In this document: positions 1-52,010 of the stretch, piece by piece
Layout: every line of letters begins with the position of its first letter
How positions within the stretch are numbered: position 1 is the first letter of the stretch
Program-made: the position numbers and the translations under genes
Notes under the pieces: model-generated
Seen by the model: the letters and a program-made list of their open reading frames with translations, nothing else
What the model was told of the DNA's origin: nothing
The model's database searches: none
Assembly (NCBI GenBank): GCA_012729835.1
Contig: JAAYCK010000123.1
Location: 1-52,010 of the forward strand
From: Syntrophomonadaceae bacterium
GTDB lineage: Bacteria > Bacillota > Syntrophomonadia > Syntrophomonadales > Syntrophomonadaceae
Length of the DNA stretch: 52,010 nt
Reading direction: 5' to 3'

Positions 1-597
1 CGAATCCAGTAGTCGGGCATTATCCACAATTCTAGGGTCAGCAGTCATAACCCCCCCCACGTCGGTGAATATATCTATCACCTCCGCATTCAGTGCCACT
101 CCCAGAGCACTGGCCGTAGTGTCGCTGCCGCCGCGTCCCAATGTTGTCAGTTCACCATTTTCGCTTACCCCCTGAAAGCCGGTGACGATTGGTATGAAAC
201 CATCCTCCAGGCAGGCTAAAATGTTACGGGGATTGACATATTGAATATGGGCATTGCCAAAGTTGCCATCGGTTATCAGCCCGGCCTGTTCACCGGTCAA
301 ACAGCGGGCTGGCAGCCCGCAGCTGGTAAGTTGACTGGCCAGCAGCGCTGCTGAGATCAATTCGCCGCAGGACATGATGAGATCCAGTTCACGGGGAGCT
401 GGATTGGGATTGGTCTCCTTCATTAGATTAACAAAGGTATCGGTTGCATAGGGATCGTTGACTCTCCCCATGGCCGATACCACAACTACAGCCTGCTGTC
501 CTGATTTTATCGTTGAAGCAATTATTTCACATACCCTATTTCTGAGTTCAGGCGTACTAACGGAGGTCCCTCCAAACTTCTGAACTACTGTTGTCAA
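1..597 (-). CDS. dapG: Aspartokinase, N-terminal 199 codons (cut by window edge)
   Basis: Aspartokinase phosphorylates aspartate, the first step towards diaminopimelate, lysine and dipicolinate. The visible N-terminus reads TTVVQKFGGTSVST, the KFGGTS nucleotide-binding signature, and further in come TLGRGGSDTTAS and FTDVGGVMTADPR, both diagnostic of the amino-acid kinase fold. The start is taken as TTG at 597, nine bases after an AAGGTG ribosome site. The C-terminal ACT regulatory domains lie beyond position 1, so the feedback class cannot be read. It follows asd by 26 bases on the same strand. The order dpaA-dpaB-asd-aspartokinase matches the B. subtilis spoVF-asd-dapG operon, which is why the dapG isozyme is proposed rather than lysC. 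Confidence 0.93.
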   Translation of the reverse strand, partial: MTTVVQKFGGTSVSTPELRNRVCEIIASTIKSGQQAVVVVSAMGRVNDPYATDTFVNLMKETNPNPAPRELDLIMSCGELISAALLASQLTSCGLPARCLTGEQAGLITDGNFGNAHIQYVNPRNILACLEDGFIPIVTGFQGVSENGELTTLGRGGSDTTASALGVALNAEVIDIFTDVGGVMTADPRIVDNARLLDS

Positions 598-623
598 TAC
601 CAGACACCTTCTTAATGGCCCAT

Positions 624-1640
624 CTAATAGAGCCCTTTCTCAACCACGATCTTGGCGATCTGCACCGCGTTGGTAGCGGCTCCTTTCCTTATCTGATCAG
701 ATACCGCCCATAACAGGATACCATTTTCGATGGAATTATCCTTGCGAATCCTGCCGACAAACACTTCGTCATGATCCGAGCAATAAAGCGGCATAGGATA
801 TAGATTCCGCGCAGGATCATCTTGCACGATCACACCAGATTGTTTGCTCAGCAGATCTCGTACCTCCTGCGGGGTTATGGCATTGATCGTTTCCAGGGCA
901 ATGGATTCCGCATGACTTCTGTAGACCGGTACCCGCACAGTCGTAGGAGCCACCTGCAAGCTGGGCGCGTGCATAATCTTCCGGGTCTCCCAGACCATCT
1001 TCATCTCTTCTCTTGTATAGTCATTATCTAGAAAACTATCTATATGGGGTATAAGATTGAAGGATATGGGGTACTGGAATACCTCGGCAGCTGGTTCCCG
1101 GCCGTTGGCCCAGTCATCAACCTGTCTTCTCAACTCTTCAAGACCGGCAATCCCTGCACCTGAAACCGCCTGATAGGTGGAAACCACTACTCTTTTCAAA
1201 CCTACCGCACGATGGATGGGGTTTATCGCCATAACCATGATAATGGTCGAACAATTGGGATTGGCGATGATGCCCTTGTGCCACTGGATATCTTCAGGAT
1301 TGACCTCTGGTACTACTAGAGGCACTCCATCATCCAGGCGGAAGGCATAGCTGTTATCGATGACCACACAGTTATTAGCTACCGCCAAGGGAGCCAACTC
1401 TTTGCTTATATCGGTCCCGACGGCAAAAAGAGCTATATCAGCCTCTTTAAAGGCTTCGGCTCCGGCTGCCTGAACAATTACAGCCTGATCTCTAAACTTT
1501 ATCTCAGTCCCCGCTTCACGAGGATCGGCCAGACATATGATATCTTTGATTTTGAAATTGCGTTCCTCGAGCACCTTGAGCATCTGCTGCCCAACTGCGC
1601 CAGTAGCTCCAACTACAGCCAAACGAATTCCTTCAGACAT
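624..1640 (-). CDS. asd: Aspartate-semialdehyde dehydrogenase
   Basis: This enzyme reduces aspartyl phosphate to aspartate semialdehyde with NADPH, the branch point to lysine/DAP, methionine and threonine. The N-terminal Rossmann motif VVGATGAVGQQML, the active-site cysteine in IANPNCSTI and the following YQAVSGAG segment are all present, and the length of about 338 residues is normal. ATG at 1640 is chosen because GCAGGAGG sits eight bases upstream; an in-frame upstream start at 1664 would bury that site. It lies between dpaB and the aspartokinase on one strand, so its product can feed dipicolinate production during sporulation as well as cell-wall DAP. Confidence 0.95.
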   Translation of the reverse strand: MSEGIRLAVVGATGAVGQQMLKVLEERNFKIKDIICLADPREAGTEIKFRDQAVIVQAAGAEAFKEADIALFAVGTDISKELAPLAVANNCVVIDNSYAFRLDDGVPLVVPEVNPEDIQWHKGIIANPNCSTIIMVMAINPIHRAVGLKRVVVSTYQAVSGAGIAGLEELRRQVDDWANGREPAAEVFQYPISFNLIPHIDSFLDNDYTREEMKMVWETRKIMHAPSLQVAPTTVRVPVYRSHAESIALETINAITPQEVRDLLSKQSGVIVQDDPARNLYPMPLYCSDHDEVFVGRIRKDNSIENGILLWAVSDQIRKGAATNAVQIAKIVVEKGLY

Positions 1641-1713
1641 AGTAAAACCTCCTGCTGAAAACATCTGGCTAATATTCTATCACAATGCTATTAGCGAGCT
1701 CAAGCAACCTTAT

Positions 1714-2319
1714 TTACAATGGGCCCAATAGTACTGGTTGGATTTGTTTACCTTGCAGAGCATATACTACGGTATCAGTGATCAGTTCCATATCAGCTAC
1801 CAGAGAATTGGCCTTCTCGGCAGGATTATCCTGTCTGAATGGCACGAAATATATATTCTTCATATTAAGGAGCATCCCGATGTTTCGGGCATTGATACCA
1901 AGACCGTCATTGGTGGATACCGCTATGACAATAGGCCGACCGTTTCTCAGTTGAGCTTTGGCTGCCATCAGAGCCGGTGTGTCAACGATACCGTTGGCCA
2001 GCTTGGCTATGGTATTGCCGGTGGCGGGTGCAATAAGCACTACATCCAGGAGCTTCTTCGGACCGATAGGTTCGGCCCCGACTATGGTATTGATAATTGG
2101 TTCTGCAGTCACCAGCCCAATTTGATCTTTCAAATCATCGGCTTGATAGAAGCGGCTGTCAGTATGATCTACGGTATATGAAAAAATCGGGAATATCTGT
2201 CCTCCCTCGTCTTTTAACTCTTGGATAAAGGGAAGAACCTCCCCTACAGTACAATGCGAGCCAGTCAAAACCACCCCGATCTTGACTCCCACCAAACGAT
2301 TGCTCAAGGCCTGCCGCAA
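1714..2319 (-). CDS. dpaB: Dipicolinate synthase subunit B
   Basis: DpaB is the flavoprotein-like partner of DpaA; together they turn dihydrodipicolinate into dipicolinic acid, the calcium chelator of the spore core. The protein has the KIGVVLTGSHCT opening typical of SpoVFB and an APATGNTIAKLANGIVDTP segment of the flavoprotein (phosphopantothenoylcysteine decarboxylase-like) fold. Length is 201 residues, as expected. Translation probably starts at TTG 2319, nine bases after GGGAGG; the first dozen residues are poorly conserved, so a slightly later start is possible. It lies 16 bases downstream of dpaA. Expression in the mother cell is expected from B. subtilis. Confidence 0.93.
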   Translation of the reverse strand: MRQALSNRLVGVKIGVVLTGSHCTVGEVLPFIQELKDEGGQIFPIFSYTVDHTDSRFYQADDLKDQIGLVTAEPIINTIVGAEPIGPKKLLDVVLIAPATGNTIAKLANGIVDTPALMAAKAQLRNGRPIVIAVSTNDGLGINARNIGMLLNMKNIYFVPFRQDNPAEKANSLVADMELITDTVVYALQGKQIQPVLLGPL

Positions 2320-2335
2320 TTTCCTGCACCTCCCA

Positions 2336-3250
2336 TTAGGCTAGTAAAAGATTTTCATCATAACAACTCAGTTCATTGATGATCAATCTGGGTATCACGT
2401 CAGCTAAGATCTTCCCTGCAAAAGCCGGGGCAACCTTACCTGGCAGGCCGGGGGCTAAAATAGCCTTCAAGCCAAAGTTGTTGGCAGCTGCAAAATCAGT
2501 ACCCCCAGGTTGGGTGGCAAGATCTATTATGAGAACATCAGGATTGGCATAACGTATAATATCTTTATCCAACACCATATATGGTACGGTGTTGTATACT
2601 ACATTGGTGCTATTCATGATCTCTCGTAAATCGTGGAACCCTGCCCGACGGCAGCCCATTTCATAAGCCCGTGCTAATTGGCCTTCGTTTCTTGCTACAA
2701 CCGTAACATCCGAGCCCAGGGCTTTAAGAGTACGAGCCAAAGTAATACCTACCCTGCCAAATCCAATAATGCTGCTTCGGCTTCCATGAATAGTAGTGCT
2801 GGTTTCCTGCATCGCGATTTGTATTGCCCCTTCTGCCGTAGGTATAGAGTTCAGAATCGCGATTTCGTCCAGGTCGATGACCTCCATAAGATGGAAGCCG
2901 TATTTCTCTGACCACTCCTTGAGAAATGGTCGGGCCGAGCCGATGATCACCAGGGCATTTTTACTGATACTACTTATGGATCTCTCAGTAAGAATCAAGT
3001 TTTCCTCGGCATAGACCGCCCGGATCGTCCCTTCACTGGTAGTCCCCGGCAAGGGCAGAATGACCACTTCGGCATCCTTACATGCCTCTTCAACTGTGTT
3101 GACGGCGAACGCCCCGTGTACTATCTTTTCGCGGGGAAACCCCACTACTACGACAGTGGCACTCATCCTCACCAGTTCGCTGACCAATATCAGTTCCCGG
3201 TCATCCCCACCCAGAACAGCTATTTTGATCCCTGACAGCGGCGAACTCAC
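2336..3250 (-). CDS. dpaA: Dipicolinate synthase subunit A
   Basis: DpaA is the NAD(P)-binding subunit of dipicolinate synthase. At 304 residues it has the family size. The N-terminus KIAVLGGDDRELILVSEL matches the SpoVFA start, and the central IIGFGRVGITLARTLKALG is a clear GxGxxG dinucleotide site. A late AILAPGLPGKVAPAFAGKI segment is also typical. The start is GTG 3250, preceded by AAAGGGGG at good spacing. It is the first gene of the dpaA-dpaB-asd-aspartokinase unit; the terminator at about 3365-3387 separates it from the upstream hydrolase gene, and a sigma-K-like promoter is seen just ahead of it. This is strong evidence that the organism makes true endospores. Confidence 0.95.
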   Translation of the reverse strand: MSSPLSGIKIAVLGGDDRELILVSELVRMSATVVVVGFPREKIVHGAFAVNTVEEACKDAEVVILPLPGTTSEGTIRAVYAEENLILTERSISSISKNALVIIGSARPFLKEWSEKYGFHLMEVIDLDEIAILNSIPTAEGAIQIAMQETSTTIHGSRSSIIGFGRVGITLARTLKALGSDVTVVARNEGQLARAYEMGCRRAGFHDLREIMNSTNVVYNTVPYMVLDKDIIRYANPDVLIIDLATQPGGTDFAAANNFGLKAILAPGLPGKVAPAFAGKILADVIPRLIINELSCYDENLLLA

Positions 3251-3293
3251 CTAATTCCCCCTTTGATCCCGGCTTGGGTTCCACAATTAATAG

Positions 3294-3322
3294 CAGTATA
3301 TGTGGGATGAATACAGCTGGTG
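3294..3322 (-). promoter_or_regulatory. Possible sigma-K-type promoter for dpaA operon
   Basis: On the minus strand CACC (3322-3319), a 16-base spacer and CATATACTG (3302-3294) resemble the mother-cell sigma-K pattern mACm-16-CATAnnnTA, with one mismatch at the last position. It lies between the upstream terminator and the dpaA ribosome site. No good sigma-A promoter is seen in the same interval. Short degenerate motifs arise by chance, so this is a candidate supported mainly by position and by the known sigma-K control of spoVF. Confidence 0.45.
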
Positions 3323-3349
3323 CTTGTCTAGCGCAGGAGGTGCTGCCGC

Positions 3350-3387
3350 ATGAAAAAACAAAAAAACCGGGGTATAAAACCCCGGTT
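3350..3387 (-). terminator. Rho-independent terminator after MBL hydrolase
   Basis: Read on the minus strand, an eight-base-pair AACCGGGG/CCCCGGTT stem with a seven-base loop (3365-3387) is followed by a run of T broken by single bases. It lies 22 bases past the hydrolase stop codon and ahead of the dpaA promoter region. Confidence 0.88.
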
Positions 3388-3408
3388 GTGTTAAACCACT
3401 TGATTGCA

Positions 3409-4284
3409 TCAAATGCGGTAATAGGTATCGCCGGAATGATTGACCAGCCCCAAAGACTCGAGACGGATCAGATGCTGGTAGATGGCCATTTTCTCAAACC
3501 ATTTATATAGCTCATCTAGTTTAATACGCTGGCCGTAAAAGATTTGCCTGGAAACCAACTGGCTAAAGTTTTTCGGTTCTTTCAAGAAATCGAGTACTTG
3601 CTCTTCCTTGGTAAGGATGACATCGCGATAAGCCAACAACTTACGATCGATATCCTGCTCTATCAGCCCCTTATGAGCAGAGATCATCGTTCTCGGCTTC
3701 ATCTGCCGACAGAGTTCTATAGAAGTCAGGAAGTCGCTTATATTGCTACACAAATGACCGTACCAGGGTCCGAATCCAGAAAGGTCGATATCCGCACTAA
3801 CCAGAACGCCGTATTTCTCTTCCCACAGTCCGATGTGTCCAGGTGTATGTCCAGGAGTATGGACCACTTTCAGCTGCCATGGTCCTAGATCCAGTGTTTC
3901 ACCTCCTGCCAGTTCCCGATGTACCGGTGAAGGCTTCAGCTTGATATCGTCTAAAAACTCCCGCCACAAATTCTGGGCATCGAAGATGTCTCCATAGCAA
4001 TCCATAAAAACATCCAGCGACCGGATAGCCGCTGCGTCTAGTTTATGTGCCCAGACACTAGCCGTGGGGAAATGATGGTTATTAAAGATGTGATCCTCAT
4101 GAAAATGGGTATTGATTATGATGTCCACACCCTTCTTCTGCAAGGCCAGCAGGTTTTCCGCACCACAGCTGGTATCGATCAGGATCTTCTGCTCCCCATC
4201 GATATAGATACAGAAGCAATGCGGAAATTTTCCGCCATTAGGCGGTTCGATGAGGTAAACCTCCGGACTGATTTCTATAAACAT
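3409..4284 (-). CDS. MBL-fold metallo-hydrolase with C-terminal helical domain
   Basis: This is a metallo-beta-lactamase-fold hydrolase. The metal site HFHEDH follows DIIINT, a second histidine lies in VVHTPGHTPGHIGL, and an aspartate in LVSADIDLSG. The last 80 residues (QLVSRQIFYGQ to the end) look like the winged-helix tail found in LACTB2-like members. Start ATG 4284 follows GGAGGAGG by five bases; the alternative GTG 4299 would overlap that site. Length is 292 residues. The substrate cannot be read: glyoxalase II-like thioesters, other esters and nucleic acids are all open. It lies 27 bases downstream of the ABC permease gene on the same strand, so the three genes may share a transcript. 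Confidence 0.85.
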   Translation of the reverse strand: MFIEISPEVYLIEPPNGGKFPHCFCIYIDGEQKILIDTSCGAENLLALQKKGVDIIINTHFHEDHIFNNHHFPTASVWAHKLDAAAIRSLDVFMDCYGDIFDAQNLWREFLDDIKLKPSPVHRELAGGETLDLGPWQLKVVHTPGHTPGHIGLWEEKYGVLVSADIDLSGFGPWYGHLCSNISDFLTSIELCRQMKPRTMISAHKGLIEQDIDRKLLAYRDVILTKEEQVLDFLKEPKNFSQLVSRQIFYGQRIKLDELYKWFEKMAIYQHLIRLESLGLVNHSGDTYYRI

Positions 4285-4311
4285 TAGATCCTCCTCCACC
4301 CAGGGATTATA

Positions 4312-5103
4312 CTAGTCGATCATCCGTTTCCTGATACCTTGCAGCGCCAGCCAACCAGTAATCAGAATAAAGATGACACAGTACAGCAGGTTGTACAGCA
4401 GCTGCATCTTAAAGTGACCGGGGACGCAAAAAGCCCGGGCCAGCGTCACTACATGGGTCAAAGGTATGGTTTGAGCCAGCATTTGCAGACTCTTCGGCAG
4501 ATTTTCCAGCGGAAATACGGCTCCGGAAAAAAAGAACATGGGCGAGAGTATCCCCGTGAAGTAGAAATTAAAATGATTTATGTTATGGGTAAATGAGGTT
4601 ATCCACATGGAAAGAGTACCAAACATGATTCCGCAAATAAAACCAATCACTACCGCTCCGAGACTCCAGGGGTAGGTTATGATGCCGAATAACCAGGTAA
4701 CAATCAGAACAGCCAGTGAAAAAAGTGCCCCTTTGGTACCAGCAAAAAGCACCTCCCCGATGATCATATCATTGGTGGATAGCGGGGCACCCAGCATCCC
4801 GTCATAGACCTTGTCGAATTCAAGTCTGATGAAGGTGCCGTAGGTGCATTCAAAGGCGGCTGTGTACATGGAACTGGTCATAATGATCCCACTGGCCAGG
4901 AATAATAGGTAATTGATGGCTCCCATGGTCTGAATATAGGCACCGAAGCCAATGCCCAACCCCCACAGCATGATAAGCGGTTCCAGAAAAGGCGGGAAGG
5001 CGTTGCTCAGGAAATTCGAATTATATACCCTTTCATGGCGGTACCAGACGCTGAATATGCGCTGCCACCAGGCCGGCACTGAATAAGTATTATTGAAGTT
5101 CAT
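4312..5103 (-). CDS. ABC-2 type transporter permease (NodJ/DrrB-like)
   Basis: This is the membrane half of an ABC-2 exporter, 263 residues with about six hydrophobic segments, among them LLFLASGIIMTSSMYTAAFE and VVIGFICGIMFGTLSMWITS. The segment GILSPMFFFSGAVFPLENLP is the characteristic ABC-2/NodJ signature near the fifth helix. Start is ATG 5103, which overlaps the end of the ATPase gene by 14 bases, so the two are translationally coupled. Exporters of this class move drugs, polysaccharides or lipids; nothing here fixes the substrate. Confidence 0.9.
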   Translation of the reverse strand: MNFNNTYSVPAWWQRIFSVWYRHERVYNSNFLSNAFPPFLEPLIMLWGLGIGFGAYIQTMGAINYLLFLASGIIMTSSMYTAAFECTYGTFIRLEFDKVYDGMLGAPLSTNDMIIGEVLFAGTKGALFSLAVLIVTWLFGIITYPWSLGAVVIGFICGIMFGTLSMWITSFTHNINHFNFYFTGILSPMFFFSGAVFPLENLPKSLQMLAQTIPLTHVVTLARAFCVPGHFKMQLLYNLLYCVIFILITGWLALQGIRKRMID

Positions 5104-6022
5104 TCAGACTCCTCCCGGTCACCTTCAGAAATAGATCTTCCAGATTGGCTTGGCGTATGTAGTAATCACTTAGCGAAAGACTTTCCGCAAAACTAACTAA
5201 CCTGTCCTGCTTGTCGCTGTATACAAATAAGGTATCCTGATATGTCTCGCACCTTATGCCGGGTTGATCAAGTGTTATTCCTGGATAATTATGGCCGTCC
5301 GCCCCGTATACTTCCATTACATAGGCTTCCAAATTGGCTTTCATCAGTTCACGGGGCACCCCCTCCAGCATCTTACGCCCCTTATCCATAATAATTATCC
5401 GATCACAAATCTGAAAGGCCTCTTCCATATAATGAGTGGTCAGGAGCACGGTAACGCCCTGCTCCTTAAGCTCACGCAATTTGTTCCATATGAGATGCCT
5501 GACCTGGGGATCAAGACCGGTAGTCGGTTCATCGAGAATCAGCAGCCGGGGCTGGTTAATTAGAGCTCTGGCGATGGTGAGGCGCCTTTGCATACCACCT
5601 GACAGTTCCCGGATCTTTACCTGAGCTTTTTCCGAGAGCTCCATAAAATCTAACAGTCCGGCTATGCGTTTTAAGGCATCGCTACCCGATAAACCGTAGA
5701 AACGGGAATAGATGTAGAGATTGTCCCGTACATTTAATTCGGTATCCAGATTATCCTGCTGGGGTACAATGCCGGAAAACGACTTAATAACCAAGGCATC
5801 CTGCTTAGGATGATGACCGAAGATATCGATGTATGGTGTGGGGGTAGCATCGGGCTGAGATTTGCCATAGAGTATCTTCATGGTGGTCGTTTTACCCGCT
5901 CCATTGGGTCCCAACAGACCGAAACATTCCGCCGGTTGCACGGTAAAATTCAAATCGTCGACCGCCTTGAGTTTTCCGTATGATTTATTAAGGTGTTTTA
6001 TACTGACAGCATTATTGCTCAT
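5090..6022 (-). CDS. ABC transporter ATP-binding protein (NodI/DrrA-like)
   Basis: This is the ATPase of the exporter. It has a Walker A GLLGPNGAGKTTTMKIL, Q-loop around SGIVPQQDNLD, the signature ELSGGMQRRLTIARAL, Walker B LLILDEPTTGLDP and the switch histidine in LLTTHYMEEA. The C-terminal 80 residues form the extra domain common in DrrA/NodI proteins. ATG 6022 is preferred, since it directly precedes SNNAVSIKHLNKSYG, the usual family beginning; an in-frame GTG 15 bases upstream is possible, and no strong ribosome site settles it. It is the first gene of the ATPase-permease-hydrolase set and is divergent from the LpdD/UbiD genes. Confidence 0.92.
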   Translation of the reverse strand: MSNNAVSIKHLNKSYGKLKAVDDLNFTVQPAECFGLLGPNGAGKTTTMKILYGKSQPDATPTPYIDIFGHHPKQDALVIKSFSGIVPQQDNLDTELNVRDNLYIYSRFYGLSGSDALKRIAGLLDFMELSEKAQVKIRELSGGMQRRLTIARALINQPRLLILDEPTTGLDPQVRHLIWNKLRELKEQGVTVLLTTHYMEEAFQICDRIIIMDKGRKMLEGVPRELMKANLEAYVMEVYGADGHNYPGITLDQPGIRCETYQDTLFVYSDKQDRLVSFAESLSLSDYYIRQANLEDLFLKVTGRSLNELQ

Positions 6023-6120
6023 TGTTTCTTTACACAACCTCGATAATTACTCGGAACCCGTGTCAACTATTATATCCAAAAAACCGTCGGGGGGGACAGG
6101 CTGTTTTATATTAACTCCAT

Positions 6121-6146
6121 AAGCGTGCCCATCTGTGGCTAATCCC
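6121..6146 (+). repeat. Dispersed repeat family B, degenerate copy
   Basis: The string GTGCCCATCTGTGGCTAA resembles GTGTCCATCTGTGGTTA at 26557 and the palindromic GCGTTAATCTGCGTCTA at 49139. It lies just upstream of, and partly within, the promoter region for the LpdD-like gene. The copy is short, so membership of the family is tentative. Confidence 0.45.
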
Positions 6147-6153
6147 TTCTCCG

Positions 6154-6162
6154 TGATATAAT
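6154..6162 (+). promoter_or_regulatory. Extended -10 promoter for lpdD-ubiD
   Basis: TGATATAAT is a perfect extended -10 element (TGnTATAAT), ending 24 bases before the ATG at 6187. The -35 position (TGTGGC, 6134-6139) is poor, as is common for extended -10 promoters. Confidence 0.55.
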
Positions 6163-6186
6163 AAGCATATTAAGTCAGGGCAAGCT

Positions 6187-6639
6187 ATGGAGAAAGGCAG
6201 CGCCATGCAGAAGGAAATCAGATTCGATTATAGTGAAGGCCGGTACCGGCTCAGCGTCCTGGCGCTGGTTACAGCCGATGGGATTTCTGTGACTCTATCC
6301 GGGGGTGAAGTTCCCCATGTCGGTGGTACCGCGCTGAGTGTTCCCCGCCATCGGGGAAATGACGGTTTAACTTGCGATACCTGGATCACCCCACGCCCGG
6401 GGCATCGTGACTGTGAAGCTGCCGCCGTGGTCTCTAAGATCGTCTGTATGGAGACCGGTCAGGCTACCGCCTGTGTTTCAGGTATCCATATCGCGCAAGC
6501 TCACAAGTCGGAAATCGAACTGCTGTTGGACAATTGCCGTCAGGCGGCTTATTTGTTGAGTCATAAGGTAAAGGAGATTATCCTAATTGACTCTTCATTA
6601 CCCCTTAAGGGGTCACCCCCAGTTACTGAAACCACTTAG
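6187..6639 (+). CDS. LpdD-like prenylated-flavin chaperone of UbiD
   Basis: Small proteins of the LpdD type are thought to carry oxidised prenylated FMN to UbiD decarboxylases. The reading rests on recall of the family pattern GG..PHIG...-PR near residue 40 and a late GIHI..A...EI..L motif. Here GGEVPHVGGTALSVPR and VSGIHIAQAHKSEIELLLDN fit well at the right spacing. Length is 150 residues from ATG 6187 (AGGG six bases upstream); ATG 6205, behind GAGAAAGG, is an equally good start. It directly precedes the ubiD gene with a 54-base gap, the arrangement seen for lpdC/lpdD in gallate decarboxylase loci. No ubiX prenyltransferase gene is present in this window. Confidence 0.72.
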   Translation: MEKGSAMQKEIRFDYSEGRYRLSVLALVTADGISVTLSGGEVPHVGGTALSVPRHRGNDGLTCDTWITPRPGHRDCEAAAVVSKIVCMETGQATACVSGIHIAQAHKSEIELLLDNCRQAAYLLSHKVKEIILIDSSLPLKGSPPVTETT

Positions 6640-6693
6640 CCGGGAGTGGTCTACTTACCTGAAGACTGGCTCTAAGGAGGTATTTCCCTATTT

Positions 6694-8451
6694 ATGCATA
6701 AGAATCTACGGTCGTTTATCGAGCAGCTCCGCCGGGAGCGCTTGATCGTCGAGGTCAAAGATGATGTTGACCCCTATCTTGAGTTGGCGGAGATCCATCG
6801 CCGCGTAGTTGAAGAGAATGGCCCCGCCTTGTTGTTTACCCGAGTCAAGGGTTCTCGTTTTCCGGTTGCCACCAACCTGTTCGGCAGCGTACAACGCATG
6901 GAACTGGCCATGGGTCCTAAACCAGAAGCGATCATTAAACAGGCGGTTTCCGCCTTACACCAGCTGATGCCGCCCCGCTTGAGCACCCTGTGGCAGGAAC
7001 GCCATTGGCTATTCCCCGCCGCACGCAGCGGTCTGCGGACTATACCATCGGCCAAAGCTCCGGTCCTGCAAAACCGAATATCCCCAGTCGATCTTACTGC
7101 CCTGCCGGTTCTGACCAGCTGGCAGGAGGACGGCGGCCCCTTTTTAACCTTACCGCTGGTCTATACTGAACACCCCGTCACCGGAGAGCACAACTTGGGT
7201 ATGTATCGGGTACAGATCTATTCAGAAAACCAGACTGGCATGCACTGGCAGATCCATAAAGGCGGAGGTTTTCATTATTTCGAAGCAGAACAAAATGGCC
7301 ATGCTCTGCCGGTCACGGTATTCCTGGGCGGACCTCCCGCGTTGACTATCGCGGCTATCACCGCCTTGCCGGAACCCTTGCCGGAACTTCTCTATGCTTC
7401 TTTTTTAATGGGCGACAAAATTGATATGGCCGAGATAAGCGCCCATCAGCACCGGTTAGTGGCCGAAGCCGAATTTGCTATTTGCGGTCAGGTTCCACCG
7501 CATACTCGTCGTCCGGAAGGTCCTTTTGGCGACCACTATGGCTATTATTCACTGGCCCATGACTTCCCCGTTTTTAACGTGCAAAATATCTATCACCGGC
7601 AGGATGCTATCTACCCCGCAACCATTGTCGGCAAGCCCCGGCAGGAAGACTATTATATCGGAGAATGGATGCAGGAGTTACTCACTCCACTCTTCCCGCT
7701 GGTTATGCCCGGCGTGAAATCACTGTGGACCTACGCCGAAGCTGGTTTCCATACTCTGAGCGCAGCGACTGTACGTGAGAGCTATTTTCACGAAGCCCTG
7801 GCCCATTGCTTTAGGATACTGGGTGAAGGTCAGTTAAGCCTGACTAAGGTACTGCTGGCCACCAATAAGGATGTCGATCTTAAGGACTTCCCCCGGTTGT
7901 TGGAGACCATTTTGGAGCGTTTCGATCCAGCTCGCGATCTGGTGATAATCCATGATACCGCCATGGACACCCTGGATTATACCGGGCGTAAATATAACGA
8001 AGGCAGTAAAGCCATTATACTTGGCCTGGGCGACCCTATACGCCAGCTGCCTGTAGCCTGGCAATCGGGTCCGTTAGCCGGGATCAACAAGGTCAAGGCG
8101 TACTCCGCCGGTTGTTTATTAGTGTCCGGTGCAAGTTTTACCTCGGATGAAAAGCTGCCAGCCCAACTGCTGGAACTGGAAGGACCGGCTCTGGCCTCCT
8201 GGCCACTGGTTATACTGGTGGATGATGCCGACGAAATAACTGATCAAACGGCTTTCCTGTGGACCGTTTTCACCCGTTTTGACCCGGTCTGGGATATCTA
8301 CGCCCCGCAAACCATGCACCGCAATGCTATCGAATACAGCCTTCCCATTATTATTGATGCTCGGATGAAACCGCACTATCCGGCTGCTCTGGAGCCGCGT
8401 GAAGATATCGTTAAGCGGGTCGATCAGCGGTGGAATCACTTATTCAGATAG
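6694..8451 (+). CDS. UbiD-family prenyl-FMN-dependent decarboxylase
   Basis: UbiD enzymes use prenylated FMN to (de)carboxylate aromatic or unsaturated acids. Signatures present are NLGMYRVQIYS and GMHWQIHKGGGFHY (prFMN phosphate and metal site), AEAEFAICGQV and EGPFGDHYGYYS, which supply the Glu-Arg-Glu/Asp acid network, and PATIVGKPRQEDYYIGEW. At 585 residues it is longer than E. coli UbiD (about 500), resembling the longer clade that includes decarboxylases proposed for futalosine-route menaquinone synthesis; the substrate cannot be decided. Start ATG 6694 follows TAAGGAGG. Its LpdD-like partner is immediately upstream and a strong terminator follows, so the two form a compact transcription unit. 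Confidence 0.9.
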   Translation: MHKNLRSFIEQLRRERLIVEVKDDVDPYLELAEIHRRVVEENGPALLFTRVKGSRFPVATNLFGSVQRMELAMGPKPEAIIKQAVSALHQLMPPRLSTLWQERHWLFPAARSGLRTIPSAKAPVLQNRISPVDLTALPVLTSWQEDGGPFLTLPLVYTEHPVTGEHNLGMYRVQIYSENQTGMHWQIHKGGGFHYFEAEQNGHALPVTVFLGGPPALTIAAITALPEPLPELLYASFLMGDKIDMAEISAHQHRLVAEAEFAICGQVPPHTRRPEGPFGDHYGYYSLAHDFPVFNVQNIYHRQDAIYPATIVGKPRQEDYYIGEWMQELLTPLFPLVMPGVKSLWTYAEAGFHTLSAATVRESYFHEALAHCFRILGEGQLSLTKVLLATNKDVDLKDFPRLLETILERFDPARDLVIIHDTAMDTLDYTGRKYNEGSKAIILGLGDPIRQLPVAWQSGPLAGINKVKAYSAGCLLVSGASFTSDEKLPAQLLELEGPALASWPLVILVDDADEITDQTAFLWTVFTRFDPVWDIYAPQTMHRNAIEYSLPIIIDARMKPHYPAALEPREDIVKRVDQRWNHLFR

Positions 8452-8480
8452 TTTCAGACCTAACCCGCATAAGCTAATGA

Positions 8481-8511
8481 CCCTGCACAGTTCTTGCTTG
8501 CAGGGTTTTTT
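8481..8511 (+). terminator. Terminator after ubiD
   Basis: CCCTGCA (8481-8487) pairs with TGCAGGG (8499-8505) around an 11-base loop and is followed by six T. It is a classic intrinsic terminator that separates ubiD from the ECF sigma operon. Confidence 0.9.
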
Positions 8512-8544
8512 AATTGAACAGCGTTATTATTACAGGTAAAGGGG

Positions 8545-9099
8545 GTGGTAGAGGTTTGCAGCGATAACGAATTGATTGATCGTCATCTTGGCGGAGATGA
8601 TGAAGCCTTTGCCACTATTATTACCCGCTACCAGGCCTATATATTTGCTATCGTCCTTCGCTTCGTCAGCGAGCGACAGGACGCAGAAGACTTGGCCCAG
8701 GAGGTTTTCCTGCAACTCTACCGTTCCCTTCCCAATAAACAAGAGGGAGAACTGAAATCCTGGATCGGCAAAACAGCAGTAAACAAGGCCCTTGACTGGA
8801 AACGAAGCCAAAAGCGGCGACAAGCCCTGGCTGAATGCCTGGAACAGATATGCCTGGCCGAGAACAGGTCGGATTCAAAGATCGAACAGGTTATACTACA
8901 ACGGGAGCAGGAGATGTTGCTCCACCAGTTATGCCGGGGATTGTCCCCGCCTTATCGCCGGGTGGTGGTTAAGTATCACTTCGAGGGCAAATCTTACCAG
9001 ACCATAGCCCGCGAGGAAGGCATCAGTGTAAAAACAGTGGAGTCCCGGCTCTACCGGGCTAGAAAGATGATGAAAGAAAAATGGGAGGAGGGAGATTGA
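8545..9099 (+). CDS. ECF-type RNA polymerase sigma factor
   Basis: This is a sigma-70 family extracytoplasmic-function factor of about 184 residues. Region 2 reads RQDAEDLAQEVFLQLYRSL (core binding and -10 recognition), and region 4 holds the helix-turn-helix GKSYQTIAREEGISVKTVES followed by RLYRARKMM. The start is uncertain: GTG 8545 is in frame but an AAAGGGGG site abuts it with too little spacing; no better start is visible before region 2. Its stop overlaps the anti-sigma ATG (TGATG at 9097-9101). The next gene encodes a zinc-type anti-sigma factor, so its activity is probably released by an envelope signal. Confidence 0.93.
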   Translation: MVEVCSDNELIDRHLGGDDEAFATIITRYQAYIFAIVLRFVSERQDAEDLAQEVFLQLYRSLPNKQEGELKSWIGKTAVNKALDWKRSQKRRQALAECLEQICLAENRSDSKIEQVILQREQEMLLHQLCRGLSPPYRRVVVKYHFEGKSYQTIAREEGISVKTVESRLYRARKMMKEKWEEGD

Positions 9100-9581
9100 T
9101 GCACTACGACCAAGCGACATGGCAGATGTTCTACCATAAACAACTGCCCAGCGAACAATTGGATCTGATGGAAAGCCATCTGGCCACCTGTAATGGATGT
9201 CAGGAACTGTTTCTAAACTCCATAGACCAGGATGGATTAGCAGCCACTGTCTTGGTAGGCGTTGATTTCTCCAGTCATACCATGGAATTCATCAGAACCT
9301 CGCAACATGCACAACAAAGACGGCCTTCAGCGAGAAATAAGCGCCGGCGGATGTTGATAAATTATGTTGCTGCTGCTGCCGTTACCATAGTCTTGATGGG
9401 CGGAGGTGTCTTTCAATCAGCGGTCGATCAGACTGCGCAGATTCCCCGGCAGAGTAACCCGATAGCAGCTCGCAATCAAGAGAAAAGCCTCCTCTTCACC
9501 TGGCCTGAGAAGATCGAGGCCAGCGCCACCCAATGGGTCGATAATATGAGCTTTACTAAATTAAAGGAGGTAAAGTGGTGA
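9099..9581 (+). CDS. Zinc-type (ZAS) membrane anti-sigma factor
   Basis: This protein probably sequesters the preceding sigma factor at the membrane. The N-terminal 40 residues hold the ZAS zinc motif H27-x3-C31-x2-C34 in ESHLATCNGCQELF. A single hydrophobic segment, INYVAAAAVTIVLMGGGVF at about residues 86-105, follows a basic stretch (RNKRRRM), which predicts an N-in orientation and an extracytoplasmic tail of about 55 residues. ATG 9099 overlaps the sigma stop codon and GGAGGGAG lies just ahead, the coupling usual for sigma/anti-sigma pairs. The tail has no recognised sensor domain. RsiW-like regulated proteolysis is possible but not shown by the sequence. Confidence 0.85.
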   Translation: MHYDQATWQMFYHKQLPSEQLDLMESHLATCNGCQELFLNSIDQDGLAATVLVGVDFSSHTMEFIRTSQHAQQRRPSARNKRRRMLINYVAAAAVTIVLMGGGVFQSAVDQTAQIPRQSNPIAARNQEKSLLFTWPEKIEASATQWVDNMSFTKLKEVKW

Positions 9582-10363
9582 AAAAAAAGAGCAAGTTTTT
9601 AGTGGTATTGTTATCACCGGTACCGGGTCTAAGCCACCTGTACCTGGGCAGAAGCCAACGAGCCTTCATGTTCTTCGCTATGTTCCTGGGACTTATCATG
9701 GTGGCGGCCATGGGATCAGAAATCCTGCCTGTTAATGACGGTTTCATAGGTGGTATATCGGTTTTGGCCATGGGATTGTTGTGGTTTCTAGCGCTGGCTG
9801 AAGCATTATCTTTAGCTTCCCGTTTAGCTGATGGTTCGGAACAAGAAAGCAATGACCGCTCCCTAGAAACAGATTTACAATTTGTAAGCAGTCGAAAAAT
9901 GCTGGCAATCGCTTTCTCGATATTCCCGGGAGCCGGACATATGTATCTGGGTCTTCTGCGGCAGGGTGCCCAGATTATGGCCGCCTTTTTCCTGACTTTG
10001 TGCCTGGTGAGTTTCCTTGGTCTCCGGGTATTCATCTTTGTATTGCCCGTTATCTTTTTCTACAGTCTATTCGATGTTTGCCATTTGCTGGATGAAGAAA
10101 GTGACGGGTTGCGCCCGGACACCTCCCTGATATTTGACTGGTTTTCCGACCACCCCCATTGGCTGGGTTGGGGCCTCATTATACTCGGTCTGCTGGTAAT
10201 GGTACAACGTGTCATCAACCCAGCGCTGGTCTACATGATAAGTCCGGAGATGAAGAACTATATAGAAACCTGCCTGGTCGCCGTGTTGTTGATAGGCGGA
10301 GGCATCAAGCTGCTCATAGGCGGCAAGGCTGATTTAGATAACGAGGACGGTGACGATCAATGA
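9575..10363 (+). CDS. Polytopic membrane protein with duplicated TM2-like motif
   Basis: This is a 262-residue membrane protein of unknown function. It contains two copies of a PG.-H-YLG...-R motif: SPVPGLSHLYLGRSQRAFMF near the N-terminus and SIFPGAGHMYLGLLRQGAQ near residue 110. Each is followed by hydrophobic helices, so the protein looks like a tandem duplication of a TM2-like unit, with a further C-terminal pair of helices. Start is GTG 9575 (or the adjacent GTG 9578) behind AAAGGAGG. It overlaps the anti-sigma gene by seven bases and the next gene by four. This tight packing implies a role in the same envelope response. Confidence 0.75.
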   Translation: MVKKKSKFLVVLLSPVPGLSHLYLGRSQRAFMFFAMFLGLIMVAAMGSEILPVNDGFIGGISVLAMGLLWFLALAEALSLASRLADGSEQESNDRSLETDLQFVSSRKMLAIAFSIFPGAGHMYLGLLRQGAQIMAAFFLTLCLVSFLGLRVFIFVLPVIFFYSLFDVCHLLDEESDGLRPDTSLIFDWFSDHPHWLGWGLIILGLLVMVQRVINPALVYMISPEMKNYIETCLVAVLLIGGGIKLLIGGKADLDNEDGDDQ

Positions 10364-11322
10364 GACAATGGCGGGTAGGTACTCTTTCCATGGGACTGCT
10401 ACTGCTAAGTAGCGGCATCGGATTGCTCTATGCCCAGTTAAACCGTATCGCGGTGATGGATCTGGCCTTGAAATGGTGGCCGCTGATCTTAATTTTGTTA
10501 GGTATTGAGGTTCTGATTCAATACTATTTCCGGAAAGACGAACAAAGTAAGATAAAATATGACGGTTTCAGCATTATTATGATTTTGATAATTGTGTTCT
10601 CCGGGGTAGCAATACAGACCGCCAGTCACTTTGGTCTGACCGATTATGTGCAAAGAGAGCTACGATCAGCTGACTATGAACTGACTACTCCTACTACCAA
10701 AGTGGATGCCGGCAAAGCCCGCAACATAATCATCCATGCCGAGAGTGCCCCCCACCTCGTAGTGAGGGATAGCTCCAGCCAGGAAGTAAGTATTTACGGC
10801 CGGGGCCATATTAGAGCCGAATCCCGTGAAGAAGCAGTAAAAAAGCTGGCTGAAAACGTACAGGTCACCTCCCGACAGGATGGAGACACCCTATATATCG
10901 ACCTGGAGGCTGGCATCTATCTTTATAATTACTATTTAACCCTGCCAGCCAATGCTGCAATTGAAATGGAATTAAACAGTACCTCAATAGATATCAGTCC
11001 GGCCTCGATAAATAACAACTGGGTCATAAAAGGCGGCAGCCGAACCAAGGTAACACTAATGCCCGGGGCCAATATACTCGTAAGTGTGCTGGATGCCAAC
11101 CCAAGCTCCATATATGGAAATGTATCCTGGCTAGACCGGGATGGCAAAACACTAGTTGATTTGCGCCAGGAACAACAAGCCCGTGATAATTATGGTGAAA
11201 TGAATGAAAACCCTGATAATAGTCCAAGTGAGCCGATACTTCTCCAAACTACTGTGGGTAAGCCTGATCACAAACTTACTCTAATGGAATCATCAGAAGT
11301 GAGTGTCAATATTCTTCCCTAG
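10360..11322 (+). CDS. LiaF/toast-rack-type membrane protein
   Basis: This is a 320-residue protein with two to three N-terminal helices (TLSMGLLLLSSGIGLLYA, WWPLILILLGIEVLIQYYF and GFSIIMILIIVFSGVAI), then a beta-rich outer domain. The WWPLILILLGIE segment is typical of LiaI/LiaF-type membrane modules. The outer part, with alternating short strands such as HLVVRDSSSQEVSIYGR and ATIEMELNSTSIDIS-like repeats, resembles the DUF4097/toast-rack beta-helix associated with envelope-stress sensors. Start ATG 10360 overlaps the previous stop (ATGA). It closes the four-gene sigma operon ahead of a hairpin. The assignment rests on architecture and is moderately secure. Confidence 0.7.
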   Translation: MRQWRVGTLSMGLLLLSSGIGLLYAQLNRIAVMDLALKWWPLILILLGIEVLIQYYFRKDEQSKIKYDGFSIIMILIIVFSGVAIQTASHFGLTDYVQRELRSADYELTTPTTKVDAGKARNIIIHAESAPHLVVRDSSSQEVSIYGRGHIRAESREEAVKKLAENVQVTSRQDGDTLYIDLEAGIYLYNYYLTLPANAAIEMELNSTSIDISPASINNNWVIKGGSRTKVTLMPGANILVSVLDANPSSIYGNVSWLDRDGKTLVDLRQEQQARDNYGEMNENPDNSPSEPILLQTTVGKPDHKLTLMESSEVSVNILP

Positions 11323-11362
11323 AGACGCAAGCATCATATCAAGGTAGCATTGCATTAATAAT

Positions 11363-11394
11363 AAGGCCTGAGACCGGAATAGATCTCAGGCCTT
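11363..11394. terminator. Bidirectional terminator between ECF operon and dapB
   Basis: AAGGCCTGAGA (11363-11373) and TCTCAGGCCTT (11384-11394) form a perfect 11-bp stem with a 10-base loop. It lies between convergent genes; T-rich sequence follows on both strands, although neither run is uninterrupted. Confidence 0.8.
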
Positions 11395-11414
11395 TCATTT
11401 ACATAACGGCCATT

Positions 11415-12215
11415 CTAGATTAGATTCTCCATACCATAGATCAAGCCTTCACGTTGCATTATCGCCTTAACCACCATTACCACACCGGGCATGAAGGCAG
11501 CACGATCCATGGAATCATGGCGGATCTTCAAACTCTGCCCAGGGGCGCCGAAAAGCACTTCCTGATGGGCGATCAATCCCGGAAGACGGATGCTGTGGAT
11601 TCTGATCTGCTCTATCTCCCCTCCCCTAGCACCGGCAAGCTTTTCAAACTCTTTGATATTCTTGGGCGGACGGCTGGCCCGATTTCCGGCGATCATCTCC
11701 GCTGTTTTGATAGCAGTGCCGGAGGGAGCATCCATCTTCTGATCATGATGCAGTTCTATAATCTCCACATCAGGGAAATAGCGCGCCGCCTCACGAGCGA
11801 ACTTCATCATAAGAACCGCACCTATTGCAAAGTTGGGAATCACTGCCACGCCTATTTTCTTTTCCAGCGCAAGTTTTTCCAATTGTTTTAATTCTACCTC
11901 ATTGAGTCCGGTGGTCCCAATTACAGAATAGACATGGTTTTTCAGGGCAGTCTTGGCATTATTGAAGACTGCCTGGGGATTGGTAAAATCAATCAATACA
12001 TCTGGAGTGGTTTCTTTGATGATGGTTTCCAGGTCCCCCCCCAGCACCAAGCCACAGTCAGCATCTCCGGTCAGGGCTGCTACCGCTTCTCCCCGAGCCT
12101 TTACATCAACCGCCCCCACCAGTTCCAGGTCACTATCCCTTAATACTGCCTTTAGCGTTTCCAACCCCATCTTGCCCAGGGCTCCTGCTACTACCACCTT
12201 TACCTTCCCTGCCAT
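11415..12215 (-). CDS. dapB: 4-hydroxy-tetrahydrodipicolinate reductase
   Basis: DapB reduces hydroxy-tetrahydrodipicolinate with NAD(P)H in the DAP/lysine route, which also supplies the precursor for dipicolinate. The N-terminal VVVAGALGKMGLETLKAV is the Rossmann site (GAxGKMG), GTTGLNEVELKQLE is conserved, and IIELHHDQKMDAPSGTAIKT contains the catalytic HH and K-x-DAPSGTA motif. Length is 266 residues. Start ATG 12215 lies four bases past the upstream gene, with the GGAGGATGAGAT ribosome site formed by that gene's last codons. It is not in the dpa/asd unit, about 8 kb away. Confidence 0.96.
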   Translation of the reverse strand: MAGKVKVVVAGALGKMGLETLKAVLRDSDLELVGAVDVKARGEAVAALTGDADCGLVLGGDLETIIKETTPDVLIDFTNPQAVFNNAKTALKNHVYSVIGTTGLNEVELKQLEKLALEKKIGVAVIPNFAIGAVLMMKFAREAARYFPDVEIIELHHDQKMDAPSGTAIKTAEMIAGNRASRPPKNIKEFEKLAGARGGEIEQIRIHSIRLPGLIAHQEVLFGAPGQSLKIRHDSMDRAAFMPGVVMVVKAIMQREGLIYGMENLI

Positions 12216-12218
12216 ATC

Positions 12219-12653
12219 TCATCCTCCGCTCTTATTGTACATTCGGGCTTGTTCCATTACATATTTGATAATCTCCTGGATCATCCTCCGCTCAAAAAAG
12301 GAGACAACCTCCGGGTGCTTGTCCGACTTAGCCAAGAGGTTAAGAAAACCACTAACCAATTCGATCTCTGAGTGTATTCGAGCGATTATTCCCTCATCAC
12401 TGCCGGTATATGAATAGAGCTGCCCCAGATGTTCGAGGATGCTATCATCTCTGTTTCTCATGCCTACTACTGCGGCATGCTCCAGGAGTTCATGCTTTTT
12501 TAGGTCATAATCCAGAAATTTTAATATCATACTCAGCCGATGCTCTTTGTTGCGAGTAACCAGCATATCCGTGCTGAGACTTTTCTTCTCCAACTCCAGG
12601 GTAAGGACTTGCTGCAGGATATTCTGGTAGAAGGACTTTAGCGTTTCAGTCAT
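12219..12653 (-). CDS. Small helical protein of unknown function upstream of dapB
   Basis: I do not recognise this 144-residue protein. It is charged and predicted almost fully helical, with long heptad-like stretches (LKSFYQNILQQVLTLELEKK; HSEIELVSGFLNLLAKS) and no signal peptide or membrane segment. ATG 12653 is well supported by a GAGGTGAGG site. The stop codon lies three bases before dapB, whose ribosome site overlaps its last codons, so the two genes are co-translated. A divergent pair is formed with rqcH. Nothing in the protein points to a catalytic role. Confidence 0.7.
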   Translation of the reverse strand: MTETLKSFYQNILQQVLTLELEKKSLSTDMLVTRNKEHRLSMILKFLDYDLKKHELLEHAAVVGMRNRDDSILEHLGQLYSYTGSDEGIIARIHSEIELVSGFLNLLAKSDKHPEVVSFFERRMIQEIIKYVMEQARMYNKSGG

Positions 12654-12843
12654 ATCCTCACCTCCGAGGCCAATACTCGCTATAGTATAATTATATCGAC
12701 CGAATGATATTCACGCCACTCCTGCAGGTTTGTCTTTGCCACAGTATAATGCTATACTTTTGCTGTTTCAATAACTCCAGTCCGAATATCTGAAGTATAC
12801 ACTCTGCCAATATAATTACAACGACAAGAAAGGGGCATTATTT

Positions 12844-14628
12844 ATGCCTTTTGACGGAATAACCATCCACGCACTCTGCCGGGAACTAGACGAGCGCCTG
12901 GTGGATGCGCGCATAGATAAGATATTTCAGCCGGAAAAAGATGAGATCGTGATGTCTATCCGTACCAGGACCGGTTCCTGCCGACTGCTGCTTTCAGCCA
13001 ATTCCAGATGGGCTCGCTGTTACCTGTCTAGTATCAGGAAGGATAATCCCACTAACCCGCCGGCCTTTTGTATGTTGCTGCGAAAATACCTGGAGGGCGG
13101 TAAAATAAAGGCGATCCATCAATGCGAATTCGAACGCATTATGTATATCGATATCGAGGCTATGGATGATTTCCGGGAATGGAAGATGAAGCGACTGATT
13201 TGTGAATTTACCGGTCGTCATTCCAATATTGTCTTGATCAATCTCGAGAACAACACTATTATAGATGCCATCAAGCGCTTCAACTCTGAGCAAAACTCCT
13301 ACCGAGAGGTAATGCCGGGCAGAGTATATGTAGAACCGCCCGACCAGGCCAAGCTCAACCCATTGAGGTTCTCTTCCGAAGCCATGGTAGAACATATCTG
13401 GAACCAAGCTCCCCATACGGAGCTATCCCAGGCCATATTCAACACCTTTTCCGGCATCAGCCCGTTTTCGGCTCGTCAGCTCTGTTATAAATCTGGACTG
13501 GACCCGGCTCTTCCGGTGGAACAATGCGGGGAATACGAATTCAGCATGGTTGCGCAGCAGCTGGAGCAGATAATATTTTTGCTGGGTACTTCTAATGAGG
13601 CATTCGTAGCCTTCGATGGGGGCCAAAGCATAGAATTCGCACCGTATCAACTGATCGAACTTGGTCCGCAAATAGAAATCGTTAGCACCGACGGCATCAA
13701 TGAGGCCTGTGACCGCTATTATCAAAGTAAAATGGGTCGTCTGAAACTGGATTCTATCAAAGCCAATCTGACCCGCAATATCAAAGGGTTCCTGGATAAG
13801 GCTTATAAAAAGCAGTACCACCTGGCCGGCGATGAAGAGCACGCTCGTGAAAACGAAAAGTATAAGAATTGGGGCGAACTGATAACGGCCTACGCCCATG
13901 AACTGCATAAGGGTGACCTGCAAGCAGAATTTAACGATTTCACCACCGGGGAACCGGTTTCTATTGACCTGGATCCGCGCTATACACCAATTCAGAACGC
14001 ACAGCGTTATTTCAAGACCTACAACAAGAGCCGGTCGGCTCTGCGCCACCTGACCAATCTTCAAGAGCAGAATCGCCTGGAGATATCCTACCTGGAGTCA
14101 GTGCTGCTGGCTATAAGTCAATCCGAGAATACCCAGGATATCGAGGAAATCATCGAGGAGTTGGAGAGCGAGGGTTATCTGAAAGATCACGGCAAACGCA
14201 AAAAAGCCAAGCTTCATCGCAGCGAGCCGCGTCGTTTCTTGTCTTCAGATGGCCTGGAAATTCTGGTGGGACGCAACAACCGGCAGAATGACCTTCTAAG
14301 TATCAAGCAGGCCGCCGCCGGTGACCTGTGGCTGCATACCAAGGATGTTGCCGGAACTCATGTTATCGTCAGGCTTCCCCGCGATATAAGTGATATCGCT
14401 TCTGTACCCGACGGCACTCTGGAAGAAGCAGCCATCCTAGCTGCCTATTTCAGCAAGGCTGAGCAATCCAGCAAGGTGGAGGTCGATTATACTTTCCGCT
14501 CTAACTTACGCAAACCCAATGGTTCGAAACCCGGCATGGTGGTCTATGAAAACTACTGGACCATCATCGTTGACCCCCATGATGAGAGAATTTCCGTTCT
14601 GATGGATCAGCAACATATACAAAAATAG
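12844..14628 (+). CDS. rqcH: RqcH (NFACT/FbpA family) ribosome quality-control factor
   Basis: RqcH binds stalled 50S subunits and directs C-terminal alanine tailing of nascent chains; older annotation calls it fibronectin-binding protein A. The N-terminus MPFDGITIHALCRELDERL and the DKIFQPEKDEIVMSIRT segment are the NFACT-N signature. A central coiled region spans roughly residues 280-430, and the NFACT-R domain near residue 480 reads SSDGLEILVGRNNRQNDLLS then LWLHTKDVAGTHVIV. At 594 residues it is full length. Start ATG 12844 follows AAAGGGG. It stands alone between the divergent dapB unit and the Agr island. Confidence 0.93.
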   Translation: MPFDGITIHALCRELDERLVDARIDKIFQPEKDEIVMSIRTRTGSCRLLLSANSRWARCYLSSIRKDNPTNPPAFCMLLRKYLEGGKIKAIHQCEFERIMYIDIEAMDDFREWKMKRLICEFTGRHSNIVLINLENNTIIDAIKRFNSEQNSYREVMPGRVYVEPPDQAKLNPLRFSSEAMVEHIWNQAPHTELSQAIFNTFSGISPFSARQLCYKSGLDPALPVEQCGEYEFSMVAQQLEQIIFLLGTSNEAFVAFDGGQSIEFAPYQLIELGPQIEIVSTDGINEACDRYYQSKMGRLKLDSIKANLTRNIKGFLDKAYKKQYHLAGDEEHARENEKYKNWGELITAYAHELHKGDLQAEFNDFTTGEPVSIDLDPRYTPIQNAQRYFKTYNKSRSALRHLTNLQEQNRLEISYLESVLLAISQSENTQDIEEIIEELESEGYLKDHGKRKKAKLHRSEPRRFLSSDGLEILVGRNNRQNDLLSIKQAAAGDLWLHTKDVAGTHVIVRLPRDISDIASVPDGTLEEAAILAAYFSKAEQSSKVEVDYTFRSNLRKPNGSKPGMVVYENYWTIIVDPHDERISVLMDQQHIQK

Positions 14629-14727
14629 CTATCCCCCGTGTCTATCTTTGATAAAATTCTCTTACTACGCACCTTCACCTATCTACTTCTACCTTTCAAA
14701 ACATTTAATTCTATCTTATTTAGGTTG

Positions 14728-14756
14728 TTAACAAATTTGTCATATTGAGGTATTAT
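14728..14756 (+). promoter_or_regulatory. Sigma-A-type promoter of the agr operon
   Basis: TTAACA (14728-14733), a 17-base spacer and TATTAT (14751-14756) each differ from consensus by one base. It lies 38 bases upstream of the agrC ATG. The -10 box is part of a GGTATTATAA string repeated at 14786-14795 across the start codon. Confidence 0.65.
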
Positions 14757-14794
14757 AAGGCAAATAGGTCATATTAAGATTGCGTGGTATTATA

Positions 14795-16147
14795 ATGGAA
14801 AAGATGCCTTTTTACCTAATTATTCTACAATCCTTTCCCGAGGCTTTATTAGTCATTCTTATCGGTTTGGTCCTAATGGATGTTAGCGTCCCCAGCAAGA
14901 AAGTATTGCTTACGGCCTGCTTAAGCGCTCTGATGGGATACTTTATACATTTCTTACCTATCCCGCCTGGTATGAATGTACTGATCCAAATCCCCTTTAC
15001 CATAATCATGCTTATTTTTATCTGCCAACTATCATCACCCATCGCATTTGCCGCGAGTACCTTGGGCTTTCTATCTGTGATATTTACTGAAGCTATTTTC
15101 AATAAAGGAATAACCATGATTAGCGGACTATCTACTCTTCAAGCCATCGATGATCCGTTTCTGCGAATACTCTATCCATTGCCCGAGTTTGCATTTCTCG
15201 GAATATTGTATGTCATCTTAAAATCTAAACGAATAAATATTTTTAAGTTGTTTAAAACAAGGTTAAGTAATATGCTGTCCGCGAGGTTTGATATCAATAT
15301 CCTGGGCGCCATGCTTTTGCCAGTATTCCTGACAGCTATCGGCTTCTATTATCAATATCATCTTGAAAGACAATTGCCTGCGGGTATGTGGCATTTAAAC
15401 AGTTCATTTTTATTTAGCAGCGTAGGGCTGACAGTTATATTATCGCTGTTGTTAGCCTGGAAAATGATCATGATGAATGGACAGGAAGCCTTAATGGAAA
15501 TGCAACAGGTTCATATTTCAAACTTGCAGGATATGATGAAAATAATTAAAGCCCAGCGCCATGACTTTATCAATCACCTGCAAACCATCTACGGGCTGGC
15601 AACACTTGATGATATTGATAATCTTAAAGAATACATTGGCGAGTTATATCACGACATTCGGTTAACCGGCGATATACTGCAAATAGCTGTTCCCCAATTA
15701 AGTGCTTTATTATTGGTTCAAAGCGGCTGGGCAAGCGCTCATAATATTTCGCTCAGGTTCAAGATAGAAAGTGACCTGGCCAAGTTACAGGTTCCCGCCC
15801 TTGATCTGGTTTCAGTGGTGAGTAATCTTATGAAGAATGCAATAGAAGCAGTAGATTCCATGGAACCAGCCCATAGAATAATTGAGCTTAGAATCCTCGA
15901 AACACCGCATTATTATGCGATCCAAACCCAAAATTCCGGCTGTATTGCACCAGATATAAAAAATAATATATTTGATTTGGGTTATTCGACCAAGTCAAAT
16001 GACTCGGAGCGGGGAATTGGGCTGGCCTCAGTAAAATATCTGGTAGAAAAATATGAGGGTAAGGTGATGGTTAACAGCTGTCAGGATAGTGGGACCAAAT
16101 TTACTGTATGTTATCCCAAGCACATTAGAAGGGAGAGACCAGCTTGA
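14795..16147 (+). CDS. agrC: AgrC-like sensor histidine kinase
   Basis: This is the predicted membrane receptor for the peptide encoded at 17745. About 200 N-terminal residues form five to six hydrophobic helices. The cytoplasmic part has the SpoOB/HPK10-type phosphoacceptor motif RHDFINHLQTIYGL, with histidine 256, followed by a GHKL ATPase: N-box SNLMKNAIEAVD, and ERGIGLASVKYLVEKYEGKV at the G2 lid. It belongs to the AgrC/ComD kinase class. Start is ATG 14795, although no strong ribosome site is visible and an in-frame TTG at 14780 is possible. The stop overlaps agrB (TTGA). It heads the agrC-agrB-agrA order. Confidence 0.9.
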   Translation: MEKMPFYLIILQSFPEALLVILIGLVLMDVSVPSKKVLLTACLSALMGYFIHFLPIPPGMNVLIQIPFTIIMLIFICQLSSPIAFAASTLGFLSVIFTEAIFNKGITMISGLSTLQAIDDPFLRILYPLPEFAFLGILYVILKSKRINIFKLFKTRLSNMLSARFDINILGAMLLPVFLTAIGFYYQYHLERQLPAGMWHLNSSFLFSSVGLTVILSLLLAWKMIMMNGQEALMEMQQVHISNLQDMMKIIKAQRHDFINHLQTIYGLATLDDIDNLKEYIGELYHDIRLTGDILQIAVPQLSALLLVQSGWASAHNISLRFKIESDLAKLQVPALDLVSVVSNLMKNAIEAVDSMEPAHRIIELRILETPHYYAIQTQNSGCIAPDIKNNIFDLGYSTKSNDSERGIGLASVKYLVEKYEGKVMVNSCQDSGTKFTVCYPKHIRRERPA

Positions 16148-16809
16148 GTATTCACGAGATTGCTGTAAAGTATGCTTCGTATCTAGCTCATGAATTGGAG
16201 AATGATCGGCGGCAAGAGTTGCGCATGGCCTACGGTCTGGAAATATTGTTAGGTGAGATTGTAAAACAGTTTGTCATAATATTATCATCCTGGTTGCTGG
16301 GAGTTTTCCCCGAAGTATTTACCATGAGTATGGCGGCTGGCTTCCTGCGGCTGGCTTCCGGCGGAGAACACTGCAGCGAATACTATCGCTGCCTGGTCGG
16401 AGGAACTATCTGGTTCCTGTTATTGGGCGGAGGTATTCATTATATTTATCCGCACCTGAACACAATGGGTATTTATTCAATTATTTCTATATCCCTGATG
16501 ATTGCCCTGGTCATAATAATGAAATATGCTCCGGCGGAGACCGAGAACAAACCGATAACCAGTGAAAAAGAACTCGTTAAGCTGAGAAGACTATCTGTGG
16601 TTATTACACTAGTGTTTGGTTTAGTGATGATAGCCTGGGCCACAACGGATTTTCTTAGGTTCCTGATTCTACCACTGGCAGCAGGAATGCTGGAACAGGT
16701 TTTTACCATAACTCCCTGGGGCTATAATTTTATTCATTTCATTGACCGGGTTCTGGATTTCGACAAATGGAGTAATAAGATACATGGATCTGAAGGTACT
16801 AATAGTTGA
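16144..16809 (+). CDS. agrB: AgrB-like peptide-processing membrane endopeptidase
   Basis: AgrB cleaves the AgrD precursor at its C-terminal side and forms the thiolactone. This 221-residue polytopic protein keeps the catalytic set in FLRLASGGEHCSEYYRC: Arg69, His76 and Cys83. His and Cys are seven residues apart, as in the S. aureus enzyme (H77, C84). Four to six membrane helices follow. Start is TTG 16144 behind GGGAG, overlapping the agrC stop. An extra cysteine (C77) directly follows the catalytic histidine. The gene overlaps agrA by 26 bases. All catalytic residues are present, so the enzyme should be active. Confidence 0.92.
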   Translation: MSIHEIAVKYASYLAHELENDRRQELRMAYGLEILLGEIVKQFVIILSSWLLGVFPEVFTMSMAAGFLRLASGGEHCSEYYRCLVGGTIWFLLLGGGIHYIYPHLNTMGIYSIISISLMIALVIIMKYAPAETENKPITSEKELVKLRRLSVVITLVFGLVMIAWATTDFLRFLILPLAAGMLEQVFTITPWGYNFIHFIDRVLDFDKWSNKIHGSEGTNS

Positions 16810-17521
16810 TGATGAACCAGCTAACGGACTGTTTCTTCACACCATTATCGAGCAGGTAGCGGGTGTAAAGGTGGTCGCTGTTTGCACCTCCGGCCGGGAG
16901 GCTCTGGATATGGTTAAGATACACCACCCCCAGGTAGTATTCCTGGATGTTGATATGCCGGAAATGAATGGCCTGGAACTGGCTTGCACTTTGACTGAAA
17001 GACACCCGGATATTTATATCGTGTTCGCTACCGCCTACCCGGATTATGCCCTGCAGGCCTTTGAATTGTATTCCTTCGACTATATCCTCAAACCCTTCAA
17101 TGAAGAAAGAATTAGAAAAACGCTAAAGAAGCTGCAAAGCAGCATTGAGAAGCAAGTATCTCCCGCCAACAATAAGGGCATGTGTATTTGGGTTGATAAA
17201 GGGCGGGCGCGAGTCTGTCTTCGACCTGACGATATCGTTTATTTAGAAACCTGCAATCATAGGACGCAAATTGTAGCTTTAAATGATAGGTATCTCACCT
17301 GGTATAAAATAGACAAACTTAGCACGGCACTGGAGCCTTACGGTTTCCATAAATGCCATCGTAGCTATATCGTCAACCGAAACCAGATCAAAGAAATAAT
17401 CAAGACGGGGCGTACGTTCCAGATTAAGTTGTTTTCAGGAGAGGCTATCCCCCTAAGCAGGAAAATGGAAAGGGATTTCCGCAACATAATATTGAAATGC
17501 GAAATCCATGATTTTGCCTGA
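16784..17521 (+). CDS. agrA: AgrA-like LytTR response regulator
   Basis: This is a two-domain regulator. The receiver domain (residues 1-120) has the acidic pair D9/D10 in VLIVDDEP, phosphoacceptor D55 in VVFLDVDMPEMNG and the lysine in YILKPFN. The C-terminal LytTR DNA-binding domain runs from about 145 to the end and holds DDIVYLETCNHRT and GFHKCHRSYIVNRNQIKEI, its usual signatures. ATG 16784 is chosen because MDLKVLIVDDEP is the standard beginning; GGAG lies 12 bases upstream within agrB. The likely targets are its own operon and the agrD promoter region, but no clear LytTR direct-repeat site was identified. Confidence 0.92.
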   Translation: MDLKVLIVDDEPANGLFLHTIIEQVAGVKVVAVCTSGREALDMVKIHHPQVVFLDVDMPEMNGLELACTLTERHPDIYIVFATAYPDYALQAFELYSFDYILKPFNEERIRKTLKKLQSSIEKQVSPANNKGMCIWVDKGRARVCLRPDDIVYLETCNHRTQIVALNDRYLTWYKIDKLSTALEPYGFHKCHRSYIVNRNQIKEIIKTGRTFQIKLFSGEAIPLSRKMERDFRNIILKCEIHDFA

Positions 17522-17573
17522 AGCTGTATCTTATTTCAATCCGGCTTGGGGTTAAATAATATGTTTTTTAGAC

Positions 17574-17609
17574 AAAAATACCCTCTATTTGTAGGGTATT
17601 TTTTCTTTT
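17574..17609 (+). terminator. Terminator after agrA
   Basis: AAAATACCCT (17575-17584) pairs with AGGGTATTTT (17593-17602), loop of eight, and the T run continues to about 17604, then CTTTT. It separates the agrCBA transcript from agrD. Confidence 0.88.
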
Positions 17610-17675
17610 ACGGATATTTGCTTTTTGAAATTTGACCCTTTCACGCAACCAGACGACCTACTTAAATAAAACGGA

Positions 17676-17705
17676 TTGACTCATAAGCTTATATGGTGAT
17701 AAATA
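17676..17705 (+). promoter_or_regulatory. Candidate promoter of agrD
   Basis: TTGACT (17676-17681) matches the -35 consensus at five of six positions. An 18-base spacer leads to TAAATA (17700-17705), a weaker -10. The site is 39 bases ahead of the agrD ATG and after the agrA terminator, as expected if agrD has its own, perhaps AgrA-stimulated, promoter. Confidence 0.5.
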
Positions 17706-17744
17706 TTTCCAAATAGCTTCCCGCGAATGGAAGGAGGTGGAAAT

Positions 17745-17867
17745 ATGTTTAAACCGACCAAATTGTTTGTACTGAGGACCATGTCAGTATTCCTATTGCT
17801 AGTTGCCAGTGCAGGGGTAAAGCCAGCATGTCTGTGGCATTGGTACCAACCCGAGATACCCGAGTAA
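17745..17867 (+). CDS. agrD: AgrD-like cyclic lactone autoinducer precursor, 40 residues
   Basis: This is a small gene easily missed by gene callers. The ribosome site AAGGAGGTGG precedes the ATG by four bases. The peptide has three typical AgrD parts: a basic, amphipathic leader (MFKPTKLFVLRTM), a hydrophobic stretch SVFLLLVASAG, and after Cys29 the tail CLWHWYQPEIPE. Aligning QPEIP with the EVEVP of S. aureus AgrD puts the AgrB cut after Trp33, giving a Cys-Leu-Trp-His-Trp ring of five residues. C. perfringens is reported to use a similar CLWFT ring. Placement 223 bases downstream of agrA, rather than between agrB and agrC, is unusual relative to Staphylococcus. The N-terminal trim site of the exported peptide is not predictable. 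Confidence 0.88.
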   Translation: MFKPTKLFVLRTMSVFLLLVASAGVKPACLWHWYQPEIPE

Positions 17868-17920
17868 AGATCGAAGTATATTAGCCTTATTTGATCAATA
17901 AGGAAAAGGAGGTAAAAACG

Positions 17921-18520
17921 TTGAAGAAAGCCCTGCTAGGTATTGGCATTGTCGCTGCGCTGATCTTTTGCCTGGTAATGCCAACATCGCTTGCATCAGC
18001 CAATTCGGTTAGCGAAAGCCTAACCTTACCCGAAATACCGGCTGTTCAGCAAGAATCCGACTCATTGAAGATGGCATTGCCTGAGATTAAAGAAAATATG
18101 GGATTATTCGAAAATAAAGTAAAGGCTAAACAAGAAAAGCCGAATACGGGTTCGGTAGGCACTCGTGGTTCGGCTCCACCTCTAACTGAGTTGGAAGTTG
18201 TTGCTGTAGGTTCATCACAGTATCAAGGATATGAGCTTATCGCCGAGAACCAAGTCAGAACTCTGGAAGACCACGGAGGAGCAGTTTTATATATTGTCAC
18301 CGGAGAAATCGGGTATGGTGCAAATCCTATTGCTAGAATTAATGGGGATTCACTCGAATGCATTGATTATGAGTTTATTGATTACAACGATGATAATATT
18401 GTTGACGGCTTTTACTACTGGTGGGATGCTAGCGGCTATCAGAATGGCACCTTTACTTACCAGAATACATCCGATAATTATCCTTATAATACCATGTCTG
18501 ATTGGATAGACATCCAATAA
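17921..18520 (+). CDS. Secreted YolA-like (DUF4879-type) protein
   Basis: This is a 199-residue exported protein. TTG 17921 is chosen: AAAGGAGG lies eight bases upstream and the result begins KKALLGIGIVAALIF, a clean signal peptide ending near ASA-NS (residue 28). A low-complexity linker leads to a C-terminal domain of about 110 residues with VVAVGSSQYQGYELI, DHGGAVLYIVTGEIGYG, DGFYYWWDASGYQNGTF and NYPYNTM. I recall the same landmarks in the B. subtilis SP-beta protein YolA (DUF4879); this is from memory. Function is unknown. It follows agrD by 53 bases, probably on the same transcript, so it may be quorum-controlled. Confidence 0.72.
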   Translation: MKKALLGIGIVAALIFCLVMPTSLASANSVSESLTLPEIPAVQQESDSLKMALPEIKENMGLFENKVKAKQEKPNTGSVGTRGSAPPLTELEVVAVGSSQYQGYELIAENQVRTLEDHGGAVLYIVTGEIGYGANPIARINGDSLECIDYEFIDYNDDNIVDGFYYWWDASGYQNGTFTYQNTSDNYPYNTMSDWIDIQ

Positions 18521-18540
18521 GACGTTTGTTTCTAATATAT

Positions 18541-18580
18541 ACCAAGCCAAGGCCATCTATAATATTGACCTTGGTTTGGT
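18541..18580 (+). terminator. Terminator-like hairpin after YolA-like gene
   Basis: ACCAAGCCAAGG (18541-18552) and CCTTGGTTTGGT (18569-18580) pair at 11 of 12 positions and are followed by TAATTTC. The T run is weak, so termination may be partial. Confidence 0.6.
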
Positions 18581-18621
18581 TAATTTCAGTCTTCAGTTCA
18601 TAAAGGAAAGGAGAACATGTA

Positions 18622-19095
18622 ATGAGAATAACCGCAAATTATTGTCAGACAGCGATCTATCCACAGACTGTAGTCAAAGTTAAAAGTGAGGAAAAGCCGG
18701 TTTCTACCAATTTCACCGATGTAAAGACCAATACTACTGCTTCGGAAAAACAACAAACTAAGGATGTTTGGCAGGAGCTCAAGGAAGAATATGATATTCG
18801 TCATTGCACCTTTCAGGACCTTTGTGATATCTCCTTGAAGTTATATAAAGAAGGCGAAATATCTTTTTTTGAGCACTTAAAATTAACTTTTGATTGGGAA
18901 AAGGCCGCAAATTTTTTCAGGAGGTATCCTGGAGCAACAACCGACCTAAACCGGACACCGGCTGATGCAGAAGGAAACAGGGATTGGATCGCCGAGTTTA
19001 ATGCCAAGGCCAGTTTTAACATGAAGTTCGGCGATATGGATAATTACGTTAGAGATACCAAACTAGCCAAAATACTGAGCAGATTAGAACACTAG
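18622..19095 (+). CDS. Unknown soluble protein in Agr-linked accessory region
   Basis: I do not recognise a named family. The 157-residue protein starts at ATG 18622 behind AAAGGAGAAC. It has no signal peptide. Residues 1-45 are polar and probably disordered; residues 46-157 look helical, with motifs EEYDIRHCTFQDLCDISLKL, YKEGEISFFEHLKLTFDWE and GNRDWIAEFNAKASFNMKFGD. This pattern gives me a vague sense of a clostridial family of small cytosolic proteins, but I cannot name it. Two cysteines are widely spaced and there is no visible catalytic motif. The hairpin at 18541 separates it partly from the YolA-like gene. Confidence 0.65.
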   Translation: MRITANYCQTAIYPQTVVKVKSEEKPVSTNFTDVKTNTTASEKQQTKDVWQELKEEYDIRHCTFQDLCDISLKLYKEGEISFFEHLKLTFDWEKAANFFRRYPGATTDLNRTPADAEGNRDWIAEFNAKASFNMKFGDMDNYVRDTKLAKILSRLEH

Positions 19096-19130
19096 TTAAC
19101 CGGAGATTACTAGATTAATCGGAGGTCTCT

Positions 19131-19325
19131 ATGTTTTTCAGAAAGATTGAATATCTGGTATCATTTTTATTAATTTACATATGTTTATTATCTTTGATTC
19201 CCAAGCATTCAGTATATCAATCTCTCATAACATTAATAATCCCGTCTTTGATTGGATCGCTTGTTTTTGGTACTATGACCAATTTTATAAGGTATTTAAT
19301 TTTCAAGTCAAATGCAGAGAAATAG
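19131..19325 (+). CDS. Small two-helix membrane protein
   Basis: This is a 64-residue protein with two hydrophobic segments, YLVSFLLIYICLLSLIP and SLITLIIPSLIGSLVFGTM, separated by a short loop with KHSVYQ; the ends are basic. ATG 19131 follows ATCGGAGGTCTCT, a good ribosome site. It lies 35 bases downstream of the preceding unknown gene. It has no similarity I can name. Small two-helix proteins can be immunity proteins, holins or regulators; none of these is supported here. The region is visibly AT-rich. Confidence 0.55.
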   Translation: MFFRKIEYLVSFLLIYICLLSLIPKHSVYQSLITLIIPSLIGSLVFGTMTNFIRYLIFKSNAEK

Positions 19326-19472
19326 TATGGATTAGGAATTGCACACCCTTAATTTTCTGACATTTACGGCATAGATTTTTTTTGTAACTCTAGCGAAAAA
19401 ACGAAGGATAATTTGCCTCTGAGACATATAATTGTTTCATTGTTTTCTGAACTAATAAAGTAGGAGTGAAGT

Positions 19473-20162
19473 ATGAAAAAACTCATAATATGTTCACTAA
19501 TAACAGCATTAGTAATTGCTACGTGTTGTATAAGTGTATACGCCGTATCACCTCGGCAGCAAGCTAATATTGTTGCTAATGATACCTTTTATCAATGGAT
19601 TGATCTTTGTTCGGAAAGTTGGAAATCACTGGGGTTCGAAAGTGAAGATCAGGCAAAGCAAGCCTATTTAGGAGATACCTTATGGCAAGTGTATCAATTA
19701 AATAACAATTCCTACTCAAGTGAACAATTACTTACCAACCAACTTATTGAGAGTCCTCTCTTTATAATTCCAGTTTTGTCCGATGGAAATATTATAACGG
19801 ATCTGGAGGTCATGTTGGTTAACGGCGACTGGAAAATTGCTGGTATCGGCGGTCATATTTGCAAGCAGGCAATTGAAGTTATTACCTTAAATGGCCTTAA
19901 AGAAAGCGAATGCAAAATAGTATTTTCTCCCACACAAAAATTCTTTTTTTCTTACAAGGATGGAGAGGAAATTGGTTTGCCTTATATGAATGGCAATGAT
20001 TCTGTGAAAATGACGCAAATAAATGTGAAAAACATTAAAGAACAGCTTAAGCAAAATAACAGTATTAACGCTGATCCAAACCTAGCACCGGAACAAGTCA
20101 GATTTGGTAATGCCTCAATGTTTCACGAACAAAAACAGACCACCAGCATATTGCTAGATTAA
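19473..20162 (+). CDS. Secreted protein of unknown function
   Basis: This 229-residue protein begins KKLIICSLITALVIATCCIS, a signal peptide, with a likely cut after VYA (about residue 25). ATG 19473 follows GTAGGAGTGAAGT. The mature part has no motif I can name: a helical start (DTFYQWIDLCSESWKSLGFE), a central beta-rich part with IIPVLSDGNIITDLEVMLVN and GDWKIAGIGGH, then a polar Lys/Asn/Gln-rich tail. The central part suggests a secreted protein responding to or binding a ligand, but that is guesswork. A 147-base AT-rich gap lies upstream; codon use is more AT-rich than in the flanking housekeeping genes. Confidence 0.65.
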   Translation: MKKLIICSLITALVIATCCISVYAVSPRQQANIVANDTFYQWIDLCSESWKSLGFESEDQAKQAYLGDTLWQVYQLNNNSYSSEQLLTNQLIESPLFIIPVLSDGNIITDLEVMLVNGDWKIAGIGGHICKQAIEVITLNGLKESECKIVFSPTQKFFFSYKDGEEIGLPYMNGNDSVKMTQINVKNIKEQLKQNNSINADPNLAPEQVRFGNASMFHEQKQTTSILLD

Positions 20163-20225
20163 CTAGATTTATTCGTTTTCAACTTCAAGAACTATCTTAG
20201 ATAGACAGAGTATTGCATTCCTACT

Positions 20226-20267
20226 AAAAGCGGCCAGCCTTTGATTCAATCGGTCAAAGACTGGCCG
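20226..20267 (-). terminator. Terminator of the 20344-20643 gene
   Basis: CGGCCAG (20231-20237) pairs with CTGGCCG (20261-20267); the stem extends inward with CTTTGA/TCAAAG. On the minus strand it is followed by CTTTTAG, a short T run. It lies about 77 bases beyond the stop of the small minus-strand gene. Confidence 0.65.
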
Positions 20268-20343
20268 TCGCAGTCTAGGTTGCTTTTGTAGCCTTTGGAT
20301 GGTGGTGTACGGAATATAAATCAACCAGTACTGTTATCGGTCG

Positions 20344-20643
20344 CTACTCCTCTATCGTCACCGTGCCATCCTCATTCTCGGTTACCTTGCTTTCGGGTTC
20401 CAGGATGTAGACCTTATGATTGACATAATCAATAGCAATGTCCCGGTTTATTATGGTGGCTGCCTCCTCAGGGGTAACCAGGGTCCTTATCTGTACCCCA
20501 TTATCATATAGCTGCAGGATCAATTCACCATTATCCCGCTTAATATTGCGATGCTGGTGCTTTTCATAGGGTTTCATGAAAATATACTGGTATCCGCCCT
20601 CGACAAAATCCATTTCTCGCCCATTCAAAATAACCTTCTGCAA
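20344..20643 (-). CDS. Small conserved-looking protein of unknown function
   Basis: This 99-residue soluble protein starts at TTG 20643, seven bases after GGAGG. The sequence looks beta-rich and acidic at the end: ELILQLYDNGVQIRTLVTP in the middle and a tail of KVTENEDGTVTIEE. No signal peptide, membrane helix or catalytic motif is visible, and I cannot name a family. It is on the same strand as the pyr operon, downstream of pyrE by about 120 bases with two repeat elements in between, and has its own terminator, so it may be the last gene of that transcript or separate. Confidence 0.62.
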   Translation of the reverse strand: MQKVILNGREMDFVEGGYQYIFMKPYEKHQHRNIKRDNGELILQLYDNGVQIRTLVTPEEAATIINRDIAIDYVNHKVYILEPESKVTENEDGTVTIEE

Positions 20644-20687
20644 AACTAAACCTCCTCAAACAGAGCCATTTATATAGTCAACTATTC

Positions 20688-20712
20688 GGGCAGATATGAA
20701 ATCCGCCCCTAC
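20688..20712 (-). repeat. Dispersed palindromic repeat family A
   Basis: Read on the minus strand it is GTAGGGGCGGATTTCATATC then TGCCC, nearly identical to the arms at 44627-44700 and to 51807-51832. The arms GGGGCGGAT and ATCTGCCC can fold into a short hairpin. It lies between pyrE and the small downstream gene. Confidence 0.7.
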
Positions 20713-20760
20713 ATCTCGGTTAATCTGCGCTGATCAAATAAGTCTGCGTTATCAGCGTCT
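20713..20760. repeat. Dispersed repeat family B copy
   Basis: GGTTAATCTGCGCTGATC followed by AGTCTGCGTTATCAGCGTCTATT resembles GCGTTAATCTGCGTCTATTT at 49139-49158. It adjoins the family A copy, so two repeat types are stacked here between pyrE and the next gene. Confidence 0.5.
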
Positions 20761-20761
20761 A

Positions 20762-21340
20762 TTAAACTCCCCGGCTGCCAGGCTTGACCGCCTTACTATC
20801 GCCAGCCTTGCAGAGAGGACATTCTTCTGTGGCCCAGGATTGGATGTCCATGGCTAGAACCGGTTCCTGTTTCACTCCGAACGATACCTGTCCATTACTG
20901 CGATCAACCAGCACACCTACGCCTACTACCTCGCCGCCCTGAGCCTTTACCACTTCGATGACTTCTTTGACAGAGCCGCCGGTGGTGACTACATCTTCTA
21001 CAACCAGCACCTTCTGGCCGGGATTAATGGTAAAACCGCGGCGCAGGGTCATCGCTCCATCCTGACGTTCGGTAAACAAGGCCGGCACTCCCAATTGCCG
21101 GGCTACCTCATAGGCTACGATTATTCCTCCCATGGCCGGACCAATAACTACTTCCACCCCATCATTTCTAAACTTATCTGCTAAGTGTTTTGCTAGTTCC
21201 TCGGTATAACCGGGATACTGCAGGACCTGGGCACATTGCATGTACTGGTTACTGTGGCGCCCCGAAGTAAGTATGAAATGCCCGTTGAGTAGGGCTCCGG
21301 AGTCAGTAAATATTTTCTCTGCCTCATTCTGATTAAGCAT
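20762..21340 (-). CDS. pyrE: Orotate phosphoribosyltransferase
   Basis: PyrE joins orotate to PRPP to give OMP. The PRPP-binding signature KVLVVEDVVTTGGSVKEVIE is clear, and GHFILTSGRHSNQYMQCAQVL near the N-terminus is the substrate region of the short (about 190-residue) bacterial type. The protein is 192 residues. ATG 21340 is preceded by GGAGGG supplied by the end of pyrF, which stops three bases before it. The C-terminus contains CPLCKAG, two cysteines outside the catalytic fold. It is the last gene of the pyr operon. Confidence 0.96.
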   Translation of the reverse strand: MLNQNEAEKIFTDSGALLNGHFILTSGRHSNQYMQCAQVLQYPGYTEELAKHLADKFRNDGVEVVIGPAMGGIIVAYEVARQLGVPALFTERQDGAMTLRRGFTINPGQKVLVVEDVVTTGGSVKEVIEVVKAQGGEVVGVGVLVDRSNGQVSFGVKQEPVLAMDIQSWATEECPLCKAGDSKAVKPGSRGV

Positions 21341-21343
21341 AAA

Positions 21344-22063
21344 TTAACCCTCCAACTCATCAATTATTCTTTTTGCCGCTTGCACCGGATCTTCAGCATG
21401 GGTGATCGGCCGGCCGATAACCATATAATCTGCCCCGAGATTCAGGGCATCACGGGGGGTGGTGATCCGTTTTTGATCATTGGCGGCTGCCCACAGTGGA
21501 CGAATACCCGGAGTTACTATCTTGAAATCAGGTCCGCAGGCATTTCGTATCGCTGATATCTCCCTGGGCGAACAAACCACCCCGGAAATTCCGCAATCGC
21601 GAGCCATCTGGGCCCACTTGACTACTACATCCTCTACCGGCATCCCGGGGATCAGCATATCCTGCTCCAATTCCTGCTGACTGATACTGGTCAGTACCGT
21701 TACAGCCAGAGTAATGGGGGGAGTGCTCCCCAATTTAGCGGCCTCCTCGCGGCTAGCCCCTGCCACCGCTTTCATCATTTCTCGTCCGCCGGCGGCGTGC
21801 ACGTTGAACATATGACAGCCTAATCTGGTAATCACCCGGCCAGCTGCGGCCACAGTATTGGGTATATCATGAAATTTGAGATCGACAAATACCCGGCCGC
21901 CCAGCTTATGAATCATATCCACTATCTGAGGTCCGGCACTATTGAATAACTGCATTCCTACTTTGAAGGCTCCAACATGGGCAGAAAGCTGTTCCGCCAG
22001 TTTAAGCGCTTCTTGCTCACTGTCCACGTCCAGTGCCAGTATTATCCTGTCTTTTGCCTGCAA
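21344..22063 (-). CDS. pyrF: Orotidine 5'-phosphate decarboxylase
   Basis: PyrF decarboxylates OMP to UMP. The catalytic Asp-x-Lys-xx-Asp set lies in RVFVDLKFHDIPNT, and the phosphate-binding end is in NLGADYMVIGRPITHAEDP. TTG 22063 is preferred as start because GGAGG lies nine bases upstream, giving MQAKDRIILALDVD; an ATG at 22078 would add five residues, but it overlaps that site and has none of its own. Length is 239 residues. It sits directly between pyrD and pyrE with almost no spacing. Confidence 0.95.
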   Translation of the reverse strand: MQAKDRIILALDVDSEQEALKLAEQLSAHVGAFKVGMQLFNSAGPQIVDMIHKLGGRVFVDLKFHDIPNTVAAAGRVITRLGCHMFNVHAAGGREMMKAVAGASREEAAKLGSTPPITLAVTVLTSISQQELEQDMLIPGMPVEDVVVKWAQMARDCGISGVVCSPREISAIRNACGPDFKIVTPGIRPLWAAANDQKRITTPRDALNLGADYMVIGRPITHAEDPVQAAKRIIDELEG

Positions 22064-22081
22064 ATCACATTCCTCCATATC

Positions 22082-23026
22082 TTAATGGGTAGCAACGCCC
22101 ACTATTTCACTAAGCTGGCTGATGTTATTCTGCTGCATCCATTCCTTGAGCCCCTCGGCAATATCGACGGCCAGGCGAGGATGAACAAAAATACCGGTTC
22201 CCACGGAAACTGCTGAGGCTCCAACCATCATGAATTCCAAGGCATCATTCAGGTTCATGATGCCTCCCCCACCTAAAATGGGCAGTTTAACTTCACGGTA
22301 TACCTGATAGATCATGCGTAAAGCCACTGGTTTGATGGCCGGCCCTGACAGACCGCCAAAGATATTGCCCAATAACGGCTTGCGGTTCTTGATGTCAACC
22401 GCCATCCCCATCAAAGTGTTAATCATGGACAAGGCATCAGCCCCGCCGGCCTGTGCTGCCCGGGCGATTGACACTATATCTGTCACATTAGGTGAAAGCT
22501 TGGGGATTACCGGCAGGGTACTGTTCTTCTTCACCGCGTTGACTACCTGGAAAACCAACTCCGGATCGGTGCCAAACTGTAGTCCGCCCTGTTTTACATT
22601 AGGACAGGATATATTCAGCTCTATGGCTCCTACCCCTCTATGTCCTTCGATTCGGGCGGCCAATTCAGCATATTCCTCAACCGTGTTGCCTGCGATGTTA
22701 GCAATGACTGTGCATCTATGTTCCTGGAGGTAAGGCAGGTGTTCATTGAGAAAGACATCTATTCCTGGGTTCTCCAAACCGATGGAATTAAGCATGCCGG
22801 CGGGTGTCTCAACAATACGCGGGCCAGGATTCCCCGGTCGTGGGGTCAGGGTAGTTCCCTTTACGATTATCGCCCCGATGGAAGAGATATCTACATAGTC
22901 TTCATATTCCCGCCCATAGCCGAAGGTGCCGGAGGCAACCGCTACCGGATTGTTCATTATGAGACCGCCAAGATTGACTGATAATTCTGGTTCTTGATCC
23001 TGTATCAGCGTTTCTTTGTTGCGCAA
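22082..23026 (-). CDS. pyrD: Dihydroorotate dehydrogenase class 1B, catalytic subunit
   Basis: PyrD oxidises dihydroorotate to orotate. The class 1 catalytic cysteine is in [14 protein letters not shown], and the FMN site covers [12 protein letters not shown] and the late [20 protein letters not shown]. With PyrK adjacent, this is the NAD-linked 1B heterotetramer rather than the fumarate-using 1A form. Start TTG 23026 has an AAGGGGG site upstream, 10 bases from the start. It follows pyrK by 13 bases. Length is 314 residues. Confidence 0.95.
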
Positions 23027-23039
23027 ACCAGTATCCCCC

Positions 23040-23828
23040 TTACCCTAATAATTCTACCGCCCCCAAGGGAAAAACCGGGCCATCCTTGCAAATCTTCACG
23101 TAGCTCTCATCATCTGTTTTCAGTTTTCGGGCACAGCCCAAACAAGCCCCTACACCGCAGGCCATATATTCCTCCATCGACAGTTCGCCTTCTATAGCGC
23201 GTTCCCGCGCATAATCCGCTACTGCTGCCATCATTATTTCAGGGCCACAGGTATAAATATAATCTACTTCCGAGGGGTTTATCTTTTTTTGTAGCAACTC
23301 GGTGACCAACCCTTTAAAACCGGCGCTACCATCCATAGTGGAGGGCATGAAATCGACCCCGATCTGCCGCATCTTATCAAATGCCACCAATTGGCGCCGG
23401 CTTTCCACACCGTGGAGCACCTTGACCTGATAGCCGCGATCAGACAATACCCTGGCTAAATAGACCAGAGGAGCGATGCCCACACCGCCACCGATTAGCA
23501 CGACTCGTTTCCCCTTGGGTGGTAGAGAAAATCCCTTACCCAGCGGTCCCATGACATCAACGTACTCCTTGGTCTTGATGCGGGTCAACAGGTTGGTGCC
23601 GGTACCGACTATCTTATAAAGCAGCGTTATACTGCCCAATTTTTTGTCCACATCATACAGGCTGAGTGGCCGCCTGAGCAGTGGATTTATACCCAGGGCG
23701 GACCTAATATGAACGAACTGCCCGGGCAGAGCCTCGGGGGCAATAGCCGGGGCGATAAACTCCAATTCCCACATGTCCCTGCTGACCTGGTTATGTCGAA
23801 CCACTAATCCTTGTTCTACAAAAGGCAC
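23040..23828 (-). CDS. pyrK: Dihydroorotate dehydrogenase electron-transfer subunit
   Basis: PyrK passes electrons from PyrD to NAD through FAD and a 2Fe-2S cluster. The FAD site is at [11 protein letters not shown], the NAD site at [20 protein letters not shown], and the four cluster cysteines are in [10 protein letters not shown] plus the later [11 protein letters not shown]. Length is 262 residues. GTG 23828 follows AGGGG by six bases. In most Firmicutes pyrK follows carB directly; here 404 bases holding a carB relic separate it from pyrC. Confidence 0.95.
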
Positions 23829-23939
23829 TTTTTTACCCCTCCAGACAAGCTATCGATTAATTGCATACATATTCCTGTAGACACTTTATTAAACCGCGGG
23901 GCGCCCGCTCACCTTCCATGGTAGCCTTTTGAACCACCT

Positions 23940-24194
23940 TCAAATATCCAATGGGGTCAGACCAGGTACATTAAGCTCTACCGCTGCTCTTCTTATCATT
24001 AATCCATCACTGAATACCTATTTTTTAGGCCAGAATAGCTTGCGCCTTATTCTTTTCGGCTATGGTCGCTACGGCGCTACCCTTGATGATTATTTCGACC
24101 CCAAGCGACAAAAGTCCTTTATAAATGGCAGTTATTAATGATCTATCCCCAGTACCTCACCGGTAGACTTCATCTCTGACCTCAAAGTAATATA
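23940..24194 (-). pseudogene. carB: carB remnant (carbamoyl phosphate synthase large subunit, C-terminal scraps)
   Basis: Three blocks of CarB-like sequence survive on the minus strand. Block 1 (24194-24136) reads YITLRSEMKSTGEVLGID then stop, matching the CarB motif LGPEMKSTGEVMGID. Block 2 (24129-24025), in another frame, reads AIYKGLLSLGVEI and ATIAEKNKAQAILA, matching the region that begins ALYKGL in Bacillus CarB. Block 3 (24011-23940) reads SDGLMIRRAAVELNVPGL and TPLDI, matching the RIRR..VE.GV.CLTSLDT end. The part between blocks 2 and 3 (about 50-60 residues) and everything before block 1, including all of carA, is gone. Blocks 1 and 3 share a frame. The position, between pyrC and pyrK, is where carAB lies in Firmicute pyr operons. 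No start or full reading frame remains. Confidence 0.85.
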
Positions 24195-24232
24195 CCCCAT
24201 TTTGATTGGATGTTTAACGACACCCAGACGAT

Positions 24233-25525
24233 TTAATCTTCAATTACTCGGCCTGCTTGGGCCACAATTTTGCCGCCGACGATGGTCATAACCGGCCACC
24301 CCTTGAGCTCCATGCCCTTAAAGGGGGTATTTTTACCCAGCGAATAAAAGGCCTCTGGGTCTACTGTCTTCACCAGCTCCGGATCTATGATGGTAATATC
24401 CGCCGGAGTACCGGGGCTTAGTTCTCCGCAGGGCAAGCCAAGTATGTCTGCCGGCGTGCTGGTAAAGGCCCGCACCATCTGTTCCAGGTCCAGTTCACCG
24501 GTATTGACCAGCTTATCCATCACTACCGCTATCGCCGTTTCCAGGCCGGATATGCCATTGGCGGCCAGATTGTACTCGCAATCCTTGGCTTCCAGTTCAT
24601 GCGGGGCATGGTCGGTGGCAATACAATCTATCACGCCATCAGCCAGGGCTTTGCGCAGGGCAACCACATGTTCTGCGGAACGCAGCGGTGGACTCACCTT
24701 GGTATCAGTATCATAGCTACCCACTATTTCATCAGTCAGAGCCAGGTGGTGCGGGGTTACTTCACAGGTCACGGCCAGTCCCTCCTTCTTGGCCTTAGCG
24801 ATCATATCCAGCGCTCCTATAGTGGATACGTGACATACATGAAGGCGTCCACCGGTCAATCGGGCAAGTATTATATCACGAGCCACCATCACCTCTTCGG
24901 CAGCGGCGGGAATACCTTTCATTCCAAAATAGGTGGAGAAATACCCCTCATGCATCTGCCCGTCCCGGGTAATTTGGGGATCCTCACAATGGGCTAAGAC
25001 GGGCAACCCGAACATCTTAGCATATTCCAGGGCATTCCGCATGATATCGCCTCTGACTACCGGTTTACCATCATCAGATATGGCAACACAACCGGCTGTC
25101 ACCATCTCTGCTACCGGAGCTAATTCGCAACCGGCCTGTTTCTTGGTAATGGCACCGATGGGACGAACATTTACCAAACCAGTACGCCGGCCGCGGTCAC
25201 GCACGAAACTGGCGACAGCCGCATTATCGATCACCGGGTTGGTGTTGGGCATACAACAGATCGTAGTAAACCCCCCGGCTGCCGCAGCTCTTGAGCCAGA
25301 ATTTATGTCTTCCTTATATTCAAAACCAGGTTCCCGCAGATGTACATGCATATCGATGAAACCCGGACACACATATTTCCCAGTCGCATCAATGACTACG
25401 GCTTCTTTACTCTCGATTTTATTTTCAACGGCAATAATTTTGCCGTCTTCCACCAGCAGGTCCATGACCTCGTTTATGCCATTAACCGGATCTATTACCT
25501 GGCCGCTCTTAATTAGCAATCTCAT
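24233..25525 (-). CDS. pyrC: Dihydroorotase (class I)
   Basis: PyrC cyclises carbamoyl aspartate to dihydroorotate. Zinc ligands are in [19 protein letters not shown], further ligands in PVLAHCEDP and LHVCHVST, and the catalytic aspartate in [10 protein letters not shown]. Length is 430 residues, normal for the type I enzyme of Gram-positive bacteria. ATG 25525 is preceded by GGGGGGAG and overlaps pyrB by 17 bases, indicating coupling. It is followed by the carB relic. Confidence 0.96.
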
Positions 25526-26450
25526 CTTTTGCTCCCCCCATCATCATGTACAGCAAGGCCATGCGAATCGCTACGCCGTTGGTCACCTGTTCATTAATCG
25601 CCGACTGGATGCCGTCAGCTACTTCGCTTGATATCTCCACACCGCGATTCATGGGGCCCGGGTGCAGAATCATCACATCGTCCTTGGCCCGCAGTAAATG
25701 CTCGGTCCTTAACATGTATAAGTCCGAATATTCGTCGAGTGAGGGGAAGTACCCGATCTCCTGGCGTTCGCGCTGTACACGCAGAACATTGATAACATCC
25801 ACTCCATTCAAGGCTTCATCCAGGCTGTAGTAAGCCTTTACCCCCATTTTTTCCATGCCGGGTGGAATCAGGGTCGAAGGGCCTACCACCCGGACTTCGC
25901 AACCGTATTTGGATAGCCCGTAGATGTTGGAACGGGCTACACGGCTGTGCAGTATATCTCCCAGGATGGCCACTTTCAGTCCGTCGAGGCGCCCTTTTTT
26001 CTCGCGGATGCTGTACATATCAAGCAGAGCCTGAGTAGGATGTTCATTAGCTCCATCACCGGCATTGATCACCCGCATCGAGGTATTTCTGGCGACGTAA
26101 TGGGGAGTTCCCGTCATGGAATGACGCATGATCATGAGATCGAAACCCATCATCTCGATAGTCCTGATAGTATCTTTCAGGCTTTCACCCTTCTGCACAC
26201 TGCTGGTGGATACCGCCAGATTAGTGGTATCAGCGCTTAAATATTTACCGGCCAGTTCAAAAGAGGTGCGTGTCCGGGTACTGTTCTCGTAGAAAATGGT
26301 CACCATGGCCTTGCCCCGCAGGGTAGGCACCTTCTTGATATCTCGCTTGATGATGTCCTTCATTGGAACGGCTGTGTCGAGGATCTGGTCGATTTCTTCC
26401 CGCTGCAATTCCTTAATACCCAGCAGGTCTTTACGTTGTTCAAACTTCAT
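25509..26450 (-). CDS. pyrB: Aspartate carbamoyltransferase catalytic chain
   Basis: PyrB transfers carbamoyl phosphate to aspartate. The carbamoyl-phosphate site [16 protein letters not shown] and the later [11 protein letters not shown] are diagnostic; [18 protein letters not shown] is the central conserved part. Length is 313 residues, and there is no pyrI regulatory gene, as usual in Firmicutes. ATG 26450 follows GGGAGG. A second PyrR attenuator separates it from pyrR. It needs carbamoyl phosphate, but the operon's own carAB is destroyed, so the supply must come from elsewhere in the genome. Confidence 0.96.
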
Positions 26451-26546
26451 CCATTAGCCTCCCTTGGTTTAGTAGAGAATACATTGTTGAATTCACCACT
26501 GAGTTGTGTAAATAAGTTGTGAATTTAGATTTCATCATGCCTTCCG

Positions 26547-26573
26547 AGCTATTCATCTGTGTCCATCTGTGGT
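26547..26573. repeat. Dispersed repeat family B, degenerate copy
   Basis: ATCTGTGTCCATCTGTGGTTAT resembles GCGTGCCCATCTGTGGCTAA at 6124 and, more distantly, the 49139 copy. It lies directly downstream (in pyr transcription) of the second attenuator's terminator, in a 207-base non-coding stretch. Confidence 0.45.
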
Positions 26574-26576
26574 TAT

Positions 26577-26664
26577 ATAAAAAGCCTTCCCTGCTTTGGA
26601 ATGCAAGGAAGGCCTGGTTGCTTCTGCCTGGTCTCCCTTACTGGCCTCTCGGACCAACTTAAAG
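26577..26664 (-). promoter_or_regulatory. PyrR-dependent attenuator 2 (pyrR-pyrB)
   Basis: On the minus strand the leader holds AAGTTGGTCCGAGAGGCCAG (26660-26641), the conserved PyrR-binding loop with the CCGAGAGG core. Downstream AGGCCTTCC pairs with GGAAGGCT, followed by five T and ATAT (26615-26577): the terminator. The arrangement matches the Bacillus pyr attenuators, where UMP-bound PyrR holds the binding loop and lets the terminator form. Confidence 0.85.
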
Positions 26665-26674
26665 GGTTTCCTCT

Positions 26675-27338
<664 letters not shown>

Positions 27339-27344
27339 TATCCG

Positions 27345-27373
27345 ATTTTAACCAAAAGTTACGCCGATGTCAA
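27345..27373 (-). promoter_or_regulatory. Sigma-A promoter of the pyr operon
   Basis: Minus-strand TTGACA (27373-27368), a 17-base spacer and TAAAAT (27350-27345) make a near-consensus vegetative promoter placed correctly for the first attenuator. Confidence 0.85.
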
Positions 27374-27405
27374 ACCGTGGAAAAGGACGCCCATCTGCCA
27401 CGGTT

Positions 27406-27434
27406 TTGTGAACTCCATTGAGAAAAGGTATAAT
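27406..27434 (+). promoter_or_regulatory. Sigma-A promoter of the 27466 gene
   Basis: TTGTGA (27406-27411), a 17-base spacer and a perfect TATAAT (27429-27434) lie 32 bases ahead of the TTG start. It is divergent from the pyr promoter, with 33 bases between their -35 elements. Confidence 0.7.
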
Positions 27435-27465
27435 ATGACTAGCCAATTGAAATGGGGGTTTCATC

Positions 27466-28779
27466 TTGATAATCACACCTGAACACTTGATAAAAAAGTA
27501 TTTTCCGCAGCCGGTGGAATCGACCCGTGAGCTTTACGATCGCTTGCAACTGGATGAGTTGGGCTATTCCTATGCGGCCTGGTTAAAGGATGCCGAGGAC
27601 TATTGCCTGAGCAAATATTTTACCGAAGAGGACTACCAGCTTATAACTGGTGACGAGAAAAACTACTCGATCAGCCCTCGGGTCTTCCGAACTCTGCTGG
27701 AAGCCAGTCCTTCTAAGATCGGCGATGAGATCCGGTCCTGCGTTTCAGAGATCGCCAAACGCATGGCCACTGACCGAACATTTGCGCGGCAGCTACAAGA
27801 TCAGATCGATCAGGAATCCGGCGTCAGCCCGGTAGTCCCCAAAATCTCAAAATCATTGAAAGCCAAGTATAATGAAAGCGGTCAGGATGCCTTTGAATAC
27901 TCCATTCAAGCCGATGGACGGCTCCACCTGGATATCATCTCCGGATTCAATTTCAAGCCAGGTCAAAAGATCCTGGATCTGTTCTTCAGTTTCCGACTGG
28001 AGGTGGAAAACAAGGTTCCCTTTCACTTGGTCGAGGTCATGCTGAACCTGAGCGACGGTGATGTGCTCTCCTATCGAAGTGTATGGTCATGCCAGGATGA
28101 AGCTCAAAAATATGGGGCTATACTTATAAACCGGCTCATCCGGGTGAACCTATTTGAAGATAATCGCAAGCTGATCGACAGCTTTGATTATATGTTTGCC
28201 CCCTCCGATATCAGCACCTTAGAGGCAGAATTGCAGCAGGTCATAGAAACACTGCCGCATCTGGATGAAAAACAGGCAGACCGCGAAGAACTGGGACAAC
28301 GAATTCTGAAGCGGCATAACCTGAACGGGCAGGCCTATGCCCTGGCCATCAAGCAGACTATCCCCAAATTGATGGAAGTTGAAAAACCTGGTGCCAACAT
28401 CGAAACTGCCTTTCTCGATGCCGTAAATAAGTATTGGGATTACTATATCCTGCAGGCAGACCCCAGTAAGGATATTAATGAAGATATGGAGCAAATGGCA
28501 CAAACTCGCATACCCCGGGTGGAACTGGCCATGGTCTCGACCAATATACTCCTGAACAGCCAGTTGTGCAGTAAATACTTCAACAGGAACTTTAGCAGCA
28601 AACAGAGACAGGCATTATTCAAAGACGCGGCTCCGCGCCTGATATATACGCTGGCAGAAGCAGAATTTGACCCAGCCGTGCCAGCTGATGAACGAATCTA
28701 CCACCTGTCGGCGTTTATTGCCGGGCAATTTGATCTGATGAAAGAGATCCTGGAGGAAACACGCCAGTGGCCTAAATAG
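27466..28779 (+). CDS. Large soluble protein of unknown function, divergent from pyr operon
   Basis: I cannot place this 437-residue protein. It starts at TTG 27466 behind GGGGG. There is no signal peptide or membrane helix. The first 130 residues are helical (ELYDRLQLDELGYSYAAWLK), the middle holds a more beta-like part around YSIQADGRLHLDIISGFNFK and LVEVMLNLSDGDVL, and the last 200 residues are helical with many charged residues. No nucleotide, metal or DNA-binding motif is visible. It has its own good promoter and stands alone. Codon use looks like that of the neighbouring core genes, which suggests a resident, not a recent arrival. Confidence 0.7.
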   Translation: MIITPEHLIKKYFPQPVESTRELYDRLQLDELGYSYAAWLKDAEDYCLSKYFTEEDYQLITGDEKNYSISPRVFRTLLEASPSKIGDEIRSCVSEIAKRMATDRTFARQLQDQIDQESGVSPVVPKISKSLKAKYNESGQDAFEYSIQADGRLHLDIISGFNFKPGQKILDLFFSFRLEVENKVPFHLVEVMLNLSDGDVLSYRSVWSCQDEAQKYGAILINRLIRVNLFEDNRKLIDSFDYMFAPSDISTLEAELQQVIETLPHLDEKQADREELGQRILKRHNLNGQAYALAIKQTIPKLMEVEKPGANIETAFLDAVNKYWDYYILQADPSKDINEDMEQMAQTRIPRVELAMVSTNILLNSQLCSKYFNRNFSSKQRQALFKDAAPRLIYTLAEAEFDPAVPADERIYHLSAFIAGQFDLMKEILEETRQWPK

Positions 28780-28919
28780 GAACCTATAAAATACCGGTTC
28801 ATTGAACTGTGGCAAAAATGCTCCTGGTCTAAGATTGGGGTAGCTTCTGAAAAAACAATCGAAAAACAGCAATAATCAATTCCTTCAAGGACTTGATGAG
28901 CATGCTGCTTTCTTATCCA

Positions 28920-29828
28920 TTACCTTAATTGTTTCAACAGTTTCTCAAAATAAGGCGGCAGCGGGCTGGTGAATTCCATATACTCACCGCTCACCGGATG
29001 GACAAAACCTAATAGCGAGGCATGCAGGGCCTGGGAATCCAGGCCCAGGTGTTTTTTGTCCGGGCCATAGACCGGGTCACCCACTACCGGGTGCCTGATG
29101 TAGGAAAAATGAACGCGGATTTGATGGGTACGACCAGTCATAAGTTTGACCCGCACCAGGGTATAGTTGCCGAAACGCTCCACTACCCGGTAATGACTGA
29201 TAGCCGACCTACCGTCTGCTACCACCGCCATTTTTTTGCGATCACTGTGGCTTCGGCCAATGGGAGCCTCTATAATGCCGTTTTCCTCTTTAATATTGCC
29301 GTGCACCAGGGCAGTATATTCACGCTTGATGGTATGCTCTTTGATCTGTTCGGCCAGATGGCGGTGGGCGGTATCGTTCTTGGCCACCACCATGACTCCC
29401 GAGGTATCCTTGTCCAGCCGGTGGACAATTCCCGGGCGCAATTCGCCGTTTATTCCCGAAAGATCCCGGATATGATAGAGCAGGGCATTGACCAGAGTGA
29501 AGTCCCAGTTGCCGTGAGCAGGGTGCACTACCAGTCCCTTAGGTTTGTCAATCACCACCAGGCTGGTATCCTGGTAAAGGATATCCAGTGGAATATCCCT
29601 GGGCTCCAGTGCGATAGCCCGCGGTTCCTCGACTTCAACTGTTATCACTTCGCCTTCCCGGACCTGGTAGCTGGGTTTTTTCTTCACCCCATCCACCAGT
29701 ACCTTTCCGGCATCGATAAGTATCTTGGCCATGCTGCGGGAAAGAGACTCAATTTCATCAGCCACAAAAGCGTCCAGCCGCTCCCCTTCTTTTTCCTCTT
29801 CCACCATCAGTTTTTCGAGTTCAGACAT
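28920..29828 (-). CDS. RluD-family 23S rRNA pseudouridine synthase
   Basis: This enzyme isomerises uridines in RNA, most likely in 23S rRNA. An N-terminal S4 RNA-binding domain (GERLDAFVADEIESLSRSMA through ILIDAGKVLVDG) precedes the catalytic core, in which GIVHRLDKDTSGVMVVAK contains the catalytic aspartate and GRTHQIRVHF is the second conserved motif. Length is 302 residues. Start ATG 29828 is plausible though its ribosome site is weak; an in-frame ATG seven codons later is possible. It follows lspA on the same strand, an arrangement seen in many Firmicutes. The exact target uridines cannot be read. Confidence 0.93.
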   Translation of the reverse strand: MSELEKLMVEEEKEGERLDAFVADEIESLSRSMAKILIDAGKVLVDGVKKKPSYQVREGEVITVEVEEPRAIALEPRDIPLDILYQDTSLVVIDKPKGLVVHPAHGNWDFTLVNALLYHIRDLSGINGELRPGIVHRLDKDTSGVMVVAKNDTAHRHLAEQIKEHTIKREYTALVHGNIKEENGIIEAPIGRSHSDRKKMAVVADGRSAISHYRVVERFGNYTLVRVKLMTGRTHQIRVHFSYIRHPVVGDPVYGPDKKHLGLDSQALHASLLGFVHPVSGEYMEFTSPLPPYFEKLLKQLR

Positions 29829-29851
29829 ATGTCCCGTCTAGCTCCGTTTTT

Positions 29852-30295
29852 CTATAATCTTAAGGCCTCTTCATGCCGCATCAGGTATAGCACCAGCAGT
29901 ATACCTCCGCTCACGATAGCCATGTCTGCCACATTAAATACCGGCCACCAGCCCAGATCCAGGAAATCTATAACATGATGGAAACGGATACGATCAATCA
30001 GGTTGCCCAGAGCCCCCCCGGCAATAAAACCCATATATAACTGGAGACAGCCACCAGGTTTATAGTGGAAAATATAAACGGCCATACCCACAATGATAAC
30101 TACGGCTGCCAGCGAAAAGAACCAGCCTTTGCCTGCCAATATACCGAAGGCGGCCCCATGATTTTGCACATAGGTCAGCCACAACAGGTCATCGACCAAA
30201 GGCTGACTCTGTCCTGGTAGGAAGTTATTCATGACCCACCACTTAGTCAGTCTATCTAGCACCAATATTGATAATATTGTCAACCAGAATCGCAA
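29852..30295 (-). CDS. lspA: Lipoprotein signal peptidase (signal peptidase II)
   Basis: LspA cuts lipoprotein signal peptides in the membrane. The two catalytic aspartates lie in GGALGNLIDRIRF and PVFNVADMAI, and NHGAAFGIL is also conserved. Four membrane helices fit the 147-residue length. TTG 30295 is preferred: GGAGG lies seven bases ahead, and the protein then begins RFWLTILSILVLDRLTK; an earlier in-frame TTG at 30325 would place that ribosome site inside the gene. It is flanked by the macrodomain gene upstream and the pseudouridine synthase downstream. Confidence 0.95.
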   Translation of the reverse strand: MRFWLTILSILVLDRLTKWWVMNNFLPGQSQPLVDDLLWLTYVQNHGAAFGILAGKGWFFSLAAVVIIVGMAVYIFHYKPGGCLQLYMGFIAGGALGNLIDRIRFHHVIDFLDLGWWPVFNVADMAIVSGGILLVLYLMRHEEALRL

Positions 30296-30330
30296 GTTCA
30301 AACCTCCATGTCCGTTCTCTTCCAAGCGAC

Positions 30331-30864
30331 TTACGCCTTAATCTTCTCCAATAATTCCTTATATATTTCAAACGATCCCTTATCATACAGTACAAAGCGG
30401 ATCATTTTCACCCATTTCAGTTCCGGTAATTTATTCAGCACTGCCTCGATGGCAACCGGAGCTGCCTTTTCCAGAGGATAGCCAAATATACCCGTAGATA
30501 TGGCCGGAAAGGCAATGGATTCGATTTGGTTAGAGTCGGCCAGGGCCAGGGCGTTAGCGTAGCAATTGGCTAACAATTTGGCTTCAGGAAAATCAATTCC
30601 ATACACCGGGCCCAGGCAGTGGATGACATATTCATTGGGCAGCTTGTATGCTCCAGTTATGACTGCTTCTCCCGGGCGAATCGGCCCCAACGGTATGGCT
30701 TCTTTTTCTAATTCCGGTCCGGCTGCCCGATGAATGGCTCCCGCCACACCGCCGCCGGTCCGCAAGGCTGCATTGGCCGCATTTACGATCGCGTTTACAT
30801 CCGCTTGATCGGTAATATTGCCCTGCACGGCCTGAAGTTCGATCCCATTGAACAAGACTTTCAC
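30331..30864 (-). CDS. Macrodomain protein (O-acetyl-ADP-ribose deacetylase-like)
   Basis: Macrodomains bind ADP-ribose and remove it or its acetyl ester. The signature is complete: GNITDQADVNAIVNAANAAL, then GGGVAGAIHRAAG, and the phosphate loop AFPAISTGIFGYPLEKA. Asn and Asp residues needed for MacroD-type hydrolysis are present (NAAN, GVAGAIH). Length is 177 residues. GTG 30864 follows GGAGG by eight bases. It stands first in a unit with lspA (35 bases on) and the pseudouridine synthase. No ADP-ribosyltransferase is seen nearby, so a toxin-antitoxin role is not supported. Confidence 0.93.
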   Translation of the reverse strand: MKVLFNGIELQAVQGNITDQADVNAIVNAANAALRTGGGVAGAIHRAAGPELEKEAIPLGPIRPGEAVITGAYKLPNEYVIHCLGPVYGIDFPEAKLLANCYANALALADSNQIESIAFPAISTGIFGYPLEKAAPVAIEAVLNKLPELKWVKMIRFVLYDKGSFEIYKELLEKIKA

Positions 30865-31010
30865 CTCTTGCCCCTCCTTTCACCGCTCAGCAAAATCATA
30901 TACTTCAGCTATCTTTATTGTTTAGTATTCAACTTAAAAAGGCAACCATCCTGTTAGTTCCCCCGTCGGGCCTAGTCATTTTTCCCCGCTAGTTCGTCAA
31001 GCCCTATTTG

Positions 31011-32357
31011 TTAAGATCGGCTGTCCGGCCGACTATTCCGCCCGATACAATAGTACTCAAAGCCATGCCGGCGCACGATATCAGGGCAGTATAAGCTGCG
31101 CCCGTCGAAAATGATTCGTTCGCGCATGAGCGCAGATAATTCAGAAAAATCAACGTCGGCAAAACAAGGCCATTCAGTCAGCAGCAGCAAAGCGTTCTTG
31201 CCCAGCGCAGCCTCCCGCATACTATCGACCCGTTTGAATCCCATTCTTAATGGGTCCGGCCAAGTCTGATCAGAGTTAGCAGCGGGATCAAAGGCCTCGA
31301 CGCTAGCACCCCGCTCCAGTAGTGCAGTGATAATATCCAGCGCAGGTGCTTCCCGCAAATCGTCAGTACCGGGTTTAAAGCTGAGGCCCCATACGCCCAG
31401 AGCTATCCCTTTCAAGTCATTTCCAAACCGGGCGGTGATCAAGTCGGCAAAACCCAGTCTTTGTCTCTGGTTGACCAAGTGAATCCCACTGGCAATAAAC
31501 ATAGGTAAACCATATTGTTGCCCTAGTTTGGTGATAGCCGTCACATCTTTCGGCAAGCAGGAACCACCATAACCGATCCCAGGGTTGAGATACTGCCTAC
31601 CTATCCGTTGATCCAGGGCCATGCCGCGCTGTACCTCACAGATGTCGGCGCCTACTGCATCACAGATTTCGGCCAGCTCATTCATCAAACTTATGCGGCA
31701 AGCCAGCATGACATTGCAAGCATACTTGCACATTTCGGCTGACAGCGAGTCCATTTCAAGCAGCGGTATCCCAGCAGCTATATGGGATGCATACAGCGTC
31801 TGCAGATACTCAACAGCCAGCTGACTATCCGTCCCTAAAATGATTCGGTCCGGATTGGCCATATCTCCAAGCGCCTCTCCTTCCCGCAAGAACTCCGGGT
31901 TATATACCACATCGATTTCCAGGTCCTTTCTGCCTCTCCCAATTAACTCTTCCCGGATGATGCCCTTAACTTTTTCCGTCGTTCCCGGGGGTACGGTCGA
32001 CTTGATAACCAGCACCACAGATCGATTGATCAGCCGTCCGAATTGATGAACTGCCGCCATTACCTGACTGCTATCCACCTCACCGTCTCTGCCCAGCGGA
32101 GTACCTACCGCAATAAAACATGATTCACAATCATCCAATATCAAACTCAAGTCTGTGCTGAAAGTCAGTCTGCGTGCCTGCACCTGTTCCTGCAGTACCG
32201 CTTCCAACCCGGGTTCAAATATAGGGATCCTCCCCTCCAGCAATCCTTCAATTTTTCCAGTATCCGAATCTATGCAGCAGACCTGGTTGCCGAGACTGGC
32301 CAGGTATACTACCGTCGCCAGGCCGACATAACCCGTACCCAAAACACATATACGCAC
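31011..32357 (-). CDS. UDP-glucose 6-dehydrogenase
   Basis: This NAD enzyme oxidises UDP-glucose to UDP-glucuronate. The N-terminal RICVLGTGYVGLATVVYLAS is the NAD site; the catalytic cysteine is in YGGSCLPKDVTAI, and GVWGLSFKPGTDDLREAPAL is the UDP-domain motif. GTG 32357 is chosen because GGAGAGGGG lies seven bases ahead and leads straight to the Rossmann motif; an in-frame TTG at 32378 lies upstream. Length is 448 residues. It is the last gene of the exopolysaccharide locus and works with the epimerase at 33491 to make UDP-glucuronate and UDP-galacturonate. Confidence 0.94.
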   Translation of the reverse strand: MRICVLGTGYVGLATVVYLASLGNQVCCIDSDTGKIEGLLEGRIPIFEPGLEAVLQEQVQARRLTFSTDLSLILDDCESCFIAVGTPLGRDGEVDSSQVMAAVHQFGRLINRSVVLVIKSTVPPGTTEKVKGIIREELIGRGRKDLEIDVVYNPEFLREGEALGDMANPDRIILGTDSQLAVEYLQTLYASHIAAGIPLLEMDSLSAEMCKYACNVMLACRISLMNELAEICDAVGADICEVQRGMALDQRIGRQYLNPGIGYGGSCLPKDVTAITKLGQQYGLPMFIASGIHLVNQRQRLGFADLITARFGNDLKGIALGVWGLSFKPGTDDLREAPALDIITALLERGASVEAFDPAANSDQTWPDPLRMGFKRVDSMREAALGKNALLLLTEWPCFADVDFSELSALMRERIIFDGRSLYCPDIVRRHGFEYYCIGRNSRPDSRS

Positions 32358-32387
32358 TGATTGACCCCTCTCCATCAATAAGATCTA

Positions 32388-33450
32388 TTATATTCTCTGA
32401 CCCTTGCTGGCTTTTTGAGAAAGCTTCGCCTGCACTTTATATCTCAGGTCATACCACGAATATAAATGAGTAAACAACCACCTCAACAATCCTGCCCAGC
32501 GGTACGGGATCATAGCCACCAGCACAAACCACAAAGAATAAGCTGTTTTCTTGACGGGGCTCAACTTGTCATTACCCGCAATCGCCCTGATCCCGGCGGC
32601 TGCTATGGAAAAGGCACCGGCTGCAGATCGATTGCCAAAGATATCCCCAGCTTATAGCGCATCATGTTGATCTTGATCTGTTTCCAGTCGGCAGTGGGTG
32701 GAGCCAAAATAAAACCATATTTGTCTGCAGCGGCTTTCATCATTTTATTATTGAGTTCATACCAGCCAAACTGATACAGCAAGCGATCATAATCGATGAA
32801 ACCGGACCCATGATTATCACCGTGAACACAATATTGACCCAATGTTTCCCGGATCGGAACTACCTGACCCAAAAAGGGAGCATACATGAAGAGGTAGGAA
32901 TCTGCCCCCAATTGGAACTCTTCCGGGACTGGCATCACCTCTTCCAAAAAGGTCCGGGTGAATGCGTTGCCGCTAGTTGGCGGCGAGGAGTAGCGCCGGT
33001 TGCTCAGTAGCTGGGCCAGTACGTCGCCGGGCTGGGGATGTTCGTCCGGGATCGAATATCCCATGGGTTTGCCCGACGATGATACCACCTGCAGACTGTA
33101 TTGCAGTTTGGCAATGCCGATATCACGGTTACCTCATACTGTCGGGCCACTGCCTCGAGAGCGGCGGGCAGCAGAATATCATCAGAATCCAGAAAAATGA
33201 CCAGGTCGCCCTGGCAAATCTCCCATCCGGCATTGAAGGCCGAGGCCTGGCCGCCATTATCCTTGAGTACAGCCCGTATCTGTGATCCATATGATTCGAT
33301 GATGGATAGGGAATCATCGGTGGACCCGTCATCCACCACGATCACCTCGCGATACGGATAGGTCTGGCGCAAAGCGCTGTCGATGGCTTTGACAAGATAG
33401 CGTTCATAATTATAATTGTCGATGATTATGCTGATAAACACAGTATCCAT
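32388..33450 (-). pseudogene. GT2 glycosyltransferase broken by two single-base frameshifts
   Basis: Three reading frames must be joined to restore one GT2 protein of about 354 residues. Segment 1 (33450-33133) holds the nucleotide-sugar part: DNYNYERYLVKAIDSAL, EVIVVDDGSTDDSL and LVIFLDSDDIL. Segment 2 (33130-about 32636) resumes with NRDIGIAKLQYSLQVVSSSG and covers the acceptor part to GISLA. Segment 3 (32633-32388) continues NRSAAGAFSIAAAGIRA and then a helical tail (AYSLWFVLVAMIPYRWAGLL). The joins at about 33131 and 32635 each need one extra base, and the total then divides evenly into codons. Neither site is in a long homopolymer. Two lesions in one gene favour real inactivation over sequencing error. 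Confidence 0.82.
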
Positions 33451-33490
33451 TATGCATACCCCGCTTGTTAAGGCCCCGACGGCAATTCGG

Positions 33491-34441
33491 TCAAATATCA
33501 TAATAATCTCTAAACCATTCAACAAAGGCTGTCAACCCTGTCTCTAACATAACAGCAGGCTTATAGCCCAGTTTGCTGGCTGCATGTTCGATGTCAGCGC
33601 AGGTGCGCAAGGGATCCCCCACCTGGCGAGGCAAATACTTCTTTATTGCCTGCTTGCCGATCAGATCTTCCAATCGGCCCATCAGTAACTCCAAATCAAC
33701 CGGGTGCGAGTTTCCCAGATTGAATATTTCATAATCAAAGTTCTGGTCTAGGGCACTGGTGATTCCCGCAACGATATCATCGATGTAGGTGAAGTCTCTC
33801 TCCATCTTGCCGTAATTGAAAACTTCGATTTCCCTGCCCTCCAGAATAGCCCGGGTAAACCTGGGTATAGCCATATCCGGTCTGCACCATGGACCATAAA
33901 CCGTGAAAAAGCGAAGACCAGTGGTGGGAAGGCCAAAAATCCGGCTGTAGGTATATGCCATCAATTCGTTACCACGTTTGGTTGCTGCGTACAAAGAAAC
34001 CGGCGAATCAACATCATCGGTCTCCTTGAAGCTAGCCTGGGGAAAATCGCCGTAAACAGAAGACGATGAGGCATAGACGAAGTTTACTGCCCCGGAGTTT
34101 TTCGATGCCTCAATCACATTTAAAAACCCACCCATATTTACCTTTTCATACACATGGGGCTCTCTGAAAGAATTGCGCACTCCGGGCTGCGCAGCCAGAT
34201 GACATACCTTTGTTATTTGATGATTCTGAAACAAGCTGGTTATAGCCGCCTGGTCACAAATATCCGTCTTACTGAATATGAATGACTGATAATCGTTCAA
34301 GCTGCGCAGACGGTCAGACTTGAGCTCCGGATCGTAATAATCATTCAAATTATCTACGCCCAGCACACTATCGCCACGTTCCAACAACCGCCTGGCGGTA
34401 TGATAACCGATGAATCCAGCTGCTCCCGTAACCATTATCAT
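33491..34441 (-). CDS. UDP-glucuronate 4-epimerase-like NAD epimerase
   Basis: This is an extended short-chain dehydrogenase. The NAD site is MVTGAAGFIGYHTARRLLER, the segment VDNLNDYYDPELKSDRL is typical of UDP-glucuronate 4-epimerases, and the catalytic YxxxK is in SLYAATKRGNELMAYTYS, followed by GLRFFTVYGPW. Length is 317 residues. ATG 34441 lies 12 bases after GAGAGG; a TTG at 34462 would also be in frame. With the UDP-glucose dehydrogenase it would supply UDP-galacturonate for the polysaccharide. It lies between the GT4 at 34506 and the broken GT2. Confidence 0.9.
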   Translation of the reverse strand: MIMVTGAAGFIGYHTARRLLERGDSVLGVDNLNDYYDPELKSDRLRSLNDYQSFIFSKTDICDQAAITSLFQNHQITKVCHLAAQPGVRNSFREPHVYEKVNMGGFLNVIEASKNSGAVNFVYASSSSVYGDFPQASFKETDDVDSPVSLYAATKRGNELMAYTYSRIFGLPTTGLRFFTVYGPWCRPDMAIPRFTRAILEGREIEVFNYGKMERDFTYIDDIVAGITSALDQNFDYEIFNLGNSHPVDLELLMGRLEDLIGKQAIKKYLPRQVGDPLRTCADIEHAASKLGYKPAVMLETGLTAFVEWFRDYYDI

Positions 34442-34505
34442 AGTATCTCGTCTGCCTCTCAATCGATAATAATCAATGTATATCTTATTGTCTGGAAGAA
34501 TATTA

Positions 34506-35639
34506 TCATTGCTGACTCAGTGCCGAGAGCAGCTTTTCAAAAGCAGGAATAGTGTTTTCTGGACGGAAGTGTTCCGCCCGTTCTCTCCCTAAGCGAGCAA
34601 GACGCTCGGCCAGCTCAGGATCTGTCAATACCCTGGCAATGGCTTCCGTCATTGACTCCATATCGTCCGGTGGAACCAGCAGTCCATAACGTCCATGCTC
34701 GAGGATCTCATCCGGGCCGCTGGGGCAATCGGCAGCCACCACCGGCACTCCCAGCGCCAGGGCTTGCAACAGCACTCCCGGTAAACCTTCAAAACGAGAG
34801 CTTAACACAAAAACAGCAGCCTGCTGTATTATCGCGAAGGGGTTGGCCTGAAAACCCGGCAAACTTACTGTTTCATTAACATCCAAGTCGTCGATCAGAC
34901 ACTGCAGGCAGGTACGTTCGTTTCCTTCGCCCAGTATGATCAGTTCCTGTCTGATGCCCCAAGCCAATAATTTAGCATGTGCCCTGATCAAGATATCGAA
35001 ATGCTTGGCATACTCCAGTCGGCCCGCCCCGATGATTATCGGACAGTCATGCTCTTTCCGCAGCACTGCCGGCGACAGCTGGGCCTGCTGGCGGATTTGA
35101 TCGACATCCAAAGGGTTGTACAAGACCTGCAGCCTTGGTTTTAACCGTGGATAAGCCTTGATCACGCTGTCAGCTACACCCTGGGATACTGTAAGCACCG
35201 CTGATAATGCAGGAAACAGCCAGCTGATCAAGATTTTATGCACCAGGGAAAGCCTATCAGTCCAAAACCCTATGTTACAACGAAACCAGCCTATAGTTCG
35301 GCATCCTTTGATTATACCCGCCAATGCGGCCAAAAAGATCGCATCGTATTCCATGGCCCCTATAACGATGTCATCTTTATTGACTTCCCGTTGCATGCAC
35401 CGAATAAGTTTCAGCAGATGCCACCTTACTCTCTCCCGGCCTTCCATGGCAGCGATCACCTGAACATCGGAAGGAATCTCGCCCCAGTATACTCCCTGGT
35501 TCTTTATGAGGAACAGCACCGGCTGGAATTGGCGGCGGTCTAGATTCCGCATAACATTAAGTGTCACCCGTTCTGCCCCGCCTCCCGAAATGTTGGGCAG
35601 AATAAAAATTACCCGCTGCAGCCGTACCTGCTCAGTCAT
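34506..35639 (-). CDS. GT4 glycosyltransferase, paralogue 1
   Basis: This is a GT-B fold family 4 transferase of 377 residues. The N-terminus RVIFILPNISGGGAERVTLN has the glycine-rich acceptor-domain loop, and the C-terminal donor site is in VFVLSSRFEGLPGVLLQALA with the E-x7-E pattern, followed by GVPVVAADCPSGPDEILEHG. It is clearly paralogous to the GT4 at 37646: same length, and near-identical stretches such as GGGAERV and AVLTVSQGVADS against LMLTVSQGVSQS. It starts ATG 35639, two bases after the next gene's stop. It presumably acts in exopolysaccharide assembly; donor and linkage are unknown. Confidence 0.9.
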   Translation of the reverse strand: MTEQVRLQRVIFILPNISGGGAERVTLNVMRNLDRRQFQPVLFLIKNQGVYWGEIPSDVQVIAAMEGRERVRWHLLKLIRCMQREVNKDDIVIGAMEYDAIFLAALAGIIKGCRTIGWFRCNIGFWTDRLSLVHKILISWLFPALSAVLTVSQGVADSVIKAYPRLKPRLQVLYNPLDVDQIRQQAQLSPAVLRKEHDCPIIIGAGRLEYAKHFDILIRAHAKLLAWGIRQELIILGEGNERTCLQCLIDDLDVNETVSLPGFQANPFAIIQQAAVFVLSSRFEGLPGVLLQALALGVPVVAADCPSGPDEILEHGRYGLLVPPDDMESMTEAIARVLTDPELAERLARLGRERAEHFRPENTIPAFEKLLSALSQQ

Positions 35640-35641
35640 GG

Positions 35642-36787
35642 TCAGCGCCCTCGTTCCGTGCTGTGAAAGTGTTGATATTGTTCGTGTATATACTCCTGCA
35701 TCTCCTGCTTGAATCTTTCCTGGCTGAAGCGCTGGGCGTTCGATATCATAGCCCGACTATTGAATCGGGACTCCCATTGTGTAAACTGTTCAACTGCCAA
35801 TTTTATCGCCACAGCACTTTGCTCATAAAAGAAGAGTCCGGTAGCCTGGTCCCAGTTAAAGCCGTCGGCGGCGATTACGGTCTCGGTGGCACCACCCTTG
35901 CCCAAGGCAATTACCGGCGTGCCGCAGGCTTGTGCTTCGACCGGCACCATGCCAAAGTCCTCTTCAGCCGCAAACACCAGTGCTCGGGCTTGTCCCATCA
36001 ATGCGGTCAGTTCTGGGCCATGACGATAGCCAAGTATTTCTACGTTTTTACCCGCCAACCGCTGACATTTATCATATTCCGGGCCATCTCCCACTACCTT
36101 CAGCGGCAGGCCCAACTGGTTAAAGGCTTGTATGACCAACCCAGCTTTTTTATAGGGGACCAGACGGGAAACAAAAAGAAAATAGTCTTGCTTGGTCTCT
36201 CCCGGTTGGAAAGCCGTCAAATCGATCGGCGGATAGATGACCTGCGCTTCTCGGCGGTAGGCCCGCCAGATACGCCGGGCGGTGTTCTGTGAATTAGCAA
36301 TAAAATAGTCTACCCGATTAGACGACTGGCTGTCCCACAAACGCATATAATGCAGGAACCATCGGGCAAAAGCAGCCTTCAATCCATGATCAAGTCCATT
36401 TTCTGCTAGATAACTGTGGGTAAGATCCCAGGCGTAACGCACCGGAGTATGGCAATAGCATATATGCAGTTGGTCGGCCCGGGTAAGGACTCCTTTGGCT
36501 ACACAATGGCTGAGAGAAAGCAGCACATCGTATTCGGACAGATCGAACTGCTCGATAGTATAAGGAAACAATGGCAATTTGCTACGATAATTTCTCTGTA
36601 TGTTGCGATGCTCCTGCAGACGGGAGGCGTGTACCCTATCTATAGGCAGACCCAGCCTAGCCAGTGATTCCCTATCATAGAACAGTGTATAGAGCGGAGC
36701 TTTGGGATACATCTTCGCAACCACCTCAAGCACGTTCTCAGCTCCACCCAGGTCTACTACCCAGTCATTGATCAGGCTAATTTTCAC
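35642..36787 (-). CDS. GT4 glycosyltransferase (mannosyltransferase-like)
   Basis: This is a GT4 of 381 residues. The start SLINDWVVDLGGAENVLEVV and the ADQLHICYCHTPVRYAWDLT motif are typical of a GT4 subgroup often annotated WbaZ-like mannosyltransferases. The donor region is GQARALVFAAEEDFGMVPVE then AQACGTPVIALGKGG. Start GTG 36787 overlaps the GT2 gene by 11 bases, so the genes are coupled. The donor sugar cannot be settled from sequence. Confidence 0.9.
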   Translation of the reverse strand: MKISLINDWVVDLGGAENVLEVVAKMYPKAPLYTLFYDRESLARLGLPIDRVHASRLQEHRNIQRNYRSKLPLFPYTIEQFDLSEYDVLLSLSHCVAKGVLTRADQLHICYCHTPVRYAWDLTHSYLAENGLDHGLKAAFARWFLHYMRLWDSQSSNRVDYFIANSQNTARRIWRAYRREAQVIYPPIDLTAFQPGETKQDYFLFVSRLVPYKKAGLVIQAFNQLGLPLKVVGDGPEYDKCQRLAGKNVEILGYRHGPELTALMGQARALVFAAEEDFGMVPVEAQACGTPVIALGKGGATETVIAADGFNWDQATGLFFYEQSAVAIKLAVEQFTQWESRFNSRAMISNAQRFSQERFKQEMQEYIHEQYQHFHSTERGR

Positions 36788-37649
36788 AACTACTCCCCTT
36801 TAATCTCTTACTGGTAATCCAGCCATATAGTCGTCCTCTGAAAACACTCCAATAGTACCTGGTCTTACCAATCCTGCCGGTTGCAAGTGCCAGTAAAGAT
36901 CCCCCTAAAGGCCTTAAAAGATAGTACGCTACAAACCAGACCGGATAGTTGTGCAGGTCCATCATACGCCCCATGGCACAGCCGTAGCTAAAACCACGGT
37001 TTACGGCTGCTGAATCATAATTCCTCGCCGGATCGAGGTGACCGATCTTTAAATCAGGACAATAGTATAGGCAATGCTTTTTCTCTAAAATCCGCAAGAC
37101 ATAATCAATGTCTTCAGATGCTGTCCAGCGAGTTCCGGCTCCAGGTCCGAGCAGTTCATCAAAACCTCCCGCACCTTCAATTACTCCCCTGCGCAGAAAT
37201 ATCGTATTGGTATTGGCCCGGCGCCAAACGTTAAATTTGTTTATATAACCAGGTGTGAAAGCAAAATTGCCTGGACCCAGTCCTCCTTCATCATCACACA
37301 GGCTTCCGCTGATTCCGTCCCAATCGGTTTGTTTACGAAAAATATTGATAACCTTATCCAACAATTCTTCAGTATACCAGCAATCATCATCGGGGAAAGC
37401 GACGATCTCGCCGTTCAAGCTCCTTATGCCTATATTTCTTGCGCGGGATACCCCCGGCTTATCGGTTTTTATATGCCTTATGTCCAATACAGCCTGGTAA
37501 GGCTCCAATATATCCACCAGGCGGTCATCACGATTTTGATCCACGATAATCAGCTCGATATCCGGGTATGATTGTCTGTCCAGTTGCTCCAAAAACCTAC
37601 TCAGTTCGGTGGTTCGATCGATCGTAGCCAAAATAAGAGAAATCTTCAC
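36777..37649 (-). CDS. GT2 glycosyltransferase
   Basis: This is a GT-A family 2 transferase of 290 residues. The N-terminal SLILATIDRTTELSRFLEQL leads to the nucleotide site ELIIVDQNRDDRLVDIL; the DxD metal motif is in GEIVAFPDDDCWY. The later ASEDIDYVLRILEKKHCLYY carries the ED motif seen in active GT2 enzymes. GTG 37649 overlaps the end of the GT4 at 37646 by four bases. It is the only intact GT2 in the cluster; the other, at 32388-33450, is broken. Confidence 0.9.
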   Translation of the reverse strand: MKISLILATIDRTTELSRFLEQLDRQSYPDIELIIVDQNRDDRLVDILEPYQAVLDIRHIKTDKPGVSRARNIGIRSLNGEIVAFPDDDCWYTEELLDKVINIFRKQTDWDGISGSLCDDEGGLGPGNFAFTPGYINKFNVWRRANTNTIFLRRGVIEGAGGFDELLGPGAGTRWTASEDIDYVLRILEKKHCLYYCPDLKIGHLDPARNYDSAAVNRGFSYGCAMGRMMDLHNYPVWFVAYYLLRPLGGSLLALATGRIGKTRYYWSVFRGRLYGWITSKRLKGSSCEN

Positions 37650-38779
37650 CCTGCATTCTCCCCTGAAGCACTACTCTGCCTTGCTTCCAACAATAGTCTT
37701 TCATACACCGGAATTCTGTGCGCTATTCCGAATTGTTCAGCCCTCTCACGGCCTTTGAGCATATAATGCCGTGCAAGCTTAGGATCTGTTAACAAGGCCA
37801 TTATGGCATCAACCATGGCCTCCAGGTCATTGGGTGGTATGAGCAGGCCATACTCTCCATCTCCCACCACTTCCGAACCAGACCCCAGACAATTGACTAC
37901 TATCGTCGGTACTCCCAAGGCCATGGCTTCCAAAACGACCGAACCCCATCCTTCATATTGTGAACTCAGGACCAGACAGCTGGCCTTGCACATATTAGGA
38001 TAGGGATTCAACAGGAAACCCGGCAGGCGTACACTATCCTGAACCCCAAGTTTACACGCCAGTTCCTCCAATGATGCTCGCTCAGGACCTTCGCCTATGA
38101 TAACCAGCTCTTGCCGAATACCTCTGGCCAACAGCATAGCATGTGCTCTGATCAGCAGAGAAAAATTCTTCTGAGTCACCAACCGACCAACCCCTAAAAC
38201 AACGGGGATATCCTGCTGAAAATACTCGTCAAGTGTTTCGTTTCTTTTGTTGTCGATCAAAACTAGGTCCAAGGGATTATATGCCGTTCGAATTCTGGAC
38301 TTTAACCACGGGTACTGACGCTCAAGGCTCTGGGATACCCCCTGGGATACCGTAAGCATCAGATTGACTCCTGGGTACAGCAAACGGGGCAATACATGAT
38401 CAATTAGTATCCTTTTTGGATAGTTGAACATTTCAACATGAGTCCAACCCACTACAGGACGCCTTAATAACCAACCTGCCAGACTCGCCAGGTAAATACT
38501 ATCATATTCCAGGGAACCAACAATAATATCTGCATCCCGGGCCGCATACAGCAATCTTCGCAACACCTCAAAAAGATGCCATTTTAGTTTCAATCCCTGT
38601 TGCATACCATAAAAAACCTTGGTATCCGCAGGGATTTCATCCCACAGGATACCTTCATTCTTGGTCAAAAACAGAATCGGTTGGAAATGGGTACGATCAA
38701 GGTGACGAAGCACTGAGAGCACGACCCTCTCAGCCCCACCGCCGCATACGTTGGGCAATATAAATAGGACCCTCAGCAT
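37646..38779 (-). CDS. GT4 glycosyltransferase, paralogue 2
   Basis: This is a GT4 of 377 residues, a tandem-type duplicate of the gene at 34506. It starts RVLFILPNVCGGGAERVVLS and keeps DADIIVGSLEYDSIYLASLA, aligned with DDIVIGAMEYDAIFLAALAG in its paralogue. The donor motif is VLSSQYEGWGSVVLEAMALG. ATG 38779 overlaps the upstream gene by seven bases. The duplicates are separated by a GT2 and a different GT4, so the event was not a simple adjacent copy, or the block has since been rearranged. Confidence 0.9.
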   Translation of the reverse strand: MLRVLFILPNVCGGGAERVVLSVLRHLDRTHFQPILFLTKNEGILWDEIPADTKVFYGMQQGLKLKWHLFEVLRRLLYAARDADIIVGSLEYDSIYLASLAGWLLRRPVVGWTHVEMFNYPKRILIDHVLPRLLYPGVNLMLTVSQGVSQSLERQYPWLKSRIRTAYNPLDLVLIDNKRNETLDEYFQQDIPVVLGVGRLVTQKNFSLLIRAHAMLLARGIRQELVIIGEGPERASLEELACKLGVQDSVRLPGFLLNPYPNMCKASCLVLSSQYEGWGSVVLEAMALGVPTIVVNCLGSGSEVVGDGEYGLLIPPNDLEAMVDAIMALLTDPKLARHYMLKGRERAEQFGIAHRIPVYERLLLEARQSSASGENAG

Positions 38780-39891
38780 TTCCCGGCCACCTCCCGGTAT
38801 ATATCTATGGTCTGTCGGGCAGTGTCCTCCCAGCGGAAACGAGCCGCCTGTTCCAAACCTATTAAGACCCTATGGTTTCTTAGCTTGTGATCAATCAATA
38901 CCTGGCGAATGCCTCTGGCTATATCATGCACGTCATAGGGATCGACATAAATGCCGGCTTCACCGGCTACCTCCGGCAAAGATCCAGTGTTGGAGACTAC
39001 CGCCGGGGTACCACAGGCCATAGCCTCCAGAGCAGGCAAGCCAAAGCCTTCACATAGCGACGGAAATGCCAGAGCTCGGGCTCCGTTGTACAGGGCTATG
39101 AGTTCCTCGTCATTAGCAGGACCCCACTCTGTTATCGGACCACATTCTACAGATCGCCTGGCTTGATCTAGTTCATCATGTTCTCGCAGACGATTTCCGG
39201 CCACTACCAGTTGGAGACCGGGGAAATCAGACTGCAGAAGCGACATGGCTCTGGCCAGACGCCCCAGGTTCTTATGAGGCAAGCGGTTGCCTACAAATAA
39301 CACATATTCCCCCAAGTTGTTTTGGCATTTGAAATGCTTGACCTCAGCTTGATCCAATCGATGAAATCTTTCCGATACGCCAAGATAGGTACGGCGTATC
39401 TTCTGCTCGATACTCTGAGCCGGGAACATATCAAGCAAATCATAGGCGGTTGCGTCAGATACTACAATGATCCTGGCCGCCTTTTTTACCGCGTTCTTTA
39501 AGACCTGTCGGGCTGCCCTGATTCGGAGAGGATTATATAAGTCAGGGAACTTGAAGGGTATAAGATCATGAACAGTGACTACAGTACTTGTGGGCAGACA
39601 GCGGGGCGCGTTAAAATGCGGAATATGAAATACATCACTGCAGGAAGCCAGCATTTGGGCACTACCCTCTAACTGTTCCCTCAAGCTGTATATTACAGGA
39701 TGATAGGGGGTGTGAGAAAACTGCTGAGCATTTACCTGGCTTTCATTTAAAAAACGCTGGAATTCATGTGGATTCCCCCGCAAATCAAAGTACAGGTTTT
39801 CATCCATCCGATGCATATGGGATAGAATGTTGCGGATATAGCGTCCAATACCCGACATGTAAATCATTCTGCTGTCGATCAGGACCCTCAA
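38773..39891 (-). CDS. GT4 glycosyltransferase (mannosyltransferase B-like)
   Basis: This is a GT4 of 372 residues. TTG 39891 is selected because GGAGAGG lies four bases upstream and the product then starts RVLIDSRMIYMSGIGRYIRN, the family beginning; a longer frame reaches 40023 but its first 45 residues look non-coding. TVVTVHDLIPFKFPDLYN and AYVLFVGNRLPHKNLGRLAR-like segments are typical of the WcaI/MtfB group, and the donor site is LAFPSLCEGFGLPALEAMAC. It is the first of the run of overlapping transferases, after a 258-base gap behind the sugar transferase. Confidence 0.9.
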   Translation of the reverse strand: MRVLIDSRMIYMSGIGRYIRNILSHMHRMDENLYFDLRGNPHEFQRFLNESQVNAQQFSHTPYHPVIYSLREQLEGSAQMLASCSDVFHIPHFNAPRCLPTSTVVTVHDLIPFKFPDLYNPLRIRAARQVLKNAVKKAARIIVVSDATAYDLLDMFPAQSIEQKIRRTYLGVSERFHRLDQAEVKHFKCQNNLGEYVLFVGNRLPHKNLGRLARAMSLLQSDFPGLQLVVAGNRLREHDELDQARRSVECGPITEWGPANDEELIALYNGARALAFPSLCEGFGLPALEAMACGTPAVVSNTGSLPEVAGEAGIYVDPYDVHDIARGIRQVLIDHKLRNHRVLIGLEQAARFRWEDTARQTIDIYREVAGKC

Positions 39892-40149
39892 ATTACCTCT
39901 CCTTGTGCGCTCTTTACAGAAATCCCGGCTCCCGATTGTATCCGAGCACAATGAGCGATCAATAGTGTTATAAAGAACAGAACAATTAATAATTAGATTA
40001 TATATTGGGCAGCCTGTAGACAAATTAGGGTATCAGAGCAGGTTATGCTGGTGGAATGGATCTGTAGGATGTATCTATAAAACCATAGTATCCATGTTAT
40101 GTTATTGGCCTGCAAATCCACACTGTATTTCTCCTTTACGGGTGTTAGA
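39892..40149. other. Intergenic gap in the exopolysaccharide locus
   Basis: These 258 bases carry no convincing gene. A strong AAAGGAG site at 40136-40130 (minus) precedes a GTG with only eight codons, possibly a leader or a relic. No terminator hairpin with a T run and no good promoter were identified. Confidence 0.4.
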
Positions 40150-40821
40150 TTAATAGGCTCCCTTCCGGCCCAGAACAGTCGTTAGCGTTCGCAGCAACAG
40201 TTTAAGGTCCATTGCTAAACTCCAGTGGTTGATATACCATGAATCAAGCCGTGCCCGGTCAGCAAAGGCCAGACAATTACGGCCACTAACCTGCCAAATA
40301 CCTGTTATGCCCGGTTTTACGCGACAGTAGGTTTGAAAAGCCGCACCATATATAGCGACCTCTCCGGGAAGTAAAGGACGAGGACCCACCATGCTGATGT
40401 CGCCACGCACTACGTTCCACAATTGCGGCAGTTCGTCTAAACTCCAGGTTCGAAGGAAACGGCCCCATTTGGTGACCCGAGGATCCCTCCTCAGTTTCAG
40501 CTTGATTTCCCACTCCGACCTGGCCTCGGGGTGATTCTCCAGGTACCAATCCAGGACTTCTTGTGACCCAACAACCATGGTCCTGAACTTCAAACAAACA
40601 AATCCCTTGCCATCAAGACCTACCCGAGTATGACGATAAATCACTGGTCCTGTAAAAGTAAAAAAGATAAACAACGCTATCAACAACATTAGTGGACTAA
40701 GTATCATCAGGAGTATGGAGCCAAATATCAGATCGACACTACGTTTTGTCACCCTAGCCCATCGGGATCGATGCAAGACTAGCGGCTCATTCAAAGGTTG
40801 ATCATATTCTAATCTCATCAT
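40150..40821 (-). CDS. Initiating undecaprenyl-phosphate sugar transferase
   Basis: This enzyme places the first sugar-1-phosphate on undecaprenyl phosphate. The protein has one N-terminal membrane segment, SVDLIFGSILLMILSPLML, and the family signatures VCLKFRTMVVGSQ, RVTKWGRFLRTWSLDELPQL, WNVVRGDISMVGPRPL and RVKPGITGIWQVSGRN. At 223 residues it is the short (EpsL/WcaJ C-terminal) type without the extra N-terminal membrane domain. ATG 40821 has a weak GGGG site; the adjacent ATG 40818 is also possible. It sets the start point for the polysaccharide built by the downstream transferases. Confidence 0.93.
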   Translation of the reverse strand: MMRLEYDQPLNEPLVLHRSRWARVTKRSVDLIFGSILLMILSPLMLLIALFIFFTFTGPVIYRHTRVGLDGKGFVCLKFRTMVVGSQEVLDWYLENHPEARSEWEIKLKLRRDPRVTKWGRFLRTWSLDELPQLWNVVRGDISMVGPRPLLPGEVAIYGAAFQTYCRVKPGITGIWQVSGRNCLAFADRARLDSWYINHWSLAMDLKLLLRTLTTVLGRKGAY

Positions 40822-40883
40822 GTTTTACTGCCCCATACATCATCCATACTTCATGCCGCAAAGTTGCTTCGGCCTCGGATGGC

Positions 40884-42092
40884 CTATTTCTTTTCATATA
40901 CCGCAAATAATTGCAGGGCCACCTGATCGAAGGGATGAGCGCGAAGCTCGTCAGCCAATTCGCGGGCAGGTGAACGGTCTGCAATATCAAGAAACTCGTC
41001 CCAGTTCATAAAATCAAAAGGAGTAATCTCCACTTCCTTCAATCCATGTTTCTCAAACAAACGATTGAGCGACTCCGGATCAAAATGATGCATATGGAGC
41101 ATCGCCGGGAAGAGAGTACCCTCGATGTTTTCCCAGATACGCTGTTCCACCTCGCCATAACGGGTGGGCGCTGTAATGAATACCCGACCGCCCGGTTTGA
41201 GTACCCGGGCAAACTCGCCGATAATGCCGTCAGGGTCATAGGTATGTTCCAACACATCGAGGCAATTGACCGATTCAAATGAATTATCGGGATATGGTAG
41301 GTTGGCAATAGTACCTTCAGTAAAGTTAACCTGTTGTGAACCCTTGATCAGCAGGTCCTCTGCTGCAGGAAATTCACATTGTACTGCCATGGTACCCAGC
41401 TCTTCTTCGATCAATTTGATGACCCGGGGAAAAATCTTCTTTTCCCCCTTCTTCATCATGGCTGAGAGGGCTGTGGCCCTTTCCAGGCGAGCCTTACAGG
41501 CGTCTATGGCATGCACGTCCATATACTGGCTCATCACCAGCGAAGCAAAACCCGCCCCGCAGCCGGCGTCTAATATTTTCCCCTCCAACTGCTGGATGTG
41601 GGGATGAACGTATTTCAGGAAGGAATACTCACCGCCGGAAGAAAAGTTCTGCAAAGCAATGATCTCGTTCAGGGTAAACAGGTCCTGCTGGCTAAGCGAT
41701 GACCCGATCTCTACCCGGAACCAGTTACGCAGATCACGATCTGCAGCCAAACGCTCGGTTATAGCCTGGATATCTGAGCTGCCCGCAGCTTCTGCCAGCT
41801 TCTTGCGTTCAGCATCCGTGATCACGTTCCAGATGTACTCCACAAAAAAAGGAAAACAGACATTATTAGCTACATTAAAAAGAATGGCCTGTTCCGGCTT
41901 GTCCCGCTTCAAACGAGCAGTGGCATTATGGAATTCCAGGAGGAAAGCGATGGCGTTCTCATCATTACGCGAAAAAACCTCTTCATAGGCGGCAGCCAGC
42001 TCGTCGGCTTCCGGGAGCAGTTCGCGATAAAGTTGCAAAACGTCCTCATCGACCACATTAAAATAGTAATTGAAAAAATCCTTTAAAATCAC
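40884..42092 (-). CDS. Class I SAM-dependent methyltransferase with N-terminal helical domain
   Basis: This is a 402-residue protein. The first 145 residues are helical with no known motif. The methyltransferase core has motif I GKILDAGCGAGFASLVMSQY, motif II around FTEGTIANLPYPDNSFESVN, and LEHTYDPDGIIGEFARVLKP then GGRVFITAPTRYGE. GTG 42092 follows GGGGG. It lies 13 bases downstream of the GH57 gene and 62 bases ahead of the sugar transferase gene, so it may be shared by, or bridge, the alpha-glucan and exopolysaccharide sets. The acceptor could be a sugar, but a protein or small molecule is equally possible. Confidence 0.85.
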   Translation of the reverse strand: MILKDFFNYYFNVVDEDVLQLYRELLPEADELAAAYEEVFSRNDENAIAFLLEFHNATARLKRDKPEQAILFNVANNVCFPFFVEYIWNVITDAERKKLAEAAGSSDIQAITERLAADRDLRNWFRVEIGSSLSQQDLFTLNEIIALQNFSSGGEYSFLKYVHPHIQQLEGKILDAGCGAGFASLVMSQYMDVHAIDACKARLERATALSAMMKKGEKKIFPRVIKLIEEELGTMAVQCEFPAAEDLLIKGSQQVNFTEGTIANLPYPDNSFESVNCLDVLEHTYDPDGIIGEFARVLKPGGRVFITAPTRYGEVEQRIWENIEGTLFPAMLHMHHFDPESLNRLFEKHGLKEVEITPFDFMNWDEFLDIADRSPARELADELRAHPFDQVALQLFAVYEKK

Positions 42093-42105
42093 TTTACTAC
42101 CCCCA

Positions 42106-44589
42106 TTATTTAATCAAGTCAATAATTCGTTCGTAATCAGTTTTCTGCGCAGAAGTATCGAAATCCCAGGTTATGCAGGCATCAAAGGAACCCTGGCCTT
42201 GTTCAAGCACTATCACCGGGCAGATCATGACCCCGGAGGTGTGATACCCCAATCTGCTCTGATCAGGAAAAACGTAACCCTGGTAATAATGCTTCACCGC
42301 TGGCTCGACCTTCAACCACGGCATACGATTGGGTGAAGCAAATTCCATTTTCACGCGGTTGTTGAAGGTGTTGTCATCTCCGCAGCGGAGCTCATAAATA
42401 TAATCGATACTGGCTGGCCTTGGCCCCAGACGCTTGTCATTAAATACTTCCAGCCCCTTGGTTCCGTTGACCATAAGCTGTTCAAATGTAAACTGGGTAT
42501 CCTGGCCTGCTTCTGCCGGTATCATTCCCATCCAGGCCTTAGGCTTGAATTCCACCTCATCGGAGGGTGCCGCCGATAACACCAACTGCGGCACCAGCGC
42601 CAATCCGGATATCTCACCCTGGCATACTGCCTGGAAAGTGACCAGGAGCTTGTTCTCCTCCATTTTTACGTATTTATTGATTACCACATTGACTGGCCCA
42701 TGAGTTCCTTCGATAATCCCCTGGCCTTTCATGCTGACCACCCCGCCGGGATCGCCATTGACCGGCTCAATGTCATAGGTCATGGTTGCGAAGCCTCCCA
42801 CCGGCTGCAAGTCGCCATCATTTAACAATACCATCTCGCAGCGCAGCGAATTCCGGCAAACCTCCCGACGACCTCCCTCGGGGTAATACTGGCGGACCAG
42901 ACTGGAGTCAGTCTCTGTAAAGACCAGTGGCACCAGATGACGATGTATGCTATGGTAAGCACTGACTTTGCTAATATCTTTGGTTAATAATTCCCGGCCC
43001 AGATCAATATCTCCTGCCAACTGGGGAGATAGTACATGATGGTAAATCATGCAACCACCTTCCCGGTGTACCACCAGGTTTTGACTGGCGCTCTCCAGGA
43101 CTATCTCATCGCCGCCGTCGCAGTCCCAATCGACTACAGATAAGGTTTTACGACCGGCAAGGCCGATTATATTATTAAGTTCTTCCATCAGCCGCAGGGC
43201 TACCTCCACGTAGGCCAAGCCCTGGGCATCATAATAAGGTGAGGAACCATAGCTGGGATGTCGGCTGGCCCACTTGGGGTCTTCCTGATAAGCCACATGC
43301 CTTACCCGATTGATAATATGATAAGCAGCGGCGAGGTCTTCGCCCAGTTGTTCCTCGATCAGCGCACTTACTAGCTCAGAACGGCGCGAAGACTGCATGA
43401 GAGCTTCCCGCAGTTCGCCGCTGAATGCCGACCGGTTCTGACGCCGGTCCTGCCAGAGAGTGATAACGCCATCTTCAAATGCTTCCTGCAGCGTTTCCAA
43501 ATCCCTGATGCGGGACATGACTCGCCGCAGGCGTTCATCCCCAAAGCTCACACCGCGGATACCCCGGCGCGCCGTCCAGTTTTCCCATTCGGGATAACTA
43601 TGACTCGAACTGATCGGATAGGTATCGAGAATACCCTGCCCGGTCAAATAATCTTTCAGACCAGTAAACTTGAGGTCAGGATCGCGTTCTACCAGGTTGA
43701 AGAATTCCATCAGCCACTGAGCATCTCCGGCGGGATCCTTGCTCCATTGTCCAAATTTCTCGGCATCCTCAAAGATGAGCAGGATGGGTTCTATTTCCCG
43801 ACCATATTCTTTCGCCAATCTGGCGGCCTTCTCCAGCGTGTCTTTTATATAGAAATAGTAGTGACCCGGTTTGATACGGGTATTGTCACTGCTGGTAAAG
43901 CTCTGCCGTTTCAAGAGTTGGTACCGGAATTGACTGTGGACAGGCAGAACAAAAAACTCCTGCCCGGCGATCTCATCACGTAAGGCATAATAGAGCATTT
44001 CCGGTGGTATATGACTTACAGTCGTTATAGACACTGGATCGACAAAACCGAAATGGCGCAGACAATAATCATTATCTGAACCCGGATAGGAAAAGTGCGC
44101 TGGAAAGAAGGTCTCCTGATCCAGATAGAATATCGGAGAAGCCTGCATGGTCCGGGCCCCCCAGGTCAATTCACGCAAGAGTACCTCACCACATTCTCTC
44201 TCCACCACATGGATGCCCTGCCATTCCGCCGCCGAAATGCCGATGGTCTCCTGAATCAGCCGGTCATACTCGCGCATTTGGAACAAATAATCATCGGGGC
44301 GTGAGGATAATTGGATAAACGGTTCATCGGCCAGTCCGCCGATGATACCCATCTTGCCGGTTGAATACAGTTGCTTAAGCGCCTCCACATATTCAGGCTT
44401 CTCCTGTCGCATCCAGTAGAGGAAAGGCCCGGAGAAATGAGTATTGATATAAAATGAATCCAGATTCACCGCATCCTGCAGCAACCGCAGCCATGGTTCG
44501 TAAGAATTGGCATAAGCCTCCTCCCTGGTACGGTACAACTGAAAATGAGGCTGATGAAAATGAGGGCAAAAGGCGATATGCCCTTTCAT
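42106..44589 (-). CDS. GH57 glycoside hydrolase / glucanotransferase-like protein with C-terminal beta domains
   Basis: This is an 827-residue family 57 enzyme. Motif 1 is in IAFCPHFHQPHF, the nucleophile region in GIHVVERECGEVLLRE, and the acid/base aspartate in LLIFEDAEKFGQW. The later half has beta-rich domains similar in layout to the DUF1925/1926 parts of GH57 4-alpha-glucanotransferases, including an FG-GAP-like VVDWDCDGGDEIVL. It has no signal peptide, so action is cytoplasmic. Start ATG 44589 lies after TGGAGG. Placed between the branching-enzyme-like GH57 and the methyltransferase, it probably trims or transfers alpha-1,4-glucan. Confidence 0.85.
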   Translation of the reverse strand: MKGHIAFCPHFHQPHFQLYRTREEAYANSYEPWLRLLQDAVNLDSFYINTHFSGPFLYWMRQEKPEYVEALKQLYSTGKMGIIGGLADEPFIQLSSRPDDYLFQMREYDRLIQETIGISAAEWQGIHVVERECGEVLLRELTWGARTMQASPIFYLDQETFFPAHFSYPGSDNDYCLRHFGFVDPVSITTVSHIPPEMLYYALRDEIAGQEFFVLPVHSQFRYQLLKRQSFTSSDNTRIKPGHYYFYIKDTLEKAARLAKEYGREIEPILLIFEDAEKFGQWSKDPAGDAQWLMEFFNLVERDPDLKFTGLKDYLTGQGILDTYPISSSHSYPEWENWTARRGIRGVSFGDERLRRVMSRIRDLETLQEAFEDGVITLWQDRRQNRSAFSGELREALMQSSRRSELVSALIEEQLGEDLAAAYHIINRVRHVAYQEDPKWASRHPSYGSSPYYDAQGLAYVEVALRLMEELNNIIGLAGRKTLSVVDWDCDGGDEIVLESASQNLVVHREGGCMIYHHVLSPQLAGDIDLGRELLTKDISKVSAYHSIHRHLVPLVFTETDSSLVRQYYPEGGRREVCRNSLRCEMVLLNDGDLQPVGGFATMTYDIEPVNGDPGGVVSMKGQGIIEGTHGPVNVVINKYVKMEENKLLVTFQAVCQGEISGLALVPQLVLSAAPSDEVEFKPKAWMGMIPAEAGQDTQFTFEQLMVNGTKGLEVFNDKRLGPRPASIDYIYELRCGDDNTFNNRVKMEFASPNRMPWLKVEPAVKHYYQGYVFPDQSRLGYHTSGVMICPVIVLEQGQGSFDACITWDFDTSAQKTDYERIIDLIK

Positions 44590-44626
44590 AAGCTACCTCC
44601 AATACATACAGATATTGAAAATTTAT

Positions 44627-44700
44627 GTAGGGGCGGATTCCATATCCACCCATGATTGCGGCCCGATTGTCATAAAGGCGGATATAGAATCCGACCCTAC
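44627..44700. repeat. Family A repeat pair forming a long hairpin
   Basis: GTAGGGGCGGATTCCATATC plus CACC (44627-44650) and its near-complement at 44677-44700 (21 of 24 matches) flank a 26-base loop. Each arm resembles the single copies at 20688 and 51807. The element lies in the 156-base gap between the two GH57 genes, so it is transcribed within the operon. Confidence 0.8.
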
Positions 44701-44745
44701 GCGTTCACATAAAATCCTTTCCGACAAAACCGTATCGCTTGGTAG

Positions 44746-46329
44746 TTAAGTACCCCCGCTACCGGAATGGTCGCGCAGATTCAGAAAATCATCTTCATAT
44801 TCCACCCGGCCCAGCCAAGACTCAAAATCCTCATCAAGCTGTCCGATGGTCAGTGAATCACTCAGGCGCAGCAGCTTAGTATAGTGATCGAAAAACCGCT
44901 TCATAGCATAATCACGGGTGAGATTATTGCTGACCATGAACAGCCAATCACTGCTCTGTATCAGCATCAATTCCTTCAAGGCCTGGGTCACCGTGCGCCG
45001 GGATATCTCGGAATTATAAGACAGGAATTTGAGGGTCTCATATTCCTGGCCCACCTTCTTGATAATCTCCCACATCCAGCCGGTTTCAGCGTTGTTCCAC
45101 ATATAATGTTTGCCGCCCATGCCCCAGGAAGACTCGAACACCTGGGCTTCATGCTGGGCCGGGCCAACGCTATTGGCTGTGATCATCTCCAATTGGGCGC
45201 TATGGTGCAACTCACGAATAACCTCTTCCAGCCAGTCGACTCCTTCCCACCACCAATGCCCAAACAATTCGGTATCATAGCATCCCACGATTAGCGGTGC
45301 GGCAAAGCCCAGTTTGACTGCCTCCCGGCTGTTCTCCTCCAGGCTGCGTACGAAATGATGTGCATGCTGTCCGGCCCTTACCATAGCCTTTTCCGGACTA
45401 TATACCAGCTTGCGGTCCATGGGGTTGTTGCGATCGGTCACCTTCCAATACTTAAACCCGGAACGCATCTCGTGCTTATGAAATTCCCGGTAATCAGGGT
45501 CGCCCGGATAACCAAAATCAGCCGACCAGACCTGATTGGATATCATAGCATTGCGTCCGTAGACCGTGATATCCTTGTCCTCGATCCGGTAGGGACGATA
45601 GGTGGAAAGCCCGGTGGAAGCAAAGGTCTCCACCTCCAGTCCAACACTCTCTTCCCCGCTGAAGACTTCTATGGGCTTGCCTCCCTCAATCGCATGACTA
45701 TCAACATAGAAATACCGGAACCCGTTGTCAATAAGGATATCTTCTATTCCTTTAAAATAACCACATTCGGGCAGCCAGAAGCCTTCCGGGCTGCGCCCGA
45801 AGTAGTGTTCATATACTCTTTTCCCCCAGTGCACCTGATACTGCAGACTGGTATAGTCCAGGAGCGGCAAATAGGCGTGAGTGGCAGCAGAGGTCAGGAC
45901 CTCGATTACACCCTCCTCCTGCAACTGGCGCAGACAGCCCACGATATCCATATCCATCTCTATCAGATAGTCGCGGCGGATATCACGATAAAAACGGTGA
46001 TAAAAGGCGGCGATCCTCGCCTGCTCTATCTCTCCGCGGGATATGAAATAGCGCTCATCATCAGCTGCCAGGGTCTCCCGTTCATGCAGGTAATTGATAA
46101 ATTCCTGCTGGATATAGCGAGAAGCTAATTGTTCCAACAGAGTAGGACTAAAACTGAAGGTAAGGGCTACATTTATGCCCTCTTCCCGCAGCTTTTTCAG
46201 TGAACGCAAGAGGGGTATGTAGGTCTCGGCCATGGCCTCAAAGAGCCAAACCTCGCCAAAAGGCCAGCGTCCCTGACGTTTAACATAGGGAATATGGCTA
46301 TGCAAAACCAGCATAAGCTTAGAACTCAA
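44746..46329 (-). CDS. GH57 1,4-alpha-glucan branching enzyme-like protein
   Basis: This is a 527-residue GH57 protein of the branching-enzyme (DUF1957) group. The five GH57 motifs are seen: LVLHSHIPYV, FWLPECGYFKGIEDIL with the nucleophile glutamate, VGCYDTELFGHWWWEGVDWL with the acid aspartate, and the branching-enzyme-specific SSWGMGGKHYMWNNAETGWM near residue 400. No signal peptide is present. Start TTG 46329 follows AAGGGGAAG. The GT4 at 46447 is upstream on the same strand, so together they can extend and branch an alpha-glucan. Confidence 0.9.
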   Translation of the reverse strand: MSSKLMLVLHSHIPYVKRQGRWPFGEVWLFEAMAETYIPLLRSLKKLREEGINVALTFSFSPTLLEQLASRYIQQEFINYLHERETLAADDERYFISRGEIEQARIAAFYHRFYRDIRRDYLIEMDMDIVGCLRQLQEEGVIEVLTSAATHAYLPLLDYTSLQYQVHWGKRVYEHYFGRSPEGFWLPECGYFKGIEDILIDNGFRYFYVDSHAIEGGKPIEVFSGEESVGLEVETFASTGLSTYRPYRIEDKDITVYGRNAMISNQVWSADFGYPGDPDYREFHKHEMRSGFKYWKVTDRNNPMDRKLVYSPEKAMVRAGQHAHHFVRSLEENSREAVKLGFAAPLIVGCYDTELFGHWWWEGVDWLEEVIRELHHSAQLEMITANSVGPAQHEAQVFESSWGMGGKHYMWNNAETGWMWEIIKKVGQEYETLKFLSYNSEISRRTVTQALKELMLIQSSDWLFMVSNNLTRDYAMKRFFDHYTKLLRLSDSLTIGQLDEDFESWLGRVEYEDDFLNLRDHSGSGGT

Positions 46330-46446
46330 AAATTTACACTTCCCCTTAAATGATGTGGGACAACTTATGACCGGTCTCGCCAGATAAGCTGGCGTGAGCG
46401 GAGCCCTCTTCCGTTCTAGCCCCGCTCAATCATAAATTGAACAATC

Positions 46447-47628
46447 TCAGCTACGTATCCCGATCTGGCGCCGGGTTTGCACCTGTTCGTAGACATCCGC
46501 CGTCGAACGGGCAATGACATCCCATTTATATACCGAATCAATTTCCTGGGTGGCGTTATTTAACAGCCGCTCTGCCAGCCCATCATCAGTCAGGATACGG
46601 ATAATGGCCTCAGCCAATTCGCCCTCACTGCCCGGTGTGACCTTCAATCCGGTTACCTCATCCTGTACTATCTCGGACAAGCCACCGGCATTGGCCACCA
46701 CCACCGGGGTATGGGTGGCCATCGCTTCCAGAGCTACGATGCCAAACGGCTCATATAAACTCGGGAAAACTGCCACCCGGGCTTTATTGTAAACATAGTT
46801 TCTTTCTTCGTTATAGATAAAACCGGTGAAAAGCACCCTGTCATCCAGGTCCATGTTCTGCACCAGCCGTTCCAATTCCTTCTGTTGCGGTCCCCGCCCG
46901 CCGATAACCAGCAGTGCCTCCGGCACGGCCTTAAGAACCTGGGGCATGGCACGCAGCAGGTAACAAACTCCCTTTTCCGGCACCAGCCGTCCAATAAAGA
47001 AAACTACCTTATCTTCGTCATTAATAGAAAAACGCGGACGCTCAGGCAAGGCCTGGAATACCTCGGGATCGACGCCGTTAGGTATGATCTTCAGGTCTGC
47101 TAAAGGGCGACCAAACAACGAAGATATTTCCTCCTGCATATAACGACTGCAGCAAATAACCCGATCCGCCTCCAGGGCCAGATTCTTTTCGATCTCGTTG
47201 ATCTCCTGCTGCAAACGGTTATGCAGGCCTAAATTGCGTCCGTGTTCGGTGGCGTGTATGGTGGTCACCAGCGGTATCTCAAAAATCTTGGCCACTGACC
47301 GTCCAGCATAGGCCACCAGCCAGTCATGGGCATGAATGACATCGAAGCCGCCCACCTTATGATTGATGACTACCGCCTCACGAATGGCCTCACTATTAAA
47401 GCGGAAGGTCCAGGATTTAAAATTCTCGACCTCCCGGTAGGAACTCCCTACCCGGTGAATGAATACCCCGTTTTCCTCCTGAAAATCAGGATAATATTTT
47501 ACGCGGGGCGTGATTATATGAACACAGACACCCTGATGAACCAGGAATCTGCTCAGATCATAGACATGCTGGCCCAGTCCCCCCACCATATGTGGCGGGT
47601 ATTCCCAGCTAAACATCAATACCTTCAC
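46447..47628 (-). CDS. GT4 glycogen-synthase-like glycosyltransferase
   Basis: This is a 393-residue GT4 with MFSWEYPPHMVGGLGQHVYD at its start, the KxGGL-type loop of alpha-glucan synthases, DVIHAHDWLVAYAG, the phosphate contact VVFFIGRLVPEKGVCYLLRA, and the donor motif VFPSLYEPFGIVALEAMATH. Linkage with two GH57 genes is known from bacteria and archaea that make glycogen or polyglucose with GH57 branching enzymes. GTG 47628 has GAGGG eight bases upstream. It is first in the minus-strand unit and divergent from ahcY. Sucrose- or trehalose-related donors cannot be excluded. Confidence 0.88.
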   Translation of the reverse strand: MKVLMFSWEYPPHMVGGLGQHVYDLSRFLVHQGVCVHIITPRVKYYPDFQEENGVFIHRVGSSYREVENFKSWTFRFNSEAIREAVVINHKVGGFDVIHAHDWLVAYAGRSVAKIFEIPLVTTIHATEHGRNLGLHNRLQQEINEIEKNLALEADRVICCSRYMQEEISSLFGRPLADLKIIPNGVDPEVFQALPERPRFSINDEDKVVFFIGRLVPEKGVCYLLRAMPQVLKAVPEALLVIGGRGPQQKELERLVQNMDLDDRVLFTGFIYNEERNYVYNKARVAVFPSLYEPFGIVALEAMATHTPVVVANAGGLSEIVQDEVTGLKVTPGSEGELAEAIIRILTDDGLAERLLNNATQEIDSVYKWDVIARSTADVYEQVQTRRQIGIRS

Positions 47629-47777
47629 CGGAAAGTCCCTCTTTATTACGTTATTTAAAATTATAGTAACAGATTATTATTCCTATTAGAAGGATTTTTG
47701 CTTATAATAGTTTTGTCTCAAGGCTTAGTAATCGAAAAAAACGTCAAAACTGTATCATATTTAATGGAGGGTTATAA

Positions 47778-49052
47778 ATGAACGTGGCCGCCAACAGTAA
47801 AAGTGGTTTGGAATCTATCATCAAAGATATCAGTCTGGCTCCATCCGGTCATCGCAAGCTGGAATGGGTATCTCAGAACATGCCGGTGCTCAATATGCTG
47901 AAAGAAGAGTTTACCCGTACCCGTCCGCTGGAAAACCTGACGATAACCTGTTGCCTCCATCTAGAGGCCAAAACTGGATATCTGCTGCAGACCCTGCAGG
48001 CTGCCGGCGCCAACGTGGTAGCCTGCGCCAGCAATCCCCTTTCCACCCAGGATGATGTGGTGGCCGCACTGGCTGACTCAGGCATCACCATGTACGCCAT
48101 CTACGGTGAGAGTACGGAAGAATACCATCGTTTCCTGGAGATGGCTCTGGATGCCATGCCCGATGCAATTATCGACGACGGAGCCGATCTGGTGGGACTG
48201 CTGCACAAGGAACGCATAGAACAGGCCAAGAAAATCATCGGCGGTTGCGAAGAAACCACCACCGGTATCGTCCGCCTGAAGGCCCTGGACCGGGATGGAG
48301 TCATGCTGTTCCCCATGATAGCTGTTAATGATGCCTATATGAAATACCTTTTCGATAACCGTTACGGCACCGGTCAATCAGTCTGGGACGGCATCAACCG
48401 CACCACTAACCTGGTAGTGGCCGGCAAGGATGTCGTAGTAGTCGGCTATGGCTGGTGTGGCAAGGGTGTAGCCCTGCGGGCCAAAGGTATGGGAGCCCGG
48501 GTGATCGTGACCGAGATCGACCCCATTAAGGCCAATGAAGCCATCATGGACGGATTCACCGTCATGCCGATGATCAAGGCCGCCGAGGTCGGAGACGTCT
48601 TCATCACCGTCACCGGTAATATCAACGTAATCCGGGCTGAACATATGAAAGTCATGAAGGATAACGCTATCATGGCCAATGCCGGACACTTTGACGTGGA
48701 AGTCAGCAAGCCGGACCTCAACGCTTTGGCGGTTTCCACCCGGATACTGAAAAACAATATCGAAGAATTCGTAATGGCTGACGGCCGCAAGCTCTATCTG
48801 CTGGCCGAAGGCCGCCTGGTCAATCTGGCCGCCGGGGACGGACATCCAGCCGAAGTCATGGATCTCTCCTTCTCCCTGCAAGCGCTTTCCTTGATGCATG
48901 TCATCCAGAACCGCAAGGAACTGGACAACCATGTATATAACGTACCGGAAGAAATCGACCGCCGCGTTGCCTACCTGCGCCTCAAAGCGGAAGGCATCGA
49001 AATAGACGAACTAACCTCTGAACAGAGCGAATATATGGCCAGCTGGGAATAG
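47778..49052 (+). CDS. ahcY: Adenosylhomocysteinase
   Basis: AhcY hydrolyses S-adenosylhomocysteine, the product of methyltransferases, to adenosine and homocysteine. The NAD site is [39 protein letters not shown] is the conserved substrate region, and the C-terminal part with AGHFDVEV and [17 protein letters not shown] is typical. At 424 residues it matches the shorter bacterial/archaeal form. ATG 47778 follows GGAGGG. No SAH riboswitch is evident upstream; a TATAAT at 47703 may be its -10 box. It is divergent from the alpha-glucan/methyltransferase unit, whose enzyme would generate SAH. Confidence 0.96.
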
Positions 49053-49060
49053 CAACCTAA

Positions 49061-49155
49061 TAGACGCAGATGACTATATCAAAGGGAAACCCATTCTAAA
49101 TGCCTTAATACAAAAACAGCCTCCATCATAGAAAATCCGCGTTAATCTGCGTCTA
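49061..49155. repeat. Family B element with 11-bp terminal inverted repeats
   Basis: TAGACGCAGAT (49061-49071) and ATCTGCGTCTA (49145-49155) are perfect inverted repeats bounding 95 bases with no coding content. The right end, CCGCGTTAATCTGCGTCTA, resembles sequence at 20713-20760. The form is that of a small non-autonomous element or REP-type palindrome. Confidence 0.65.
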
Positions 49156-49202
49156 TTTCGTTCCCCGTCCTTCTGCTTCCATTAGTTCCCGAATAACCCA
49201 AT

Positions 49203-49246
49203 CGCCTTTTTCTCATAATAAACTCAGAGCTTATTAGAAAAAGGCG
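49203..49246 (+). terminator. Hairpin between ahcY and spoIIP-like gene
   Basis: CGCCTTTTT (49203-49211) pairs with AAAAAGGCG (49238-49246), and further AATAA/TTATT pairing shortens the loop; GGTTTTCG follows. It may be the ahcY terminator, but the right arm also contains the only ribosome-site-like sequence (AAGGCGG) for the next gene, so it could instead mask its translation start. Confidence 0.5.
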
Positions 49247-49254
49247 GTTTTCGT

Positions 49255-50193
49255 ATGGATAACACTACCCGTAAATACACCTGGGTCTTCTTTCTGATAC
49301 TGATATCGATAATGGTAGCAGCTTATCTCCTAAATATTTTTGCATCTCCCCAGACTAAACCCAAGCTCAGTCCGGCACCCAGTGATGAATTAAGCTACGT
49401 GACGGTACGCGACAGCTCCGGTAAAGTCATCCTGGAAACCGGCTTGCCGGTCGCGATCGATGACGAGTATATCGACGAACATAACATAAATTATGTGATT
49501 ACCAGTGTTAATGGCAATAACGCCCTTGCCTGTATCAAGAAAAGCGAGTCGCCAGATTCTCGCTCATCGATAAAAAGTGACACCGGAGTTAACTCCACGG
49601 TACCGGTTTTGGCTCAGCCGATTAATTCCCATGTAGTAATTTATCATTCACATAGTGACGAGTCCTATGGCTATAAGAGCGGAATAACCAGCAAACCCGG
49701 CGACGGCCAAATATACCAGGTAGGCAGTGCCCTGACAGAGTCTCTGGAGAAGTCGGGGGTCAGTGTAACCCATAGTTTTAATACTCACGGTCCTCACGAC
49801 ATCAATGCCTATCACCGCTCCCGGCGTACTGCGGTACAGCTCTTAAAAGAACGCCCTGATGCCATTTTCGATATCCATCGCGACTCCGCACCGGCAGAGG
49901 CTTATCTGGATACAATCAATGGCATCAATGCCGCCCGAGTCATGATTGTAGTCGGACGCTCCAATCCCAAACAAAAAACCAACCTGGAATTCGCCAGGCA
50001 AATAAAGGATATGGGCGATAAATTATATCCTGGGATGATGCGCGGCATCTACATTGGCCGGGGTGACTACAACCAGGATCTCTATCCCACTGCCCTGATC
50101 TTTGAAATCGGAAGCGATACCATGTCGCTTGACCTGGCAGAAAACGCCGCCACTTGCCTGGGAGATGTCATCACCCATACTATTGCCAGATAA
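49255..50193 (+). CDS. SpoIIP-like sporulation cell-wall hydrolase
   Basis: SpoIIP is the amidase/endopeptidase of the engulfment complex with SpoIID and SpoIIM. The protein has one N-terminal membrane segment, WVFFLILISIMVAAYLLNIF, then a linker and a catalytic domain with HVVIYHSHSDESYGY, AIFDIHRDSAPAEAY, RVMIVVGRSNPKQKTNLEFA and PTALIFEIGS. The two His motifs and the late Glu are those expected of the zinc-type SpoIIP domain. At 312 residues it is shorter than B. subtilis SpoIIP (about 400), mainly in the N-terminal part, so it may be a paralogue rather than the canonical one. ATG 49255 lies eight bases after AAGGCGG. Confidence 0.85.
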   Translation: MDNTTRKYTWVFFLILISIMVAAYLLNIFASPQTKPKLSPAPSDELSYVTVRDSSGKVILETGLPVAIDDEYIDEHNINYVITSVNGNNALACIKKSESPDSRSSIKSDTGVNSTVPVLAQPINSHVVIYHSHSDESYGYKSGITSKPGDGQIYQVGSALTESLEKSGVSVTHSFNTHGPHDINAYHRSRRTAVQLLKERPDAIFDIHRDSAPAEAYLDTINGINAARVMIVVGRSNPKQKTNLEFARQIKDMGDKLYPGMMRGIYIGRGDYNQDLYPTALIFEIGSDTMSLDLAENAATCLGDVITHTIAR

Positions 50194-50370
50194 ACACTTG
50201 TGGGACAGCAAGACTAGTAATATTGCTGTCCCTATACCTTATTGATTACTCGTGGTCTTAGCTCCTTCCCGCCTACTGATTTACAGATCCGCCAAGGTTC
50301 CTCACTGATCGATCAACAATAATGGTAATATATTAGAGATAACCCTTTCATCGCAGCGAGGAGAACGAAT

Positions 50371-51765
50371 ATGCTGAAGCTGGATCCCAAATGGCGGGTT
50401 CTGATTTTAGTCTGCATAGGAATATTCATGTCGACCCTGGATGGCAGTATTGTGAATATTGCCAATCCCAGTATCGCCGGAGATTTCGGCATCAACATGC
50501 AGCGGGTGCAATGGCTGGTCACCGCCTACATGCTGGTAATCACTGCCTCTTTGTTGTTTTTCGGTAAACTGGGGGATAAAATAGGCGGACATAAGGTATA
50601 CACCTATGGATTTATGGTCTTTACTATCGGATCGCTTGGCTGTGCCATATCGCCCAGCCTGTTTTTTCTAACCGCTGCTCGTATTCTCCAGGGCACCGGT
50701 GCCAGCATGATGATGGCAACCGGGATAGGCATCATTTCGAATACTTTCCCTCCCCAGGAACGCGGTCGGGCTCTGGGCATCACCGGTGGTATTGTGGGAG
50801 TAGGCAATATGACCGGTCCAGGTCTGGGCGGCCTGGTGCTGGCTAGTTTTCACTGGCCGGCCATATTCCTCATTAACCTGCCCATCGGGTTAATTGGTTT
50901 CCTTATGGCCCTCAAATACCTCCCTGAACAGCCCCGGAACTCTGCTAACAGCTCATTCGATATTCCCGGAACAGTGTTGTTCGCCCTGACTGCTATTCTG
51001 ATGGTACTTTCTTTTTCCATCAGGAAAACGCCTGATCTATTGCTGCTCGGCTCATCTCTGCTGCTGTTTTTCATTTTTTACAGGGTGGAAAAGCGCGAAG
51101 AACAGGTCTTGCTCGATTTTGACCTGTTTAAGATCCGGCGGTTTACTGATGGAAATATCATGGCATTGGTTTCCTACTCGATACAACCCTTCGTAATCTT
51201 TCTCATGCCCTTCTATCTGGAGGGCGTATTGCACTATTCCACCGCTCAATCAGGACTCCTTATGAGCATTACCCCCATATCCATGGCCATTACCGCCCCG
51301 TTAGCCGGAAGCCTGTCCGACCGGGTGGGTTCATCCCGTTTGATCCCCTTGTCCTTTTTCCTGCTGGCCGCTGCCAACCTGCTTATGAGCACCCTAAATG
51401 CCGAGTCATCAGGCATCATGATTGGAGCCTGCCTGGCGCTGTTCGGAATCGGCATGGGCGCGTTCGGTTCACCCAACAACAATGCCATCCTGGGGTCCAT
51501 CCCCCGTTTTAAAGCAGGGTATGCCGGCGGTTTCGTCTCCACTATCCGCAACTTTGCCTTTGCTCTGGGCACAGCCATTTCCACCGGCTTATTTGCCCTG
51601 CTCTATTCCCACAATTTGATACAATCGGCCCAAGCCGCAGCATATGTTTCGGCAACCCGATCTGTTTATTATTTTGCCGCCGCTATCTGCCTCGCCGGTA
51701 TGATATTTGCCCTGGTAAGCTGGAACAGAGAAAACGCGGAAAAGGTCCCAGATACGATGAGCTGA
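50371..51765 (+). CDS. DHA2-type MFS exporter (EmrB/QacA family)
   Basis: This is a drug:proton antiporter of the 14-helix type, 464 residues. Motif D1 MSTLDGSIVNIANPSIAGDF in the first helix, motif A GKLGDKIGGHKVYTYGFM, motif C around GIVGVGNMTGPGLGGLVLAS, and a second motif A SLSDRVGSSRLI in the latter half all fit. Many hydrophobic segments are evident. ATG 50371 follows GCGAGGAGA. It stands alone; no TetR or MarR regulator is adjacent. The substrate is unknown. Confidence 0.93.
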   Translation: MLKLDPKWRVLILVCIGIFMSTLDGSIVNIANPSIAGDFGINMQRVQWLVTAYMLVITASLLFFGKLGDKIGGHKVYTYGFMVFTIGSLGCAISPSLFFLTAARILQGTGASMMMATGIGIISNTFPPQERGRALGITGGIVGVGNMTGPGLGGLVLASFHWPAIFLINLPIGLIGFLMALKYLPEQPRNSANSSFDIPGTVLFALTAILMVLSFSIRKTPDLLLLGSSLLLFFIFYRVEKREEQVLLDFDLFKIRRFTDGNIMALVSYSIQPFVIFLMPFYLEGVLHYSTAQSGLLMSITPISMAITAPLAGSLSDRVGSSRLIPLSFFLLAAANLLMSTLNAESSGIMIGACLALFGIGMGAFGSPNNNAILGSIPRFKAGYAGGFVSTIRNFAFALGTAISTGLFALLYSHNLIQSAQAAAYVSATRSVYYFAAAICLAGMIFALVSWNRENAEKVPDTMS

Positions 51766-51806
51766 CGCATTTGTTCCAGACACCAGCCGGGTTACACCGG
51801 CAATGT

Positions 51807-51832
51807 GTAGGGGCGGATTCAATATCCGCCCC
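51807..51832 (+). repeat. Dispersed palindromic repeat family A, single copy
   Basis: GTAGGGGCGGATTCAATATC plus CGCCCC. GGGGCGGAT pairs perfectly with ATCCGCCCC around a five-base loop, making a stable hairpin downstream of the MFS gene. It matches the left arm at 44627 at nearly every position. Confidence 0.8.
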
Positions 51833-51904
51833 AAAAGTTTAACCCCAGCCTAAGATGCTCAACAGGTTTCGAGCTATTTACCCATAAAATCCCCGCATAC
51901 TCTT

Positions 51905-51934
51905 TTGACAGGCCCAGAATCATTCTGTTATAAT
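51905..51934 (+). promoter_or_regulatory. Consensus sigma-A promoter of tRNA-Arg
   Basis: A perfect TTGACA (51905-51910), an 18-base spacer and a perfect TATAAT (51929-51934). Transcription would begin about seven bases before the mature tRNA end. Confidence 0.88.
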
Positions 51935-51947
51935 GGTCAAGCAATAT

Positions 51948-52010
51948 GCGCCTGTAGCTCAGTGGATAGAGCACCGGCCTCCGGAGCCGGGAGCGGAGGT
52001 TCGATTCCTC
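51948..52010 (+). tRNA. tRNA-Arg (anticodon CCG), cut by window end
   Basis: The sequence starts GCGCCTG (acceptor 5' strand), has the D-arm AGCTCAGTGGATAGAGC, and an anticodon stem CCGGC/GCCGG around loop CTCCGGA, so the anticodon is CCG, reading CGG arginine codons. The T-arm begins GGAGGTTCGATTCCTC. The 3' acceptor strand is beyond the window. The sequence up to the edge shows no intron or mismatch. Confidence 0.95.

Follow-up and report, generated by a model that had tools for sequence, protein, structure and literature searches.

Among the loci directing the synthesis of capsules or O-antigens, at least some of those described contain broken genes, e.g., the pneumococcal cps locus, where a frameshifted gene lies within a polysaccharide cluster, as is the case here. 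For pneumococcal cps, genotype is tied to structure by typed strains and polymer chemistry, whereas the present locus is described from its sequence. The gene concerned encodes a family-2 glycosyltransferase (GT2) and is carried on the minus strand of a stretch of 52010 bases, hereafter the window, which makes up the whole of contig C123 in a draft genome of 3.13 Mb and 186 contigs. Comparable proteins of 354 residues are found in rhizobia, namely in Sinorhizobium sp. CCBAU 05631 (L006), S. meliloti pSymB (L009) and R. lusitanum (L008), with 52-54% identity to the first piece of the window gene and 44-46% to the second; these two pieces are matched in order and the motifs are common, but the rhizobial GT2s are each encoded by one open reading frame (ORF) and the window gene is spread over three frames. 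Within the same phylum, genome G431 (L003/L183) encodes a single-ORF homologue of 303 aa, 56% identical over the first piece, in a cluster sharing homologues of the sugar transferase, epimerase-like and glycosyltransferase genes, together with a partial dehydrogenase homologue where the stretch ends; this homologue is nonetheless shorter, in one frame and set in another gene order than in the window. Around the GT2 homologues of the 80 loci described below, none of the window's other cluster genes was matched at E 1e-10 within at most 4 kb on each side, several of these loci having short flanks.

The broken gene spans 1063 bases (32388-33450, minus strand) and consists of three successive open frames corresponding to consecutive parts of one GT2. 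The first frame starts with an ATG at 33450 and is usable to about 33131, the second runs without interruption from 33130 until the stop at 32603-32605, and the third stays open down to a TAA at 32388-32390. Respective to the encoded protein, piece 1 (33133-33450) supplies the N-terminal portion of the GT-A domain and bears the DDGS and LDSDD (DXD-type) motifs, piece 2 (32606-33130) is the remaining catalytic half with GAD and HGxNH motifs that are common to most aligned homologues, and piece 3 (32388-32604) is the C-terminal tail. Break 1 lies at 33131-33132 and break 2 most likely within 32605-32617, so that the final residues of piece 2 may fall beyond it. Since each piece is devoid of any further stop in its own frame and keeps its conserved motifs, the lesions look recent.

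Piece 1 matches PF00535 (E 5.9e-29) with 101.6 bits for a gathering cut-off of 23.3, three single-ORF homologues scoring 87-109 bits, and its VVDDGSTD and FLDSDD segments align with the homologues at what we take to be the GT-A nucleotide-binding and DXD-type motifs. No complete GT2 catalytic domain is present in a single reading frame, the frame being broken at about 33131; taken by themselves, neither piece 2 nor piece 3 matched any Pfam or NCBIfam family at E 1. Against a homologue profile of 355 columns, built from 23 sequences kept of 83 at <85% identity, piece 1 aligns to columns 6-115 (E 5.4e-47), piece 2 to columns 115-222 (E 1.9e-31) and piece 3, weakly, to columns 289-330 (E 0.012, 6.5 bits), these E-values applying to a small set of segments, i.e., the stop-to-stop segments of at least 20 residues in 32001-34000 on both strands. 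The three pieces are colinear and are the top three scorers in that set. The score of piece 3 was reached by 1 of 2000 shuffles (1569 gave any reported alignment) and by none of 367 overlapping eighty-residue tiles (205 gave any reported alignment) drawn from 28 other minus-strand genes of the window, the GT2 at 36780 being excluded; its membership of the gene thus appears weakly but significantly supported.

In a tblastn search, piece 2 found matches in 168 plasmid records, mostly from Rhizobium (84) and Sinorhizobium (74), with identity up to 46% among the 20 plasmid matches listed. Pieces 1 and 2 fall in order on one ORF in each of the 11 relatives that were looked at first, and piece 3 weakly matches seven of these ORFs in the expected order (E 0.005-0.09, composition correction off). 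Of the 151 stretches matched in a subsequent alignment scan of genome contigs, confirmation was obtained for 97, and 80 of these were retained; since the scan patterns were built from two rhizobial rows and the window sequence, this set gives a biased picture of the host range. Homology to single-ORF genes elsewhere, by which a pseudogene is judged, was found for pieces 1 and 2 in 80/80 loci, one ORF covering both in every case. The lengths of these ORFs range from 318 to 792 residues, with exactly 354 in 34 of the 80, and many of the longer ones may owe their length to an early start codon. At E 1, a single ORF takes in all three pieces in 6/80 loci, with the correct order in each of the six. 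The colinear profile matches and the 80 single-ORF loci bear out the first-pass annotation, which had joined the three frames into a single GT2 of about 354 residues, and support one GT2 gene broken at two places, break 2 being less firm than break 1.

Regarding the positions of the breaks, frameshift-aware local alignment to the profile places join 1 at 33131-33132, in agreement with the first proposal of 33131, and ends at 32798, short of join 2; codon statistics give 33123-33125. Join 2 had been set near 32635 but moves downstream on the minus strand, the best step placement being 32605-32617 with 32635 scoring about 6.8 units lower, and codon statistics giving 32610-32622; owing to the low conservation of the C-terminal part, every step score is negative, and this interval is therefore a preference and no proof. 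The third segment retains its place as an extension of the gene through its open frame and weak colinear homology, but the residues NRSAAGA ascribed to it may be out of frame, since join 2 is better placed at 32605-32617. As for the two one-base deletions initially proposed, both joins are indeed shifts of the same sign, but the event causing either shift is unreadable from one sequence, and the divisibility of their sum by three is automatic. A three-phase codon model gains 146 units in the broken gene, whereas none of 47 other ORFs gains more than 9.1; stops are penalised in this model, however, and the 47 ORFs had been selected as free of them. Once stops are treated as neutral, the gain falls to 69.4, as against 16.3 or less in the other ORFs. 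Under these stop-neutral statistics, the last preferred phase differs from the one piece 3 needs, so that the case for piece 3 is made by its open frame and its weak homology.

The setting in a polysaccharide locus, as first annotated, is backed by the neighbouring genes, all open as ORFs and all on the minus strand. Downstream lies a nucleotide-sugar (UDP-glucose type) dehydrogenase (31011-32378), with three UDPG_MGDP_dh Pfam domains and a TIGR03026 match above cut-off (E 4e-120), and upstream an NAD-dependent sugar epimerase/dehydratase (33491-34462; PF01370, E 7.7e-55), which reached no cut-off among the 25 of 32 NCBIfam families listed. Further upstream are found, from Pfam matches, five open glycosyltransferase genes, four GT4-type and one GT2-type (34506-40023), an initiating bacterial sugar transferase, Bac_transf (40150-40821; PF02397, E 1.4e-61), then a methyltransferase, two GH57-type genes and a further GT4 (40884-47628). 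No flippase or polymerase appeared among the Pfam-scanned cluster genes (31011-47628), and export of the polymer may be encoded elsewhere or by unrecognised genes. Within the broken gene, a TTGACA-16-TATAAT promoter-like match (12/12) lies antisense at 33389-33416 on the plus strand, probably as a by-product of the conserved NYNYERYL codons.

Elsewhere, the plus strand of the window carries an agr-type quorum-sensing set (14780-17867) comprising a SpoOB/GHKL histidine kinase (14780), AgrB (16144), a LytTR response regulator (16742) and a 46-residue ORF (17727-17867) with the C-terminal end ACLWHWYQPEIPE, presumably resembling an AgrD autoinducer precursor. A low-GC stretch follows on the same strand (17891-20162), its small ORFs comprising a DUF4879 protein at 17891 and two ORFs, at 18622 and 19473, that have no Pfam or NCBIfam matches. 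A 437-residue ORF (27466-28779, plus strand), on the strand opposite to the flanking conserved genes, has no Pfam match at E 0.001.

Concerning distribution, the cross-genome searches used piece 2, piece 1 being left out as a general GT2 domain. Piece 2 had no match in 53 other genomes of the family, none in 62 other genomes of the order (single-sequence search), and, of 397 further genomes sampled from the phylum, it was matched in 1. Single-protein scans of genome contigs and of viral contigs returned no relative; when 2 genomes were searched at genus level with DNA, the window itself was the sole match, and no second match was found within its own genome. With an alignment as the query, the same 62 order genomes yielded one weak match, in G026 (E 1.5e-4), and this genome also has a GT2, 38% identical to piece 1, that immediately follows an epimerase-like gene, so that the absence among relatives is incomplete. 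No GT2 separates the epimerase homologue from the dehydrogenase homologue in the three relatives examined on this point (L039-L041), the gap being 13-32 bases. Homologues of the GT4 at 35642 and of the GT2 at 36777 recur in relatives, and adjoin in four of five stretches fetched for that GT2 (L034, L035, L036 and L038; not L037), so that part of the cluster is common to relatives and the broken GT2 is not. Given the near-absence of piece 2 from the family, order and sampled phylum genomes, the broken gene looks like a laterally acquired, dispensable accessory transferase.

The main rival to recent gene breakage is sequencing error, i.e., a gene intact in the organism with breaks introduced by sequencing or assembly into a draft of 186 contigs; the pieces are otherwise undamaged, and break 2 comprises a four-base run (32609-32612), a common spot for indel errors. 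Break 1, on the other hand, is away from any homopolymer, no run of at least four bases being present there, and two errors would be needed within one gene of 1.06 kb. Open ORFs elsewhere in the window constitute no independent control. From 816 kb of the genus's other genome (2.6 Mb), 708 ORFs were compared with 282 kb of the present genome, a portion that comprises the window. Matches were obtained for 144 ORFs, with 62 best matches at ≥45% identity, about 60 kb, 3 of the 62 being inside the window. None of these 62 orthologous pairs was split over two frames, as against two breaks in the 1.06 kb of the GT2, a control in which a second stretch is recognised only at E ≤1e-10 and ≥35% identity, short tails being missed; coverage was <70% in five pairs, one of them at a contig end. 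The result of 0/62 is loose, as it is compatible with an indel rate at which chance would hit a few genes twice over the 3.1 Mb, and the comparison is not blind to choice, the GT2 having been selected for being broken. Because no pair was split, real decay is nonetheless favoured: the evidence leans towards real breaks, and we regard error as unlikely, if still to be taken seriously.

Another reading, compatible with the others, retains a single real break, the gene ending at the stop at 32603-32605 with the third frame not included. The similarity of piece 3 is weak (6.5 bits; best single-homologue E 0.005), the phylum relative L003 has 303 residues, the third frame is not chosen by the stop-neutral codon statistics, and all three pieces share one ORF in just six of the 80 loci; piece 3 nevertheless shows colinearity with the C-terminal end of the homologues of 354 residues, is in correct order wherever matched in those loci, and has a score that was hardly ever reached by shuffles and never by tiles, which leaves a single break improbable. 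Polysaccharide genes are frequently phase-variable, and slippage in a repeat tract could toggle the gene, but no tandem repeats occur in 31000-34500 and the longest homopolymer in the gene is at most five bases; the sole tract at the lesions being the four-base run at break 2, repeat-driven phase variation was rejected as very improbable. Programmed -1 ribosomal frameshifting, by which a gene functional as it is would have its frames joined, is in keeping with the same sign of both shifts but was dismissed as scarcely credible, since neither join has an XXXYYYZ slippery heptamer, the four in the gene being elsewhere, with the nearest 61 bases downstream of join 1, where its use would misread about 20 residues, and the one nearest join 2 >200 bases upstream, while homologues have pieces 1 and 2 in one frame and two such events per gene would be extraordinary.

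The explanation we retain, and consider probable, is that of an accessory GT2 gene that was recently inactivated and is now a pseudogene; the cluster holding it would direct a surface polysaccharide or exopolysaccharide, and the host would be a spore-forming Firmicute, an assignment drawn from the sporulation-type genes SpoIIP and dipicolinate synthase A. In its unbroken form, the gene would, like its rhizobial homologues, encode about 354 residues. At present, translation from the ATG at 33450 would depart from the homologous frame at about 33131 and end at 33004, giving a product of about 148 residues without the second half of the catalytic domain, which should for that reason be inactive. 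We infer that the breaks are real, that activity was lost and that the polymer changed; loss of the GT2 may alter the polysaccharide repeat unit, as first suggested, and other glycosyltransferases could stand in. A more specific scenario, in which broken and unbroken alleles are mixed and an environmental spore-former is now varying its surface polysaccharide through real and recent disruption of a laterally acquired transferase, appears rather doubtful.

For annotation purposes, the region is to be described as one disrupted GT2 gene and not as two or three small ORFs. If the breaks are real, this gene, for which no close match was found in the organism's relatives, would provide a further instance of a polysaccharide cluster in which an accessory transferase decays, such gene decay being of the ordinary kind.
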